Of a DNA stretch of 44,132 bases, positions 1 through 44,132 are shown in pieces (positions within the stretch are counted from its first letter, which is position 1; every line of letters begins with the position of its first letter). The translations under genes were made by a program, and so were the position numbers. The notes under the pieces are model-generated. The model was not told the DNA's origin, did not search any database, and saw only the letters and a program-made list of their open reading frames with translations. The DNA is taken from the IMG/VR virus record IMGVR_UViG_3300037493_001428, positions 1 to 44,132 of that record. One strand, written 5' to 3'. The DNA is from a virus.

Positions 1-590
1 ACGATTTTTTCCATACAGATAATTATCAAAACCAAACTACACAAGGAACTCCACAAGACACTATATTAGATTATAGTTCTGAATATGAGTTAGGATTCTC
101 AATACTTGTAGATACAATAAACATGTTGAGGTTTTATTCAAGTGAGGTGCACGTAATCCTTGTTCAGGGAAATCACGATAGAACTAAATCTTTCTATCTA
201 GCGCATGCACTAGAAGTACATTTCAAACGTCAACTTGATGTTACATTTGATAGAGAGCATAGTGTTGTAAAAGGTAAGACGTTAGGAGATACATTTATTG
301 GATGGCACCATGGTAACTGTAAGGTGGAAGATCTTCCCTTATTATTTGCTACACATCCAGAACATAGTAAAGCATTTGGCAATGCTAAATACAGAGAGGT
401 TCACACAGGAGACAAACATCACTACATGGCTAAAGAAGTCAAAGGTGTAAGAATACAACAAATGCCTAGTCTTTCAGGAACTGATAGATGGCACTTAGAT
501 AACAATTATGTACATAGTGTACGAGCAGCACTTGTTTTAGTTTATGATAAACATAAAGGAAAGATTGCTGAATTTGAAGAAAGAATTTAA
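1..590 (+). CDS. Calcineurin-like metallophosphoesterase (5' partial)
   Basis: The reading frame is open to the left edge of the window, so the N-terminus is missing; the first internal ATG is at 123 but coding clearly starts upstream. Visible metallophosphoesterase motifs are DFFHTDN near the start (end of a GDxxH-type block), GNHDR, HHGN and a C-terminal GDKHH where the family usually has GHxH. The fold binds two metal ions and hydrolyses phosphodiesters or phosphomonoesters; the Mre11/SbcD nucleases belong to the same superfamily, but no capping or coiled-coil domain is seen, so the substrate is unknown. It lies 2 bases before the neck genes and is probably co-transcribed with them. The change of the first His of GHxH to Asp may alter metal binding. 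Role in the phage is not known; DNA processing is only a guess. Confidence 0.8.
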   Translation, partial: DFFHTDNYQNQTTQGTPQDTILDYSSEYELGFSILVDTINMLRFYSSEVHVILVQGNHDRTKSFYLAHALEVHFKRQLDVTFDREHSVVKGKTLGDTFIGWHHGNCKVEDLPLLFATHPEHSKAFGNAKYREVHTGDKHHYMAKEVKGVRIQQMPSLSGTDRWHLDNNYVHSVRAALVLVYDKHKGKIAEFEERI

Positions 591-592
591 TT

Positions 593-1318
593 ATGTCAAC
601 ATTAAGAAAATTAGTTTCAGACGTAAGATCAACACATAAGCTGCTTTCTACAGACAGCTTAATTACTGATAGAGCTATTGCTTCTGAGATCAGAAACAAC
701 TCTTTATTACTCATCAAGAGAGAAACCAATCTTAGAAAACTTTGGGCTACAGATACTTTATTTACAACTATTCCTTGTTTAGAGATGTGCCAAGTGCCAA
801 TCTCTGAATGCTGTGACTTTGTAGATGAATGTACAGTTGCTAGAAGTAAATATAAACTTCCACGTGTATCAGAAGGAAATTACCAATATGTAATACAAGG
901 AGTTTATTCTATTAATGCAATGAGTGGAAGAGGAACTAAAATAAAAGAAATATCTGTTAATAGGTATATAAATCTTTTAAAACTTCCAATGATTAAAAAC
1001 GAAGCTTATTTTTGGATATCTAATGGATATCTTTATGTAAGTAATCCTGCATTACAAGCTATAAGATTTGTAGCATTCTTTGAAGAAGATGTAGAGAATG
1101 ACATTCTATATCCAGAATGTGGATGTGGAAAAGAATATACACTAGAAGAAATCTGTATCAATCCTCTAGATAAAGAGTTTGCATGTCCAGGATATTTAGA
1201 ACAACAAGTATTACAAATTACATCACAAAAACTTTTATCTACATACTTTAATATTAAAACAGATACATCACAAGATGGTGTAGATGGACAAGCACCAAAT
1301 GCAAAACCAACAAATTAA
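593..1318 (+). CDS. Conserved crAss-like neck/ring virion protein
   Basis: A 241-residue protein with no signal peptide or membrane segment. The N-terminal pattern (STHKLLSTDSLITDR, then a long helix and LLIKRE) is one I associate with a conserved structural neck or tail protein of Bacteroidota phages. The middle is predicted beta-rich. The C-terminal third has a Cys cluster (CGCGKEYTLEEICIN, then FACPG) that could bind metal, and the tail is disordered (DGVDGQAPNAKPTN). It sits between the phosphoesterase and the HU-like gene in the block that leads to the muzzle, the position expected for a ring or connector protein. Start chosen at the ATG 2 bases after the preceding stop. No enzymatic motif seen; the structural role is inferred from sequence pattern and position. 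Confidence 0.65.
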   Translation: MSTLRKLVSDVRSTHKLLSTDSLITDRAIASEIRNNSLLLIKRETNLRKLWATDTLFTTIPCLEMCQVPISECCDFVDECTVARSKYKLPRVSEGNYQYVIQGVYSINAMSGRGTKIKEISVNRYINLLKLPMIKNEAYFWISNGYLYVSNPALQAIRFVAFFEEDVENDILYPECGCGKEYTLEEICINPLDKEFACPGYLEQQVLQITSQKLLSTYFNIKTDTSQDGVDGQAPNAKPTN

Positions 1319-1321
1319 TAT

Positions 1322-1810
1322 ATGCCAAGAGTTAAAGTAGATTGGAGAAGTGCGAGTAAGGAAAACTATAATGAATTTTGTAAAAAGCATTTAGATATAA
1401 AACTTACATTTGATGAATGGAGAAATGTAATCTACGCATTTAATGAAGCATTTAGAGATTACATTCTAGAAACTGGGGAGAAGATTAAACTTCCTTTTGG
1501 ATTTGGAGAGTTCTCAATCAACAAGAAGAAAAGAAGAAGAATAAAAGGAGCTGATGGTAAGGAGTTTATTAATCTTCCTATTGATTGGCAAAAGACTAAA
1601 GAGAAAGGAAAGGTTATCTATAACTTTAATTATCACACAGAAGGGTTCTTTTTTGGTTGGCACTGGTTTAAAAGAAGTGCAAGATTCAAACATTCTGATC
1701 TTTGGTATTTTAAGGCATCTAGAACTACATCTAGATTAATTACTCACTACATAAATGCTGATGAAAAATATCAACACATGTATTGTCAATGGACTATAAA
1801 TAATAAATAA
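1322..1810 (+). CDS. HU/IHF-fold protein, virion-associated
   Basis: A 162-residue basic protein. Residues about 10-110 resemble the HU/IHF fold: two N-terminal helices followed by LPFGFGEFSINKKKRRR, the counterpart of the beta-arm start (GFGxFxVxxRxxR) in bacterial HU. The following segment (LPIDWQKTKEKGK, HTEGFFFGWHW) is conserved in the crAss-like proteins commonly labelled IHF subunits. It could bind DNA. Since it lies between neck genes, it may instead use the fold as a structural ring component of the tail; I cannot separate these from sequence. Only one copy is visible here, whereas some crAss-like phages are annotated with two. The ATG follows the previous stop by 3 bases and the gene ends with TAA, 1 base before the next ATG. 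Confidence 0.7.
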   Translation: MPRVKVDWRSASKENYNEFCKKHLDIKLTFDEWRNVIYAFNEAFRDYILETGEKIKLPFGFGEFSINKKKRRRIKGADGKEFINLPIDWQKTKEKGKVIYNFNYHTEGFFFGWHWFKRSARFKHSDLWYFKASRTTSRLITHYINADEKYQHMYCQWTINNK

Positions 1811-1811
1811 A

Positions 1812-2786
1812 ATGAGCTACTACTATAAATATAATTTTGTTACCCCAGAGCCAGTCTACTCAACTGTAAAAGAAGAACTCAAGAGTTATTTTGATACAGG
1901 AGCTATAGATGATCTTTTATTTCCAACCTACTTAGACAAGTGTCTTAAGAAGCTTGGACGCACTACATATGTTATATCTGAACAAGTGCTGTTTATAGAA
2001 GACTTTGAGGCTAGACTTCCTGATAACTTTTATGCTGTTAGAGAAGCATGGATGTGTGCTGAAATACCACAACTTCCATATCAATCTGCTAACTCATTTT
2101 ATTCACAAGCAGCTTCTGCTACCACTATTCAAGTGGCTCCTGTAACTTATGGAGGAACTCCTTGTACTAATGTAGGATGTACAAATCCTCAGTGTGATGG
2201 ATTGTGTATGCCAGAATTAATTCAAGCTGTATACAAAACAAATACACAGATGACAAGATCATTCAAACAATCTTATTTACTTAAACCAGGAAACATTTCT
2301 GTTAAAAGTAAATGTGATGTAGGATATTCTGATAATTGGGAGTTTTATCAACAAGCTCCATCTATACATGAATCAACTCCTGGTGCTTCTAGTTATGACT
2401 CATTTGACATCAGAGATAATAAATTTGTCACTAACTTTAGAAATGGAGTGGTGCATTTAATATTCTATGCTACAGAGTATGATGAAATTGGAAATCAAAT
2501 GATTCCTGATAACTATCGTATCAGAGAGTTTGTAGAAGCATTCATTAAGTTTAAGATGTTTGAAACTCTTACAAACCAAACTAATGATGAGACTTTCAAT
2601 CAGCTACAACAAAAAATGATGTACCATAAACAGGCATATGAAGAAGCATTTATCATGGCTGATATTGAAGTGAAAAAACAAACTGCTTGGGAGAAACAAA
2701 GAAGAATTAAAAAAGATCTAAATAGATTGAATAGGTATGAGTTGCCAAATCGTACAAATAGATATGGTTGGAGACGTAATAATTAA
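1812..2786 (+). CDS. Head-tail adaptor / ring protein (P22 gp4 / T7 gp11-like)
   Basis: A 324-residue protein. The N-terminal helical part (VKEELKSYFDTGAIDDLLFP, then LDKCLKKLG and LPDNFYAVREAW) matches the pattern of the crAss-like neck protein generally compared with P22 gp4 or T7 gp11 adaptors, which bind the portal and seal the DNA channel. A Cys-rich insert at about residues 115-135 (CTNVGCTNPQCDGLC) may bind metal or form a loop. The C-terminus (about residues 285-324) is Arg/Lys/Asn-rich and probably disordered. Its place directly before the muzzle gene is the same as that of the adaptor ahead of the muzzle in the phi-crAss001 order as I recall it. Start is the ATG 1 base after the upstream stop (TAAAATG), which suggests coupled translation. 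Confidence 0.7.
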   Translation: MSYYYKYNFVTPEPVYSTVKEELKSYFDTGAIDDLLFPTYLDKCLKKLGRTTYVISEQVLFIEDFEARLPDNFYAVREAWMCAEIPQLPYQSANSFYSQAASATTIQVAPVTYGGTPCTNVGCTNPQCDGLCMPELIQAVYKTNTQMTRSFKQSYLLKPGNISVKSKCDVGYSDNWEFYQQAPSIHESTPGASSYDSFDIRDNKFVTNFRNGVVHLIFYATEYDEIGNQMIPDNYRIREFVEAFIKFKMFETLTNQTNDETFNQLQQKMMYHKQAYEEAFIMADIEVKKQTAWEKQRRIKKDLNRLNRYELPNRTNRYGWRRNN

Positions 2787-2791
2787 TAACT

Positions 2792-5700
2792 ATGGCAGAT
2801 ACTACACAAGATCCATCAGAACAAGGAGGAATTAAACAAGAGTATAATATTGCTACTACAGGTTTAAATTTAGATCAATCTCTTAATCAAGTTCCTAAAG
2901 GTAAACTAACGTACGCATTAAATGCTGCTGTTGAAAACTTTGATGCTAATTCTGTAAACTATCAAAATGAACCAGGGAATGAACTTTGCGTAACTTTTCC
3001 TATAGAATTTGTATTAATTGGAACACACTATATCCAAGAAAAAAGTAAACATATATTTTTTATTACAAATCCTGGAACAGGTGATTCAGAAATTGGATAT
3101 ATGGACAACAATGATTGTCAATATAAAACACTAGCTTCTGCAAAGTGTTTAAATTTCAAAATTGAATATCCTATTCATAAAGTTGTACATAAGATAACAA
3201 ATTGTGCTACAGAGATTTATTGGACAGATGGTTTTAATGATAGAAGATATTTAAACATTGATGATGTTCCCTATCAAATAAGATCTGGATCAATTATTTG
3301 TGATCCAGTTTATACAGATGTTTTAGATTGTAATCAGATAAAAGTTCAACCTAACTTTAGTATTCCTGAAATAACAATAAGTAAAGTTGTTACAGGAGGA
3401 AGTCTTATATCAGGTACATATCAATTTGCTGTGCAATATTGCGATGTTGCAGGTAATGCATACACTTCTTATTATTCAGTTACAAATCCTTTACCAATTG
3501 CTGATGTTTATATCACTACTCCTAATTTTAATTATGAGGTAGGAAAGTCTATTAGAATGACTATTAGCAATCTTGATTTAACAGGACAGTTTCAATATTT
3601 TAATGTTGCTGTAATAAAAACTATTAATAATATTCCATCAGTAGAACTGATAGGAATTTATTTTATTGAATCAGTTACCAAGAATGTTACATATACAGGT
3701 CAGAATACTACAGATATAAAATTAACAATAGCTGATATATTTCAAAAATATCCATACTATGATATTGCACAAGATCTTACAGTTGTGCAAGACATTCTTG
3801 TATGGGATCAATTAACTACAATTGATAGAATTAATTATCAGCAAATTGCAAACAGCATTCAACTTCAATGGGAGACATATAGAATTCCAGCTACAGAAAA
3901 TTATGCAGAAGAATTAAATGCTACTAACCTACGAGGATATCTTCGTGATGAAGTGTATGCATTTGAAATTGTATTCTTATTAAAGAATGGAAAACAAACA
4001 GATGGTTTCCATATTCCTGGTAGACCAATATCCCCATATGATTTCTCATATCCAGATGTTCCTGATACAAATCCTGACTTTATTGGAGAACCTGAATATT
4101 ATGATATTTATGGTGTTGGATATAGTCCATGGTGGAAAATTTATAATACAGGTAGAGTTTTAGGATTTTCAAACAGTCCTGATATTAATAATGCTACAGC
4201 ATATCAATTTGGAGAATTTGCTTATTGGGAATCAATAGAACAATATCCATGTAATGTTGATGTATGGGGAGATCTTGCTGGTCAATATATTAGACACCAC
4301 AAGTTTCCTGATGTTCTTGTAAGTCCTATATTTGAAGATACAATAGATTCATTGGGTGGACTTTCTACACAAATGCAAAATTGTGCTGTATTTCCAATTG
4401 GTGCAAGAATTGATACATCTCAATTAGCTAGTTCAATAAACTTATCAAATCTTACAAATGAGCAAAAAGCTGATATTGTAGGATTCAAAATTGTAAGAGG
4501 AGATAGAACAACAAATAAATCTATTGTTGGTAAAGGTATTCTTAGAAATGTAAATAAGTATGAAAGAGATGATCAAACATATTTCTTTCCTAATTACCCA
4601 TATAATGATCTTTCTGGAGATCCTTTCATAAATCAAACAAATAATGCATATGCTCAAATATGTGAACCTTGGTTAATTATTTGTACAGAAGGTGGTGAAT
4701 ATCAATTTACAGACTGTAATAGAAATAAACCACAAAGGGCGCAAATGGTTGCTGGTACCACTTATGAAATTTGTTCAACAACAAAGCCTACACATTTAAC
4801 TGGTGGTGCTACAATAGGTCCTGGTAATTATGACATGTGGCTTGCTACAGGTTGTGATGGTACAACAGGATATGATATACAATATTCCACACCCTTCACC
4901 ACAGACAATACAGCTCTTACAGCAGTACAAGAATATTTAAATGGTGCTGGAATTGGAGGCTGGGGATCATGTGATACAGTTTATAGAAAATTAGATTTAA
5001 ATGGGCAAATGGGTGACACTTGTGGAGGAACATTTGACTCATGTAGTTCTCTATATTACAAACTTGAAAGAGTTGAACAAGACCAAGGTGTGATGTTACC
5101 TGATATAGGAAGAATTTCTAAACTAAATTGTAGTATTGAAACTCCATTAGAACCAATAAGAAACATAACAGATATTGGATATAGACAAATATTTAATTCT
5201 CCTGAGACATCTTTTGGACAACCTTTCTTAGGAAATATTCTTAAGTTAGAGAATGTAATATATGGTAATGGAATTGCTCATTTCACTGAAGTCAGAAAGA
5301 ATGCAAAATACAAACTTCTGTCAGAAGAAGCACAAAGAGATGCTTTAAAGAGTTCTGAAGATATAGCTAACTATACAGATTCATTTAACGCATCTGCAAT
5401 GTTTGCTGCATATCAATCATACCTAACTATTTATGTAAATGGTATTACAAGAAAGAACTATGCATACTCATTTAATTCAATTGCTAGTTATGATAACTTT
5501 GCAAACATTGATAATGGTCTTCAAATTAAACAACGTAAAATAGATCGTAAGCAATATCTTATTCCAGGAGTACAATCTGTAGGAGATGAGTATAACATTA
5601 ATAACTATCAAAGAGAATCTTCTGTATTTATAAGAACAACAGGACTAGAACCTAATGAACCTCAATACAGTGCATTACCTTTTCCTGATCAAACTCCAAG

Positions 5701-7711
5701 TTTGCTATCTGGAGGAACAAGTATTGTTAAAGATTATTCTAGATTTACAATTGGTGACACAAACAATTGCTCCACTCCTGGATTAGAACAACCTATAAAA
5801 GTTGTATCATATTATGCTTCCATGAAAAATGTAATAGATAATCAATGGGGACAAATATATTCTTATGAAACAATTGATACAGGATTTCAATTTATGTTTA
5901 ATGAAACTGTATCAGGACCTATTCCAATCTTTGGTGGAGATACATTTATAAATAGATTTACATTTAAGACAAAACTTCCATACTTTATTGATAATAGAGT
6001 TGGGGCTCCTGATGATTCAGATATCTTTTATGATGAGATTGGTAATGTAGGTTATCCAAAATATTGGCATTCAGCACGTTCTATATTAGAAAATTATAGT
6101 CTTAGAAATGGAACTGTTCTTGCAAACTTTATTTCATACAAAGCACATAACTTTGATTGCCCTAATGATCCTGCAACTATTGCAATTACAAATACTGGTT
6201 CTTCAAGTAATAGAACTTTTTATGATGGATACTTCTATTTATTTGCATATGGAGTTCCAAACTTCTATTGTGAAAGTTCTTATAATGTAGATTTGCGTCA
6301 AGCATTTAATAATAAAGAAGGTGACTTCTGGCCACATGTTAATACAAGTATTCCTGATGATTGGGTACAAGAAAGTTATGTGCCAATTGCTCAAGATAAT
6401 ACATACAATTATAACGTAACTTTTTCTAAACAAAATAGAGAAAATACATTCACGCACTTGCCTCCTGATTGGGAAGGTCAATTGTGTTACACAAATTATC
6501 CATTTAGAGGTATATATTCAGAACCTCAAGTAAATAATGCTGATAATAGAGTGAATAACTGGTTGACATATTTACCATTGTCATTATATGATTTCCCACA
6601 GAACTATGGAAATCTTACATCATTGGATGGTATTCAGAATAAAGCTATACTTGCTAGATTTGAAAATAAGTCATTATTGTACAATAACTTATTAACGATT
6701 AATACAAGTAATCCTCAAGCTGCATACGTAGGTAATCCTAAATTATTTGCAGGAGCACCTCCAATTGATTTTGCTGAAACAGATCTTGGTTATGTAGGAA
6801 GTCAGAACAAGTTCTTGTTGAAAATTCCACAAGGACAAATAACTGTAGATGCTAAACGTGGACAAGTATTTCTTATATCTGGAACACAAGCTGTAGATCT
6901 TTCTCAATTTGGTTCAGGTGTAAACAGATTCTTTACAGATCATTTAGCATTTGAGGTTCTTAGATATTTTCCTCAAGTAGATACAGATAATCACTTTAAT
7001 GGTATTGGTTTACATGGGGTGTATGATTCTAAGTTTGATAGGGTTATTCTTACAAAACTTGATTACATTCCTATTGATAAAGATATTAAATATGATCCTG
7101 TAACAAAAGAGTATTATATAGAGACGACCACGTACATGAATGGTCCAACTACTACAACAACAACATCGTCAACATCAACAACTACTACATCAACATCTTC
7201 TACCACAACCACTACTACAACGTTAGTTTGTAATTCTTATAAATATTCACTTGATTTATATAGATGTGCAAATTGTACAAGTTTTGGTGCAGGAGAAATG
7301 TACAATGCTGTACCTTTAATAGTTGGAGGTTGGTATATTTACCAAGGATATAAAGTACAAGTGTCAGCATTTTTATTCTGTAGTCAAGGTGGTACATTAG
7401 TTAATATTGCACCTACATATCAAACTAGTTGTATAGCGTTAACGTGCCCTACAACTACCACCACAACAACATTAGCACCTGGTATATATTATCATAATGC
7501 AAGTCGTTATAATTGTGGAGTATGTACAAATCCTATTGGTGGAGGATCTTTTCAGAACTCTCAACCATTAACTCCAGGTAAATGGTATCTTACTTCTAAT
7601 GGAACTGTAGTTTATATTATTTCTTACGACACCTATTCACCAGGAGTAGCAACTAATAATGTTCTAGATAGTAACCAAGAAAATAATTGCATTGATATTA
7701 CTTGCCTTTAA
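2792..7711 (+). CDS. Muzzle-type giant tail protein with poly-Thr/Cys-module extension
   Basis: A 1,639-residue beta-rich protein. Its N-terminus (GGIKQEYNIATTGLNLDQSLNQVPKG in part) and overall size fit the crAss-like muzzle, the main distal tail protein, formerly called tail stabilisation protein. Residues 1-1450 are typical, ending with a conserved-looking stretch (RVILTKLDYIP, YYIE). At residues 1453-1477 a Thr/Ser-only linker begins, then a Cys-rich module, a second Thr linker (1554-1560) and a second related Cys module ending at the stop. In related proteins I would expect the region after YYIE to continue into the SWTLSF / SWISFHSYIPNFYI motif; here that motif starts the next cistron. 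The extension is probably exposed at the tail tip and may contact the host. No membrane segment. The TAA stop lies 2 bases before the next ATG. Confidence 0.75.
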   Translation: MADTTQDPSEQGGIKQEYNIATTGLNLDQSLNQVPKGKLTYALNAAVENFDANSVNYQNEPGNELCVTFPIEFVLIGTHYIQEKSKHIFFITNPGTGDSEIGYMDNNDCQYKTLASAKCLNFKIEYPIHKVVHKITNCATEIYWTDGFNDRRYLNIDDVPYQIRSGSIICDPVYTDVLDCNQIKVQPNFSIPEITISKVVTGGSLISGTYQFAVQYCDVAGNAYTSYYSVTNPLPIADVYITTPNFNYEVGKSIRMTISNLDLTGQFQYFNVAVIKTINNIPSVELIGIYFIESVTKNVTYTGQNTTDIKLTIADIFQKYPYYDIAQDLTVVQDILVWDQLTTIDRINYQQIANSIQLQWETYRIPATENYAEELNATNLRGYLRDEVYAFEIVFLLKNGKQTDGFHIPGRPISPYDFSYPDVPDTNPDFIGEPEYYDIYGVGYSPWWKIYNTGRVLGFSNSPDINNATAYQFGEFAYWESIEQYPCNVDVWGDLAGQYIRHHKFPDVLVSPIFEDTIDSLGGLSTQMQNCAVFPIGARIDTSQLASSINLSNLTNEQKADIVGFKIVRGDRTTNKSIVGKGILRNVNKYERDDQTYFFPNYPYNDLSGDPFINQTNNAYAQICEPWLIICTEGGEYQFTDCNRNKPQRAQMVAGTTYEICSTTKPTHLTGGATIGPGNYDMWLATGCDGTTGYDIQYSTPFTTDNTALTAVQEYLNGAGIGGWGSCDTVYRKLDLNGQMGDTCGGTFDSCSSLYYKLERVEQDQGVMLPDIGRISKLNCSIETPLEPIRNITDIGYRQIFNSPETSFGQPFLGNILKLENVIYGNGIAHFTEVRKNAKYKLLSEEAQRDALKSSEDIANYTDSFNASAMFAAYQSYLTIYVNGITRKNYAYSFNSIASYDNFANIDNGLQIKQRKIDRKQYLIPGVQSVGDEYNINNYQRESSVFIRTTGLEPNEPQYSALPFPDQTPSLLSGGTSIVKDYSRFTIGDTNNCSTPGLEQPIKVVSYYASMKNVIDNQWGQIYSYETIDTGFQFMFNETVSGPIPIFGGDTFINRFTFKTKLPYFIDNRVGAPDDSDIFYDEIGNVGYPKYWHSARSILENYSLRNGTVLANFISYKAHNFDCPNDPATIAITNTGSSSNRTFYDGYFYLFAYGVPNFYCESSYNVDLRQAFNNKEGDFWPHVNTSIPDDWVQESYVPIAQDNTYNYNVTFSKQNRENTFTHLPPDWEGQLCYTNYPFRGIYSEPQVNNADNRVNNWLTYLPLSLYDFPQNYGNLTSLDGIQNKAILARFENKSLLYNNLLTINTSNPQAAYVGNPKLFAGAPPIDFAETDLGYVGSQNKFLLKIPQGQITVDAKRGQVFLISGTQAVDLSQFGSGVNRFFTDHLAFEVLRYFPQVDTDNHFNGIGLHGVYDSKFDRVILTKLDYIPIDKDIKYDPVTKEYYIETTTYMNGPTTTTTTSSTSTTTTSTSSTTTTTTTLVCNSYKYSLDLYRCANCTSFGAGEMYNAVPLIVGGWYIYQGYKVQVSAFLFCSQGGTLVNIAPTYQTSCIALTCPTTTTTTTLAPGIYYHNASRYNCGVCTNPIGGGSFQNSQPLTPGKWYLTSNGTVVYIISYDTYSPGVATNNVLDSNQENNCIDITCL
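7148..7222 (+). repeat. Thr/Ser-coding trinucleotide run (linker 1)
   Basis: Twenty-five consecutive Thr or Ser codons, mostly ACA/ACT with a few TCN, encode muzzle residues 1453-1477. This is the longest of seven such tracts between 7148 and 9432. Confidence 0.95.
7451..7471 (+). repeat. Poly-Thr codon run (linker 2)
   Basis: Seven consecutive Thr codons separate two related Cys-rich modules at the end of the muzzle cistron (residues 1554-1560). Confidence 0.95.
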
Positions 7712-7713
7712 AT

Positions 7714-9441
7714 ATGGAAAATGATAATTTAATACCAGTAGTAACAAGAACACAAGTTTATTTAACAGATCCTGAATTCTTCTGTAATAAGTCTTGGACC
7801 TTGTCATTTAATTTCAACACTAAGTCTTGGATAAGCTTTCATAGTTATATTCCTAATTTCTATATAGGAGAAAACAATTTCTTCTATTCAGGAATTAATG
7901 GATGTTGTTCAGATCTTGAAGGTCAATTTACAGCATTAGTTGGAAATCCAGATAAACCTATTACAACAACAACTACTACAACTGGACCAATTCCACCAAC
8001 AACAACAACTACAACAGCCATTCCAATAGATTGTACAATAGAAGGAGTTATTGTTTTAACATATTGTGAACTAGAAGGAGATGCAATAATTACAGTTCCT
8101 CCAACAACAACTACTACTATTTGTCAAAGACCATTTGGTTTAAATGTTTATCAATTAGTAGAAGGTTATCAAATAGGAACAGATCCAGCAGTAGTATCTT
8201 CTGGAAGTTTAATAGATGCATGTTCAGCAATATCTACTATATCATCACTTGATCCATTGATATCTGTAAATTGGTTTGCAGGAGTTGCGAATAGTTTAGA
8301 TGTTTTAGAAATTGTTTATTATGGACCTGGTACTAATTGTATATTTGCTCCAGATGGATGGTATTTTACTCAAGAAGGATTGGTTAAAGGATTTGTTTAT
8401 CAAATCTTTAATGGATTTGTTAGTAGTATTGGATATTGTGATTGTGGAAATACAGATAAAATTATAGCACCTCCACCTAACATTGATGAATGTTGTGGAA
8501 TATTTGCTAGTTCAGGAGATGAAATTACTTACTATAATAACTCTGCAGTGAATACATTAATTGTTCCAGGATATACAACAGCATTAGGTACTGCAATGAC
8601 ATCCACTAAGTTTTGGTCTATTGATACAGACATTAAAGAATGGGATATAACAACTACACCATTCTCTGCTGTATATAATAGAGCTATAACTTTCCCTGGA
8701 GGATTTACAACATCATCAGGAATTGTAGCAATTAACAATACAACATTAGTTACTATAGATGATTCCACTTCTCCTCAAGATGTAGTAGAAATGGATATTA
8801 CTACAACTACAGGTGTTCCTACTGTAATGTTTAGTTTACAAGCTGATAGAGTTGCAATAGGAAATATGTTATATACAACTGGAGATAAACTTCTTGTAAT
8901 CAATCAAGATTCAATAACCTCTGATTATTATATTACACAATATGAATATTCTACAGGAACTTTAGAAGTTGACGTAAATATTGGAACAGTTTCTGCAGTT
9001 GGTTTATTTGAATGTGATTGTATTATTTATGTAATTGATCAATTTCAAAATACATATGTAATTGGTAAAACAGCTCCTTATGAACTATTTGGACATGCTT
9101 CATTAGGAATAGTTGGAACATTGTTTACACAAATAGGAACATGTGTACCAACTTCAATTACAGAAAATGCAAACCTGACAACCACAACTACAACAACATT
9201 TGTACCTAATACATATTGTCACACTGTAAGAGTGAATGGTTCATGTTCATTAAGTTGGATAGATTATTCAGGAACTATACAATTTCAAACTGTAACTAAC
9301 GATGCAATATATATTTGTGCTCAACTATATTCTATAACACAAAGTTGCACTAGTGGCTCATCAATTTCAATTAGTGGTGGAGTAGATTCTTGTACAGATG
9401 ATTTACAATGTACAACTACAACAACAACTACAATTCCTTAA
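7714..9441 (+). CDS. Second muzzle cistron: poly-Thr-linked modules and probable beta-propeller
   Basis: A 575-residue protein. The frame extends to a TTG at 7702 inside the muzzle gene, but the ATG at 7714, 2 bases after the muzzle stop, is the likelier start. Residues about 15-65 carry FFCNKSWTLSFNFNTKSW and SFHSYIPNFYIGENNFFYSG, a motif I know from the interior of muzzle-type proteins. Then come Thr runs (84-90, 96-101, 131-135), a Cys-bearing globular segment (about 136-250), a repetitive beta-rich segment at about 255-485 (recurring FWSID, VAINN, MLYTTGDKLLVIN, IIYVID strands) that looks like a beta-propeller, another Thr run (489-495), a small Cys module and a final Thr run (567-573) just before the stop. 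It is probably a tail-tip, host-contacting protein that assembles with the products before and after it. No enzymatic motif found. Confidence 0.65.
   Translation: MENDNLIPVVTRTQVYLTDPEFFCNKSWTLSFNFNTKSWISFHSYIPNFYIGENNFFYSGINGCCSDLEGQFTALVGNPDKPITTTTTTTGPIPPTTTTTTAIPIDCTIEGVIVLTYCELEGDAIITVPPTTTTTICQRPFGLNVYQLVEGYQIGTDPAVVSSGSLIDACSAISTISSLDPLISVNWFAGVANSLDVLEIVYYGPGTNCIFAPDGWYFTQEGLVKGFVYQIFNGFVSSIGYCDCGNTDKIIAPPPNIDECCGIFASSGDEITYYNNSAVNTLIVPGYTTALGTAMTSTKFWSIDTDIKEWDITTTPFSAVYNRAITFPGGFTTSSGIVAINNTTLVTIDDSTSPQDVVEMDITTTTGVPTVMFSLQADRVAIGNMLYTTGDKLLVINQDSITSDYYITQYEYSTGTLEVDVNIGTVSAVGLFECDCIIYVIDQFQNTYVIGKTAPYELFGHASLGIVGTLFTQIGTCVPTSITENANLTTTTTTTFVPNTYCHTVRVNGSCSLSWIDYSGTIQFQTVTNDAIYICAQLYSITQSCTSGSSISISGGVDSCTDDLQCTTTTTTTIP
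7963..8016 (+). repeat. Two poly-Thr codon runs (linkers 3 and 4)
   Basis: Seven Thr codons at 7963-7983 and six at 7999-8016 flank a short Gly/Pro-rich spacer (GPIPP). They follow the SFHSYIPNFYI segment and open the modular part of the second muzzle cistron. Confidence 0.95.
8104..8118 (+). repeat. Poly-Thr codon run (linker 5)
   Basis: Five Thr codons precede the globular Cys-bearing segment that starts ICQRPFG. Confidence 0.9.
9178..9198 (+). repeat. Poly-Thr codon run (linker 6)
   Basis: Seven Thr codons separate the propeller-like segment from a small Cys module. Confidence 0.95.
9412..9432 (+). repeat. Poly-Thr codon run (linker 7) at the cistron end
   Basis: Seven Thr codons followed only by Ile-Pro and a stop. 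A linker that leads to nothing in its own frame suggests that the gene once continued into the next cistron. Confidence 0.9.
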
Positions 9442-9445
9442 AATT

Positions 9446-10312
9446 ATGCCAAAGACAGTAGTAATAAAATTAACAAAAGCTGGACCCTTTTCAGGACCAT
9501 TTGACATCAGCACTGAGTATGGTGACGTTGTTGCTACAAATGTTTCTAAGAAACAATTAATATTTGGAATTAGTTACGTTGTTAACAATAATGTACAAAT
9601 GTTAATTATTGAATCTGTAGGTAAATGTAAAATCAGAAAAATATTTTCTTTAGAATCATTTACAATTATTGATTATGCTGAAGCAACGTATGTGCAATCT
9701 CAAACTGCTTGTTTGTGGAGACACTTAACTAATGTTCAGATTTACAATTATTTTTATGGAAGCATAGAACCATACATTATTGAGTATCCTTTTTCATATG
9801 AGATGAATGATGAAATCTTACAGAATGTAAAAGACTACACTAAGGCATATGAATACATTCCTATTCCTGATGGTGTATTTAATGACAATGCTAAAATTGA
9901 AACAAACGATAAATGGTTTAACAAAGCTATTCTATATAATGGACAACAAAGCACAGGAGTATTAGAACTTGTAGCAAAACCAATGCACAACTTACAAGCA
10001 TACAATTTATATCCCATCTTTAACGCTGATAGCAAAACTATTACGTATACTAAGAGTGATAACTTCTATCAGTATAATACATTCTGGGCATTACAGAAGA
10101 GTTCTCAGATTCCATTATTCAATACGTCTTGTGAAAGCCTTTCAATTGACAAGGTGATTAATCAATCTAACATGGACTATGGAACTAGATCATTTAAGAA
10201 AGCTACAATTAGAGCCAAAGAACTCAAAGTGAGACACATCTTAGATAACTCTGCAACAGTACACTTAGTTAGTCAATTCATAATAACTCCTGCACAAATC
10301 TCTTACAAATAA
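9446..10312 (+). CDS. Third muzzle cistron: C-terminal muzzle domain
   Basis: A 288-residue protein. A longer in-frame opening from 9398 would read the Thr-codon run in another frame (Gln-rich), so the ATG at 9446, 4 bases after the preceding stop, is chosen. Residues 1-70 form a small module (LTKAGPFSGPFDI, then VSKKQLIFG and SVGKCK) common as a short beta-module in tail proteins of such phages. Residues about 120-288 (VKDYTKAYEYIP, DKWFNKAILYNGQQ, TKSDNFYQYNTFW, SFKKATIRAKELKVR, LVSQFI) match what I recall as the C-terminal end of crAss-like muzzle proteins. The product probably assembles with the other two muzzle pieces. It ends in a TAATG overlap with the next gene, a sign of translational coupling. 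Confidence 0.65.
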   Translation: MPKTVVIKLTKAGPFSGPFDISTEYGDVVATNVSKKQLIFGISYVVNNNVQMLIIESVGKCKIRKIFSLESFTIIDYAEATYVQSQTACLWRHLTNVQIYNYFYGSIEPYIIEYPFSYEMNDEILQNVKDYTKAYEYIPIPDGVFNDNAKIETNDKWFNKAILYNGQQSTGVLELVAKPMHNLQAYNLYPIFNADSKTITYTKSDNFYQYNTFWALQKSSQIPLFNTSCESLSIDKVINQSNMDYGTRSFKKATIRAKELKVRHILDNSATVHLVSQFIITPAQISYK

Positions 10313-13300
10313 TGAATAGTGGTAAAGTAAAATGCACATGTGGACATTCCTGGAATAAAAAAGATTCTAGTAAGAAAGATATATACATATGTCACGAATG
10401 TGGTAGAGACAATAGTAACAACATGAAGAATGGTGGTGATATACCACAAGCACAAGATGGTATACAAAAAATGTCTTCTAGAGAAAAAAGAGGACATCAG
10501 CTTTTGCATAAAGAATCAGAAAATGCAAAAAAGGATAAACAGGAATTACAAACTACAGGAAAAATAAAAACTCCTCGTTCTATTGCATATAAATCAAAAG
10601 TAAAACCACAACCTGAATTAAAGCAAGATAATAGAACTGATTATGAAAGAGGATACGATGAAAGAAAAGGAAAGTTAAAAGAATTTAATAAAAATGTAGT
10701 TAGTAAAGCAGATGTTCTTACTGACATAATGCAATTAGGTAATTTTATTCCTCATCCATATGCTCAAATAGTTGGAGAGTTAGGAAATGTTGCAGGAGCA
10801 GGAATTGATTCTTATCAAGCTGCTAATGATTTTTCTAATGATGAATATGGTTCTGCAGCTATAAATGTAGGCTCTGCTATATTACCTTCTTTATTAGAAG
10901 CAGGAAGTTTTGCTAGAAATAGTAAATACTTACAACCAGGAGAAGTTATGTATCCATTAAGTCCACAAGCATTTGGTAATCCAGCAAGAACAAAGTACCT
11001 AGAATTATTTAATACAACAAGAGGAAGTAGTCCTTTCAAAACAAATGTAAATAGAACTTTATTAGGAACACTTGGAGCTGAAACAGTTTATGATATTCCT
11101 AAACAAAAAAATGGAGGATGGTTAGATAACTATAATGATTCTAAAACAACAGCTCCTGAAGGAATGGTAGGAGATGGATTCTCTAATGTAGGTAGAAACT
11201 ATTCTCCTGCATGGGGTGGACAGTTTCAAATGGGTGGATCTGTTTATCCAGTTAACTATGTTCCTCAAGCACAGAATGGTAAACTAACTTTCTTACAACC
11301 AACTAGTGATAAGTTACCACAAGGATATAGAATTCCTTATGATACTCCTAGTTCTGAAAGAGCTATGTCAATAGGAGGAGAAGATGGAGAACCAGCTTAT
11401 TTAATTCCTTCTTTTAAATATGGGCAACCACTAGATGATCCAATGGGAGAATTTAGAAAAACAGGAGAGCATCTTGGTGGACCATTTAAAACTTGGCAAG
11501 AAGCTGATGAGTGGGAAAGAACTGTAAGACACCCTGCTGTTGAGAAAGGAGAAAACATAATGTTTCCTCAAGAAAAATTTGCAATGGGAGGTTCTATTCC
11601 AGGAGCTGTAGGATTTACATACGCTCGTGAAGGAGCTCCTAGCAAAGGGCCACGTAGAAATCAAACTGATGTAACTGATGCTTCTGCACAGAATGGTAAA
11701 AATTTAAACCCTTATAAATACCCTCAACCAGATCATTATTCTAGGATGAATCCTTTTGTGATTCAAGATCCTCAAGCTAATATCTTTATAGGTGGAGTGA
11801 ATCCAACTTACTCAACAAAAGATTTCTCTATAGGAGCATCTGCTGTTGGTGTAGGTAATAAAGATTTTGTAAATCCTCTTGTTGATTATGGAATTAGAGG
11901 ATCATATAATCCCTCAAGAAATCTTTCAATCAATGCAAATTTATCAAATAACAATGTTGGAGCAGGACTCAAATATAGATTTCAAAATGGTGGAGAGATG
12001 TCTTACTATCAACATGGACTTGATTGGAAACCTAAAGGAATGGAGAATGGTGGATGGTTAGGTAAATATGAGCAAGCACAGAAAGGAAAAAAGATTGAAC
12101 CAAGAGATGAAAGATTACAAGCAATTAAACCTTCTACATCTACCTTTGTTAAGAAACCAAACTTTGAAGCAGAACAAGCTAAAGTTCGAAGAACATATGT
12201 AGACCAAGTTGGTAAACAAATGACTGAAGAAAAAAGAAGAAAGAAACTAACAAAAGAACAAAGAGAGAGAGAAGATTATAATGCTCGTAATGAACAAACA
12301 GGAACTGTTCAAGAATATGTTCCAGAAAGCACATGGGATAGAACAAAAGCAATTGTTTCTAATCCATTAACTGCTTATGGATATATAGCAAGAAATGAAA
12401 ATCTTCCTGCAAGATTTCAACATGGAGAAAGAAACAATTTAGATTATGCTCTTGATTGGGTGAATCCATTACAAGGAGTTGCAGCAGCTTCTGAAATTCC
12501 TGGAGAACTAAGTAGGGGAGAATATTTAAATGCAGGACTTAGTGCTCTTGATGCTGCAGATTTAGGTGTATATGCTAGAGGAGCAATGAAAGCTTCTAAA
12601 CCATTTGTTAAAAAAGCAGGACAGCAGTTGGGAAAAATACAAACAAGTATAAGTCCTGAGTTAGGACAATCTATATTATCTAATGCAAGTGATGCATCAA
12701 CTTCTTTTGGAAATAAAACAAAAAAATTTTTAAGAAATAATATTTTTACAGATAAAGCTTTTAATAGATTAGAAACAATTGATAGGTCTATGGTAAAATT
12801 ACCTAGAGCTATTAATCCATTTCATCATATTAAAGCTCAAAAGAGTTTAGATGAAGCTAATCAATGGATGAGTAATTGGTATAATGATCCAATAACAAGA
12901 AAAAAAATAAGAGAAGCTGCTAAAAATGAACTTGGTTATGGTTCTTTTGACCAATTTGAATTACTTGAAAATGTAGAAAATAAAAATTATTTAAGTGAGT
13001 TTGAATCAAACCTTAATAAAATTGATAAGTTTACAGAAGGTCAACGTGCAACACATGCAGGTAATTTTGGAGTTTCAGGTTGGAATCTTGATAGGTATAA
13101 AGATTTAAATAAAAGACAAAACTTAGTAAGTAAATATATAAGTCCTTCTAATATTACATCAACAGCAATACATGAAGGAAATCATGGTTTTACTGATGGC
13201 AATAATTTAATTGGAGGATATAAAGATGTATTACAATCTCCATTTGATATAAAAGATTTTAAACCTAGATTAAATGATGGTAGTTTTGAAAAACATTCAG

Positions 13301-16014
13301 ATTATTTATTAAATCCAACAGAAATAAATGCAAGGATTTCAGAAATAAGATATGAACATGGTTTAAAACCTGGAGAAGAATTAACACCAGAAAAAGTTGA
13401 TGAAATAATTAATAAAGGATTATCTGGTAAATCAAAAGTTGATCCTGAATTTTTTAAGTTAATAAATGATAGAAGTAAATTTAAAGACATGATGAATTAT
13501 GTTCCAGCAGCAATACCAGTTGCAGGAACTATTGGATTAGGTGCAGCTTCTCAATTAAATAATCAAGAAGAAGTTCCTGAATTTAAACGAGGAGGAATCA
13601 TTAAAGATGACAGAGGACAATGGGCTCATCCAGGAGAGATAACAGAAATAGGTTCCAACAATATAACCATGCAAGGAGTTCCTTTTGATGTTCTTGGTGT
13701 ATCAGATGAAGGAGATGTTCAATACATGAAAGCTAACAATCCTAAAAATTATAAATACAAAGGAAAGAAAGTGACAGAGTTTCCAATGGCTAAGAATGGT
13801 GTAAATCAACAAGATCAAAAAACTTTTGAACAATTAGATCAATTAACTAACTTTACAAACTATAATACAAAGCAACCTGGTGGTTGGTTAGATAAGTTTG
13901 CAGAGGGAGGAACATTACCTCCTGCAGAAGCAGCAACATTACCTACAGAGTCATACGATATTAAAGAAGGAGATACACTATTTGAAATTGCTCGTGATAA
14001 TAATGTTCCATTAAATACATTAGCAAGTGCAAATAATTTACCTAATCCAGATCTTATTAAAACAGGAAACAAGTTAGTAATTCCAAAACAATACAAAAAA
14101 GAATTATCACTTGCACAAATTCCTACAACTGATAATAAAAAGGTTGTTATAGATAACTTCAGTCCACATTACGATTATATTGTAGAAGGAGACAAAACTT
14201 ATTACAAAGTTAAAAGTGGAAAAACATGGGCAGATATTTCTGATAACAAACAAGCTAGAGCAAACCTAATGACTTTCTTAGATAAGAATAATTATTGGGC
14301 AGGATATGGTAGTGGTGAGAAAGCTAAGTATGATAAGGTACATCATCAACCTGTTGTAGTTCCTGGAAGTAAAGTTTCAAAAACTACACCAAGCGTAATA
14401 AGAAATACTGAAACAGGTAATAAACCTACAATTGTAAAACGACCTATTAATAAAGTAGTCAAAGAAGAACCAGGATTCTTTAGTGACGTTTCTGATTTTG
14501 TATATTCAGGAGTTAAATCTCTAGAGAAAAAATGGGAAGGTGTAAAAAAAGAAACTAGTGACATAGTTAAAAACGTAGAAGATTCTATATTAACAAGTGC
14601 TAATAATGCTATTCGTACAACAGAAGATGCATATCAAACTGTGATGAATGGTGTGGAGCGTAAGTATAAAACTTATACAGGAGATGATGATGATGTTAAA
14701 GTTACAACTAAAACTTCTCCAATACCTAAAACTGTAAAAGAATGGTATGGTAATAAATCTGGAGCTGAGATTACACAAGTTATAGATGCACCAAATACTG
14801 ATGGTAGAGTTTATAAACAACAAGTTTTACCTACATCTAATATTAAATTTGGAGTTAGAAATAGAGGAGAATATAAAGATATCAATACTGATGGTTTAGA
14901 AGTTACAACTTTTAATTCATTTACTAAAGATCCTCTTCCTGATAATACAACAGTATTAGCTGTCGACCCTAAAGGAAATTTACATACTGGAGCATACAAA
15001 GATTTCAAAGGACAGAAAGGTTATTTGTTTAGTAAAACTTTTAGAAATAACATTGTTGATTTTTCTGAAGTTAATGGAAAAAGTGAATACGTAAGTGGTG
15101 TAGCATCAGGAAATCCTAAATATCAACAACCAAAAGTCAAAGTGTTAGGTGATGATGGTAAAGTTGTAAATGGATCTTTGAATGTATTAGTGAAAGATGA
15201 TAGTAAAAAAGATTACTATGGTCAAGTTCAAGGTGGTCGTATATTATTTGTAAACCCAGATACAAAAGAACAATATCTTGTATCTGGAAGTATGAGTCAT
15301 ATTAAACAGAAGTTCAAAGAACTAAAAGGAAACTCTAAATACTTAGAAGCATATACACTAGACAATGGTACTTATTCTAGAGGATTATCTTATAAAGATA
15401 AAAAACTTACCAAGGATAGATTAAAATCATATGACTTAGAAAATACAGGTGGAGGTAATGGATTATATATAATAGATTACAAACAACCAGTTAGTAAGTA
15501 TCAAGAAGAATACATTGATAACATGCCAAATGTTAGAACTAAAAATGATACAAGCTATAAAAAAGGACATCCTTTAAAAAATGAAATAAAAAATATTGTA
15601 TTGCATCATACAGCATACACAGGTCCTAATGCTGAAAAAGAACTTAATAAACAATACATGACTCCAGGAAATAGTTCTTCTCATATTGTAATAGAAGAAA
15701 ATGGTAAAAGAAGTGTATATGCTTCTCCAGAACAAGTTACATTCCACGCTGGAGAATCAGAATGGAATAAAAGAAAAGATGTTAATGATTTTAGTATAGG
15801 TGTAGAATTTCAAGGAGACACAAATAAGAAACCATTAACTCAAGCACAAATAGAATCATTTGTTGAGTATTATGCTCCAATAGCTAAAAAATATAATTTA
15901 TCTTTGAAAGATATTATAACTCATCAAATGGTGGCTCCAGGAAGAAAACCTGATATAACTGAAAAACAATATGCTCGAATATTAAAATATATGAGAGATA
16001 AAAACTTTAAATAA
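10312..16014 (+). CDS. Multidomain cargo protein: zinc ribbon, zincin metalloprotease, LysM, N-acetylmuramoyl-L-alanine amidase
   Basis: A 1,900-residue protein, probably packaged and ejected. Visible domains: an N-terminal zinc ribbon (C8, C10, C27, C30); a small conserved phage module around residues 358-417 (AYLIPSF, KTGEHLG); a strand-rich Gly/Asn stretch at about 504-563 (SINANLSNN, GAGLKYRFQNGG); a zincin metalloprotease with H954EGNH958 and a probable third ligand E1004 in NPTEINAR; a conserved module at about 1091-1165 (RGQWAHPGE, NNITMQGV); a LysM at about 1214-1262 (IKEGDTLFEIARDNNV); and a C-terminal Amidase_2 domain. The amidase shows zinc-ligand candidates H1766, H1871 and D1881 with the same His-to-Asp spacing as AmpD. 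It likely cleaves peptidoglycan during DNA entry. Three GGWL[DG][KN][YF] motifs (267-274, 579-586, 1189-1196) sit between modules. Start overlaps the previous stop (TAATG). Confidence 0.8.
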   Translation: MNSGKVKCTCGHSWNKKDSSKKDIYICHECGRDNSNNMKNGGDIPQAQDGIQKMSSREKRGHQLLHKESENAKKDKQELQTTGKIKTPRSIAYKSKVKPQPELKQDNRTDYERGYDERKGKLKEFNKNVVSKADVLTDIMQLGNFIPHPYAQIVGELGNVAGAGIDSYQAANDFSNDEYGSAAINVGSAILPSLLEAGSFARNSKYLQPGEVMYPLSPQAFGNPARTKYLELFNTTRGSSPFKTNVNRTLLGTLGAETVYDIPKQKNGGWLDNYNDSKTTAPEGMVGDGFSNVGRNYSPAWGGQFQMGGSVYPVNYVPQAQNGKLTFLQPTSDKLPQGYRIPYDTPSSERAMSIGGEDGEPAYLIPSFKYGQPLDDPMGEFRKTGEHLGGPFKTWQEADEWERTVRHPAVEKGENIMFPQEKFAMGGSIPGAVGFTYAREGAPSKGPRRNQTDVTDASAQNGKNLNPYKYPQPDHYSRMNPFVIQDPQANIFIGGVNPTYSTKDFSIGASAVGVGNKDFVNPLVDYGIRGSYNPSRNLSINANLSNNNVGAGLKYRFQNGGEMSYYQHGLDWKPKGMENGGWLGKYEQAQKGKKIEPRDERLQAIKPSTSTFVKKPNFEAEQAKVRRTYVDQVGKQMTEEKRRKKLTKEQREREDYNARNEQTGTVQEYVPESTWDRTKAIVSNPLTAYGYIARNENLPARFQHGERNNLDYALDWVNPLQGVAAASEIPGELSRGEYLNAGLSALDAADLGVYARGAMKASKPFVKKAGQQLGKIQTSISPELGQSILSNASDASTSFGNKTKKFLRNNIFTDKAFNRLETIDRSMVKLPRAINPFHHIKAQKSLDEANQWMSNWYNDPITRKKIREAAKNELGYGSFDQFELLENVENKNYLSEFESNLNKIDKFTEGQRATHAGNFGVSGWNLDRYKDLNKRQNLVSKYISPSNITSTAIHEGNHGFTDGNNLIGGYKDVLQSPFDIKDFKPRLNDGSFEKHSDYLLNPTEINARISEIRYEHGLKPGEELTPEKVDEIINKGLSGKSKVDPEFFKLINDRSKFKDMMNYVPAAIPVAGTIGLGAASQLNNQEEVPEFKRGGIIKDDRGQWAHPGEITEIGSNNITMQGVPFDVLGVSDEGDVQYMKANNPKNYKYKGKKVTEFPMAKNGVNQQDQKTFEQLDQLTNFTNYNTKQPGGWLDKFAEGGTLPPAEAATLPTESYDIKEGDTLFEIARDNNVPLNTLASANNLPNPDLIKTGNKLVIPKQYKKELSLAQIPTTDNKKVVIDNFSPHYDYIVEGDKTYYKVKSGKTWADISDNKQARANLMTFLDKNNYWAGYGSGEKAKYDKVHHQPVVVPGSKVSKTTPSVIRNTETGNKPTIVKRPINKVVKEEPGFFSDVSDFVYSGVKSLEKKWEGVKKETSDIVKNVEDSILTSANNAIRTTEDAYQTVMNGVERKYKTYTGDDDDVKVTTKTSPIPKTVKEWYGNKSGAEITQVIDAPNTDGRVYKQQVLPTSNIKFGVRNRGEYKDINTDGLEVTTFNSFTKDPLPDNTTVLAVDPKGNLHTGAYKDFKGQKGYLFSKTFRNNIVDFSEVNGKSEYVSGVASGNPKYQQPKVKVLGDDGKVVNGSLNVLVKDDSKKDYYGQVQGGRILFVNPDTKEQYLVSGSMSHIKQKFKELKGNSKYLEAYTLDNGTYSRGLSYKDKKLTKDRLKSYDLENTGGGNGLYIIDYKQPVSKYQEEYIDNMPNVRTKNDTSYKKGHPLKNEIKNIVLHHTAYTGPNAEKELNKQYMTPGNSSSHIVIEENGKRSVYASPEQVTFHAGESEWNKRKDVNDFSIGVEFQGDTNKKPLTQAQIESFVEYYAPIAKKYNLSLKDIITHQMVAPGRKPDITEKQYARILKYMRDKNFK
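13141..13350 (+). other. Zincin metalloprotease motif region in the amidase-bearing cargo protein
   Basis: Residues about 944-1013 carry AIHEGNH (954-958), a classical HExxH zinc site, and 46 residues later NPTEINAR with E1004 as a likely third ligand, so it may be catalytically competent. The substrate is unknown; processing of virion proteins is an inference. Confidence 0.7.
13951..14097 (+). other. LysM peptidoglycan-binding domain
   Basis: Residues about 1214-1262 fit LysM: YxIKxGDTLFEIA, NVPLNTLASANNL, GNKLVIP. A weaker LysM-like stretch (YYKVKSGKTWADIS) follows at about 1300. Both would anchor the downstream amidase to peptidoglycan. Confidence 0.85.
15589..16011 (+). other. Amidase_2 (PGRP-type) catalytic domain
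   Basis: Residues about 1760-1900. LHHTA supplies H1766, SSHIVI and TFHAG follow, then GVEFQG, and ITHQMVAPGRKPD supplies H1871 and D1881. The layout is that of zinc-dependent N-acetylmuramoyl-L-alanine amidases such as AmpD and T7 lysozyme. Confidence 0.88.
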
Positions 16015-16024
16015 TACTATTGAA

Positions 16025-19000
16025 ATGGTAGCTAAATTTTTAAAAATTGCAGGTGTTAAAACTACAAAACAGTTTTACAAAAAGTATCCAAGTGAAGAAG
16101 CATTCTTCAAAGCACACCCTGAAGCTAAGACATTAGTTAAGAAGGCACAGGTGGGCACATACATTGGAGGAAATGGTCCTTTGGCAAATCCTGAGATGAT
16201 TGATTTCAAAGAATATTACGATAAAGCAGATTATACTGTTACAGGTATGACTCAAGATATGCGTAATGAAGAAGAACTAAGACAGACCCAATTAGAAGCT
16301 GCTAAGAAAGATGCAGAAGGAGAAGATGGAGGAGGTGCTGCTGGTGGTCTAGACATGGGTCAAATTATGCAGGTGGCACAGATGGCTGCTGCAAGAAAAG
16401 GCTATAACATTCCTAGAGCTCAAGAAGGTATCTCAATAGATGATTTTGGTGATGAAGATAATGGATATGCTTTTGAGGGTGGACCAGATGCTAATGCTGA
16501 GAGAATGAACAACACTTTAGATACAGTTGGTAAATTTGCTCCTTTAGCAGGAAAAGCTTTTGAAATAATAGACATGTTCAAAGCGCAAGATGAAGCTTTA
16601 CATGCTGCTCAACAAATGGAGGATGTTAGTAAACTAGCATTGCAAGCATCTGGTACAAGACCTGAACAAAAAGAAAGAAAATATATGCGTCCTGAAGACA
16701 TGGTTAATTCAGGTTCTAAGTTTTTTCCTGTATTTGGAGTGGGTACAAAAATAGGAAAGAATGGAGCATTGATTGGAGGTAATCCAACAGAAGTGCAAAA
16801 CTTATATTCACAAGGAAGTATTTATGATGATCTTGGATATAGCTACACATCTTTGAATAACAATGAAGATAATGTAAAAACATATAGAGGTGGAGGATAT
16901 ATTAATAAAGCTCAGAGAGGTTATGCAATAGATGATGATGACTCAACATGGAACTCTGGCGAAAACTGGTTTGATCGTCAGTCACAATCTTTATCTGATA
17001 GTAAGTTTGGAAAGTTCTCAGAAAAAAGTGGGCTAACTTCTATTGCACCAAGATTAGCAAGTATGGCAACTGGTAATGATGCAGGAGGAAATTTAGGTGG
17101 AACTATTGGTGGACTTGCAGGAAGTGCATTTGGTCCAATAGGTTCTATGGTTGGAAGTACTGCTGGTACATTAATTGGTTCAGTGTTTGATAAGAGTGCT
17201 GAAAGAACAAAAGGAGCACAAAAACGAACAATGAATAATATTAGTGGAGTAGCAATGAATAATGCTGCTCCTGGAATATATGCTCAATATTCTTCTGTTA
17301 CAAGAAATGGAGGCAATGTTCCTTCTTATGAAGAAGGTGGCAATTTAACTAACCCACAATTGATTACACAGTTTGGAGGACTTAGTGGAAAACAAGTGTA
17401 TGACTATGCTCATGAAGGAATGCAATCATTACGTTCAGGAGGACATTTGAAAGATTCAAGATACACTCCTGTAAGTAATCGTGGATTAGAAACTATGGCA
17501 TTAGGTGGTGAACTTCAAACTACTTGGGGTGGTGGTGTAAGAACTCTTTCTCAAAATCCATATGCTGATGGTACAGGAGAAATGGTTAAGTTTGATGGTA
17601 ACTCTCACGATGAAACAGATAGAAGTGGTAACACTGGCATTGGTGTTAAGTATGGAAAAGGAAGTGATTCATATACAGACTATGCAGAATATGGTACAGA
17701 AAATGCTGATGCTGATGTAGAGGTAGAAGAAGAACCAGGATTTGAAATAGTTGATCCTAAAACAGGAGAAAAAACATTACAAATATTAGGAGATCGTAAA
17801 TTATTAAACAGTATTGTATCTCATTTAAATGATCCAGATGTGAATGAACTTGTAAATAAATATGGTAAGAATAGAAAGTTCAAACATATTGGAGAAGACA
17901 TAGGTAAAAGAGAAGCAAAAGCAAGTGAGGCTGCACAAAAAGCAGCTGAAGAATTAAGTAACTTTGAACTTACTAGTGTATACGATAAACCAAAATTGTA
18001 TGCTTTGCAAGCTAAAGTTCTTGGTAACAATATGAAACTTAAAGAGTTTGCTGCTGATAGAAAACTATCTTCTATTGTTCAGAATTCAATTAATGAAGTT
18101 GCTGATGAATCTAAAGAATATTTTGGTGCACCTCTTGATATTGAATCTATATCAAAAGGTAAAGTTAAATGGGACACTGATGATTTAAACTTCACTTCAA
18201 ATGCTAAAAAAGGAATCTCGTTAAGTGAAAATGAAGAAGGAGATCCTAAAATGACTGCAGCTCAAGCTAAAGATAAAGGATATGTGAAGGTGAATGGTAA
18301 ATGGAAGAAAACCAAAAAAGGTAAAGCTGCTACAACTAAAGAAGAAATAGTTCATCATGATGCTGTTCCAGGAGTAGCAGGTCGTGCTGCTGTACCAGGT
18401 AAGAAATATACACCTAATGAGAATGCATGGTGGAGAAGTCTTACTCCTGCACAAAAAGCAGCACATAATGCAAAAGTTAAAAAGATGATTGCTACAAGTC
18501 CTGAGTATACAGGAACTCCTGCAGTTGCTGAAGTAGCTGCTAAACCTGCATATGATGAAGTGGTAAAAACTGTTGTTCCAGGAACTGCTGATACAACAGA
18601 AGAAGCAGATGTACAAGAAGAACAATTTAAACCTGTTGATTATAAGAGAAGTAAGTTAATGGATATTGCAAATATGATTTTGCCATTCTTGAGACCTACA
18701 GATCAAGAGCCTCTTGATGCTAATCAATTGTTAGGAGAGATGTATGCTCTTTCTAATAATCAAGTGGAACCTGTACCTATGCAATCTTTCCAACCTGAAC
18801 TTGGAACTCCTTATGATATTTCCTACCAAGATATATTAAATGCAAATCAAGCTGACTATAGATCAGCACAAAGACTAACTGAAGGTAATCCTGAATATCA
18901 AGCAATCCTTAATGCTCAGAAATATGCAGCTAATGAGAAAGTTCTTGGTGAGCAGTTTAGAGCTAATCAAGCTATGAAAGATAAGGTGTATGGTGAGAAT

Positions 19001-19462
19001 AGAAATCTATTGAACCAATCTAAACTTCAGAACATTTCAATGTTTGATGCACAAGCTCAGAGAATGTCAGAAGCTGTTTCTAATACTAAAGCTACAGCAC
19101 AGGCTGCGTTGAATTCTATGTCTGATAAAGTAGCTAAGAACAAGTTAGAAAATAAAACTCTTGGTGTATATGAGAACATGTACAACTACAGATATGATCC
19201 TTCTGGTAGAGCTATTAACATGAACCCATTCTTTCAACCAAACATTGGTAATGCTGGAAGTAAAGTACCAGTGTATGATGCAAAAGGAAACCTGAAAGGA
19301 TATCAAGACATAGGTAGCGATAAAGGATACAAACCTATTGAAGATGATACCACTGAGGAAGATAAAGAAACTAAGACAGATGCTACAAAATCAAAGTATG
19401 GCAAAGCTGTTACTAAGAACAATAAAAACAGTTCAATACTAAAAGCTCTAAGAAATTTATAA
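16025..19462 (+). CDS. Cargo/ejection protein with glycine-zipper segment
   Basis: A 1,145-residue protein that I recognise by pattern as a conserved crAss-like internal protein. The N-terminus (FYKKYPSEEAFFKAHPEA, KKAQVG) is a short helical module often found at the start of such cargo proteins. Residues about 355-392 form a glycine zipper (GGTIGGLAGSAFGPIGSMVG) that could insert in a membrane. A Gly-Gly-rich stretch (about 425-520; GGNLTNP, ALGGELQTTWGGGV) leads into GTGEMVKFDGNSHDET and GIGVKYGKG. A charged helical region spans about 590-720. The C-terminal part from about 900 (ALSNNQVEPVPMQSFQPELG, AQRMSEAVSNTKAT, YENMYNYRYDP) is long-helical and highly characteristic. Inference: it helps form the ejection conduit across the cell envelope. 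It starts 11 bases after the amidase-bearing gene and is followed by a real intergenic gap. Confidence 0.68.
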   Translation: MVAKFLKIAGVKTTKQFYKKYPSEEAFFKAHPEAKTLVKKAQVGTYIGGNGPLANPEMIDFKEYYDKADYTVTGMTQDMRNEEELRQTQLEAAKKDAEGEDGGGAAGGLDMGQIMQVAQMAAARKGYNIPRAQEGISIDDFGDEDNGYAFEGGPDANAERMNNTLDTVGKFAPLAGKAFEIIDMFKAQDEALHAAQQMEDVSKLALQASGTRPEQKERKYMRPEDMVNSGSKFFPVFGVGTKIGKNGALIGGNPTEVQNLYSQGSIYDDLGYSYTSLNNNEDNVKTYRGGGYINKAQRGYAIDDDDSTWNSGENWFDRQSQSLSDSKFGKFSEKSGLTSIAPRLASMATGNDAGGNLGGTIGGLAGSAFGPIGSMVGSTAGTLIGSVFDKSAERTKGAQKRTMNNISGVAMNNAAPGIYAQYSSVTRNGGNVPSYEEGGNLTNPQLITQFGGLSGKQVYDYAHEGMQSLRSGGHLKDSRYTPVSNRGLETMALGGELQTTWGGGVRTLSQNPYADGTGEMVKFDGNSHDETDRSGNTGIGVKYGKGSDSYTDYAEYGTENADADVEVEEEPGFEIVDPKTGEKTLQILGDRKLLNSIVSHLNDPDVNELVNKYGKNRKFKHIGEDIGKREAKASEAAQKAAEELSNFELTSVYDKPKLYALQAKVLGNNMKLKEFAADRKLSSIVQNSINEVADESKEYFGAPLDIESISKGKVKWDTDDLNFTSNAKKGISLSENEEGDPKMTAAQAKDKGYVKVNGKWKKTKKGKAATTKEEIVHHDAVPGVAGRAAVPGKKYTPNENAWWRSLTPAQKAAHNAKVKKMIATSPEYTGTPAVAEVAAKPAYDEVVKTVVPGTADTTEEADVQEEQFKPVDYKRSKLMDIANMILPFLRPTDQEPLDANQLLGEMYALSNNQVEPVPMQSFQPELGTPYDISYQDILNANQADYRSAQRLTEGNPEYQAILNAQKYAANEKVLGEQFRANQAMKDKVYGENRNLLNQSKLQNISMFDAQAQRMSEAVSNTKATAQAALNSMSDKVAKNKLENKTLGVYENMYNYRYDPSGRAINMNPFFQPNIGNAGSKVPVYDAKGNLKGYQDIGSDKGYKPIEDDTTEEDKETKTDATKSKYGKAVTKNNKNSSILKALRNL

Positions 19463-19493
19463 CTAATCTGATTATAAAGAATTACCAAAACTT

Positions 19494-19512
19494 ATTATCA
19501 GTGTTTGATAAT
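19494..19512 (+). terminator. Hairpin downstream of the cargo gene, possible terminator
   Basis: ATTATCA and TGATAAT form a perfect 7-bp stem with a GTGTT loop, 31 bases after the stop codon. No U-tract follows, so it is at best a weak intrinsic terminator; it could equally be an mRNA-end or processing structure. Confidence 0.35.
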
Positions 19513-19526
19513 CTAATATAATCCAT

Positions 19527-19543
19527 TAAATTTGCTAACCACA
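19527..19543 (+). promoter_or_regulatory. Candidate phage promoter motif (copy 1)
   Basis: TAAATTTGCTAACCACA matches 14 of 17 positions of the motif at 42620-42636 in the other long gap. It lies about 30-50 bases before the ATG at 19575. The Bacteroides consensus (TTTG, about 19 bases, TAnnTTTG) is not met at the right spacing, so a phage-specific promoter or operator is the better guess. Confidence 0.45.
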
Positions 19544-19574
19544 TGTAAACTTTGCATGTACAAAAATAACTACT

Positions 19575-22193
19575 ATGGCCTCATGGACAGATAAAATCCC
19601 TACCTTCAATCCTTATGTTCAGCAATTGCCTGTAGAGGCAATGGTTGAAGTGGGTATGCAGAAGCAAAAGCAATACAATGAAGGGATTCAAAAAATACAA
19701 ACCAACATTGATAATATTGCTGGTCTAGATCTTGTTAGAGATATAGATAAATCTTATTTACAATCTAAGCTTAATCAATTAGGTAATGATACAAAATATT
19801 TAGCTGCTGCTGATTTCTCTGATTTTCAAATGGTTAACTCTGTAACAGGTATGGCTAATCAAATTGGTAAGGATGCTACTGTTCAAAGTGCTGTTGGAAA
19901 TACAGCAAAGTATAGAAGAGAGATGGCACTTGCTGAAAAGTTTAGAAAAGAGGGTAAGTCATCTGCAAATAGAGAATATGATTTAAGTGTAGCTGCTAAT
20001 AGTTGGATGGATAATCCTGATCTTAATGCAGGTTTTTCAGGAAAGGCAAAACAATATCATGATGTAGATAAAAAAGTTTTAGAAGTGATTGGTAAATTAT
20101 CTCCAAAGATTGATATTAAAGACATACCTTATAATGTTATAAAAAACAAAGATGGTAGCATTAACTATAATGGTATTTCTGCTGCAATGCAAAAGATAAC
20201 TAGCAGTGAAATTTCACCAGAACAAATTAGAACTGCTGTAAACTCAATGCTTGATTCAAATGATCTTGATGAACTTGCTTCTCAAGGAAGATATAACTAC
20301 AGAGGATATGGAGTGGAAGAGCTTCAATCATCTGCTACTGCAGGATATGAATCTAGTAAATTACAATATAAAGGTAATTTAGAAAGATTAAAACAACAAC
20401 TACTTACCACTACAGATCTTGGTCAACAAGAAGAGATAAACAAGTCTATCAATTTTTATACAAAGCAATTAGGCGATGGGACTACACCAGGAGAATTACA
20501 ATCTTCATATGAACAACTAGTATCTTCTATTTCTGATAATCCAGATGGAGCTAGATCTATGCTATACAAAAAGAACTGGTTAGATCAAATAGCAAATGGT
20601 TTCCAACACAGAGATGTAAAAGATGAGATTGTAGAAAACCCATTAAGAAAAGATTGGTGGGAAGGCAAGAAGTTTGAATTTGATCAAATCAAAGAAGCTA
20701 ACAATCAGGCATATCGTAAGAGAACTTTGGAACAAGGTGATCGTGCTCTTGATATAAAAGCAATAGAGGCACAAACTAAAGCAGACAAGGATAAAGGAAC
20801 ATATGATCCATTCTTTCAAAATAGTGGAAATCCTTCTACAAGTAATTTGGAGTCAATGAACAATTACCTAAATTATAATTCACAGTTGGCAAGTACAAAT
20901 GATCAAATATTATCATCCCTTGCAAATGGTGCATCTTCATTAACAACAAAGGTTTCACCAGACATTATTAAAACAAACATTGACAAGTATAGAATTGGAA
21001 AGTATGCTCCTAAAACAATGGATGAGAAGAGAATGTTTGATCAATATATCCAGAATCAAAACACTCTTGACACTCAAGCAGCAATGCTTGCTGAAATAGA
21101 AGACCAAGAATATAGAAAACTTACAGGGGATAAGAAAGGATATGAGCAAGCAACTAGTCAACTTTTAAGTAAGAATGGTAATTTTTCTGTATACTCAGCA
21201 GGTACAAAATATACATTCACTCCAAAAGAAGTGTATAATTATTTGAAAAAAGAAAAATCAAAAACAGTTGGTTCATCTGGTAGCTCAATGACTCCTATGA
21301 GCAATATGTCTCAAACTACTTTTACATATGTTGATGATGCTTCTCTTACAAAAAGAGAAAAGTTATTAAAAGCTGCATTTGCTAAAAGATATAATAGTGC
21401 AAATACAAGTACAGGTAATGCTGCAAGTGATCAGTATATCTCTGGAATAAAAACTATAATTAATAGAAATAAACCTGTTGAAACTGCAGTTGCTACAAAA
21501 GTTGCAGATAGACTTTCAACTATTACAGGAGGATTTAAAACAGAACAGTCTGCTTTGAAGTTTAAAGATACAAACTGGAAAGCTAATTTTGCTAGTGATA
21601 TGGCAAACATTGCTTCAGCAGACATGCGAGAAGGTACAGCAGGCAAAGAGTACGATCCAAAGAAAACGCTTGGTTGGTTAACAAAAGATGAGATTGGAAA
21701 TATTGATTTTCAATTCAAACGACAAGGTACTCAATATTATGTACACGTCACCAATAAAAGTGATGATGGAAAGACACAAGTTGTACCAGTTACATTAGAC
21801 TTTGTTAGAAAGAATCAAAGTTTAGGTGAGAATTACCTGACTCCAAATCCAGACTTAGGAGAAGTGACATTAAGAAATAATAAAACTACAAACATATTGA
21901 AAGATTTTAAACATGCACATCTTCCAACAAGTAAGTTTGGTGGAATGAATTCTGTAGGAAATAGAACAGTAACTTTACCAGTTGCTGCAGACTACAATGT
22001 TGGTAATGATGGAAACATTTATGCAGTAATTAAACTTTTAACTAATACAGGAAATTGGTTAGAATTCAATGTTCCATATGCTATAGATAAAAACGAATTT
22101 GAAAGTCAATATCTTCCATCCATGAATGATGGAAAAGTTATAGCTTTATTTAAAACTAAATATCCAAATATTGAACAATTAATTTCTAGATAA
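19575..22193 (+). CDS. Conserved crAss-like cargo protein
   Basis: An 872-residue protein beginning MASWTDKIPTFNPYVQQLP, a start I associate with a conserved internal virion protein lying just ahead of the giant polymerase gene in crAss-like phages. Residues about 20-300 are helical and partly coiled coil (EVGMQKQKQYNEGIQKIQTN, RYNYRGYGVEELQS). Residues about 300-620 remain helical and charged. Residues 620-872 are more mixed, with beta strands near the C-terminus (QYYVHVTNK, NWLEFNVPY). There is no signal peptide, membrane segment or enzymatic motif. First gene after the candidate promoter at 19527, and coupled to the next gene by a TAATG overlap, so the two products are likely made in fixed ratio. 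Function unknown; packaging into the capsid or tail as an ejected protein is inferred from context. Confidence 0.62.
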   Translation: MASWTDKIPTFNPYVQQLPVEAMVEVGMQKQKQYNEGIQKIQTNIDNIAGLDLVRDIDKSYLQSKLNQLGNDTKYLAAADFSDFQMVNSVTGMANQIGKDATVQSAVGNTAKYRREMALAEKFRKEGKSSANREYDLSVAANSWMDNPDLNAGFSGKAKQYHDVDKKVLEVIGKLSPKIDIKDIPYNVIKNKDGSINYNGISAAMQKITSSEISPEQIRTAVNSMLDSNDLDELASQGRYNYRGYGVEELQSSATAGYESSKLQYKGNLERLKQQLLTTTDLGQQEEINKSINFYTKQLGDGTTPGELQSSYEQLVSSISDNPDGARSMLYKKNWLDQIANGFQHRDVKDEIVENPLRKDWWEGKKFEFDQIKEANNQAYRKRTLEQGDRALDIKAIEAQTKADKDKGTYDPFFQNSGNPSTSNLESMNNYLNYNSQLASTNDQILSSLANGASSLTTKVSPDIIKTNIDKYRIGKYAPKTMDEKRMFDQYIQNQNTLDTQAAMLAEIEDQEYRKLTGDKKGYEQATSQLLSKNGNFSVYSAGTKYTFTPKEVYNYLKKEKSKTVGSSGSSMTPMSNMSQTTFTYVDDASLTKREKLLKAAFAKRYNSANTSTGNAASDQYISGIKTIINRNKPVETAVATKVADRLSTITGGFKTEQSALKFKDTNWKANFASDMANIASADMREGTAGKEYDPKKTLGWLTKDEIGNIDFQFKRQGTQYYVHVTNKSDDGKTQVVPVTLDFVRKNQSLGENYLTPNPDLGEVTLRNNKTTNILKDFKHAHLPTSKFGGMNSVGNRTVTLPVAADYNVGNDGNIYAVIKLLTNTGNWLEFNVPYAIDKNEFESQYLPSMNDGKVIALFKTKYPNIEQLISR

Positions 22194-25100
22194 TGGAAAA
22201 CGAAGAAACAATGCTTCCTATCAGTCCACTAACTGAAAACTTTTTACCTACCAATAGAATACTTCCAATGGAAAGTCAAGACGTAGCTCCTTATAGAGGA
22301 GTTAGTCTAGAAAGAAATACAGGTGGTCCAGCTGATAACTTTATGCCTCCTATGGCTAAAGGTGATTCACAGTTACCAGACATGGTGACAACTGGGCAGT
22401 TATATGGAGCAAGAAGATATCCTGTCTATGATGCAAATAAAACAGAGAATGAATTTGCTTATGGACAAACATGGATGGACCAAGCTAGAAATGGTATTCT
22501 TAAAGGTTTAAATCTTACAGCAACAACTGTTGTAGGAGGTTTTGCTACTGTTGGAGGATTGATTGCTTCCCCTTTTACAGGTCGTCTTTCTACTATTTGG
22601 GACAATCCTTTAATGAATGAGTTGGACAAATGGAATGAAAAAGTAGATAATGAATATCTTCCTAATTATTATACAGATGCTGAGAAGAATGCTGAATGGT
22701 ATTCTAGAGATAACTGGTGGACACCCAACTTCTTATTTGATAAAGTAATTAAGAACTCAGGATTTGCTGTTGGAGCAATGATTTCTGGTAATATTGCTAA
22801 TGCTGCATTCAAAGGATTGGGTGCTCTTGCAGGAGCATTGGCTAGTGAAGGAGCTATTGCTGCTGAAGCATCACAGTCATTTAAACTATTTTCTCCATTA
22901 TTAAAAAATACAGCACGAGCTTTTTCTAATGGTAAAAACGTTGAAGCTGCACAACTTCTTAAGAGTGAAATAACTTCTATTGCTGATGCTACACAAAGAA
23001 CATCAAAGATGGCTGAGATTGCAAAGCAAGGAAATCTTTTTGCAAAGATCAATGATGCAGGAAGAAGAACAGCAATTGCTACATACTCATCTGCAGGAGA
23101 AGCTTCGTTTGAAGCATTGCAAACTTCAAAAGAATATAGAAACAATCTTATTGAGAAGTATAAAGCAGAACATGGTGGAGAAGAACCAAAAGATGCTCAA
23201 TTAGAATACATTAATGAGCAAGCAGATGTCGTAGGTAAAACTTCATTCCTTGGTAACTTAGCCATCTTATCTATTACAGAGAATGCACAACTTAATAAAT
23301 TATTAGGAAGTTCATATGCTGCAGACAAACAAGCTGCAAATAGTTTGTTTGGAGAAGTAGATGATGTTCTATTGAAAGCAGATAAATATGTAGCAAAGAC
23401 TCCCACTACAAAGTTTGGTAAGTTATATGATAAAGTTACAGGTGTAGGTAAGTATTTCTTTGATCCTAAAGAGGGAGCTCAGGAGATTGCTCAATATGCT
23501 TTACAAGTAGGTACAAAAAACTATTGGAACAAGGCTCATGAAACAGATGATGCTGATGCTTGGGTAGATGGGGCACTTTATGGAATGTTTGGAAAAGATG
23601 AAGCTGGTGAAGGAGTTGGTGCATTTGTTTCTAAAGAAGGTATGGAAGGTGGATTTATTGGTGCACTTACTGGTGGTGGTATGCAAGCCTTTTCAAACTA
23701 TGGACAAGGTAAAGCTAAAAGAGAAAATACAAATAAATTTTTAGAACAACTTAATGATGCTCCTACATTTAAAGAAGCATTTAAAGATAGAATTGATTCT
23801 GCAAATAGAGGTGTGGTACTTCAACAACAACAACAGTCTGCTGTTATCCAAGGAGATAAATTAGAAGCAAAAGATCTGAATACAGATTTAATGCATAACT
23901 ATTTAGCTCCACGTATTAAGTATGGTAGATTTGATATGGTGATGGATGATCTTGCAGAGTTGAAACAAATGGGAATGTCAACTGAAGGACTTAGTGAACT
24001 TATAAATCAAGGAGTTGCTAACACTAATGATACAGTGCAGTCTTTTCAAACTAGACTTTCTAATTTTGAAAATGTAGCAAAAAATACTCAAGAGATATTT
24101 AAGTTTAATGACTTAGCATATAGTGGGGAAGTTTTAAAAGATAAAGATGGTGTGCCAATTTTAAAAGATGGTAAACCACAAAGAAAATATACATCTGCTG
24201 CAATTATGCAGATGAACTATGCTGCTGCAAAAGTAGCTGATTATGATCTTCGTATTCCAGAAGTATCTATGGGACCTATTAGTGCAGGTGTTCTTGTACA
24301 AGATATTATAAATCAAGAGCTTACAGATCCTAAATCTAAAGCACTTGAAACTGAGGTGGCTAAGATTAAATCAAGTAAAGAAGTTAAAGCCAAAGAGACT
24401 GCTCAACAATTAACAGACGTTGTTGAGATGTCAATGAGAAGAAAACAATATCTTGATGAGTACAATGACATCATTGCTGCTCCACAGAAATATGCTGATG
24501 CTAGAGAAGAGTTTATAAAAAACTTAACAGCTTCTGGACAAGTTCCTGGACAAGCTCCTGAAACAATTACTATCAAAACAAAACTTGGTGATAGAGACAT
24601 TGAGATTGGAACTGATTACTTCTTAGGAAAAGTTGTTGAATATGATAAACAAGGTAGACCTGTAAATCGTGCACCTATTGTTAGAATTCTTGGAGAAGAA
24701 GATGGTAAAATTAAAATGCAGGATGTTAAAACTGGAGAAATAACTTTAGTTAGTCCTGATGCAATTGAGGATTACAAACTTGGTAAAGTTAGTGATGCTA
24801 CACAAAAAGATATTTGGATTAATAATAACTGGAATACAGTATTTCAACATAGAGGAATTAAAAATAAAAAAGGTCTTCCTATTGAAGGACGTATAGAGAA
24901 TCATCCTAAACAAGGAATGATGTACTTTGTATATACAGATGATAGAGGAAGAGTTCAAAAAATTCCTGTAAAGAATTCTGACTTTGTAGCTAAAGAAGGT
25001 TACAAGCGAGGAATGATTGCTCCTAAACAAAAACTTGTTGCAACAGAACAACAAACATTGGAGAAAATCTTTTCTGCAAAAGAGAGAGCAGCTCAGTCAT

Positions 25101-28100
25101 TAAGAGAGCAAGCTATTCAAGCACGTAATGAAGTTATCTTAGAACTATATGATGAGAGTGTTCAACGTATAGAAGATATAAACAAAGAGCTTGATAAAAC
25201 TCAAAACTCAATTGAGAGTGTTGAAAAACAATTAGCAGAAGAAGTTGCAAAGATACCTAGCACTAAGAAAGGTGTTCCTAGCAAAAGAGTTGCTAAAGCT
25301 CTTAGACAAACTATTGATGCATTAGGAAAAAGTCTTGAGAGTCTTAGAACTATAGAAGCTGATTTACAATCTGAAAGAGAAACTGTAGAAGCTAGTCTTC
25401 CATACATTCAATCTTTCATTGATGAATTAACTGAGGCTCCTGAAGATAACAATGATCTTATTGCAAAACTAAAAGGTGATGTTTCTATATTAAAAGATTT
25501 AGCTAAGATTACTACTGAGTCTATTGAGAAGATTGGTGAGTTGTACAAAACAGCTGAGAGTTTATTACAAGATGCTCTTGAAGAATTGAATGACTTTATC
25601 AAAGAGCTTAAAGAGAAGAATCCTAACATGCCTATTTTTATAGAAGACTTACAGGCTAATGTAGAAAGATTTTTAGGAGAGCAAGGAGCTGAACAATATA
25701 TACAAGATAGATTAGGATTTACTAATCAAGTGAGAGAGTTTGAAGATCAGATAACTGATCTTGAGAACTATCTAGAACTTCCAGGTCTTACAAAGAATGC
25801 AGATAAACTTAGACAAAGTCTCTCAGAGTTAAAAGAAGGACTACAAGCATTCAGAGGAGAGCAAGCTGCTAAAGAAGCAATTATTGAGAAGTTTGAAGCA
25901 TACATTGAGAAAGAGAAACAAAAGAAAGAAGAGGAAGAAAAGGTTGCTAAGAATAAAAAGATTCAATCAGAACTCTTAGGAACAGCAGATTCCAATGCTA
26001 TTCAGAACGAGAAGTCTGATGGTACATTTGAAAGTGATGATAAGAAACCTAACAGCATAATTCCTGAAGCAACTATAACTACTGGTGATAAACCTCACGC
26101 TGTTAGATCAAATGCTTTTGGAGCAAAGATGAATTCATTTGAGAATAGAGATGAAGTTCGTGGTGTACACATCACTTCTAAAAATGAAGATGATCTTATT
26201 CCAGGACTTACAGATCATTTAAGAAAAGATGATGATGATGTAGTAGATCAAGAGATTGATGGAGATAAAATCATTGCATTGGTGATGGTTGATAGCGAAG
26301 GTAATCTTCTCGATGTCAATGGTAAAAAGATTGAACCAATACGAGAAGGTGAAACTAAAGAACAATATGATCAAAGAGTTTTAGACACAGCCATCTATCA
26401 AGTTATGCCATTGGAGAAACTTCAATGGGGTCCTAAGTATGGAAATAAATCTATGTTTAGAGAAGGAACTTCTGAACAATACAAAGATGAAGTTCGTAAG
26501 AAATATGCAGCTTGGAGAAATGAAACATTAGAGCAATCTAATGTTGGTCCTCTTCATACAGTTGATGCATCTTTTGGTAGAGGGGAAATGGTACAGATAG
26601 AAGATGAGAAAGGTAATTTGAAAAATGATTACACTGCTAAAACATCTGTACAAAGTGCTGGGCTTATATCAGAAGAAGATCTTGCAACCACTCCTTTAAT
26701 TCACATTCCTAAAACAAATGCCACTGCTGCCAAGAAAACCACGTCATTTAAAAATGCACTTGGTCAAGTTTTCTTGGAGTTATCAAATGGATTTGTAAAA
26801 CTTAGAAACAGACAACATAATGAGAAAGAAGCTAAGGTGATTTTTGATTCATTAGTGATGCTTTCTAAATACATGATGGATAAATCAAAAGGTCTTAAGA
26901 GTGATGAGGCAGTACGTCTTCTTACATTCTTGAAGTCTTCTGTATATTGGGGTATTCCTGAGACACAACAAAAGGTTAGAAAAGCTGCAGGATACAATAG
27001 TATATTCTTTGAAAGAGATGCTGACACTGGAAGAATGATGTTGAACCTTTCTGGTAAAGGAATGGATTTTGTATTTACACCATCAGGTCTTTTGGAGAAC
27101 GAGGATACTATCCTTGGTATGTTAGAAGGAATGTACAAAAACGTAAACTCCTACATGACACAAAACCTAAATGAGTCATACGAAGAAATAACAGGTATTG
27201 GTCCTGATGGAGAAGTTAAATCTAACATATGGCCTAACTACCAAACATACTTACTTTCAAATAAGAATGCTAATGGTTCAGAGAGAGCAGCTGATGAAAT
27301 CCCTGTTACAACATTACTCAGACCTTTAGAAGGAGAGAATGATGTTAATAGAAAGAACATCTATTTCTTTACAACAGATAATGCAGATACATTTGCTACA
27401 ACTGTTTCTCCAGAGAAAGCTGCACCAGCTGTAATCACTCCAGGAATGCCAAAAGCAGCACCTGCTCCTGCTGCTGTTAAAGATGGTAAACAAGTTTTAA
27501 TTGATAATATACAAGCTAGAAAAAAAGCAGTACTTGCTAATGCAAAAACTGAAGAAGAGAAAGCTAAAATTAATGAGGACACTAATCAACTTTTAGAGAT
27601 TATAAACAATGCAAAAGTTGGAATCCCTGGACAATTTGTATTAGATGGTGAAACACTTAATATTCAGATTGGTAATACAGGAAACATGATTGTGTTTACA
27701 GCTGAATCAGGAATCACTGCAGAGAACTATAACGATAAGATTAAAATCAAACCTGCACTTGGTGATGTTATGAATATTGTTGAGATAGTGAAGAAACAAC
27801 TTAACATAGATCAAGCTGGAGCAGTTGATAACATAAAGAAAAGTTTAGCAACTGTAGTTGCTCAACAAGAAGCAGCTCCTGTAGTTGCTCCTGCACCTTC
27901 TCAAGAAGAGTTTGATGAATATGAACCATATGTAGAACCAGCGTTTGAAGAAGGTGTACAAGGTGGAATTGATCAAGCTAGTCAGAATGCAGGTAAGCCT
28001 ATTAGCAATTCAGTTAAGTCAATTATAAATTCAAAAAGAAAACCTAGTTCTAAAAAAGCTAGACGTGAAGTAATTGTACAAGATTTAAACAAATTCAAAA

Positions 28101-31100
28101 AAGAAGATTGGAACAAAGTGGAAAGATGGATTAAAGCTGTCCTTCCTAATATTCCTGTGTATAGAGTTAAGAATGTAATCCAAGCTACTAATGGAAAACA
28201 AGCTTGGGGTATGTTCCACAATGGTGCTGTTTACATTTATGAAAATGCACAAGTGGGAACAGCGTACCACGAGGTATTCCATGCTATATGGAGAATGTTC
28301 ACTGACACTAAAGAACAGGAAGCAATCTACAATGAATTTAAAAATAGAAGTGGTAAGTTCTTTGACAGAACTTCTGGTCAAACAATCAATTATGCTGAGG
28401 CAACAATTGATCAAATGGAAGAAGCTCTTGCTGAGGAATTCAGAGACTACGTACATGAAGGAAAGAAACCAGGTAAACCAAGCGATGGTAGACCTTTCAT
28501 TCTTAAAATGTTCTCTGATCTTGTAAACTTCATTAAAAAATTATTCTTAGGTAAAGAATCTGCTTCCTTAGTAGAGGAATTGTTCAAGAACATAAATCAA
28601 GGATCATACAAAGCAAGCATGCCATTCTCAAAAGAACTTGGGTATGCATCAAAAGGAATCATTGACATTGATGATATCTCAGGAGATGATGAGAGTGCGT
28701 TCAGTCTTGTTGAGATGGGAGACATTCAAAGAAATGAAATCCTTCAAGAGATGACTTATCAAACGTTGTTACAACTGATTGATAGTGATCAAGACTTGTT
28801 TGATATTCCTAACATCAAAAGATCTACAATCTATGAAGGACTTTATGGAAAGATCCAAAACATGATTGCAGAAGGAATAGACATTGCTTCAGAATTAATG
28901 ACTGAGCCTGAATATCAAACTCCAGAATTACAAAAACAATTACAAGACGAGATTGCTAACATTACACAATTGATGCAACAAGTTGAAGATAGTTGGGAAA
29001 GTATTATGGATAGACATCAAGAATACTTGAGAGGATATTCAATTACATTTGACGAGAATGATGAACTTGCATTGAATGATGATGAGAAAAGTAAAGAAGA
29101 TCCTTTTGGAGATTCAACTAAAATAGATCATTTCAAAAAGGCAAACGCTGCAATTAAGTTATTATTGTCAACTGTTCCTATGTTAGATGAAAATGGAGAC
29201 ATGAGAGTATCTTCAGTGGGTGGAGCAATCCTTATGCCAGTTAGTCAAACATATATTAGTGTAATGAACAACGTTCATAATTCTAATAACATTGAAGACA
29301 TGTTAGAGAAGTTACGTCAAATGGCAGTGTATGATCAAACATATGCTGTACTATATGATCGTATTACTAAATCATCATATAAACTTGAAGGATTAGATCT
29401 TAGCAAAGTTAAAACTGTACATGGTGCAAAACTTATTGATGCTTTCTTTAATACATTCAAGAAACAAAATCCTGATGTTAAGAATGTATTCATTCTTAGC
29501 AATGGAGAAATTGTTGTAGGAGAAGCTAATCTTTCTAGTGCAGCTTCCCAATTGAGAGCTGAGTATATAAATCAAATCATTACAAAAGCTAAAGAAGGAA
29601 AAGGTTTCTTTAAATATAATACCACTAAACAAGTTTATGAAGTTAATTCTGATAAACTTAAAAAATATCAAGTAGGTGATGCTATGCAAATGCTATCTTT
29701 CTTAAAAGAACTTGGTGTAGATTTTACAGGAAGACAATTCACAAAATTAAACGATGTCCAAGCTTCTATATTTAGAGATGCTGTATCTGGTATTAGATCA
29801 AGTATAGCTAATGCTCAAGAAATTAAAAACTTCTCAAGCAAAACTTTGGACATGGAGAAACGTTTGTTTCAACTTGGTTTATTAAAAGCTTCTATAGACA
29901 ATCCTCAGTTTGACAGTACATTCTTTAATGTGTCTGGAGAACGTACACAATCATTTGTTGGAACTAATGCTGCAAGTAACTTATTTACATTCCTTAGCAA
30001 CCTAACTGCTTTTACAAAAGATCAATTAGCTGGAACTAACTTTGCTTATTTAGGAACTGATTCTTTTGTAGAAGGTTCTTCTTTATTGAAAAGAAAATAT
30101 ACAGCTGATGGAAAAATTATTTCAGGTTCAGAAGATTTATTAACTGTAGGATATGTAGGAGGTATTGTAAATGAAACCAATGGTAAAACTAAACCATCAT
30201 CAAAACTAGATTATAAAAATCGTCTTGTACAAGAATTAAATCTTAACTTGAAAGGTTGGTATCTCAATCTTGTTCCTGGAGATGCATCTTTGGAATGGAT
30301 GATTAAAATGGGTAACCCAATTTCTGCAGTTAGTCTTACTAGAGGATTTGGAGAAGTACATGAGTTATTCAAAGGATATTTTCTTTCTGAATTAAAACTA
30401 GCTAGAGAAGATCGTCCTATTGCAAATGTAAAAGGAAGAAGTACCAATGATATGCGATTCTTCAAGTCTATTCTTGGAGAGGTATTACATACTGAGATAA
30501 TTAGTTCTAGTGAGTTAGTTGAAGAAGTTTATGCACAATATGAAAAGAAAATCAATACTGCATTAGACAAGTTTATTGAAACTCAAAAAAATAAATTTGT
30601 TAATACGTTAGTAGAATATGGTATTGTAAAACCAGAAGGATATGGTTATACATTAGAAAACCTTGATCTTCCTAAAGGAATGATTGAGGCTGAGTTCAAT
30701 AGACACATGAACATGCTTACAGTTAATTTCTTTGTGGCAAACATTGAGATGCATAAGTTGCTATACTCAGATCCTTATCAATATTCTGATGAGTTGAAAC
30801 GTATCAAAAACTTTAACTCATCTGGACAACCCCTTATGAATAGTTCACCAAAAATGAATAAACTTTATAACACTGTGTGGAATAAAGGATACAAAAGAGG
30901 TGACATAGGATATACAAACTTTACACAAGAGCATTTCAAAACAGCTACACATGCTGACGTTAATGGTATTGTAGATCTTCCAAACTATGATAACTATAAA
31001 GAGACTGATGGTGCTGGTATGATTTCATTCAAAGCACATCGTCAGTTTAGAATTAGATCTTCTAATTGGAATTCTAATGAAGAAGCACAATATAAATATG

Positions 31101-34100
31101 ATGTAGCTTGGGAAAAAGTTGATAAAGGAATTAAATTAAATCCTGGTGAACAAGAGATATATGATCTTGGTAATCCTGAAGTTAAGAGTGCATACACTCC
31201 TTCTAAACCTATTGCTCGTGGAAACAAAGCAAATGGTAATAACTACAATGATGTTGTATTAGATAAGTTCGCTCTCTATCCTGTTTCATATAGAGTGATG
31301 AAACAAATCAACCCAACTTCGAACATGGTTAAACTTTATAATAAGATGCAAAAAGAAAAGATCGATTATATTGTATTTGAAAGTTCTAGAAAAGTTGGAG
31401 TGGATAAAGCTCATGCAACATATAATGCAGAAGATTCTAGTTTCAATGAAACTAAATATGCTAAACGTACAATTACAAACGTACCATTCTCAGTGTTATA
31501 CGTACAGGCAGAAGTTCCTTCTAAAGATATAGATGTGGTTACACGAGGTTCTCAGGTAACTAAACTTATCACCATGGACTTCTTGGATGCTGGTGTACCT
31601 ATTGACTTTGAAATAAAAAATAGTAGTGGGGAAATAGATACAAATTTCACCAACAGATATGAAGCTTGGTTTAGATTATCTGAAGAACAGAAGAAAGAAC
31701 AATCTGATGTATATAAAGAAATTAAAAACAATGAAGACTTATTAGTTGCATTGATAAAGAATGGTTACAACAACCTTCTTAAAACTTTAGGTATTTCAAA
31801 TGTAAATGGTGAGTTTAAAATTATAAATTTCAATAAATCTGCTACAACCTTACGTAACGAGATTCTAAAAAGAGAAGTTAATGATAACATTAGTGATGCT
31901 TTAAAATCTTTCTTAGAAGGTAAAGCTATTCTTGAAGCTACTCCTGCATATCAACAAGTTAGAAATATTCTTTATTCTATTGCTGATAGAGAAGTTGTTT
32001 CTTCTAAGATGCCTGGTGGTATGAAAGTACAGATTCCTTCTACATTGTTAGAGTCTGTTCGTGCAAAAGAAGTTGAAGTTAATGGTAAGAAAGGACTTGC
32101 TTCTGATGTTCTTAATTTCTATGAGAAAGATGGCAAACGTGTATGTGAAATCATGGTTGGTAGATGGTTCAAGTCAGATTTATCTGATGATGAATTATTA
32201 GATTTATGGTATAAAAAAGATAAAAAAGGTAATAGAACAGAAGAATTAACAGAAGAAGGAGAAAAGATTTTGTCAGGACTTGCATATCGTATTCCTACAC
32301 AGAAACAAAACTCTATTGATAGTTATGTTATTAAGCAATTCCTTCCAAAAGAATTTGGAGACTCTGTTGTTATTCCTGCTGCACTTGTTGCTAAAGCTGG
32401 ATCTGACTTTGATATTGATAAGTTGTCCATTTATTTCAAGAATGTAAAAATTGGAAAAGATGGATTACCAAAATATATTGAATTCCAAGACAATAGTAAT
32501 TCAACTGTAGAAGAACGTTATGTAAAATATGTTTCTGAGAATACACCAGACTACAAAGACATTGTAAAAGACTTTAGAGAATCTGAAGAGTTTGCTACAA
32601 AGAATAAAAAAGTTGATAGTGCATTTGAAACTGTTGGTAATGAAAGACAGAAGTTAGGTGAGGTCAAAACAGAAATAGATGATGCATATGAGATTGGCTA
32701 TGAATCATTTAAACAACTTCCATTAGGAGTGAAACAAGTGTTTTGGGAAGTAGAGAGAGATTTAAGGGAAGAAGATATAGATGGGTTACAAAAGAATCTT
32801 TTCTATGCCAGTATTGCTGAAAAATTATTATCAGAAGTAAGTGGTAAGGAAACTGTTACACTTGAACAAATCATTAAATCTAAAAATGGTGAAACCAAAA
32901 CTGAGAAAGTTACAGTACCTGTTGAAGAGATTGTTCCACATTTAGAAGCAATGTTAGAAAACTATAAAGAGATGAGTGCTCTTTATGGTATATCTAATGA
33001 ACAATTTCAAAAAATTACAAGCAGTTTAGCAAATGCTAAGACTATAAAAGAAATACTAAACGATAGATATAAACTTGAAGTGGCCAAAGTTGTTGCTGAG
33101 TTTACAAACTTAGACAGCTTAGAAAAATTTGGTCAGAGAAAAATGCAAGACCAGAATACCAGAAAAGCGTTAGAGAATGCATATACACAATCTTCTCAAA
33201 ACCTTGTATCTCATCCTAAGAACTACGACAGACTTATTCAACCTAACTCTGCAGAGCAATTAAAAGGATTAGCTAAGTTTGTTGCTGAGAAAACTGCTGG
33301 ACAATCTTTTGATTATACAGATGTTGGTAACATGCTTGATAGAACATTCATGTCTAAATTAAGACATGCGTTTGTTAGTGGTAAGTATGCAATTGGTATT
33401 GCTGCTGTAAACCAAACTAACCACTCATTGAATCAACGTCAACCTATCTTTATTGACATAACAAAAATCAAAGACCTACCTGAATCAGATAGATATTGGT
33501 TAGGTAATGGAAGAGTTACATTTGAAGCATTCAACAAACTTGCAGTTGGTGGATATATCTCTCCAATATTCTCTATGGCTAAGAATGCTGAGAGAAGTGA
33601 AGAGTTTCCTGAAGGTCAAGATATCTCTGATATCCTTGCACAGTTTATTGATGGATATGTGGATATCTCTAAAGGTCCATGGATCATGGAACTTGGAGCC
33701 ACTTCTAATGTTGCTTCTACATGGATGACATTAGTTAAACTTGGTGTGCCTATTGAGACAGTTACTTACTTCATGAATCAACCAATTATTCGTGACTACT
33801 TAAAATCAGTTGAAACTGCTGGATATTCATATTTATTCATTGATGATTTTGTTAGTGAATCAATGAAAAAATATGCACCAAAAGATCAAAAGAGAACACC
33901 TCAAGAATGGAAGGATGCTAAAGAATCATTCAAAGTCCCATCGAAAGATGTTTTGAAAAATCTTGTTGGTGAGGATGTTTCTAAAATGGATAAACAACAA
34001 TTAGAAACACAGCAATTGATGTTATTGGAATTTTTGAAATATGCTAAGATGGCAGAGCAAATGTTCCAAGTAACACAGGGATCTAACTTTGATACAGCAA

Positions 34101-35686
34101 CCTTGAATGATCCATCATTGGTATTCAAGAAAATAAAAATGCTTGAGAAAGCACAAAAAACAATCATCTCTTCTGTTGATGAAAATGGTAAAACTATACC
34201 TGGTGTAGATGCATTATTAAAGAACTCGTTCTTAGGTGAGATGGGAGAGTCTATCATTAATATGAGAGAAGCTCTTGCTCAGATATTAATGTCTGACAGA
34301 CCAGCAATTAGAAAAGTTATTGAACAAGTGCTAACTCCATACCTTGAAACTCCTGATAGAGAGTTTGTAAAAATTGCACAGAAAACTGTTAATGATCTTT
34401 TTGATTGGGCTATATTCACACATGATGGATACGCTGATTTAATAAAATCAGAGTTGATTAAAGATGGTGGCACTGCAAAACAAATCTATGAGTTTGCAAA
34501 AGAAGTTAAAGATGATCCAAATCATCCTTTACATGATAACTTTGTAATTAACATATTAGAATACAAACCTTCATCAAGACCTGGAGATAGTGTAAACAAT
34601 TTAAAAATCAAAGGTGTAGATAACAAAACCTTTGATCAGAATAACATCATTGGTGCATTCAGACAAATAAGAACATACATTGCTAATCAAGAAGCATTAG
34701 GTAATAAAAAAGATTCAGCTATATATAAAGGACTAGTTAATGTGGCAATTTTACAATCAGGACTTTCTAACTCTCCTATATCATATACATCTTTACTTCC
34801 TTATGAAGATTTTGCAGAGGTTTATAATCCAACTCTTTCTAAGTTAGAGAACTTTGGGAACTTAGATTCATTTGTTAACTTAGGAGTGTTTGCAAGAAAC
34901 AACTGGAATAGTGATACGTATGTTCCTAGTTCTGTTGCAAGATGGCTTTCTATTACAGATTACATGGGTAATAGAAACTCTATCTATAATCCATCTATGT
35001 ACTTTCTTCCTGAAGCTGTAAAAGATGCTGTTTCAAATGGAGAGATTCCACAAGTTGTAACACAGTCAGTAAGAAACTCAGGATCAAGTTCTGATTATAT
35101 AACATTCTCTTGGGAATTACAAACTGAGATTTTGACAGCTGATGAACTAAAAGCTGCACAAGATAAAGGTGATGTAATGGCTGCAGTATTTGCTAAAAAG
35201 AATGCTCTACGTAAAGCAGGTGATTATTCATTTATACAAAGAGGATTATTTCAAAAAGTACGTGATAGTTTTGGAACACCATTAACTACAGAGGATAGAA
35301 AAGGTAAAGAATACTTTGTATATAAAGCAATCAATGCTTGGGGTGATTCATTTAGAGCTAACGAGTTCTACGATGTAGATAAACAATCAGTGATTGAAAA
35401 TGGAATGATTAAAGTAAATCCTGCAAGTGATAACTTAATCATTGATATATTCAGAGGAACAAGACCTATGGTTGGAGCAGTCACTGCAACAACACCTATA
35501 GAAAGTGTTTCTTTGAAAGGTGCATTTAATGGATTAAATGAATTCACTCTAGAACAAAAATCACAAATTTTATCTAACTTTGCTATCAAGCATGGACTTA
35601 CTTCAGAGCAAGCATTGAAAGACATTAATGCAGCACTTAAAAAGGATCGAGCTACTGCAATCGAACAATTAAAAAAATGTTACTAA
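22193..35686 (+). CDS. Giant 4,497-residue virion protein: ejection region, zincin metalloprotease and DxDxD RNA polymerase
   Basis: This single frame joins several activities. Residues about 90-510 contain Gly/Ala-rich hydrophobic stretches (about 109-129, 190-226, 480-500) typical of ejected membrane-active proteins. An SH3-like beta segment spans about 800-863 and a long coiled coil about 943-1250. A zincin metalloprotease lies at about 1990-2120, with H2026EVFH2030 and E2077 or E2081 as third ligand. The RNA-polymerase region centres on D3405FDID3409 within KAGSDFDIDKLSIYF, the Mg-binding loop matching DFDGD of cellular beta-prime subunits, preceded by RIPTQKQNS and followed at about 3729 by GKYAIGIAA. 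The crAss-like phage phi14:2 gp66, a virion RNA polymerase of about 2,200 residues, is the family reference; this protein is about twice as long. It would be injected to transcribe early genes. Proteolytic release of the polymerase is an inference. Confidence 0.85.
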   Translation: MENEETMLPISPLTENFLPTNRILPMESQDVAPYRGVSLERNTGGPADNFMPPMAKGDSQLPDMVTTGQLYGARRYPVYDANKTENEFAYGQTWMDQARNGILKGLNLTATTVVGGFATVGGLIASPFTGRLSTIWDNPLMNELDKWNEKVDNEYLPNYYTDAEKNAEWYSRDNWWTPNFLFDKVIKNSGFAVGAMISGNIANAAFKGLGALAGALASEGAIAAEASQSFKLFSPLLKNTARAFSNGKNVEAAQLLKSEITSIADATQRTSKMAEIAKQGNLFAKINDAGRRTAIATYSSAGEASFEALQTSKEYRNNLIEKYKAEHGGEEPKDAQLEYINEQADVVGKTSFLGNLAILSITENAQLNKLLGSSYAADKQAANSLFGEVDDVLLKADKYVAKTPTTKFGKLYDKVTGVGKYFFDPKEGAQEIAQYALQVGTKNYWNKAHETDDADAWVDGALYGMFGKDEAGEGVGAFVSKEGMEGGFIGALTGGGMQAFSNYGQGKAKRENTNKFLEQLNDAPTFKEAFKDRIDSANRGVVLQQQQQSAVIQGDKLEAKDLNTDLMHNYLAPRIKYGRFDMVMDDLAELKQMGMSTEGLSELINQGVANTNDTVQSFQTRLSNFENVAKNTQEIFKFNDLAYSGEVLKDKDGVPILKDGKPQRKYTSAAIMQMNYAAAKVADYDLRIPEVSMGPISAGVLVQDIINQELTDPKSKALETEVAKIKSSKEVKAKETAQQLTDVVEMSMRRKQYLDEYNDIIAAPQKYADAREEFIKNLTASGQVPGQAPETITIKTKLGDRDIEIGTDYFLGKVVEYDKQGRPVNRAPIVRILGEEDGKIKMQDVKTGEITLVSPDAIEDYKLGKVSDATQKDIWINNNWNTVFQHRGIKNKKGLPIEGRIENHPKQGMMYFVYTDDRGRVQKIPVKNSDFVAKEGYKRGMIAPKQKLVATEQQTLEKIFSAKERAAQSLREQAIQARNEVILELYDESVQRIEDINKELDKTQNSIESVEKQLAEEVAKIPSTKKGVPSKRVAKALRQTIDALGKSLESLRTIEADLQSERETVEASLPYIQSFIDELTEAPEDNNDLIAKLKGDVSILKDLAKITTESIEKIGELYKTAESLLQDALEELNDFIKELKEKNPNMPIFIEDLQANVERFLGEQGAEQYIQDRLGFTNQVREFEDQITDLENYLELPGLTKNADKLRQSLSELKEGLQAFRGEQAAKEAIIEKFEAYIEKEKQKKEEEEKVAKNKKIQSELLGTADSNAIQNEKSDGTFESDDKKPNSIIPEATITTGDKPHAVRSNAFGAKMNSFENRDEVRGVHITSKNEDDLIPGLTDHLRKDDDDVVDQEIDGDKIIALVMVDSEGNLLDVNGKKIEPIREGETKEQYDQRVLDTAIYQVMPLEKLQWGPKYGNKSMFREGTSEQYKDEVRKKYAAWRNETLEQSNVGPLHTVDASFGRGEMVQIEDEKGNLKNDYTAKTSVQSAGLISEEDLATTPLIHIPKTNATAAKKTTSFKNALGQVFLELSNGFVKLRNRQHNEKEAKVIFDSLVMLSKYMMDKSKGLKSDEAVRLLTFLKSSVYWGIPETQQKVRKAAGYNSIFFERDADTGRMMLNLSGKGMDFVFTPSGLLENEDTILGMLEGMYKNVNSYMTQNLNESYEEITGIGPDGEVKSNIWPNYQTYLLSNKNANGSERAADEIPVTTLLRPLEGENDVNRKNIYFFTTDNADTFATTVSPEKAAPAVITPGMPKAAPAPAAVKDGKQVLIDNIQARKKAVLANAKTEEEKAKINEDTNQLLEIINNAKVGIPGQFVLDGETLNIQIGNTGNMIVFTAESGITAENYNDKIKIKPALGDVMNIVEIVKKQLNIDQAGAVDNIKKSLATVVAQQEAAPVVAPAPSQEEFDEYEPYVEPAFEEGVQGGIDQASQNAGKPISNSVKSIINSKRKPSSKKARREVIVQDLNKFKKEDWNKVERWIKAVLPNIPVYRVKNVIQATNGKQAWGMFHNGAVYIYENAQVGTAYHEVFHAIWRMFTDTKEQEAIYNEFKNRSGKFFDRTSGQTINYAEATIDQMEEALAEEFRDYVHEGKKPGKPSDGRPFILKMFSDLVNFIKKLFLGKESASLVEELFKNINQGSYKASMPFSKELGYASKGIIDIDDISGDDESAFSLVEMGDIQRNEILQEMTYQTLLQLIDSDQDLFDIPNIKRSTIYEGLYGKIQNMIAEGIDIASELMTEPEYQTPELQKQLQDEIANITQLMQQVEDSWESIMDRHQEYLRGYSITFDENDELALNDDEKSKEDPFGDSTKIDHFKKANAAIKLLLSTVPMLDENGDMRVSSVGGAILMPVSQTYISVMNNVHNSNNIEDMLEKLRQMAVYDQTYAVLYDRITKSSYKLEGLDLSKVKTVHGAKLIDAFFNTFKKQNPDVKNVFILSNGEIVVGEANLSSAASQLRAEYINQIITKAKEGKGFFKYNTTKQVYEVNSDKLKKYQVGDAMQMLSFLKELGVDFTGRQFTKLNDVQASIFRDAVSGIRSSIANAQEIKNFSSKTLDMEKRLFQLGLLKASIDNPQFDSTFFNVSGERTQSFVGTNAASNLFTFLSNLTAFTKDQLAGTNFAYLGTDSFVEGSSLLKRKYTADGKIISGSEDLLTVGYVGGIVNETNGKTKPSSKLDYKNRLVQELNLNLKGWYLNLVPGDASLEWMIKMGNPISAVSLTRGFGEVHELFKGYFLSELKLAREDRPIANVKGRSTNDMRFFKSILGEVLHTEIISSSELVEEVYAQYEKKINTALDKFIETQKNKFVNTLVEYGIVKPEGYGYTLENLDLPKGMIEAEFNRHMNMLTVNFFVANIEMHKLLYSDPYQYSDELKRIKNFNSSGQPLMNSSPKMNKLYNTVWNKGYKRGDIGYTNFTQEHFKTATHADVNGIVDLPNYDNYKETDGAGMISFKAHRQFRIRSSNWNSNEEAQYKYDVAWEKVDKGIKLNPGEQEIYDLGNPEVKSAYTPSKPIARGNKANGNNYNDVVLDKFALYPVSYRVMKQINPTSNMVKLYNKMQKEKIDYIVFESSRKVGVDKAHATYNAEDSSFNETKYAKRTITNVPFSVLYVQAEVPSKDIDVVTRGSQVTKLITMDFLDAGVPIDFEIKNSSGEIDTNFTNRYEAWFRLSEEQKKEQSDVYKEIKNNEDLLVALIKNGYNNLLKTLGISNVNGEFKIINFNKSATTLRNEILKREVNDNISDALKSFLEGKAILEATPAYQQVRNILYSIADREVVSSKMPGGMKVQIPSTLLESVRAKEVEVNGKKGLASDVLNFYEKDGKRVCEIMVGRWFKSDLSDDELLDLWYKKDKKGNRTEELTEEGEKILSGLAYRIPTQKQNSIDSYVIKQFLPKEFGDSVVIPAALVAKAGSDFDIDKLSIYFKNVKIGKDGLPKYIEFQDNSNSTVEERYVKYVSENTPDYKDIVKDFRESEEFATKNKKVDSAFETVGNERQKLGEVKTEIDDAYEIGYESFKQLPLGVKQVFWEVERDLREEDIDGLQKNLFYASIAEKLLSEVSGKETVTLEQIIKSKNGETKTEKVTVPVEEIVPHLEAMLENYKEMSALYGISNEQFQKITSSLANAKTIKEILNDRYKLEVAKVVAEFTNLDSLEKFGQRKMQDQNTRKALENAYTQSSQNLVSHPKNYDRLIQPNSAEQLKGLAKFVAEKTAGQSFDYTDVGNMLDRTFMSKLRHAFVSGKYAIGIAAVNQTNHSLNQRQPIFIDITKIKDLPESDRYWLGNGRVTFEAFNKLAVGGYISPIFSMAKNAERSEEFPEGQDISDILAQFIDGYVDISKGPWIMELGATSNVASTWMTLVKLGVPIETVTYFMNQPIIRDYLKSVETAGYSYLFIDDFVSESMKKYAPKDQKRTPQEWKDAKESFKVPSKDVLKNLVGEDVSKMDKQQLETQQLMLLEFLKYAKMAEQMFQVTQGSNFDTATLNDPSLVFKKIKMLEKAQKTIISSVDENGKTIPGVDALLKNSFLGEMGESIINMREALAQILMSDRPAIRKVIEQVLTPYLETPDREFVKIAQKTVNDLFDWAIFTHDGYADLIKSELIKDGGTAKQIYEFAKEVKDDPNHPLHDNFVINILEYKPSSRPGDSVNNLKIKGVDNKTFDQNNIIGAFRQIRTYIANQEALGNKKDSAIYKGLVNVAILQSGLSNSPISYTSLLPYEDFAEVYNPTLSKLENFGNLDSFVNLGVFARNNWNSDTYVPSSVARWLSITDYMGNRNSIYNPSMYFLPEAVKDAVSNGEIPQVVTQSVRNSGSSSDYITFSWELQTEILTADELKAAQDKGDVMAAVFAKKNALRKAGDYSFIQRGLFQKVRDSFGTPLTTEDRKGKEYFVYKAINAWGDSFRANEFYDVDKQSVIENGMIKVNPASDNLIIDIFRGTRPMVGAVTATTPIESVSLKGAFNGLNEFTLEQKSQILSNFAIKHGLTSEQALKDINAALKKDRATAIEQLKKCY
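28160..28560 (+). other. Intact zincin metalloprotease domain inside the giant RNA-polymerase protein
   Basis: Residues about 1990-2122. GTAYHEVFHAIW supplies HExxH (2026-2030), and MEEALAEEFRDYV about 46-51 residues later supplies the acidic third ligand. It is followed by an amphipathic hydrophobic helix (FSDLVNFIKKLFLG). All residues expected for zinc-dependent catalysis are present. Confidence 0.78.
32390..32440 (+). other. RNA polymerase catalytic loop DFDID
   Basis: D3405, D3407 and D3409 form the DxDxD magnesium site of two-barrel (DPBB) RNA polymerases. Flanking AKAG and KLSIYF strands fit the double-psi beta-barrel loop. Confidence 0.85.
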
Positions 35687-35687
35687 T

Positions 35688-38600
35688 ATGAGTTGTGTTA
35701 ATCCAAATAATCCAGAGTTTCAAGAATTAGTTAGAAAGACAGGAAACTACTTGCTTGCTGAGATAGAGTTTACAAAAAATTCTCCTATCATTCAGAGCAA
35801 TGGAAAGTTATTAAATCTTCCTGAAGAAGCAAAGCAACGCATATATGAGAACTATGTAAACCTAATGGACAGAAAACGTGAAGGTAAAGCTATCACGTAC
35901 AAGTCATTTATTAAAAGCGTTTATAATAACTTACAAGTTTTTAAATCAAAAGACACATATATTTTTGGTGAGTGGGATAGAAACAATAATGTATTCAAAG
36001 GAAGATTCATGTCTTCCCCAAACATTAGAGAGATGTATGGTGCATTAGATGAGTTAATGGACATGGTTAACTTTGCTGCATCTGTTCCAGAAGATATTGG
36101 ACGTATGCTTGAAAAGAAAGGTATGTACAAACTTAATGTTGGTAAAGAATATGACTTCAAAGGAGAGCAAATGATTAAAAACATTTACTTCTCAAATGAA
36201 GAATTAGTTAGAAAAATATTTAAGAAAGAGGTGAGCGACATCACTGAACAAGATGTTAGAAAATACGACAAATTTTTTAACTATAAGTCTATACTTTATA
36301 AATTGGAAAAGCAATTTAATAAAGGTAAGTTTGATGAAATCTACAATACATTAAAAGAGTTAGGGATTTATGATTACAATGCTTACAAGATTCTTAACAA
36401 ATTCAAACAGTTAGATAAAAACTTTACTCCTGAAGAACTAGAAAAGTTTAAAGCAGAGAATGCAGAATTATATTTCACTCCACAAGAGAAACAGAAATAT
36501 AAAATCTATAAAGAATACATGCAGATCATTAATAGTGTGAAAGATCAAATCGCATCTAATAGTGCATCTAATATGGTTAATATAGATAGAACAGATATAT
36601 TAAACAATCCAAAGATTTATAGTCAACTTGACACTGATTTAAATAAAACTTTAGCCACCTACTTATCAAAGTTTGGTATTAAGACAGAAGTTTTAAAAGA
36701 CATGCAAGATAAATTAGGAATTGATTCATTTGCACATGTTGATATTCTTAATAAGATATTATATACATCTGAAACAAATCAAGGAGAATACCCTCAACAA
36801 GCAGGAAAGTTAATTGCGTACATGATGCAACATAATCCTCTTGTAACAGAGATTATGGCAAACATGAAACGATCTTCAATGTTTGGAAGTAAACTTAGTA
36901 AGGATGATTTACTAGATGTAATTGGTGATTTAATTGCAGAACAACTATACAATAAAACAAACACTCAAGTTCCACAATCAATTCTTGATAAAATTGGAAT
37001 GTTGATTAGACAGTTCTTTCAATTCCTAACAGATGTAAGACTTTCTAGAATTAATAAGAACGTTGGTATAATTGCTGAGAATGTATTGATACAAAATCAA
37101 TCGTTGATTACTTTCTCTCCATTTAAACCTGGAGCATCTGGTAAAGAAGTTGTAAGAGTTAAGTTTCAAGAAGCATTAGATAAAGATCGTTTTGCTACAG
37201 CAATTGTAGATAGAATGGCTGATAAGTTTATTCTTGGAGGAAGTATTTCTTTTTCTGAACAAGGTCCTGTTTTGAGACCTGATGAAAACCAAGTTCATGA
37301 TTTGGATTGGGTTTCTCCATATACAAGAAACACCACTGTAAAAGAATTTGAAAATCTATATCCTGAAGGACAAAGAGTTTATATTAGAGAGATAAACGAT
37401 AAGGATACTGGAGAATGGACTGACACATGGTTAGTGTGTGAAGATGGACATACTATACAGAACTTGGTACTATCAAATGATGGCAAGAATAAAGTTCTTG
37501 CTTATGACATTGTTAGTGATGAGACTGGTGAAGTGGTTAGTAAATACATACCAAAACCAGAATCTCATTCAGGAGATATAGAAGCTAAACCTATTGATAT
37601 TTTCTCAAGTGATGGACAACCTAAAGAAAAATATGGCACTCAAGATTTTACTACCACTTCAGGAACTGTAGTTAAACTTGGAAACTGGAGAGCGTCATTT
37701 GAGGCTAAACTTAGATATGGTCGTTTAAAAGATATTTGGGATTATAATAGATTCATTCCTGATGAAAACATCTATCAAGGAGAGCCTGCAGAAACTAACT
37801 TCCAATTGGAAGGCATGCCTATGTCTGCTGCTAGTGAGCAAACTCTTGCAAAAGTCAAAGAGCTTATTGCTAAAATGGGAGTTAGTATTGAGTCACTTTT
37901 AGAATATGCAAAAAAATCTAAACTGAATCTTAAAGATGTAAATGCTGTGGCTGACATGGTCCATGGTATAATTGCTGTAGCTGAAGGAAAAGAAAATGTA
38001 TCTCTTACAGAAGAGATGGTGCACATTGCCACTGCTATATTACAAGCAAAGAATCCTAAGATGATTACAGAGATGATTGCTAAGATTGATCGTTTCAAAA
38101 TATACAATCAGACACTAAAAGCATATAGAGATAATCCTGACTATCAACTTCCTAATGGTAAACCAGACATTCGTAAGATTAAGAAAGAAGCTGTCGATAA
38201 GTTGATAGCTGAATTAATTGTTAATGGTGGGCAAGATATTGCTCAATACCCTGAACTATTAGAAGAGGAGAATCAAAACTTAGTTCAACGTTGGTGGAAT
38301 GCCATCATGGACTGGTTCAGAGGAATGTACAAATCTACAAACGTTAGTATATTCCAACAGACTGCTGACATTATTATGAATGATCAATTAGAAGGAGACT
38401 TCACAGACATTCAGAATAAACAAATCTACTATCAATTAAGTGCTCCACAAGAAGCTATACAAAAAGAAGTATTAGATAGACAATCTAAAATAAAGAAAGT
38501 AGAGAGTGGTGAGAAAGTTGATCCAATGTTTATGGACACTGAAGAAGCTAGTAACTGGTATGAAATTCAAAACGAAGAAGGTGTTTTTAAAAGAATTGAG

Positions 38601-41600
38601 AAAAGGGTTACTGATCGTGTGAAAGCTTGGTATCGTCAGAGATTTGGAAACAAAACTTTTACTAAAGAAGAACAAGCATTTAATGAATTCAAGAGAAAAT
38701 TTGGAGTTAAAGCTCATGGTTGGTTTGAAGACATTCATGGTAGATATTTTAATTCAGATGGTACAAGAAAAATTTCAATTGATAAAAGAAAGATTAAACT
38801 TTCTCAAACAGAAGAAGACATGTACAATCAATTGGAAAAATACTTCTCAGATCTTGTAGCTAAGTTCTCTGAGAATGGTAAAACTCCTTTGGTGTTTTCT
38901 GAGATTATGTTATATGATCCTAAAGAAAAGGAAGCAGGAACAATTGACCTTATGATTGTTGATGAGAATGGTAAGGTTAATATATTTGATTGGAAGTTCA
39001 TGAGTATGGGAGCTAATCAAGAAGATGTTGCTTGGTATAAACAAGGAGCATATAACATTCAGCTTGGTCGATACAAAGACATGCTTCGTAATTCATATGG
39101 AGTGAAAGAGTTTGGAATGAACAGAGCTATTCCAATCATCATGGACATTAAATCTCCATTCAGTATGAATCCTAATGCTGATCCAATTGTTGCAGGAATA
39201 GCAATTGGTTCTGTAAATCCTTCTGAGATTAAAGAGCTAAGACTTATTCCTGTATCAGAAGAAACTGAGTCTACTGGATTTGATACATTAGATACACTTA
39301 TAAATGATTTGAATGCTGTATATAGACAAATTAGTAAAACAAAAGTTACTGATGATGAAGAGAAGGAGTTCAAATCAAAAAGATTAAATAGCATCAAGAA
39401 AGCAATACGTGCTGCACAAGGATCATTAAACATTGCTCCACTGGTTGAAGTTATTCGTGAGATGAGAATTAGTGGTCAGATGATTATTGATGACTATACA
39501 ACAACTTATGCTAATCGTCCTGCTACAGCAGATGATCTTAATAATAAAGAACTTTCTGACTTCTCAGATGAGATGAGAGAGTACTTAGCAATTGCTGAGA
39601 TTTTTGGTAGAGTGGATGATCGTATTAGAGATCTTATTTATAATTCTGAAATGGAAACAGCAGCTGAAACTGCTGAACAAAAAGAAGCTGTTAAGCTTAG
39701 AAAAGATCTTCTTGATAGTATCAGAGATGAAACTAGTAAGATTAGAGAACATAAAGATGCTATTAAAGATGTCTCTGGTAAATTTGCTGACAAGTTCATT
39801 GGACAGAAAAATCTTGTAACAGGACTTCTTAATCCTGAAGCAGTGCTAAAAGGTTTAGGAGCTTTATTCAATGGTGTATCTGATCTTCCATTAGCGTCAC
39901 TTAAGATTTTATACAAGCTTGTGAACAATGCTAAAGGTATGGCATCTAGAATTGCAAATGGTGAAGTTGAAGAACTTATGGCAATTAGAAAACGTCTTGT
40001 TGAAAGAGGTGGTAACACAAGAGATTTAATAAAACAAATCTATCAACGAGACGATAAAGACAATTGGGTGAATAAACTTATTTATAAATACAATAAGGAT
40101 TTTTACACTGCTGTTGATCAGAATGCTGAAAGTGGATACAGAAGCAAAGCTTGGTTAAAAGACAACATTGATATAGAAGCTTATAAAAAAGAAGCTTTGC
40201 AAAAAATGAATGAGAACATTAGATACTACGAAAGAAGATATGCTGATGATTCTAATTTATTGGATCAAATGATCTATGAAGAAAAGTTGAAATGGGATAT
40301 AGATGATGAAAACTTTAATGGTTGGAATAACTACCTTATAAAAAGACATCCATTAGAAAAATGGCAATCTCAAGAATATATAAATCTGTCTAAAGACAAA
40401 GACTTATTAGATCTTTACGAATTCATTTCTAACATAAATCAAAAAGCCAAATCTGTTGGATACATTCAGAATGCTGTAGCTTCTACATTCTTACCATTTG
40501 TTAGAAAATCAATGGCTGAGAGTCTTGCTTGGGATGCTAGTCTTTCTGTATTAACTTCTATGGGAGATAGTCTTTCAATGAGAGCTGAAGATGTTGGATA
40601 TGGATCTATTAATGAGCTCACAAAAGAACTTGAACATGGTATTCCTAAATACTACACACATGACTTTAGTAGAGCTGAGGATGGTACAAATGACTACAGC
40701 GATGTGAGTGAAGACTTGTTCAAAAATATGATTATGTACATTAATCATATGGAGAAATACTCAATGTTAACTGAGATTGAAGGACAATTACAATTGGTAA
40801 AAACAATTGAGGAAGGTAAAAAACACTTGAACACTAGTCAAACAGGTGACGTTATTATTAAGAATGGTAAACCAGATGAGATAGCAGGAAACAAGGAGAA
40901 CACTCAAATGTTTGATGATTTCTTACGTGGTTTATTATACGAACAAAAATATCCTCTTTCTGATTCTGACACTCCTTTAAACTTGAATGTTAAAAATGCT
41001 GTTAAAAAAGCAATTAATAAGGTTGCAGGTAGAGAAGTTTATCCCATTGATGAGAATCCAAGTGCTACGTCATTAGTTAAAAGTATTGATGCAATGAACA
41101 GAGCTTTCCAATTAAAAACTCTTGGATTTGAAGTGTTATCTGGAGCTGTGAATGCCTTTGGTGCTAATATACAAGTTGCTACACAAGCTGGTAATTATTT
41201 TAAAGCTAGAGAAGTTTTAGCCAATGAACGTAAATTAATTGGAAACAAGTTTAAAAATAACGAGGAAAGAGATATGTTTGTTCAATTAGTTGATGCTTTC
41301 ATGCCTTTGAAAGATGATCCTACATATGATAAATTAAAAAAAGCAGGATTATCAAAAATAACTCAACAAAATTTTTCTGATTGGTTATGGGTATTTATGA
41401 GAAATCCTGAACAACACATGGAAAAATCTATATTCTTAACCTTGTTAGATAATACAATGGTTGAGGATGGTAAGCTTGTAAACATTCGTGAGTTTGTTAA
41501 AAACAAATATAAAGATAGATATGAGCAAGGTGCAGCTAAAGCAAGAGAGATTGATAGCAAGATTGATTCAGAAATTGCAGAACTTAAGAAAACAAGATCA

Positions 41601-42563
41601 ATTAGTGTAACTAAAAAATTAATTGATGGTAAACTTGAGATTCCTGGTTTTGATATGAAGAATGTCAATGAACTTCAAAGACTTACAAACTTAACTAGAC
41701 GTATTGCAAGAAATGCAACAGGTGGTATGGCAGACTCTGATATGAACAGAGCTTCTATGAACATCTGGTTGAGGTCAATGATGGTGTTTAAAGGTTGGAT
41801 TCCTAAACTTTTGAAAACACGTTTCTCTGAACTAGCAGAAGTTTCAGATGACTTCTCTACAACAATTGATGAAGATGGTATGACTATTGGTCAGAAATAT
41901 GATATAGGTCGTATTAGATTATTTGGACATGTATTAGGTGATGGTATAATCCAAGGTGCTGCAAACATTCGTAACATTATGGTTCTTAATGATGCAGGGC
42001 TTGCACGTTTGGATAAGATGTACGAAGACTTTGCTGCAAGTTATGAGAAACGAACTGGTAAAGTTCTTCAAATGGATAAAGCTGATTTTATTGACTTGAT
42101 GAGAAACAATTTACGTAATCAGGTAAAAGAGTTAGCAATATTGATGAGTTTATTTGCAATGTACTTATCATTAGGATTTATGGCTCCAGATGATGATGAA
42201 GACAAAGCAACTAAAAACTTCTACAGATTCTCTCTAAGAACTGTTGACAAGTTTGTTAATGAGCTTTCGTTCTTCTACAATCCTGTTGAGTTCCAAAAAC
42301 TATTGAGTGGAAGTGCGTTTCCTGCATTAGGAATATTTTCAGATATTGAAAGATTTACAAGTCATTTCTTTATGGAAACTACTGGTGTAGACCTTTCAGA
42401 AATGGATCGTGGTTCAGAAGAAGTTAGAAAAAAAGCACAACCAATTAAATATTTTAGTAAGATGTTACCTATTACAAAATCAATGATCACATACATGGCA
42501 ATCTTTGATTCTGATTTTGCAAAAGAATATGACGTAACAATACAAAAAGAAAGTATGAGGTAA
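35688..42563 (+). CDS. Giant 2,291-residue virion protein with RecB-type nuclease and two degenerate zincin domains
   Basis: It starts MSCVNPNNPEF, 1 base after the preceding stop, and was probably made to be ejected with the polymerase protein. Domains seen: a first zincin-like domain at about 345-450 with the HExxH position read as Q370QAGK374; a second at about 745-885 with E775EMVH779; both keep the downstream acidic helix (E418, E842) and the following hydrophobic helix. A PD-(D/E)XK nuclease of RecB type at about 990-1165 shows H1010, E1072, GTIDL with D1087, D1101-W-K1103 and Q1125LGRY1129. The C-terminal 900 residues are helical, with LGFEVLSGAVNAFGANIQ at about 1815 and a probable membrane segment at about 2147-2168 (LAILMSLFAMYLSLGFM). 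The nuclease could degrade host DNA or process phage DNA ends at entry; which one cannot be told from sequence. Confidence 0.75.
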   Translation: MSCVNPNNPEFQELVRKTGNYLLAEIEFTKNSPIIQSNGKLLNLPEEAKQRIYENYVNLMDRKREGKAITYKSFIKSVYNNLQVFKSKDTYIFGEWDRNNNVFKGRFMSSPNIREMYGALDELMDMVNFAASVPEDIGRMLEKKGMYKLNVGKEYDFKGEQMIKNIYFSNEELVRKIFKKEVSDITEQDVRKYDKFFNYKSILYKLEKQFNKGKFDEIYNTLKELGIYDYNAYKILNKFKQLDKNFTPEELEKFKAENAELYFTPQEKQKYKIYKEYMQIINSVKDQIASNSASNMVNIDRTDILNNPKIYSQLDTDLNKTLATYLSKFGIKTEVLKDMQDKLGIDSFAHVDILNKILYTSETNQGEYPQQAGKLIAYMMQHNPLVTEIMANMKRSSMFGSKLSKDDLLDVIGDLIAEQLYNKTNTQVPQSILDKIGMLIRQFFQFLTDVRLSRINKNVGIIAENVLIQNQSLITFSPFKPGASGKEVVRVKFQEALDKDRFATAIVDRMADKFILGGSISFSEQGPVLRPDENQVHDLDWVSPYTRNTTVKEFENLYPEGQRVYIREINDKDTGEWTDTWLVCEDGHTIQNLVLSNDGKNKVLAYDIVSDETGEVVSKYIPKPESHSGDIEAKPIDIFSSDGQPKEKYGTQDFTTTSGTVVKLGNWRASFEAKLRYGRLKDIWDYNRFIPDENIYQGEPAETNFQLEGMPMSAASEQTLAKVKELIAKMGVSIESLLEYAKKSKLNLKDVNAVADMVHGIIAVAEGKENVSLTEEMVHIATAILQAKNPKMITEMIAKIDRFKIYNQTLKAYRDNPDYQLPNGKPDIRKIKKEAVDKLIAELIVNGGQDIAQYPELLEEENQNLVQRWWNAIMDWFRGMYKSTNVSIFQQTADIIMNDQLEGDFTDIQNKQIYYQLSAPQEAIQKEVLDRQSKIKKVESGEKVDPMFMDTEEASNWYEIQNEEGVFKRIEKRVTDRVKAWYRQRFGNKTFTKEEQAFNEFKRKFGVKAHGWFEDIHGRYFNSDGTRKISIDKRKIKLSQTEEDMYNQLEKYFSDLVAKFSENGKTPLVFSEIMLYDPKEKEAGTIDLMIVDENGKVNIFDWKFMSMGANQEDVAWYKQGAYNIQLGRYKDMLRNSYGVKEFGMNRAIPIIMDIKSPFSMNPNADPIVAGIAIGSVNPSEIKELRLIPVSEETESTGFDTLDTLINDLNAVYRQISKTKVTDDEEKEFKSKRLNSIKKAIRAAQGSLNIAPLVEVIREMRISGQMIIDDYTTTYANRPATADDLNNKELSDFSDEMREYLAIAEIFGRVDDRIRDLIYNSEMETAAETAEQKEAVKLRKDLLDSIRDETSKIREHKDAIKDVSGKFADKFIGQKNLVTGLLNPEAVLKGLGALFNGVSDLPLASLKILYKLVNNAKGMASRIANGEVEELMAIRKRLVERGGNTRDLIKQIYQRDDKDNWVNKLIYKYNKDFYTAVDQNAESGYRSKAWLKDNIDIEAYKKEALQKMNENIRYYERRYADDSNLLDQMIYEEKLKWDIDDENFNGWNNYLIKRHPLEKWQSQEYINLSKDKDLLDLYEFISNINQKAKSVGYIQNAVASTFLPFVRKSMAESLAWDASLSVLTSMGDSLSMRAEDVGYGSINELTKELEHGIPKYYTHDFSRAEDGTNDYSDVSEDLFKNMIMYINHMEKYSMLTEIEGQLQLVKTIEEGKKHLNTSQTGDVIIKNGKPDEIAGNKENTQMFDDFLRGLLYEQKYPLSDSDTPLNLNVKNAVKKAINKVAGREVYPIDENPSATSLVKSIDAMNRAFQLKTLGFEVLSGAVNAFGANIQVATQAGNYFKAREVLANERKLIGNKFKNNEERDMFVQLVDAFMPLKDDPTYDKLKKAGLSKITQQNFSDWLWVFMRNPEQHMEKSIFLTLLDNTMVEDGKLVNIREFVKNKYKDRYEQGAAKAREIDSKIDSEIAELKKTRSISVTKKLIDGKLEIPGFDMKNVNELQRLTNLTRRIARNATGGMADSDMNRASMNIWLRSMMVFKGWIPKLLKTRFSELAEVSDDFSTTIDEDGMTIGQKYDIGRIRLFGHVLGDGIIQGAANIRNIMVLNDAGLARLDKMYEDFAASYEKRTGKVLQMDKADFIDLMRNNLRNQVKELAILMSLFAMYLSLGFMAPDDDEDKATKNFYRFSLRTVDKFVNELSFFYNPVEFQKLLSGSAFPALGIFSDIERFTSHFFMETTGVDLSEMDRGSEEVRKKAQPIKYFSKMLPITKSMITYMAIFDSDFAKEYDVTIQKESMR
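36700..37060 (+). other. Degenerate zincin domain 1
   Basis: Same layout as the intact domain in the upstream giant protein: strand (ILYTSETNQGEY), helix at the HExxH position (PQQAGKLIAYMM, active residues replaced by Q, Q and K), acidic helix (DVIGDLIAEQL, E418) and hydrophobic helix (IGMLIRQFFQFL). Presumably non-catalytic. Confidence 0.55.
37920..38350 (+). other. Degenerate zincin domain 2
   Basis: VSLTEEMVHIATAIL occupies the HExxH position; the first His is Glu (E775), while the Glu (E776) and second His (H779) remain. The acidic helix (KLIAELIV, E842) and the aromatic hydrophobic helix (RWWNAIMDWFRGMY) follow. Probably inactive, possibly a structural or substrate-binding module. Confidence 0.55.
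38655..39180 (+). other. PD-(D/E)XK nuclease domain (RecB-like)
   Basis: Residues about 990-1165. H1010 in a first helix, E1072 in FSEIML, D1087 in GTIDLM, D1101 and K1103 in FDWKF, then Q1125xxxY1129 give the full RecB/AddB/Cas4-type motif set. Catalytic residues are all present, so activity is expected. Confidence 0.82.
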
Positions 42564-42586
42564 TGCTATATTATGTACAAAACTTT

Positions 42587-42617
42587 GATTAATATAAAAA
42601 ATTTTAATATATAAATC
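42587..42617 (+). terminator. AT-rich hairpin after the giant genes, possible terminator
   Basis: GATTAATATA pairs with TATATAAATC (9 of 10 positions) around an 11-base A/T loop, starting 24 bases after the stop. It has no U-tract and few G-C pairs, so termination is uncertain. Confidence 0.3.
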
Positions 42618-42619
42618 GT

Positions 42620-42636
42620 TACATTTGCTTACTACA
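42620..42636 (+). promoter_or_regulatory. Candidate phage promoter motif (copy 2)
   Basis: TACATTTGCTTACTACA, 14 of 17 identical to the motif at 19527-19543. It directly follows a hairpin and precedes the lysis genes, as copy 1 follows a hairpin and precedes the polymerase operon. Confidence 0.45.
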
Positions 42637-42700
42637 AATTAATCGTTTTTATCAAGGGAGAGAGTGGAAAACTAGTTACAAACTATAACATCATTCTTAA

Positions 42701-43138
42701 ATGAGAACATTTCTTTTACAATTATTAGCAGCCCTACTTTTATTTTTTGCGCCAATTCAACAGTTAGTTATGGTCGTAGGTCTAGCAATCATGTTAGATA
42801 CATTCACAGGTATTTATAAATCAGTTAAATTAAGTGGATGGAGATCCATTCGTAGTAGAAAGTTGTCAAATATAATAAGCAAACTAGTTCTTTATGAGGT
42901 GTCAATCATTCTCCTCTATCCAATTGATAAGTTTTTATTGAACGAATTGCTGCTGAACGTTGTTTCAGTTCAATTCTTTTCTACAAAAGTTGCATGTGTT
43001 CTTCTTATTTTAGTAGAGCTTACATCAATTAAAGAAAACGTAGAAGCTGCTCTTAAGATAAACATCTGGCAGGTTTTGAAAAAAGCAATCAATAGAGCAA
43101 AAGAATTAAAAGGTGATATTGAAGAGATTAAAAACTAA
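42701..43138 (+). CDS. Holin (phage_holin_4 / toxin-secretion holin-like)
   Basis: A 145-residue membrane protein. Hydrophobic segments lie at about 3-17, 20-33, 61-80 and 97-111. The segment LDTFTGIYKSVKLSGWRSIRSRKL is typical of the Bacteriophage holin family 4, where an Asp-Thr-x-T-G motif follows the second hydrophobic segment. The C-terminus is a charged amphipathic helix (KKAINRAKELKGDIEEIKN). Holins make holes in the inner membrane at the end of infection to release or activate the endolysin. It is the first gene after the second candidate promoter and heads a lysis cassette with the M15 peptidase and a spanin-like protein, which supports the call. No ribosome binding site is evident near the ATG. 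Confidence 0.8.
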   Translation: MRTFLLQLLAALLLFFAPIQQLVMVVGLAIMLDTFTGIYKSVKLSGWRSIRSRKLSNIISKLVLYEVSIILLYPIDKFLLNELLLNVVSVQFFSTKVACVLLILVELTSIKENVEAALKINIWQVLKKAINRAKELKGDIEEIKN

Positions 43139-43168
43139 TAAAGATAAACAATTTAAAAAAATAAAAAT

Positions 43169-43477
43169 ATGTTTAGTACAACTAATGTATATATAACAAT
43201 ATTTGCTGTAATACTGGCAATGTCATTTATTGGCTATTCTGTTTATTATATAAATAGAATGTTTTCAGATAACACACAAGAAATTTTAGTTAGATTTATA
43301 CTATTAGTATTTACAGCTTTAGTTGGTGTGTTTGTAGTGGATAAAGTAATAGCTTTTGGTATGCCTTTATTATCAGAACATCAAAATGACCAATTATTTG
43401 ATTTAATAAAAACCCTTACTTTAATGATATTTAGTTATTATTTTGGTACAAAAAAAGAAAAAAATGCAACTGAGTAA
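43169..43477 (+). CDS. Small membrane protein, possible second holin or antiholin
   Basis: A 102-residue protein with three predicted membrane segments at about 7-28, 39-68 and 79-96, ending in SYYFGTKKEKNATE. Short proteins with a hydrophobic helix followed by YYFG-type and a charged tail are common in phage lysis cassettes. It lies between the holin and the M15 peptidase and overlaps the latter by 14 bases. The A-rich leader AATTTAAAAAAATAAAAAT precedes the ATG. A role as a second holin, an antiholin or a pinholin partner is inferred from context only. Confidence 0.6.
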   Translation: MFSTTNVYITIFAVILAMSFIGYSVYYINRMFSDNTQEILVRFILLVFTALVGVFVVDKVIAFGMPLLSEHQNDQLFDLIKTLTLMIFSYYFGTKKEKNATE

Positions 43478-43925
43478 ACACTTATCACTTGCTGAAGTTA
43501 CAAGAAGTGATTCAGCAAAAAGAAATGGTATCAGCAATGAACCTACAGCAGAACATTTAGAAAACTTTAAATTGTTAGCTGAAAAAGTATTTGAACCTAT
43601 TAGAGAACACTTCAAGGTTCCTATTCATATATCAAGTGGATACAGAAGCGTTGCTCTTAATAAGTTCATTAAGGGTAGTTCATCAAGCCAACATTGTACA
43701 GGTGAAGCAATTGATATCGACATGGATGGAACATCAATTACCAATAAACAAGTTTTTGATTTTATTAAGCAACATCTAAACTTTGATCAAATGATTTGGG
43801 AATTTGGTACAGATTCTAACCCTGACTGGGTACACGTATCATACGAATCAACTGGTAAACAACGTAAGCAAGTTTTGAAAGCTGTTAAACAAGGTGGAAA
43901 AACAAGTTATGTACCATATAAGTAA
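43464..43925 (+). CDS. M15-family peptidase (D-Ala-D-Ala carboxypeptidase-like endolysin)
   Basis: A 153-residue protein of Peptidase_M15_3 type. ISSGYRSVALN is the substrate-side motif; S-x-H77-x2-G-x-A-x-D84 and WVH124V give the three zinc ligands of the family. It cleaves peptide crosslinks or stem peptides in peptidoglycan, here most likely as the endolysin. The frame is open back to a TTG at 43443, but the ATG at 43464 gives the usual family start (MQLSKHLSLAEVTRS) and is chosen; it overlaps the upstream gene by 14 bases. No signal peptide, so release through the holin is expected. The gene overlaps the next one by 17 bases. Confidence 0.88.
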   Translation: MQLSKHLSLAEVTRSDSAKRNGISNEPTAEHLENFKLLAEKVFEPIREHFKVPIHISSGYRSVALNKFIKGSSSSQHCTGEAIDIDMDGTSITNKQVFDFIKQHLNFDQMIWEFGTDSNPDWVHVSYESTGKQRKQVLKAVKQGGKTSYVPYK

Positions 43926-44132
43926 GTTCATAAAACAACAATGGTTAGGAACCATTCTGATTATATTATTCATCCTGTTCTTAGTTTATGGAATAGGAAA
44001 GAATGGTGAGTTACAAAAAGAAAAGCAACGTCTTGAAAAAGAGATTGAAGTGCTTGAGCAAAAGGAAGAACTACACTGGAATAAACTAGATAGTTTAAAG
44101 GTTAGCGAAAACACTATAATCAAGAAAGAAAA
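43909..44132 (+). CDS. Spanin-like (Rz-type) membrane/coiled-coil protein, 3' partial
   Basis: This frame starts at ATG 43909 inside the end of the M15 gene and runs open to the window edge (74 codons). It has a short N-terminus, one membrane segment at about 12-30 (WLGTILIILFILFLVYGIG) and then a charged coiled coil (LQKEKQRLEKEIEVLEQKEE). That is the topology of inner-membrane spanins, which help to disrupt the outer membrane after peptidoglycan is cut. The position right after the endolysin and the overlap are typical. The C-terminus is not visible, so whether an outer-membrane lipoprotein partner is nested within it is unknown. Confidence 0.7.
   Translation, partial: MYHISKFIKQQWLGTILIILFILFLVYGIGKNGELQKEKQRLEKEIEVLEQKEELHWNKLDSLKVSENTIIKKE

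Follow-up and report, generated by a model that had tools for sequence, protein, structure and literature searches.

The three adjacent open reading frames described here are very probably one crassvirus muzzle gene that has been cut at two joints, J1 and J2, into separate cistrons, the products of which would assemble non-covalently and carry exchangeable, poly-Thr-linked modules on their free C-termini. They lie in the environmental contig IMGVR_UViG_3300037493_001428 (positions 1-44,132, the window), which, judged by its Pfam matches to ring protein 1, ring protein 2 and muzzle, is a Crassvirales contig. The crassvirus muzzle is a hexamer at the tail tip that gates ejection. The crAss001 gene order of ring 2, IHF-like, ring 1 and muzzle is also found in the window, and in both the muzzle gene lies directly 3' of the ring protein 1 gene.

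All three frames are on the plus strand, with ORF1 at 2792-7711, ORF2 running from an ATG at 7714 to 9441 and ORF3 from an ATG at 9446 to 10312. The gaps are thus 2 and 4 bases, in agreement with an earlier note on this DNA, which had each frame beginning 2-4 bases past a stop. Longer starts are possible within the open frames (TTG at 7702 for ORF2, ATG at 9398 for ORF3), but it is 7714 and 9446 that relatives conserve and not these alternatives. The parts of the locus are listed below, where L207 is a related contig with one 1,659-aa muzzle protein that is collinear with all three ORFs, and L089 is a contig with the same three-cistron layout as the window.

593..1318, plus strand: ring protein 2 gene, syntenic context (PF25702, 1.1e-18)
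1812..2786, plus strand: ring protein 1 gene, adjoining the muzzle on its upstream side (PF24228, 1.3e-9; crAss001 gene order)
2792..7111, plus strand: muzzle core as far as the strand that precedes J1, ORF1 residues 1-1440 (PF25731, PHROG 37948, L207 identity)
7112..7708, plus strand: J1 tail of ORF1, with two Cys-containing modules of ~75 aa (about 7223-7450 and 7472-7708); no counterpart in L207
7148..7222, plus strand: poly-Thr/Ser linker 1 of the J1 tail (sequence)
7451..7471, plus strand: poly-Thr linker 2 of the J1 tail (blastn of the window against L089)
7714..7911, plus strand: seg2, ORF2 residues 1-66, four propeller strands (L207 identity, PHROG 37948, strands of the L207 model)
7912..9438, plus strand: J2 tail of ORF2, poly-Thr-linked modules (AlphaFold model of ORF2)
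8131..8442, plus strand: alpha/beta module, ORF2 residues 140-243 (pLDDT about 78-90; homologues in 103 loci)
8491..9153, plus strand: second, exogenous beta-propeller module, ORF2 residues 260-480 (pLDDT up to 95; Foldseek)
9205..9417, plus strand: small beta module, ORF2 residues 498-568, then a C-terminal poly-Thr stub (pLDDT 81-90 over most; sequence)
9446..9712, plus strand: ORF3 residues 1-89, anchor-type N-terminal domain gained at J2 (homology to small upstream genes)
9713..10309, plus strand: ORF3 residues 90-288, muzzle C-terminal piece, last propeller strands and beyond (L207 identity; dN/dS)

The assignment as a muzzle is founded on profile matches and on collinearity with L207. 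ORF1 matches PF25731 (crAss_MUZ) at 1.6e-35 with 123 bits, where the curated cut-off is 27, and by homology its residues 1-1440 comprise the ring-joining, IG and crass domains and most of the propeller. PHROG 37948 matches both ORF1 (4e-100, profile positions 1191-1745) and the start of ORF2 (5e-9, positions 2051-2099), while ORF3 is without any PHROG or Pfam match. Along L207, ORF1 1-1446 corresponds to residues 15-1408 (54% identity), ORF2 10-64 to 1405-1459 (67%) and ORF3 90-288 to 1461-1659 (70%, E=1e-98), such that an end-to-end alignment of the three ORFs leaves a single L207 residue unmatched, at J2. No residues of the muzzle core have been lost in the split relative to L207, and the C-terminal propeller strands and the end of the protein are present, divided between seg2 and ORF3 90-288. 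The conserved muzzle run is therefore spread over the three frames, at ORF1, the start of ORF2 and the end of ORF3, as had been proposed. The usual state of a muzzle is a single polypeptide, which was not treated as defining; here there are three cistrons.

The link to phi-crAss001 gp44 was reached by structure comparison only, as PDB sequences gave no useful match either to phmmer with the individual ORFs or to a C-terminal-half profile. An AlphaFold model of the C-terminal half of L207, of moderate quality (pLDDT 67, pTM 0.60), has 7qol_P and 7qok_A as its best Foldseek matches (E about 1e-12), followed by podovirus nozzles. In this model J1 and J2 are two propeller loops that lie four strands, or one blade, apart, with seg2 providing strands C and D of one blade and A and B of the next. 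The equivalent positions in gp44, 1199/1200 for J1 and 1236/1237 for J2, are both short hairpins. These results support the view that the three cistrons of the window are one muzzle protein cut at two loops.

A wider set of relatives was recovered by a scan with an alignment of single-chain relatives, a scan with the C-terminal half of Lbo-JY46 alone having recovered none. A single muzzle gene is found in all five annotated relatives examined (phi-crAss001 gp44, phi17:2, csAssE-Sib, Fpv1 and Lbo-JY46) as well as in 41 of the 80 distant loci from IMG/VR, and this bears out the proposal of a single ancestral gene broken into pieces; outside the present clade the three parts are not normally separate genes. 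Within the clade the cut at J2 is present in 110 of the 110 scorable members among 114 non-redundant relatives. At J1, 84 of the 113 members scored for the tree are fused and 29 are cut, with L030 excluded from these counts on account of an apparent internal core break that is likely an error or damage. Such numbers, together with the conserved start codons, make it scarcely credible that errors of sequencing or assembly created the stops within one gene, even though the contig is metagenomic and poly-Thr repeats are error-prone. The same layout is repeated in independent contigs, including L088 (core 100% identical, last module 98.7%), L089 (core 91%) and others at lower identity, and the comparative data for the clade refute an error reading.

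Could the pieces still be joined into one chain? The frames are adjacent and their open frames overlap slightly (16 nt for ORF1/ORF2, about 44 nt for ORF2/ORF3), as a programmed frameshift or stop-hopping that gives a one-chain mature muzzle would want. Among relatives, however, all three frame offsets occur at both joints (23/43/25 at J2, 7/9/14 at J1), which argues against a shared recoding signal, and no common slippery motif or constant offset is seen in their joint contexts. The stop-to-start distance is mostly -1 to 15 nt but varies, including inserted stretches of 0.25-3.5 kb, the ATG at the conserved ORF3 start is present in 91 of 91, and in a fused chain a hairpin would have to enclose poly-Thr arrays and a second propeller. 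Such recoding is accordingly rated very unlikely. Marginally less likely still is a re-joining after transcription or translation through a group I/II intron, an intein or a split intein. Mobile introns are plausible in the group, since crAss001 has annotated homing endonucleases, but Rfam gave no match at E<=1 over 2000-11000, and thus no group I/II intron RNA, and Pfam no intein family in ORF1-ORF3. Moreover, the DNA in between is itself open frame, coding for poly-Thr modules and containing stop and start codons, and the tails of relatives end in poly-Thr stubs or modules. The conserved ATG, the mixed offsets and the lack of a detected intron thus speak for separate cistrons.

A further possibility is that ORF1 alone is the functional muzzle, with ORF2 and ORF3 as remnants or as separate adhesins outside the muzzle fold. 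The propeller would then miss four strands and its C-terminal end, and the very pieces involved, seg2 and the ORF3 C-terminal part, are among the best conserved, with clade-wide identities mostly of 70-90% and 65-88%. Relative to L089, dN/dS is 0.12 for the core, 0.29 for seg2, 0.04 for the C-terminal part of ORF3 and 0.63 for the J1 tail. It is true that modules make up most of ORF2 and that the new N-terminal domain of ORF3 is of a type that heads independent small genes, but in L105 and L167 seg2 persists in an ORF of about 115 codons whose tail is only 48 residues long, and this alternative is considered improbable. Under the preferred reading of one muzzle in three cistrons, the chains would reassemble into a single muzzle and be kept as a complex, as is suggested by the purifying selection and by the low confidence of the AlphaFold model of seg2 alone. 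The latter fits a dependence of the predicted seg2 fold on its partners, but is no proof.

The earlier note also described the extra material at both joints as poly-Thr-linked, which holds for the C-terminal side of each joint, in the J1 and J2 tails, but not for ORF3 residues 1-89. AlphaFold gives three well-folded modules in ORF2, separated by disordered linkers. The propeller module has Foldseek matches to propellers including the LDLR YWTD domain and has homologues at J1 in L014 and L239, and homologues of the alpha/beta module occur in 103 loci, in 102 of them within the seg2-bearing ORF. Homologues of the J1-tail modules occur in other loci, both in the tails at J1 and J2 and in an anchor gene further upstream, modules being common to these three sites across loci. 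Exchange is also evident between close relatives: blastn homology with L089 stops at 7471 and restarts at 7711, the second J1-tail module being replaced in that contig, and across 36 non-overlapping pairs of close relatives the changes are block replacements, with 25 of 40 breakpoints at poly-Thr tracts or cistron ends against 9.0 expected. Whilst the window's own modules are without a significant Pfam match, Fib_succ_major domains are found in the J1 tails of two distant lineages, along with PKD, LRR and DUF285. From fold and family, the modules may bind hosts or, at the tail tip, make contact with their surface.

ORF3 1-89 is instead a copy of the domain that heads small (anchor) genes, which most members of the clade carry at 3.5-5.5 kb upstream of the muzzle gene. 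This anchor-type domain is present in every distant locus in which J2 is cut and in none in which it is fused. A tail-hub identity was considered for the domain, since the anchor genes precede the ring genes, at roughly the place of THA/THB in crAss001, but it is not put forward here, the domain HMM having no match in crAss001 and Pfam giving nothing. The two cuts differ in history, with J2 fixed in the clade and tied to the gain of this domain, and J1 changed repeatedly. That J2 was cut only once has 86% support on the tree, although one tree places L207 within the J2-cut clade, unlike the single-origin topology. For J1 the tree requires at least 8 state changes, 7 of them forced by well-supported (starred) branches, and a distant lineage of 17 loci, with J1 cut and J2 fused, represents an independent cut. 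In L057 J1 is cut with a tail of only 3 residues, showing that modules are not required for cutting.

A mechanism can be proposed in which most of the muzzle comes from ORF1, as many strands as make up one blade come from residues 1-66 of ORF2, and the C-terminal end comes from ORF3, the closely spaced cistrons being translated separately and their products joining non-covalently as a usual muzzle. Each cut would convert an internal loop to a free C-terminus that carries surface-type modules on poly-Thr linkers, and recombination between the cistron end and repeats that code for poly-Thr could swap these modules, with no downstream frame to be kept. At the tail tip the modules might touch or recognise the host surface. 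The J2 cut would have arisen at the clade base, together with the fusion of an anchor-type domain onto the front of the C-terminal piece, and the J1 cut would have changed several times. On balance we lean slightly towards seeing the cutting of muzzles at propeller loops as a recurrent evolvability device, providing free C-terminal mounts on which modules are swapped without frame or two-sided folding constraints, within a beta-propeller gate assembled from three chains, the cuts between which are one blade apart.

If the three chains do assemble, this viral gate would be a naturally occurring split beta-propeller in which one loop has been cut repeatedly and in parallel, and the joints suggest tail-tip sites at which such phages carry exchangeable domains for host contact. 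Automated annotation would report the ORFs with seg2, and likewise ORF3, as hypothetical genes that have nothing to do with each other. In the literature searched, a structural description of a crAss-like muzzle was found only for phi-crAss001, and no muzzle divided over several genes was found to be mentioned.

The closest known system is phi-crAss001 gp44 (PDB 7QOK/7QOL; PF25731; PMC10172136), through homology over the whole length, gene neighbourhood and the structural similarity to the C-terminal half of L207. It is one 1371-aa chain with short J1 and J2 hairpins, whereas in the window both hairpins are gene boundaries bearing module tails. Insertions into the crass and IG2 regions have been described as the source of length variation among muzzles (PMC10172136), and J1 and J2 sit C-terminal of these insertions. 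The virion structural proteins of Cellulophaga phi17:2 / phi4:1 and Flavobacterium Fpv1 (PHROG 37948, 15100) are muzzle homologues with an in-frame insert of roughly 200-250 aa at J1, the loop also used in the window, but they are encoded by one uncut gene and their J2 hairpin is short. The podovirus nozzles (P22 gp10, SU10, Pam1, VP1, Pan3) share a tail-tip beta-propeller, as the next-best Foldseek matches of the L207 model, but the similarity is one of fold only. We know of neither a crass domain nor a cut nozzle gene among the podovirus entries matched. Finally, Bacteroidota surface adhesins contain modules (Fib_succ_major PF09603, PKD_5 PF19406, DUF285 PF03382, LRR) that are the same Pfam domains as those in the J1 tails of related muzzles, with the difference that in muzzles these domains are mounted on a phage tail-tip protein.

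The genes at the muzzle locus in the window, including the three that precede ORF1, are as follows.

593-1318: ring protein 2 (PF25702), upstream of ORF1
1322-1810: DNA-binding-like protein (weak match), upstream of ORF1
1812-2786: ring protein 1 (PF24228), upstream of ORF1
2792-7711: ORF1, muzzle locus
7714 (ATG)-9441: ORF2, muzzle locus
9446 (ATG)-10312: ORF3, muzzle locus

ORF1 matches the Pfam family crAss_MUZ (PF25731, 1.6e-35), and together with the two ring proteins this match places the contig within the Crassvirales and identifies the locus as the muzzle locus. The gaps from stop to start are 2 bases between ORF1 and ORF2 and 4 bases between ORF2 and ORF3, which agrees with the proposal in the earlier note that each new frame opens 2-4 bases past a stop. 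Downstream, a 1,900-aa ORF at 10312-16014 begins with the final base of the ORF3 stop codon and has a Cys-rich start, a LysM domain (1215-1258) and a C-terminal amidase_2 domain, and one 4,497-aa open frame occupies 22193-35686, which we take to be where crAss-like phages have their large virion RNA-polymerase genes.

A single annotated gene spans all three parts in phi-crAss001 (gp44), phi17:2 (gp43), csAssE-Sib, Fpv1 (gp30) and Lbo-JY46. The sharpest comparison is with the related IMG/VR locus L207, whose muzzle is a single open frame of 1,659 aa in which residues 15-1408 align with ORF1 1-1446 (54% identity), 1405-1459 with ORF2 10-64 (67%) and 1461-1659 with ORF3 90-288 (70%). The three ORFs thus correspond, in order, to one protein of the ancestral type, and the earlier suggestion that an ancestrally single muzzle gene is spread over three adjacent frames is borne out, the gene being undivided in L207 and in all five annotated relatives. 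It follows from these alignments that the extra material is ORF1 beyond about residue 1446, ORF2 beyond residue 66 and ORF3 1-89. The L207 protein also carries a poly-Thr tract (TTTTTTTQIPG) at about residues 1080-1095, in a loop different from those of the ORF1/ORF2 joint (J1) and the ORF2/ORF3 joint (J2), which suggests that other muzzle loops also take such insertions.

The pieces are separate, ordinary cistrons and are probably coupled. In 91/91 cases an ATG encodes the conserved first residue of ORF3, the distance from stop to start is usually -1 to 15 nt but grows to 0.25-3.5 kb when other genes intervene, the frame offsets (0/+1/+2) are 23/43/25 at J2 and 7/9/14 at J1, and no Rfam family was found at E<=1, a combination that argues against recoding, introns and inteins. 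Extra stretches with open reading frames occupy a J1 or J2 gap at L014:6994-8253, L117:12750-16222 and L114:12591-13940, and in L117 and L087 an anchor-domain gene (the ORF3 1-89 type) lies within such a gap.

Two scans of viral contigs with the window proteins gave 149 full-core loci, reduced to 114 by clustering at 95% core identity; as the scans were seeded with these proteins, locus counts should not be read as natural frequencies. Every one of the 110 loci in which both sides of J2 are present has it cut. J1 is fused in 84 loci and cut in the other 30; among these, L030, which looks damaged, was excluded. Fused J1 joints are mostly within 1-2 residues of the expected length, some having in-frame inserts of up to 131 aa. 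J1 has changed repeatedly, the core tree requiring 8 changes with at least 7 forced by its starred branches, although such counts of changes do not separate gain of a cut from re-fusion. A further scan, based on aligned single-chain relatives, added 80 loci, 41 fused at both joints, 17 cut only at J1, 20 only at J2 and 2 at both. In most members of the J1-only lineage, which is distant, the middle muzzle piece (seg2, ORF2 1-66) is preceded by some 40-90 residues of leader peculiar to that lineage. At L105:12743-13096 and L167:12738-13085 the one-blade seg2 stands nearly alone in an ORF of about 115 codons. L207 is sister to the J2-cut clade in the tree from 1,626 columns (support 86), and a tree from 545 columns nests it inside that clade. 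The simplest reading is that the J2 cut had one origin, though L207 may have been re-fused.

Most clade members have, at 3.5-5.5 kb upstream of their muzzle, one to three small genes whose N-terminal domain (MTVLITLTTAGADSGPFNLYS...) is a homologue of ORF3 1-89 (e.g. L048:354-665, L166:3008-4213 and L248:1501-2508). In these genes the shared domain is followed by long poly-Thr and highly variable C-terminal modules; the one gene tested had no Pfam match. Of the 80 distant loci, all those cut at J2 and none of those fused there have this domain in front of the C-terminal piece. L207, with J2 still fused, already has an anchor-type gene upstream (335 aa), so a donor for the ORF3 front was available before J2 was cut; the window begins too far downstream to include its own such gene. 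A neighbouring 159-aa gene (L248:670-1149) likewise ends in a small poly-Thr-linked module, so that the linker-and-module scheme is common to several proteins of these phages.

Seg2 alone gives a low-confidence prediction, and the ORF2 tail is predicted to consist of folded modules on disordered poly-Thr linkers.

ORF2 140-243: predicted alpha/beta module
ORF2 260-480: predicted beta-propeller (pLDDT up to 95), with Foldseek matches to many propellers including LDLR YWTD
ORF2 498-568: predicted small beta module

These modules recur in other loci, both at the two joints and within an anchor gene upstream, the propeller being present at J1 in L014 and L239. In other loci the J1 tails contain Fib_succ_major, PKD_5, LRR or DUF285 domains, with Fib_succ_major in both lineages. 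The added ends of ORF1 and ORF2 had been described as poly-Thr-linked, and poly-Thr is indeed present in 26/29 J1 and 108/109 J2 tails, six module-less stubs among them.

Modules are exchanged, with breakpoints at poly-Thr tracts and cistron ends. Across the locus, L089 has about 90% DNA identity to L088, a window-like contig. Homology between the window and L089 ends at window position 7471, where the second poly-Thr tract finishes, and restarts at 7711 with the final base of the ORF1 stop codon, so the last J1 module has been exchanged as a unit. Of 36 non-overlapping pairs of relatives, 16 differ by block changes, which have 40 breakpoints in all. A poly-Thr tract lies within 25 nt of 19 of these, against 8.2 expected, and 10 fall at a cistron end, against an expected 1.6; for either kind of site the count is 25, where 9.0 were expected (simulated P<=5e-5). 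Between the window and L089, dN/dS is 0.12 for the core (the muzzle part in ORF1), 0.29 for seg2 (66 codons) and 0.04 for the ORF3 C-part, and among the added parts 0.28 for the ORF3 N-domain, 0.24 for the J2 tail and 0.63 for the J1 tail, values that point to selection keeping the muzzle pieces and to a loose J1 tail.

We envisage that the three chains would assemble into the gate, with the tail modules facing the host and binding its surface, and that a free C-terminus may be favoured because modules can be exchanged there with no frame to keep downstream. In the literature searched, which took in little of the subscription literature, we found no description of a cut muzzle.

In the numbering of gp44, J1 corresponds to 1199/1200 (DVYFTYKD|HCLCYSE) and J2 to 1236/1237 (SEFYAFKDG|KMWEQF); both are past the end of the IG2/crass region near 1021 (PMC10172136) and so belong to the propeller's second half. 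In an AlphaFold model of the C-terminal half of L207 (570 aa, 28 sequences, pLDDT 67, pTM 0.60) J1 lies between strands 287-293 and 334-339, and J2 is in the turn that joins strand 362-367 to strand 371-376. The interval contains four main strands (334-339, 344-347, 355-358 and 362-367), so the two cut sites are one blade apart, at equivalent positions of successive blades. If a blade is an A-B hairpin followed by a C-D hairpin, J1 and J2 would be B-C loops and, given that strand order, would lie on the same face as the IG1 insertion of blades 2/3. In a Foldseek search with this model the phi-crAss001 muzzle entries rank first (7qol_P, 2.4e-12; 7qok_A, 4.3e-12), followed by the nozzles of podoviruses.

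Follow-up and report, generated by a model that had tools for sequence, protein, structure and literature searches.

The giant gene and its neighbours

The window, that is the whole stretch of DNA analysed, is a linear IMG/VR contig of 44,132 bp that contains a giant ORF with an ATG start, a stop at its end and no internal stop over 4,497 codons (Table 1). A sequence-only reading of this DNA had described the same uninterrupted frame, with DFDID at residue 3405, and both are confirmed here. About 60 IMG/VR contigs have a full-length homologous ORF (3.7-4.9 kaa), so that the frame is no assembly accident. The giant gene sits in a virion/transcription block beside large cargo genes, in the same order as in phi14:2, cr108_1 and cr55_1, and the genes upstream of it match PHROG virion structural families. 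From the RNAP block, we infer that the window virus belongs to the order Crassvirales.

The 2,291-aa protein encoded downstream is a homologue of cr108_1 gp52 (HMM E 1.3e-62) and, by its position, a candidate equivalent of phi14:2 g065 and crAss001 Gp49. Further upstream, a 1,900-aa ORF (window 10312-16014) has segments resembling LysM/transglycosylase proteins alongside others resembling endolysins (PHROGs 9611, 833 and 4602) and is probably a virion-associated wall-degrading protein. General searches with the giant protein were uninformative: no family was matched in Pfam and PHROGs scans, phmmer against the PDB gave only a chance coiled-coil match, and a family scan restricted to the N-terminal half retrieved no relatives, its patterns probably lying in poorly conserved parts.

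Table 1. Coordinates of the genes, protein regions and codons discussed in the text
Feature	Position in window	Strand	Description and evidence
Upstream ORF, 1,145 aa	16025-19462	+	Cys-free; candidate channel/cargo protein in the place of crAss001 Gp45/Gp46, role by position only
Upstream ORF, 872 aa	19575-22193	+	Cys-free; candidate channel/cargo protein in the place of crAss001 Gp45/Gp46, role by position only
Giant ORF, 4,497 aa	22193..35686	+	Fusion of a Gp47-like half (N-terminal) with a virion RNA polymerase of the Gp50/gp66 type, as judged from ORF scan, HMM and structure
Residues ~80-795	22430..24577	+	Homologue of the N-terminal region of Gp47, a virion cargo protein of crAss001 ("RNAP subunit")
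Candidate membrane segment, residues 105-128	22505..22576	+	Only strongly hydrophobic stretch of the giant
Probable coiled coil, residues ~931-1210	24983..25822	+	E/K/Q/R-rich, significant heptad periodicity
Zincin-like segment, residues ~1950-2110	28040..28522	+	YHEVFH at 2025-2030 and conserved EExLAEEF
Two-barrel RNA polymerase core, residues 2700-3890	30290..33862	+	AlphaFold2 model, Foldseek, VIA-align to 6VR4
DFDID catalytic motif, residues 3405-3409	32405..32419	+	Invariant in 49 relatives
Codon of Cys4496, penultimate residue	35678..35680	+	Proposed C-terminal coupler; 65/65 relatives have a Cys among their last 6 residues
Downstream ORF, 2,291 aa	35688..42563	+	Third member of the set; starts one base after the giant
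Codon of Cys3 of the 2,291-aa protein	35694..35696	+	Proposed N-terminal coupler; 65/65 relatives have a Cys among the first 6 residues of this protein

Regions of the giant protein

The relationship of the polymerase region to phi14:2 gp66, expected by the sequence-only reading for residues of about 2600-3900, was recovered at three levels. By tblastn, residues ~2830-3868 match phi14:2 g066 (E 9e-9); with a profile of 45 relatives (HMM), residues 3210-3870 match g066 (E 1e-23) and residues 3040-3920 match crAss001 Gp50. An AlphaFold2 model of residues 2700-3890, built from 49 sequences (pLDDT 81.2, pTM 0.75), had 6VR4 (phi14:2 gp66) as its sole significant Foldseek match (E 3.8e-25) and was aligned to it by VIA-align over 810 residues (Z 18.5, rmsd 3.2 A), the next-best matches being the RNAi polymerases RDR2 and QDE-1 (Z about 11-12). 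As modelled, the giant contains a two-barrel RNA polymerase of the phi14:2 gp66 kind, and the double-barrel fold foreseen around DFDID is borne out. By homology to the gp66 family, the protein would be packaged in the virion and would transcribe early genes. Shortly after DFDID, the giant carries ~130 extra residues relative to L005 and L006 (residues ~3432-3656, window 32486-33160). The DFDID codons of cr108_1 (L001) enclose a group I intron at 23485-23803 (Rfam RF00028, 80 bits), and at the corresponding site cr116_1 (L010, 12150-13150) has a small ORF, gp50, which is probably a homing endonuclease.

The N-terminal half is of the Gp47 type. Residues 129-634 match crAss001-type Gp47 by tblastn (E 2e-12), and the profile of 45 relatives matches Gp47 as a whole (E 3.6e-62) through residues ~80-795 and 1880-2140; the first of these regions is also homologous to Leptolyngbya phage XAI97382. 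Membrane-active stretches had been announced for the frame: one strongly hydrophobic stretch was seen (residues ~105-128), next to residues 129-201 that are 51% identical to crAss001 Gp47, and no second strong one. Heptad periodicity agrees with the coiled coil that had been described, at a length of ~250-280 residues by sequence instead of 300; this region is missing in the relative L006.

Judged by homology, the giant gene is thus a Gp47+Gp50 fusion. The earlier statement that gp66 is about half its size is accurate (2,180 aa), and the suggestion that size and fusion are special is not: giant fused polymerases of the same arrangement are already known in Crassvirales (cr55_1, 4,551 aa; cr118_1, 4,946 aa), fused crAss-like virion RNAPs are described in the literature (PMC10136315, PMC7886860) and crAss RNAP genes reach ~6,000 aa (PMC10136315). 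The proposal that conduit formation, processing and transcription were gathered into one ejected polypeptide fits insofar as a polymerase is fused to Gp47-type cargo; a conduit role would follow from Gp47 homology only. In crAss001 the channel-forming proteins are expected to be Gp45/Gp46 (PMC10172136), and the candidates for their counterparts are separate genes in the window too. In the following, A denotes the Gp47-type protein, R the polymerase and B the downstream protein; tail and head denote C-terminal and N-terminal peptides.

The zincin domain of the sequence-only reading was recovered as a motif, HEVFH at residue 2026, with a conserved EExLAEEF on a later helix as a possible third ligand, in a segment that corresponds to the C-terminal part of crAss001 Gp47 (HMM). 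However, HExxH, present in the giant itself, is not kept among close relatives, 44 of 62 having HExxE with E as the second ligand. The model of the segment was weak (pLDDT 64.8) and no zincin was found among its best structural matches, VIA-align giving helical-bundle matches only (Z 6 or less). Its identity as a protease is doubtful. A cis-acting protease at the fusion point that cuts A from R after entry, with the giant as a polyprotein precursor, would be compatible with the covalent train proposed below and could make use of HEVFH and EExLAEEF. The motif is present in 90/110 A-R fusions versus 14/62 split versions, in a regular-expression search confounded by phylogeny, and in the split relative L089/L160, compared with L091 and L050, the ~300-residue zincin segment is lost and is replaced by tail and head peptides that bear Cys. 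These two observations are suggestive only. The HExxE of relatives, the unconfirmed zincin fold and the HEAFH retained by the unfused crAss001 Gp47 argue against such cleavage, which we consider rather unlikely.

Cysteine depletion and terminal cysteine pairs

A feature missed by the sequence-only reading appears more telling, namely the near-absence of Cys and the pairing of the terminal Cys with that of the next gene. The giant contains only two Cys, C3318 and C4496, in 4,497 residues, when ~73 would be expected at the 1.6% of related-phage enzymes; its DNA has 2 TGY codons in frame versus 66 and 329 in the other frames. In the same phages, the Cys content of transcription-block proteins is 0.12%, compared with 1.62% for cytoplasmic enzymes (a 13-fold depletion) and 0.90% for outer virion proteins. 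Proteins of the window clade have 58 interior Cys in 265,218 aa. Of 40 large transcription-block and other proteins, 19 end with a Cys within the last 6 residues versus 0.24 expected. A compositional quirk of long proteins would accommodate the members with more Cys, but the depletion relative to enzymes of the same genomes, the many TGY codons in other frames of the same DNA and the concentration of the remaining Cys at the ends make this reading hardly credible.

The purging is not absolute across crAss-like phages. Some gut phages of the Intestiviridae and Steigviridae type have 10-26 interior Cys in R or R+B; several such loci, with few Cys in A, were observed among L183-L208 (Intestiviridae type) and L104-L117. 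The habitat or host redox environment may lie behind this difference among members. As for ejected proteins of the unrelated podophages N4 (L286), T7 (L287) and P22 (L288), no Cys was found in N4 vRNAP (3,500 aa), gp51 and gp52, in T7 gp15 and gp16 or in P22 gp7, gp16 and gp20, and T7 gp14 has Cys2 only.

Family scans of IMG/VR gave a census of 80 window relatives and ~190 loci of other crAss-like groups, from which a non-redundant set of 196 loci was used for the pair counts, starts being taken as the first ATG. The C-terminal Cys of the upstream neighbour and the N-terminal Cys of the RNAP were both present in 48 loci, both absent in 30 and discordant in none (78/78), and the C-terminal Cys of the RNAP and the N-terminal Cys of the downstream protein were both present in 145, both absent in 5 and discordant in 1 (150/151), these counts not being independent events as the genomes share ancestry. 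In the sole discordant locus the neighbour is another kind of gene. The N-terminal Cys set against the fused state gave 2/92 versus 69/1, the three discordant cases being misclassified by length or interrupted ORFs. Among the apparent exceptions, L128, L124 and L180 were misclassified by the length cut. In five loci (L241, L272, L114, L115 and L117) the Cys of the A tail is found roughly 15-35 residues before the end and not in the last 12. First proteins have no N-terminal Cys and last proteins no C-terminal Cys, and the 1,145-aa and 872-aa upstream ORFs of the window are outside the Cys chain.

The pairs follow the gene breaks. In phi14:2, g067 ends with C1797 as its last residue, g066 has C3 and C2179 (of 2180) and g065 has C3; in crAss001, Gp47 has C2339 (of 2341), Gp50 has C5 and C2404 and Gp49 has C5. 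Fusions lack a pair at the fused junction and keep the next one, as C4496 and C3 in the window and C4943 and C3 in cr118_1; in Rudgehvirus, in which R and B are fused, C2017 faces C3 and the fused protein has no C-terminal Cys. Terminal Cys are lacking in single-ORF versions (L134, L147, L148, L155, L140 and L213, 5,472-5,677 aa; L143, 4,627 aa), which contain 0-3 Cys in all, and the four-protein versions L246 and L285 have one extra pair. L089/L160, split inside a clade of fusions, gained a pair (...IKKCKG followed by MGVCPN...), and at this extra break L089 has a tail and head of the same kind as at its next junction. Once the rule had been formulated, it was tried on 18 TAG-recoded loci, for which table 11 yields no usable ORFs: translated with TAG=Q, 18/18 have the R C-terminal and B N-terminal Cys. 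The gut phages with many interior Cys also obey. The intron break of cr108_1 carries no Cys pair, nor does the break in L204 and L279, where the RNAP gene is in two ORFs; the latter is probably an intron or a sequence error (frameshift) and not a boundary between two proteins. Over more than 200 related genomes, the rule is nearly exceptionless: one Cys pair per real break and none per fusion.

In Leptolyngbya phage Lbo-JY46 (L016, a cyanobacterial phage), the region 14755-27661 includes a protein of the Gp47 type (HMM E 2e-51) and follows the same rule, a protein of 1,552 aa ending in C preceding one of 2,748 aa with C4; a DFDxD motif was searched for in this second protein and not found. A DNA-level artefact such as a programmed frameshift or an overlapping signal was rejected: in crAss001 and others, A is encoded kilobases away from R and on the opposite strand, and the rule, since it holds there, is no local DNA effect. 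A literature search on disulfides and cysteine in crAss-like phages returned only the crAss001 tail/portal disulfides and no terminal-Cys pattern, with a mention in the phi14:2 RNAP paper being possible; as far as the literature was searched, the pattern is new, no prior description having been found.

The giant might also be an ordinary fused crAss-like virion RNAP whose terminal Cys have another local role, as a packaging signal, in portal or scaffold binding or in homodimer disulfides. The known fusions (cr55_1, cr118_1; PMC10136315, PMC7886860) speak for this. Against it, the partners are present or absent together (48/30/0 and 145/5/1), both are lost where the genes are fused and both gained where they are split (L089), and the outer ends of the first and last proteins are without Cys. 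Since neither independent roles nor homodimers would give an all-or-none pairing, we regard this explanation as improbable.

Tails and heads also vary together. With Cys masked, tail and head similarities are correlated (r 0.77; partial r 0.77 given core and body similarity; 0/5000 permutations), the value for tail versus core being 0.16. Near-identical cores can carry different tail and head sets (L058/L063, L043/L044, L019/L038), and head types changed at least 27 times on the tree of 65 cores. The exchanged unit is a matched tail/head set, the bodies remaining unchanged. Because tail and head adjoin in the DNA of most genomes, the covariation may partly be cassette exchange and this linkage keeps it from being, alone, proof of pairing. 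Where A is encoded on the other strand (14 genomes), the correlation of A tail with R head is weaker (partial r 0.57, versus 0.35 for the non-cognate A-tail/B-head) and confounded by phylogeny, and it lends weak support to pairing.

A proposed covalent train and known systems

We propose, and consider probable, that the polymerase proteins A-R-B form one covalent train, each junction being made either by gene fusion (here A-R) or by a link from a C-terminal Cys to the N-terminal Cys of the next protein. In the window, C4496 of the giant would be joined to C3 of the 2,291-aa protein. The train would be carried in the capsid, pass through tail and envelope in a partly unfolded state with the N-terminus first, and transcribe early genes inside the cell. 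The link would most likely be an interchain disulfide that arises in the virion and undergoes reduction once in the recipient cytoplasm, which would free the subunits; we infer this bond, the timing of its formation and reduction, the exit as one unit and the direction. A single chain would guarantee order and a 1:1:1 stoichiometry. Any other Cys would form wrong links within an oxidised particle, which would be the reason for their purging, at least in the window clade. More generally, it is probable that in every crAss-like phage the polymerase machinery is delivered as one covalent train, in which fusion is interchangeable with a head-to-tail disulfide between terminal Cys of evolving tail/head docking peptides and which the reducing cytoplasm uncouples. 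The crAss001 cargo is located in the capsid, Gp45 is expected to be ejected N-terminus first with partial unfolding, and other virion proteins of this phage are joined by disulfides proven by cryo-EM, the Gp47/Gp50/Gp49-type cargo proteins not being resolved in that structure (PMC10172136).

The same pairing rule would result if the two Cys were joined otherwise, by thioester/amide ligation or a shared metal site, to give a permanent polypeptide, and some heads have Cys at residue 2-3 after Met removal. But the Cys is mostly at residue 3-7 and not the exposed N-terminal residue that ligation needs, no intein-like domain is visible, one Cys per side provides two metal ligands only, and virion disulfides are proven in crAss001 (PMC10172136); such chemistry appears very improbable.

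The disulfide-linked train, if true, would represent a new means of assembling ejected multi-protein cargo and of releasing it, and bears on the question of how polymerase proteins of 200-600 kDa pass a narrow tail in the right order and stoichiometry. The Cys rule predicts the cystines Cys2339-Cys5 and Cys2404-Cys5 in crAss001 and Cys1797-Cys3 and Cys2179-Cys3 in phi14:2. It would explain why these genes fuse and split freely, can serve to distinguish a real gene break from an intron or a frameshift, and indicates the redox state as a switch that would release the polymerase. Taken with the absence of Cys from ejected proteins of N4, T7 and P22, the rule suggests that phage proteins destined for injection are under a general constraint.

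Compared with known systems, the giant shares with phi14:2 gp66 (6VR4) a two-barrel single-chain RNAP, DFDID and a penultimate Cys; gp66, however, is a separate protein with Cys3, whereas in the window the g067-type partner is fused and the junction Cys is absent. The same terminal-Cys logic is found in crAss001, whose Gp47 corresponds to residues 80-795 and 1880-2140 and whose Gp50 corresponds to residues 3040-3920, but there three genes lie on two strands, where the window has two adjacent genes. Among Suoliviridae, cr55_1 gp070 and cr118_1 gp14 have the same fusion order and a C-terminal Cys, a zincin-like motif (at 2001 and 1734, respectively), a DFDID-type motif (3445 and 3209) and a next protein with Cys5 and Cys3, yet their similarity to the giant is remote (E about 1e-16 to 1e-19). 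Finally, N4 vRNAP, which belongs to the T7-like fold family, and the tape-measure-fused RNAP of P23-45 are likewise giant ejected polypeptides that carry a polymerase into the cell, and N4 vRNAP is also Cys-free, like the nearly Cys-free giant.

What the first reader, a model, noticed from the sequence alone, without database searches (positions are those of the whole stretch)
28160..28560. Complete HExxH metalloprotease inside the polymerase polypeptide: possible self-processing virion polyprotein
HEVFH (2026-2030) plus the acidic helix EEALAEEF (2076-2083) keep all zincin residues. Its location between the ejection-like N-terminal half and the RNA polymerase half is where cleavage would release the polymerase after entry. 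Zincin domains are known in phage polyvalent proteins, but a link to polymerase maturation would be notable.
Basis: partly seen in the sequence, partly recalled or inferred. Interest (0 to 1): 0.7.

Follow-up and report, generated by a model that had tools for sequence, protein, structure and literature searches.

The report
Zincin domain in crAss polymerase chain
A giant crAss-like phage protein does carry a real metalloprotease-type domain between its injection part and its RNA polymerase, but relatives show the polymerase need not be freed by it; instead, single cysteines at the ends of separately encoded pieces suggest that the whole injected cargo is kept as one linked chain.

Summary
Residues 2026-2030 are HEVFH, 2076-2083 EEALAEEF, and an AlphaFold model is a zincin fold closest to PPEP/lethal-factor-type peptidases. 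The downstream half is a Crassvirales virion RNA polymerase (profile match to 6vr4, E 7.5e-25). Zincins in phage polymerase cargo were already proposed to process these proteins (Iyer 2017), so the idea is not new.

A dedicated role in releasing the polymerase is not supported. The zincin persists where the polymerase is a separate gene. In a polymerase-anchored, unselected set it is HExxH in about half, HExxE in half, and WExxR (no metal site) in one clade whose polymerase is still fused. HExxE may still be active, as reported for CLCA proteins, so cleavage is not excluded.

The surprise lies at the ORF ends. Domain order never changes, but gene boundaries move. These proteins almost lack cysteine, except that where two large ORFs meet, the upstream one ends with a cysteine and the downstream one begins with one (170 of 175 junctions). 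Two fully fused 5,500-residue versions have none. I propose that the cargo is ejected as one chain, joined by peptide bonds or by terminal disulfides that host cytoplasm would reduce. No bench data test this yet.

The parts
22193..35686 (+). P0001, 4497-aa cargo polypeptide: ejection-like N-terminal part, zincin domain, virion RNA polymerase
   Evidence: translation; polymerase by tblastn to phi14:2 gp66 and profile match to 6vr4
27995..28717 (+). zincin domain as modelled (residues 1935-2175)
   Evidence: AlphaFold2 mean pLDDT 80, core 90-96; VIA-align Z up to 7.0 with PPEP-3
28268..28282 (+). HEVFH (residues 2026-2030), two zinc His and catalytic Glu
28418..28441 (+). EEALAEEF (residues 2076-2083); E2077 is the conserved third-ligand Glu
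28670..28732 (+). joint between zincin and polymerase (about residues 2160-2180), low pLDDT; the place where any cut would be expected
   Evidence: pLDDT under 50 at model residues 233-241; homology to the separate L135 polymerase ORF starts at 2175
32405..32419 (+). DFDID, catalytic motif of the crAss-like RNA polymerase
35678..35680 (+). Cys4496 codon, second-last residue of P0001 (C-terminal junction cysteine)
   Evidence: rule
35694..35696 (+). Cys3 codon of P0002 (N-terminal junction cysteine)
   Evidence: rule
35688..42563 (+). P0002, 2291-aa third cargo protein that follows the polymerase
   Evidence: conserved third ORF in relatives
37785..38549 (+). zincin-like domain of P0002 with EExxH (EEMVH at 38010-38024) in place of HExxH
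   Evidence: E, E, H, Tyr, Glu invariant in 52 of 52; hhalign to the P0001 zincin E 7.2e-6, in register; model and VIA matches to zincins

Best explanation
HEVFH is the active-site helix of a genuine zincin (gluzincin) domain. It belongs to a collinear cargo chain of crAss-like phages: ejection part, zincin, RNA polymerase, third protein. SHOWN by sequence: this order, moving ORF boundaries, a movable zincin/polymerase split, and lability of the metal site. INFERRED: the chain travels through the tail N to C as one linked thread, held by peptide bonds where ORFs are fused and by C-terminal/N-terminal cysteine pairs where they are split. INFERRED: the zincin is an ejected accessory metallopeptidase that acts after delivery, in trans on host or cargo proteins. 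Cutting the polymerase free in cis is at most an optional extra in phages with the fused form, such as this one.
For: Zincin fold and residues: 20 of the first 21 rows are PPEP/Zmp1, lethal factor or Certhrax, the other an edema-factor complex; the next row is at Z 3.3; 15 BFVD hits at E<=0.001, mostly crAss-like. Polymerase. Zincin kept where the polymerase is separate; 11 of 11 zincin ORFs without the polymerase and with a complete C-terminus carry HExxH plus Glu and end in Cys. Zincin near the N-terminus of the polymerase ORF instead, for example L228, L229, L233, L234, L236. Zincin missing and the chain split at that point: L135, 49% identical polymerase. Site lability: polymerase-anchored scan, 160 loci plus window, 126 domain hits: 54 HExxH/E, 63 HExxE/E, 5 WExxR, 2 HExxH/D, 2 partial; 36 of 160 loci no hit; at least 10 HExxH/HExxE changes on the polymerase tree. 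Linked chain.
Against: No activity, cleavage or disulfide was measured. VIA Z of 7.0 is middling by the tool's own warning, and Foldseek alone found no PDB match under E 0.87. HExxE may be catalytic, which would leave WExxR, one origin, as the only clearly metal-free fused case. The motif-anchored set is biased toward HExxH. Missing zincins may partly be divergent ones that the profile missed. Action in trans on a host or cargo target is inference; no target is known.
Confidence: 0.55

Rival explanations
1. The zincin cleaves its own polypeptide after ejection, just after the zincin, and releases the polymerase from the ejection part.
For: The domain sits exactly at the ejection/polymerase border. 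In the close relative L135 zincin loss coincides with a gene split at the same place. HExxE, the commonest variant, is described as an autoproteolytic zinc site in CLCA (PMC6851300). Iyer 2017 proposed autoprocessing of N4-type polymerases (PMC5512222).
Against: Zincin retained where the polymerase is a separate ORF. WExxR domains in fused chains with no HExxH in the ORF, 4 of 4 loci examined. N4 polymerase is packaged unprocessed (PMC5512222, section 8).
Confidence: 0.25
2. The zincin acts during assembly or inside the capsid, trimming cargo before ejection, like the processing proposed for P1 DdrB.
For: Precedent discussed in PMC5512222 section 8; cargo is stored in the capsid of phiCrAss001 (PMC10172136, passages).
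Against: phiCrAss001 gp47, gp49 and gp50 are reported as high-molecular-weight virion proteins, and excised bands included 150, 270 and >300 kDa against predicted 262.5, 154.5 and 276.9 kDa for gp47, gp49, gp50 (I did not see which band held which protein). Conserved end-to-end cysteines argue that continuity is wanted until ejection.
Confidence: 0.1
3. The domain is mainly structural: an old zincin fold kept as a spacer or binding module, with metal sites that come and go.
For: WExxR clade; HExxE with Lys or Arg before the third Glu in 56 of 56 unique domains against 3 of 51 HExxH ones, which could be a salt bridge in place of a metal; loss in L135 and phi14:2.
Against: H, E and the third Glu are kept in 117 of 126 polymerase-anchored hits, counting HExxE, and the sister domain has five invariant site residues in 52 of 52; pseudo-sites usually drift more.
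Confidence: 0.1

Closest known systems
Zincin-like MPTase of phage/plasmid polyvalent proteins, including N4 virion RNA polymerase (Iyer et al. 2017, PMC5512222; passages and section 8 read)
   Same: HExxH plus Glu zincin in a giant packaged polymerase polypeptide; autoprocessing already proposed there. N4 gp50 has HELVH at 2228.
   Different: In N4 the zincin lies C-terminal to a T7-like polymerase; here it lies N-terminal to an unrelated two-barrel polymerase.
Crassvirales transcription-block proteins: phi14:2 gp65-67, phiCrAss001 gp47/49/50, Rudgehvirus 'ZnMc_tr'
   Different: Here the zincin part and polymerase are one 4497-aa ORF; phi14:2 gp67 has no HExxH.
PRO-PRO endopeptidases PPEP-1/-3 and lethal-factor-type zincins
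   Same: Best structural matches, Z about 6-7 over about 125 residues.
   Different: Sequence identity only 12-19%; those are secreted enzymes (recalled), this one is a phage cargo domain.
CLCA metalloproteases (PMC6851300, PMC3650047; passages read)
   Same: Zincins with HExxE and repeated site substitutions; reported self-cleavage.
   Different: Animal and bacterial secreted proteins; no homology tested here.

Membership tests
Zincin superfamily (gluzincin) | HExxH on an active-site helix | tested here: met
   HEVFH, model helix 89-102
Zincin superfamily (gluzincin) | third-ligand Glu on a second C-terminal helix | tested here: met
   E2077, model helix 138-155; invariant in 41 of 41 in A4
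Zincin superfamily (gluzincin) | core fold: N-terminal helix, beta sheet, two C-terminal helices | tested here: met
   caveat: Z 7.0 is middling and Foldseek alone gave nothing
Zincin superfamily (gluzincin) | metal binding and peptidase activity | not testable with these tools
   bench assay needed
M34/PPEP/lethal-factor family | sequence-level membership | tested here: inconclusive
   no Pfam hit, no PDB sequence hit of that kind; structural resemblance only
Polyvalent-protein MPTase | zincin in a multidomain protein packaged and injected with DNA | tested here: inconclusive
   multidomain architecture met; packaging known only for relatives
Self-processing virion polyprotein | specific cleavage by the own protease domain | not testable with these tools
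   comparative evidence mixed
Crassvirales virion RNA polymerase | DxDxD barrel region homologous to phi14:2 gp66 | tested here: met
   6vr4 E 7.5e-25 with a profile that leaves out phi14:2

The most novel reading that the evidence does not exclude
Crassvirales eject their polymerase cargo as one continuous covalent chain of about 5,000-7,000 residues. Where the chain is encoded in two or three ORFs, it is rejoined end to end in the virion by disulfides between a C-terminal cysteine of one protein and an N-terminal cysteine of the next, and the reducing host cytoplasm uncouples them. In phi14:2 the only cysteines in the three proteins are gp67 C1797 (last residue), gp66 C3 and C2179 of 2180, and gp65 C3. 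The zincin is then an optional proteolytic uncoupler, or an effector, riding in the chain.
Probability: 0.55. Interest if true: 0.9.

Novelty: new variant of a known kind. Interest (0 to 1): 0.7.

Why it matters
How phages thread large folded proteins through a tail with constrictions under 50 A is an open question raised in the phiCrAss001 virion study (PMC10172136, passages). If giant cargo proteins are linked head to tail, ordered ejection of a polymerase ahead of the genome follows simply, and a non-reducing gel could test it. The zincin result matters as a correction: an HExxH beside a polymerase is not by itself evidence of polymerase maturation, and the HExxE and EExxH sister sites offer a natural series for testing which zincin sites still work.

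Tried and rejected
Pfam and PHROGs scans of the three proteins gave nothing useful; the GNAT-like hit in phi14:2 gp67 is weak (E 0.069). Megablast of the 13.5-kb ORF against phages found nothing. phmmer of the window's polymerase half did not reach 6vr4; the profile did. Foldseek against PDB gave no match better than E 0.87. HExxE as a simple dead enzyme was rejected as over-reading.

Considered for the junction cysteines and rejected: chance (interior cysteine frequency 0.066%, expectation about 1%); a nucleotide artefact of gene overlap (both TGT and TGC are used, C-terminal 111/21 and N-terminal 139/17, and the cysteines persist where the polymerase gene is on the opposite strand). Not excluded: that the ends bind a common partner or a metal rather than each other.

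A first control set of 'other' ORFs was contaminated by unrecognised cargo ORFs, so I do not use it; that script also stopped with an error at its end. Adjacent-ORF counts use the first ATG, and some exceptions (for example L127) look like start-site errors. Literature: one search was noise; searches found no statement about cargo terminal cysteines or about a crAss-like HExxE zincin in the titles, abstract starts or passages I saw. Absence from print is claimed only for those searches; Drobysheva 2021 and Yutin 2018 are not held, so what they say on this is unchecked.

Full report
WHAT IS THERE. The window is a 44,132-base IMG/VR virus record. P0001 (22193-35686) is 4497 aa with HEVFH at 2026, EEALAEEF at 2076 and the polymerase motif DFDID at 3405. 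The motif is unlikely by composition (0.022 expected). The polymerase half matches phi14:2 gp66 by tblastn, and a 14-sequence profile that leaves phi14:2 out hits 6vr4, described as a DNA-dependent RNA polymerase, at E 7.5e-25. So this is a crAss-like transcription block.

THE DOMAIN. A tblastn search of residues 1800-2299 matched 59 phage records, all at under 60% identity. I fetched 20 annotated loci. The first motif scan over these, the window and L002 gave 18 domains, of which 15 were aligned as A1. With 41 sequences, most of them motif-selected, AlphaFold2 gave mean pLDDT 80 and the helix-sheet-helix-helix core of a zincin. VIA-align's best rows are PPEP-3 (Z 7.0, rmsd 3.4 over 126), Zmp1 and lethal factor (6.3); 20 of the first 21 rows are of this kind, one is an edema-factor complex, and the next is Z 3.3. 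Foldseek on its own found nothing in PDB but found crAss-like proteins in BFVD.

IS IT THE POLYMERASE'S RELEASE DEVICE? In 8 of those 18 domains the zincin ends a separate ORF 143-359 residues after the motif (L003-L007, L020-L022), and the polymerase is another ORF. To avoid selecting for HExxH I anchored on the polymerase instead: 160 loci in two scans, zincin profile trained with catalytic residues masked. Result: 126 domain hits including the window, in 124 of 160 loci; 54 HExxH with Glu, 63 HExxE with Glu, 5 WExxR, 2 with Asp as third ligand, 2 partial. The polymerase tree (FastTree, 146 rows) needs at least 10 HExxH/HExxE switches; the window's starred clade of 53 holds 41 HExxE, 10 HExxH, 2 none. 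HExxE goes with Lys/Arg before the third Glu in 56 of 56 unique domains, HExxH in 3 of 51; on 7 independent pairs the traits agree in 6.2 and disagree in 0 on average, median p 0.031. Of 33 HExxE loci whose polymerase ORF is not open at its N-terminus, 31 have no HExxH in it or in the next large ORF. The WExxR loci in the tree (4) are one clade, have the third protein fused as well, and have no HExxH in the ORF.

These facts do not prove that HExxE is inactive: CLCA proteins are described with a conserved HEXXE motif, a zinc-dependent domain and self-cleavage (PMC6851300, passages). They do show that canonical HExxH is not needed, and that one fused lineage manages with no recognisable metal site in this domain. 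Conversely L135, 49% identical in the polymerase, has no match to P0001 between 1734 and 2175, a stretch that holds the zincin, and is split into two overlapping ORFs there. This is the best evidence for a link between zincin and fusion, but it is a single case.

A SISTER DOMAIN. The third protein, P0002, carries EEMVH at 775-779. In 52 aligned relatives (chosen from 125 listed, window included) E, E, H, a Tyr and a Glu are invariant (all were picked for EExxH, so only the Tyr and the last Glu are unselected). hhalign puts it in register with the P0001 zincin (probability 84%, E 7.2e-6) and its model resembles zincins (lethal factor Z 6.1, IrrE 5.9, ArdC 4.2).

THE CHAIN. Reading ORF ends exposed a strong pattern. 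P0001 has 2 Cys in 4497 residues, one of them second-last; P0002 has 2, one at position 3. Over 146 non-redundant polymerase ORFs (Cys in first 12 or last 15 residues; about 1% expected): polymerase-only ORFs, N-terminal 32 of 34, C-terminal 32 of 33; next ORF N-terminal 31 of 31 and its C-terminus 0 of 30; preceding ORF's C-terminus 18 of 21. Ejection-zincin-polymerase fusions like the window: N-terminal 6 of 66, C-terminal 64 of 64, preceding ORF's C-terminus 3 of 20, next ORF N-terminal 56 of 57, its C-terminus 1 of 49. Polymerase fused to the third protein: N-terminal 4 of 4, C-terminal 0 of 4, preceding ORF's C-terminus 3 of 3. All three fused: N-terminal 0 of 3, C-terminal 0 of 3. A further 36 ORFs open at the N-terminus: C-terminal 35 of 35, next ORF N-terminal 33 of 33, its C-terminus 1 of 30; 3 more open ones with the third protein fused: C-terminal 0 of 3. 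Of 175 junctions between adjacent ORFs of at least 1000 aa, 170 have Cys on both sides, 2 upstream only, 2 downstream only, 1 neither.

The mismatches are mostly informative: of the 6 fused ORFs with an N-terminal Cys, the 3 with a readable upstream ORF all follow one that ends in Cys, so they seem to be split further upstream; L193 and L211 look like start or frame errors. On the tree, splitting at the polymerase start and N-terminal Cys change together in 7.9 of 11 independent pairs, oppositely in 0.6 (median p 0.039); for the second junction 4 of 4 (p 0.125, too few pairs). Single proteins make it plainer: phi14:2 gp67, gp66 and gp65 have 1, 2 and 1 Cys, all within 3 residues of a junction end; fully fused L221 (5542 aa) and L224 (5472 aa) have none. 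phiCrAss001 (L183; contig length 102,679 equals its published genome) has Cys5 as the only Cys of the 1349-aa ORF, Cys 5, 1334 and 2404 in the 2412-aa polymerase, and one Cys, 3 from the end, in the part of the zincin ORF that the locus holds. N4, whose polymerase is one 3500-aa protein, has no Cys in it or in gp51 and gp52. Against a strict reading: some polymerase ORFs have many internal Cys (L189 23, L194 16; L021 15), and over 104 complete polymerase ORFs 138 of 443 Cys lie in the end windows, which hold 0.73% of the residues.

MECHANISM. Shown: constant order, movable boundaries, paired terminal cysteines at boundaries and hardly ever at outer ends. Inferred: the ends are joined by disulfides in the virion, the cargo leaves as one thread, and host reduction or, in fused forms, possibly the zincin uncouples it. 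The phiCrAss001 tail is known to hold disulfides (PMC10172136, passages). The phiCrAss001 gel was reducing (PMC6235969, passages), so a disulfide chain would not have shown.

NOVELTY. The zincin in giant phage polymerase proteins and its possible autoprocessing are published for N4-type proteins (PMC5512222; the HExxH is also noted in PMC12633501, passages), and a Rudgehvirus record labels the crAss-like one ZnMc_tr. New here, as far as searches show, are the HExxE/EExxH site series and the junction-cysteine rule.

Noticed in passing
window 35678-35696 and relatives (L010, L135, L183, L221, L224 and others): Paired cysteines at the C-terminus and N-terminus of consecutive giant cargo ORFs, absent at the outer ends and in fully fused chains.
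   Followed up: yes
window 37785-38549 (P0002 700-954): Zincin-like domain with EExxH and invariant Tyr and Glu; conserved across Crassvirales third proteins.
   Followed up: yes
window 36573-37142 (P0002 296-485): A second, weaker zincin-like segment in P0002 reading PQQAGK where some relatives read LPEExxH.
   Followed up: partly
L135 5800-6600: Close relative in which the zincin stretch is missing and the polypeptide is split into two overlapping ORFs at that place.
   Followed up: yes
L228, L229, L233, L234, L236: Zincin sits near the N-terminus of the polymerase ORF; the split from the ejection part lies upstream of it.
   Followed up: partly
L010 5068-10458 (phi14:2 gp67): C-terminal region lacks the zincin and has a weak GNAT-like match instead (E 0.069), suggesting an exchangeable slot.
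   Followed up: partly
L009 (Pipoluvirus) 9600-21190: The polymerase similarity runs across two annotated CDS, as if the polymerase gene itself is interrupted.
   Followed up: no
window 593-1318 and 7702-9441: Cysteine-rich proteins (9 Cys in 241 aa; 21 in 575 aa) beside the nearly cysteine-free cargo.
   Followed up: no

What the first reader, a model, noticed from the sequence alone, without database searches (positions are those of the whole stretch)
36700..38350. Two decayed copies of the same zincin domain in the next protein
Both regions repeat the intact domain's order: strand, helix at the HExxH site, acidic IAE helix, then a hydrophobic aromatic helix. In copy 1 the site reads QQAGK; in copy 2 it reads EEMVH. 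Loss of catalytic residues with retention of fold suggests pseudo-proteases used for assembly, inhibition or recognition of the active protease in the neighbouring protein.
Basis: partly seen in the sequence, partly recalled or inferred. Interest (0 to 1): 0.7.

Follow-up and report, generated by a model that had tools for sequence, protein, structure and literature searches.

The report
Zincin-fold domains with swapped metal ligands
A protein that a crAss-like phage probably injects together with its own RNA polymerase carries two real relatives of a protease fold: one has lost its active site, and the other keeps a conserved but unusual active site in which one metal-binding histidine is always replaced by glutamate.

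Summary
The window is a Crassvirales-like contig. The 4,497-aa protein (P2) carries the phage RNA-polymerase motif plus an HEVFH zincin; the 2,291-aa protein (P1) is a gp49-like, RNA-polymerase-associated cargo protein. Its two segments are homologous to each other (hhalign 96%) and, through profiles and intermediates, to HExxH zincins (95% for copy 2, 55% for copy 1). The AlphaFold2 model of copy 2 is good (pLDDT 84) and its best PDB rows are all zincins; the copy-1 model failed (pLDDT 50).

The interpretation needs splitting. Copy 1 (QQAGK) looks truly dead: all four site residues are gone throughout its clade, although EEAGH/EEVGH versions exist in sister copies. Copy 2 is not decayed: E-E-x-x-H plus the third Glu is nearly invariant in 58 distinct relatives found without using the motif, and present in crAss001 gp49. 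The supposedly intact P2 zincin belongs to a family with Glu for the second His in 57 of 79 phages, His in 22, never anything else, and at least 6 switches. That is how an interchangeable metal ligand behaves. Best reading: a carboxylate-rich, metal-binding zincin variant in injected polymerase cargo, plus one dead docking copy. Function is inferred.

The parts
35688..42563 (+). P1, 2,291-aa gp49-like virion-RNAP-associated cargo protein; in other phages its N part (copy 1) and C part (copy 2 onward) are encoded by separate genes
36609..37112 (+). copy 1: zincin-homologous domain without active-site residues (P1 308-475)
36795..36809 (+). QQAGK, the erased site of copy 1 (P1 370-374)
37791..38462 (+). 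copy 2: zincin-fold domain with conserved EExxH site (P1 702-925)
38010..38024 (+). EEMVH site of copy 2 (P1 775-779)
38187..38189 (+). third conserved Glu of copy 2 (P1 E834, in KKEAVDKLIAE), aligned with the third zinc ligand of HExxH zincins
22193..35686 (+). P2, 4,497-aa protein: zincin plus crAss-type virion RNA polymerase motif
28118..28597 (+). P2 zincin domain, about P2 1976-2135
28268..28282 (+). HEVFH site of P2 (2026-2030); residue 2030 is Glu in most relatives
28421..28423 (+). P2 E2077, third-ligand Glu, invariant in 70 of 70 distinct relatives
32399..32422 (+). GSDFDIDK, catalytic DxDxD motif of the virion RNA polymerase in P2 (crAss001 gp50 has GSDFDVDK)

Best explanation
P1 is the gp49-like, RNA-polymerase-associated cargo protein of a crAss-like phage and holds two zincin-fold domains related to the zincin fused to the RNA polymerase in the adjacent P2. 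SHOWN by sequence: the three domains are homologous; copy 1 has lost every site residue; copy 2 keeps Glu-Glu-x-x-His plus a third Glu nearly without exception; in the P2-type domain the second His interchanges only with Glu, several times over. INFERRED: copy 2 (and most P2-type domains) still binds a metal with one His and two Glu ligands, a site less suited to zinc than to Mn, Fe or a similar ion, with the motif's second Glu kept as general base. It acts after or during injection of the giant cargo proteins, most likely cutting or remodelling the cargo itself, while copy 1 serves as a docking or spacer module. The confidence given is for homology plus a retained, ligand-substituted metal site in copy 2; the role in cargo processing alone I put at about 0.3.
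For: Homology: copy1-copy2 hhalign 96%; copy 2 vs HExxH zincins 82%, 95.4% with the combined HExxH profile, copy 1 55%; first-pass HMMs link copy 1 to L031/L032 first copies (E 7e-24, 3e-18), those to copy 2 (2.5e-14, 1e-12), and HExxH zincins to cr108 EECAH (3.9e-5). Fold: AF2 copy 2 pLDDT 83.6, pTM 0.81, with helix, strands, site helix, third-Glu helix; VIA-align rows at Z 3.3 and above are all zincins (lethal factor Z 6.5, IrrE 3dti Z 6.2 rmsd 3.3, Mtb 6d2s 5.2, ArdC 6sna 4.8, abylysin 3.3), unrelated rows 3.0 or less. Site: in 58 distinct motif-blind relatives E1 57, E2 58, H 57, third Glu 57, with both Glu codons and both His codons used. P2-type: H1, E2 and third Glu 70/70, second His E 50 / H 20, the only strict two-state column of 1,040 with a radical exchange; 11 changes by parsimony, at least 6 forced by well-supported branches. 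Cargo: crAss001 gp47, gp49, gp50 are detected in virions (PMC10172136); gp49 has EEFAH, gp47 HEAFH. Purifying selection on both copies, dN/dS 0.11 and 0.21.
Against: Foldseek against the PDB found nothing significant, and VIA-align Z of 6.5 is modest. Copy 1's own model is poor. A residue can be invariant for structure rather than catalysis. The tree used for counting H/E switches is a quick one. No paper found describes an active EExxH zincin.
Confidence: 0.6

Rival explanations
1. One reading: both copies are dead pseudo-proteases kept only as folded modules for assembly, inhibition or recognition of the active zincin in P2.
For: Copy 1 has lost all site residues yet is conserved (24 invariant columns, 'AGxxIAYMMQ') and under purifying selection. 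H1-to-E is recorded among substituted zincins, regarded as inactive, in PMC3650047. The lethal factor rows include its N-terminal residues 59-259, a known non-catalytic zincin-like domain used for docking (own knowledge).
Against: In copy 2 the site residues are among the most conserved columns, including the general-base Glu (58/58), which a dead fold does not need. P2-type relatives exchange His only with Glu.
Confidence: 0.27
2. Copy 2's EExxH plus Glu is a conserved structural or ligand-binding (non-metal) site: the acidic cluster and His form salt bridges or bind a partner protein or nucleic acid.
For: Three carboxylates and one His can make a polar network; ArdC, a zincin-fold match, is a nucleic-acid-binding antirestriction protein (own knowledge).
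Against: The spacing and positions coincide exactly with the zincin metal site, and the P2-type domain alternates with the canonical HExxH ligand.
Confidence: 0.1
3. The resemblance is chance or fold convergence of helical segments and not homology.
For: Single-sequence copy 1 is not above background; the copy-1 model is poor; Foldseek PDB is silent.
Against: Direct HMM links and controlled profile-profile scores, the intermediates L031/L032, and the zincin-only top rows.
Confidence: 0.03

Closest known systems
Zincin-like metallopeptidase (MPTase) domains of phage polyvalent proteins, including the N4 virion RNAP (Iyer et al. 2017, PMC5512222)
   Same: Zincin-fold domain in a giant phage protein packaged with or fused to a virion RNA polymerase; several copies in one system; helix-strands-site helix-Glu helix order
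   Different: That family is defined by HExxH; copy 2 has EExxH, most P2-type relatives have HExxE, copy 1 has no site. The RNAP here is the crAss DxDxD type, not the T7-like N4 type
crAss001 gp49, gp47 and gp50 virion cargo proteins (Bayfield et al. 2023, PMC10172136)
   Same: gp49 carries the copy-2 domain with EEFAH, gp47 the P2-type zincin with HEAFH, gp50 the RNAP motif
   Different: In the window gp47-like and gp50-like parts are one protein (P2) and copy 1 is added in front of the gp49-like part; no zincin or metallopeptidase annotation of gp49 was found in the papers read
ImmA/IrrE-type and ArdC zincins (PDB 3dti, 6d2s, 6sna)
   Same: Closest compact folds to the copy-2 model (Z 4.8-6.2 over 93-100 residues)
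   Different: These have a canonical site or their own metal; no significant sequence link; copy 2 has Glu for the first His

Membership tests
Zincin superfamily (by fold and descent): copy 2 | Zincin core: helix, mixed sheet, site helix, third-ligand helix | tested here: met
   AF2 model; VIA-align rows with Z 3.3 or more are all zincins; Foldseek PDB not significant
Zincin superfamily (by fold and descent): copy 2 | Sequence relation to HExxH members | tested here: met
   82%, 95.4% with combined profile, control
Canonical zinc metallopeptidase: copy 2 | HExxH | tested here: not met
   EExxH in practically all relatives
Canonical zinc metallopeptidase: copy 2 | General-base Glu and third-ligand Glu | tested here: met
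   E776 58/58, E834 57/58
Zincin superfamily: copy 1 | Sequence relation to zincins | tested here: met
   via copy 2 (96%; first-pass HMM chain); directly to HExxH 55%
Zincin superfamily: copy 1 | Zincin core in a structure model | tested here: inconclusive
   pLDDT 49.7
Canonical zinc metallopeptidase: copy 1 | HExxH or its ligands | tested here: not met
   QQAGK and V in place of the third Glu
Canonical zinc metallopeptidase: P2 domain | HExxH plus third Glu | tested here: met
   HEVFH 2026-2030 and E2077 in the window; but HExxE in 57 of 79 relatives
crAss gp49-like virion cargo | Homology to crAss001 gp49 | tested here: met
   copy-2 HMM hits gp49, domain E 1.2e-11
crAss gp49-like virion cargo | Presence in the virion | not testable with these tools
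   Shown for crAss001 gp49 by mass spectrometry (PMC10172136), not for this phage
Active protease | Peptide-bond cleavage | not testable with these tools
   needs biochemistry

The most novel reading that the evidence does not exclude
Crassvirales virion-polymerase cargo carries a class of zincin-fold metal enzymes whose His ligands are repeatedly and reversibly exchanged for Glu (HExxH to HExxE in the polymerase-linked domain, EExxH in the gp49-linked domain), giving active carboxylate-rich, probably non-zinc sites.
Probability: 0.4. Interest if true: 0.75.

Novelty: new variant of a known kind. Interest (0 to 1): 0.58.

Why it matters
Zincins with changed His ligands are usually written off as dead. 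Here the exchange is always to Glu, is conserved over very divergent phages, and has switched back and forth in the polymerase-linked domain, so whether a Glu-for-His zincin site is alive becomes directly testable in a cultured phage (crAss001). It also gives a first concrete domain assignment for gp49, a virion protein of the most abundant human gut viruses, and a candidate activity for the poorly understood step of injecting and reactivating giant polymerase proteins.

Tried and rejected
Pfam, PHROGs and PDB sequence searches with P1 and P2 gave no usable domain hit. Foldseek of the copy-2 model against the PDB: nothing significant, top rows are phycobiliproteins and globins with TM about 0.15. 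The copy-1 model is too poor for a fold search, so none was run. Single-sequence profile scans of P1 and P2 do not find copy 1 above background, hence the use of profiles. Counting EExxH in loci fetched with a pattern that contained the motif would be circular; the counts quoted come from loci fetched through the P1 C-terminus and through the P2 region next to the zincin. Alignment A4 was also chosen by motif, so its invariance is not quoted as evidence. A second EExxH in crAss001 gp49 at residue 91 (EEIGH) lies in a differently patterned N-terminal region and was not pursued. The idea that copy 2 decayed at random was rejected. A ferritin-like di-iron reading of ExxH was considered and dropped because the strand-helix order and matches are zincin. 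Literature searches for EExxH and HExxE zincins in phages found none in the open-access library; Yutin 2018 and Drobysheva 2021 are not held, so an earlier annotation there cannot be excluded.

Full report
What was checked. The window is one 44,132-base virus record. P1 is the ORF 35688-42563 (2,291 aa), P2 the ORF 22193-35686 (4,497 aa), adjacent and co-directional.

Where it comes from. P1 hits uncultured phage cr108_1, and P2 matches proteins of the same phage. cr108_1's own P2-type zincin in turn matches the crAss001 'putative RNA-polymerase subunit' gp47. P2 contains GSDFDIDK at 3403-3410, matching GSDFDVDK of crAss001 gp50, the DxDxD motif of the crAss virion RNA polymerase (PMC7886860). 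The copy-2 profile hits crAss001 gp49 at domain E 1.2e-11. In crAss001, gp47, gp49 and gp50 were found in virions by mass spectrometry and are thought to be extruded through the tail (PMC10172136). So P2 corresponds to a gp47-like zincin part fused to a gp50-like polymerase part, and P1 to a gp49-like part with an additional N-terminal unit that carries copy 1. In other phages the copy-1 unit and the copy-2 unit are separate genes (L006, L013, cr108_1).

Are the segments related to a zincin? Profiles of copy 1 and copy 2 align at 96% probability over about 130 columns. Iterated searches from either find the other. In first-pass searches the decayed copy-1 profile finds the first copies of L032 and L031 (E 7e-24, 3e-18), which read EEAGH and EEVGH, and the copy-2 profile finds the same two (E 2.5e-14, 1e-12). 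In a sister group of phages with the same layout (L107, L109, L117-L120, L122, L124 and others) the place of copy 2 is taken by a canonical HEFxH or HEYxH zincin. That HExxH profile finds cr108_1's EECAH domain directly (E 3.9e-5), aligns to copy 2 at 82%, and combined with the P2-type zincins at 95.4%, E 1.7e-8, over 175 columns; copy 1 reaches 55% against the same profile. Controls: among profiles of 50 segments of P1 and P2, only the true copies stand out. The AlphaFold2 model of copy 2, made from EExxH sequences only, has pLDDT 83.6 and pTM 0.81 and the order helix, strand, helix, two strands, site helix (residues 68-87, EEMVH at 74-78), third-Glu helix (127-146, Glu 133), aromatic helix. 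Foldseek against the PDB gives nothing significant, but VIA-align of those candidates ranks only zincins at Z 3.3 and above and unrelated proteins at 3.0 or below. Against viral models the best hits are crAss-like proteins, then polyvalent-protein, IrrE-like and similar models. Copy 1 modelled alone is unreliable (pLDDT 49.7).

Is the site decayed? Copy 1: yes. The aligned site is Q, Q, K and V instead of E, E, H and E; relatives read PIAGE, PLAGE, NVAGE, DIAGK and similar, while the neighbouring 'AGxxIAYMMQ' is nearly invariant. These rows form one clade (SH-aLRT 99) next to the EEAGH/EEVGH copies (92), so QQAGK most simply derives from an EExGH ancestor. Copy 2: no. To avoid circularity relatives were fetched through the P1 C-terminus. 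Among 58 distinct domains the first Glu is kept in 57, the second in 58, His in 57 and the third Glu in 57; the single exception is one row lacking the site altogether; both Glu codons and both His codons are used. All cultured or named crAss-like phages examined agree: crAss001 EEFAH, cr108_1 EECAH, cr128_1 and Dulem virus 41 EEFAH. Both copies are under purifying selection (dN/dS 0.11 and 0.21 against the closest relative).

The intact reference is itself variable. Fetching P2 relatives through the region next to the zincin gives 79 loci with the domain: HExxE in 57, HExxH in 22, nothing else at the fifth position. In 70 distinct sequences the first His, the catalytic Glu and the third-ligand Glu are invariant, and of 1,040 aligned columns this is the only strict two-state column with a radical exchange; the others are swaps such as I/V, Y/F, D/E. 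On a tree of the adjacent 421 residues the label changes 11 times by parsimony, at least 6 of them forced by well-supported branches. A position that can be only His or Glu, repeatedly, while every other site residue stays fixed, is best explained as a metal ligand that tolerates either residue.

Mechanism. Shown: homology, motif states, conservation, co-location with the virion polymerase. From established knowledge: in zincins the two His of HExxH and a downstream Glu bind the metal and the motif Glu is the general base; N4 virion polymerase and other phage polyvalent proteins carry zincins proposed to process the polypeptide before or after injection (PMC5512222). Inferred: copy 2 binds a metal through E775, H779 and E834 with E776 as base, and works on the injected cargo; copy 1 is a spacer or docking module. 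Lethal factor, among the fold matches, is a precedent (own knowledge) for one polypeptide with a dead zincin used for docking and a live one.

What is new. Polyvalent-protein zincins and the crAss polymerase cargo are known. What I did not find described is (i) that gp49-type proteins carry a zincin-fold domain, (ii) that its motif is a conserved EExxH, and (iii) the recurrent His/Glu exchange at the second ligand of the polymerase-linked zincin. Two key papers are not in the held library, so (i) may have been noted before. I file it as a new variant of a known kind.

Noticed in passing
28268-28282 and loci L207-L286: Polymerase-linked zincin: second His of HExxH is Glu in 57 of 79 relatives and His in 22 (window included), nothing else; multiple switches on the tree.
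   Followed up: yes
38937-39074: P1 has a PD-(D/E)XK-like nuclease signature (GTIDLMIV...IFDWKF...QLGRY); in crAss001 a similar signature lies in gp47 instead, so domains are shuffled among the cargo proteins.
   Followed up: partly
37296-37745: P1 between the two copies has HDLDWV and GRLKDIWDY, reminiscent of a minimal nucleotidyltransferase-like domain (by eye only).
   Followed up: no
L089 ORF at 5689, residues 316-640: The order of copies is reversed (EExxH copy first) and the dead copy is split by an insert with a P-loop-like APGLGKTEL motif.
   Followed up: no
L288 (Chitinophaga sp. YR573, contig NZ_FOJF01000001.1, 4.83 Mb): An EEAMH copy-2 domain in a cargo-like ORF of over 3,200 codons lies inside a bacterial chromosome contig: possible integrated crAss-like phage.
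   Followed up: partly
10312-16014: 1,900-aa protein with transglycosylase/LysM-like and endolysin-like segments, in the virion-gene block upstream of P2.
   Followed up: no
7702-10312: ORFs 7702-9441 and 9398-10312 overlap; the first matches the same virion-protein families as ORF 2792-7711, suggesting a large virion gene that is split here.
   Followed up: no

Follow-up and report, generated by a model that had tools for sequence, protein, structure and literature searches.

A conserved RecB-family nuclease domain in a probable virion cargo protein of a crAss-like phage

A segment of a giant protein encoded in the window is confirmed here, by sequence comparison and a predicted structure, as a RecB-family PD-(D/E)XK nuclease domain whose active site is complete and universally conserved in the complete relatives examined. 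By the window we mean the whole stretch of DNA that was analysed, 44,132 nucleotides (positions 1 to 44,132 of the IMG/VR virus record IMGVR_UViG_3300037493_001428). Our reading, which we hold to be moderately probable, is that the domain is a RecB-family DNase that is delivered with the virion RNA polymerase (vRNAP) and is active on DNA early in infection. The window is crAss-like: it encodes CrAss_Ring_1 and CrAss_Ring_2 proteins, together with a muzzle-type protein whose relatives include those of csAssE-Sib and Cellulophaga phages. Among annotated proteins, the muzzle-type protein (2792-7711) finds its best match in Leptolyngbya phage Lbo-JY46, a cyanobacterial record, which is unusual for a crAss-like phage. 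Also, the structural block includes a 1,900 aa protein (10312-16014) with LysM (residues 1215-1258) and Amidase_2 (residues 1757-1881), a probable virion-borne wall hydrolase, and a lysis cassette of a holin (Phage_holin_4_1) and an M15 peptidase endolysin follows directly after the nuclease gene on the same strand (42701-43925). The tail block opens with the 3′ part of an SbcD/Mre11-like metallophosphoesterase (3-590, phrog_704), also present in 7 of 8 near-complete relatives; its ORF is cut at the 5′ end of the window, and it was rejected as a further exonuclease of the RecB kind since its GNHD and GHFH motifs are those of an SbcD/Mre11-type metallophosphoesterase. The features on which the argument is built are the following.

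22193..35686, + strand: vRNAP orthologue, 4,497 aa, directly upstream of the nuclease gene (family profile matches)
32405..32419, + strand: DFDID motif of the vRNAP, residues 3405-3409, within SDFDIDK (sequence motif)
35688..42563, + strand: nuclease carrier protein, 2,291 aa (ORF; phiCrAss001 gp49 orthologue by core profile)
37830..38327, + strand: zincin-like domain, residues ~715-880 (structure match with Z 7.5 to a zincin metallopeptidase domain; conservation)
38565..39347, + strand: RecB-family PD-(D/E)XK nuclease domain, residues ~960-1220 (alignment, conservation, PDDEXK_1, AlphaFold2 model, structure matches)
39615..42560, + strand: helical conserved C-terminal region, residues 1310-2291 (AlphaFold2 mean pLDDT 72.9)

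The nuclease thus lies between the zincin-like domain and the long helical region, and in the relatives too it is invariably embedded in a giant protein. Its conserved extent is somewhat wider than the interval 38655-39180 (residues 990-1165) that had been marked from the sequence alone. In the zincin-like domain, EExxH (E775, E776, H779) together with E834 replaces HExxH...E, and E775 and H779 of this degenerate motif (38010-38024, residues 775-779) are invariant across 51 aligned relatives; the protease may have been lost or repurposed in the lineage of this phage. It may be added that a zincin motif is intact as HEVFH in the neighbouring vRNAP ORF (28268-28282, residues 2026-2030), and that the carrier orthologue gp076 of phi14:2 reads HEIMH at the zincin motif. 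The N-terminal 690 residues (35688-37757, residues 1-690) are variable, being shared at full length with the relative L003, while most relatives have from 0 to about 500 aa there. Structure searches with the C-terminal region 1310-2291 gave no match above Z 5 and no known fold. The full-length protein returned nothing useful from Pfam and PHROGs, and hits to PDDEXK_1 and exonuclease families came only when the domain was taken alone, together with those of the relatives.

The sequence-only reading had listed a complete RecB-type motif set (H1010, E1072, GTIDL with D1087, D1101-W-K1103 and QxxxY), and all of these are found where it placed them. They are given below with their putative counterparts in MGME1 and with their conservation.

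38703..38717, + strand: GxxxH motif, G1006 and H1010 (H1010 corresponding to the metal-coordinating H180 of MGME1), invariant in 59/59
38901..38903, + strand: E1072 (MGME1 E223), invariant in 59/59; 15 residues to D1087, as for E223-D238
38937..38948, + strand: G1084-T-I-D1087, D1087 being a putative metal ligand (MGME1 D238); G1084, T1085 and D1087 invariant in 59/59
38988..38996, + strand: D1101-W1102-K1103, the DxK element (MGME1 D251-W252-K253); D and K in 59/59, W in 58/59
39060..39074, + strand: Q1125xxxY1129, sequence Q1125-L-G-R-Y1129 (MGME1 Q271/Y275), 59/59

IMG/VR was scanned with the whole protein (13 loci) and with a domain profile (80 loci), and after near-duplicates were dropped the conservation alignment comprised 59 sequences including cr108_1. 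Ten motif residues (G1006, H1010, E1072, G1084, T1085, D1087, D1101, K1103, Q1125 and Y1129) do not vary across the 59 non-redundant relatives, and their spacing is near-constant, so that the survey of homologues proposed earlier for D1087, D1101 and K1103 failed to refute the earlier reading. DWK formed part of one search pattern out of two, and 8 of the ten invariant residues lie outside this pattern; the chance of eight preselected columns all landing among the invariant ones is p about 3e-11, a crude value as columns are not independent. A second set was retrieved by patterns from the C-terminal 982 aa only, made without reference to the nuclease. This gave 77 loci, of which 75 carry the nuclease and the remaining 2 are truncated, their contigs starting within the gene. 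The active site is intact in 76 of 76 sequences of this set (window included), which overlaps the set of 59 and is not an independent sample of it. We infer from these alignments that the domain has been maintained by selection as an enzyme.

As to the family, 11 of 12 members have a match to Pfam PDDEXK_1 at E<=1, the strongest at 1.6e-7; the window sequence on its own reaches 18.9 bits, under the 22-bit cut-off, and the PHROG exonuclease family 298 (phrog_298) is matched by 12 of 12. A profile of the 12 members found no match among PDB sequences. An AlphaFold2 model of residues 695-1330 (636 aa) was built from 51 sequences with cr108_1 left out, and in its nuclease region most blocks have pLDDT 85-97 and form a predicted alpha-beta-beta-beta-alpha-beta core. 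Foldseek of this model against the PDB gave weak E-values (best 0.025); re-examination by VIA-align was informative, with AddA (Z 10.4), MGME1 (10.2), AdnA (8.9), Cas4 (8.7) and RecB (8.4) as top matches over model residues ~269-501. Because the motif is invariant in both sets, the family matches PDDEXK_1 and the core fold is predicted by AlphaFold2, we do not take the motif to have arisen by chance.

The active-site set of MGME1 consists of H180, E223, D238, D251-W252-K253, Q271 and Y275, and substitutions of H180, E223, D238, D251, Q271 and Y275 reduce its activity (PMC6237815). The window domain has all of these residues in matching order, including the 15-residue distance from E to D and the QxxxY, a correspondence read from order and spacing rather than from atom superposition. 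The predicted fold and the full active-site set are thus shared with the nuclease domains of MGME1, AddA, RecB and AdnA, from which the window domain differs in being embedded in a phage giant protein and in having no helicase. Helicase families are absent from the full protein, so that it is not an SF1 helicase fusion of the AddA/RecB type, and residues 940-1240 contain no cysteine, so that the Fe-S cluster of the Cas4, AddB and Exo5 nucleases is absent too. On these two grounds the domain appears closer to MGME1 than to the helicase-fused or Fe-S branches.

The nuclease gene had been placed in the same operon as the virion polymerase, and this is borne out by the 4,497-aa ORF one base upstream of it. 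A phmmer search of this neighbour against the PDB was negative, and a family profile later linked it to phi14:2 gp077 (2.2e-47) and crAss001 gp50 (1.1e-30), by which we identify the ORF as the vRNAP. We take gp077 to be the polymerase that Drobysheva et al. studied, where the gene is numbered differently. The motif GSDFD[IV]DK is present in the ORF upstream of the nuclease giant in 22 of 24 relatives inspected, and in 21 of those 22 loci no further long ORF lies between the two. Of the other loci, cr108_1 has its RNAP split over two ORFs and L014 has no upstream DNA.

On matching the carrier core by profile, we found crAss001 gp49 (E 1.9e-16) and cr108_1 gp_22608 (E 1.3e-58), while phi14:2 gp076, annotated from MS/MS, matches the carrier C-terminus (1.4e-5). 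Residues 700-2291 align collinearly with crAss001 gp49 in five blocks; between blocks one and two gp49 has no nuclease, and only ~57 residues join the flanking parts there. As gp49 lacks the domain, the core function of the carrier would be independent of the nuclease. In the uncultured phage cr108_1, the orthologue gp_22608 (QOR58988) does carry the nuclease with all ten motif residues kept; identity to the window protein is ~20-24%, and DYK stands for DWK. In crAss001, gp47, gp49 and gp50 were found in virions by mass spectrometry (PMC10172136). Packaging of the nuclease protein in the virion of the present phage, in line with the sequence-only reading of a probably ejected protein, is probable because this carrier is orthologous to the MS-detected gp49.

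A related domain exists in a second cargo protein. The nuclease profile matches residues 1733-1881 of crAss001 gp47 (E 1.7e-7), and in reverse a gp47-type profile recovers the window nuclease (6e-7). The gp47-type sequences of crAss001, cr128, bajarodcaudo virus, cr85 and DAC15 retain GxxD and DxK, and in most cases QxxxY; the Tyr of QxxxY is absent in Dulem virus 41, and the match in cr124_1 is weak and too short for judgement. Conservation does not extend to the His and Glu positions of the gp47-type sequences, GxxxH probably being GxxxD with Asp apparently in place of His, a tentative assignment as the automatic alignment misplaces some residues; with these residues lost or replaced, activity of the gp47-type domains is less sure. 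The gp47 domain of phiCrAss001 therefore resembles that of the window in its motifs GxxD, DxK and QxxxY and in sitting in a virion cargo protein confirmed by MS (PMC10172136), and differs in its carrier and in the His and Glu positions. No nuclease domain was detected in the other giant proteins of cr108_1, in crAss001 gp49, in the window vRNAP or in the phi14:2 proteins searched. Resting on few genomes, these comparisons suggest that the nuclease is located in one or other of two co-packaged RNAP-associated proteins.

According to our preferred reading, the carrier would be made late, together with the vRNAP, and packed in the capsid. It would then be threaded through the tail, partly unfolded, before the DNA, and refold inside the cell, where a metal-dependent DNase would cut or trim DNA within the first minutes of infection. 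As substrates, single-stranded DNA or DNA ends would be likeliest, whether they belong to the host chromosome, to plasmids already in the cell or to the incoming phage genome. This reading is supported by the predicted fold, the active site and its conservation, the vRNAP operon and the orthology to virion cargo; from these we infer packaging in this phage, ejection, activity and, most conjectural of all, the target. Counting against it are crAss001 gp49, which lacks the domain, the tentatively altered His and Glu positions of the gp47-type domains, the PDDEXK_1 score of the window sequence below the cut-off and the weak Foldseek E-values. Delivery together with the vRNAP is well supported by orthology, and the takeover and counter-defence roles suggested earlier are conjectural possibilities. 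A search of the literature found no published functional test of crAss-like phage nucleases of this type.

Rather unlikely, in our estimate, is a purpose confined to the vRNAP complex, whereby the nuclease would nick or resect the entering template for early transcription (exposing single-stranded DNA, clearing ends) and host takeover would not be its job. Its encoding beside the vRNAP agrees with this, as do its two RNAP-associated carrier proteins in two lineages (the gp49-type protein here and in cr108_1, gp47 in crAss001), and it was never detected in the RNAP polypeptide itself. But adjacency may mean co-packaging only, and neither crAss001 gp49 nor the phi14:2 proteins searched showed the domain; the phi14:2 vRNAP is active in vitro according to a review (PMC10136315).

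We also consider it unlikely that the domain is a pre-ejection or late nuclease of recombination, concatemer processing or packaging that reaches the virion merely through its carrier. The structural and most cargo genes of crAss001 are indeed late (PMC10136315). When 8 near-complete relatives were searched with PF12705, phrog_298 and the family profile for a further RecB-like nuclease encoded on its own, the embedded domain was the only match to phrog_298 or PDDEXK_1, so that it may be their sole RecB-like nuclease and the late role gains some weight, although this is a weak negative from an insensitive search that misses divergent nucleases, PDDEXK_1 recovering even the embedded copy in no more than 2 of the 8. 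Moreover, the separate SbcD-like exonuclease of 7 of these relatives speaks against the late role, and a fusion to ejected cargo would be an odd location for a packaging enzyme.

Cleavage of RNA rather than DNA is very unlikely. The endonucleases of influenza PA and bunyavirus L are PD-(D/E)XK enzymes on viral RNA polymerases and, with the association to an RNA polymerase here, offer a precedent, but the full RecB-family signature with QxxxY fits DNases, as do the top structures AddA, MGME1, AdnA, Cas4 and RecB. That the domain is a catalytically dead relic, serving as a structural or DNA-binding module, is most improbable in view of zero active-site substitutions in the overlapping sets of 59 and 76 sequences, even though dead PD-(D/E)XK domains exist and the zincin beside it no longer has His at the first position of HExxH.

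The activity had been proposed as possibly unrecognised, and this is not supported in that form. For some crAss-like phages, Yutin et al. in 2021 (PMC7886860) described a large protein associated with transcription that contains a PDDEXK domain, likewise a giant protein of the crAss-like transcription block, and the gp49-type protein may already be drawn in Fig. 3 of that paper. The domain of crAss001 gp47 is homologous to the present one, other crAss giant proteins already carry PD-(D/E)XK names in UniProt, and a 2023 review calls the function of the crAss PDDEXK domain unclear (PMC10136315). The text of Yutin et al. speaks of 'some phages', without an analysis of function or conservation, whereas here the domain is intact and universal in one large lineage. 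The present analysis adds that the active site is intact and universal, that the carrier is of the gp49 type and that such a domain occurs in two distinct cargo proteins. The polyvalent phage proteins of Iyer et al. 2017 (PMC5512222), which include the N4 vRNAP, are also multidomain, injected and often equipped with a zincin; the DNases discussed there are ParB-like and RecB is not mentioned in the text, while the window protein has a nuclease and a degenerate zincin in one polypeptide and would be injected.

In the human gut virome the crAss-like phages are dominant, and they package several megadaltons of cargo, whose role beyond transcription is a question. An intact nuclease in an orthologue of an MS-confirmed cargo protein provides a concrete, testable enzyme for this question, and the related gp47 domain of phiCrAss001 is testable in a cultured phage-host pair. 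For the family as a whole we see an even balance of probability for the statement that crAss-like phages deliver a RecB-type DNase with the vRNAP, as a module in differing co-packaged cargo proteins (gp49-type here, gp47 in phiCrAss001), which would act on DNA in the first minutes in takeover, counter-defence or genome-end processing. Should the nuclease be active once ejected, its action would be immediate-early and without need for transcription, and could come ahead of host defences or phage gene expression.
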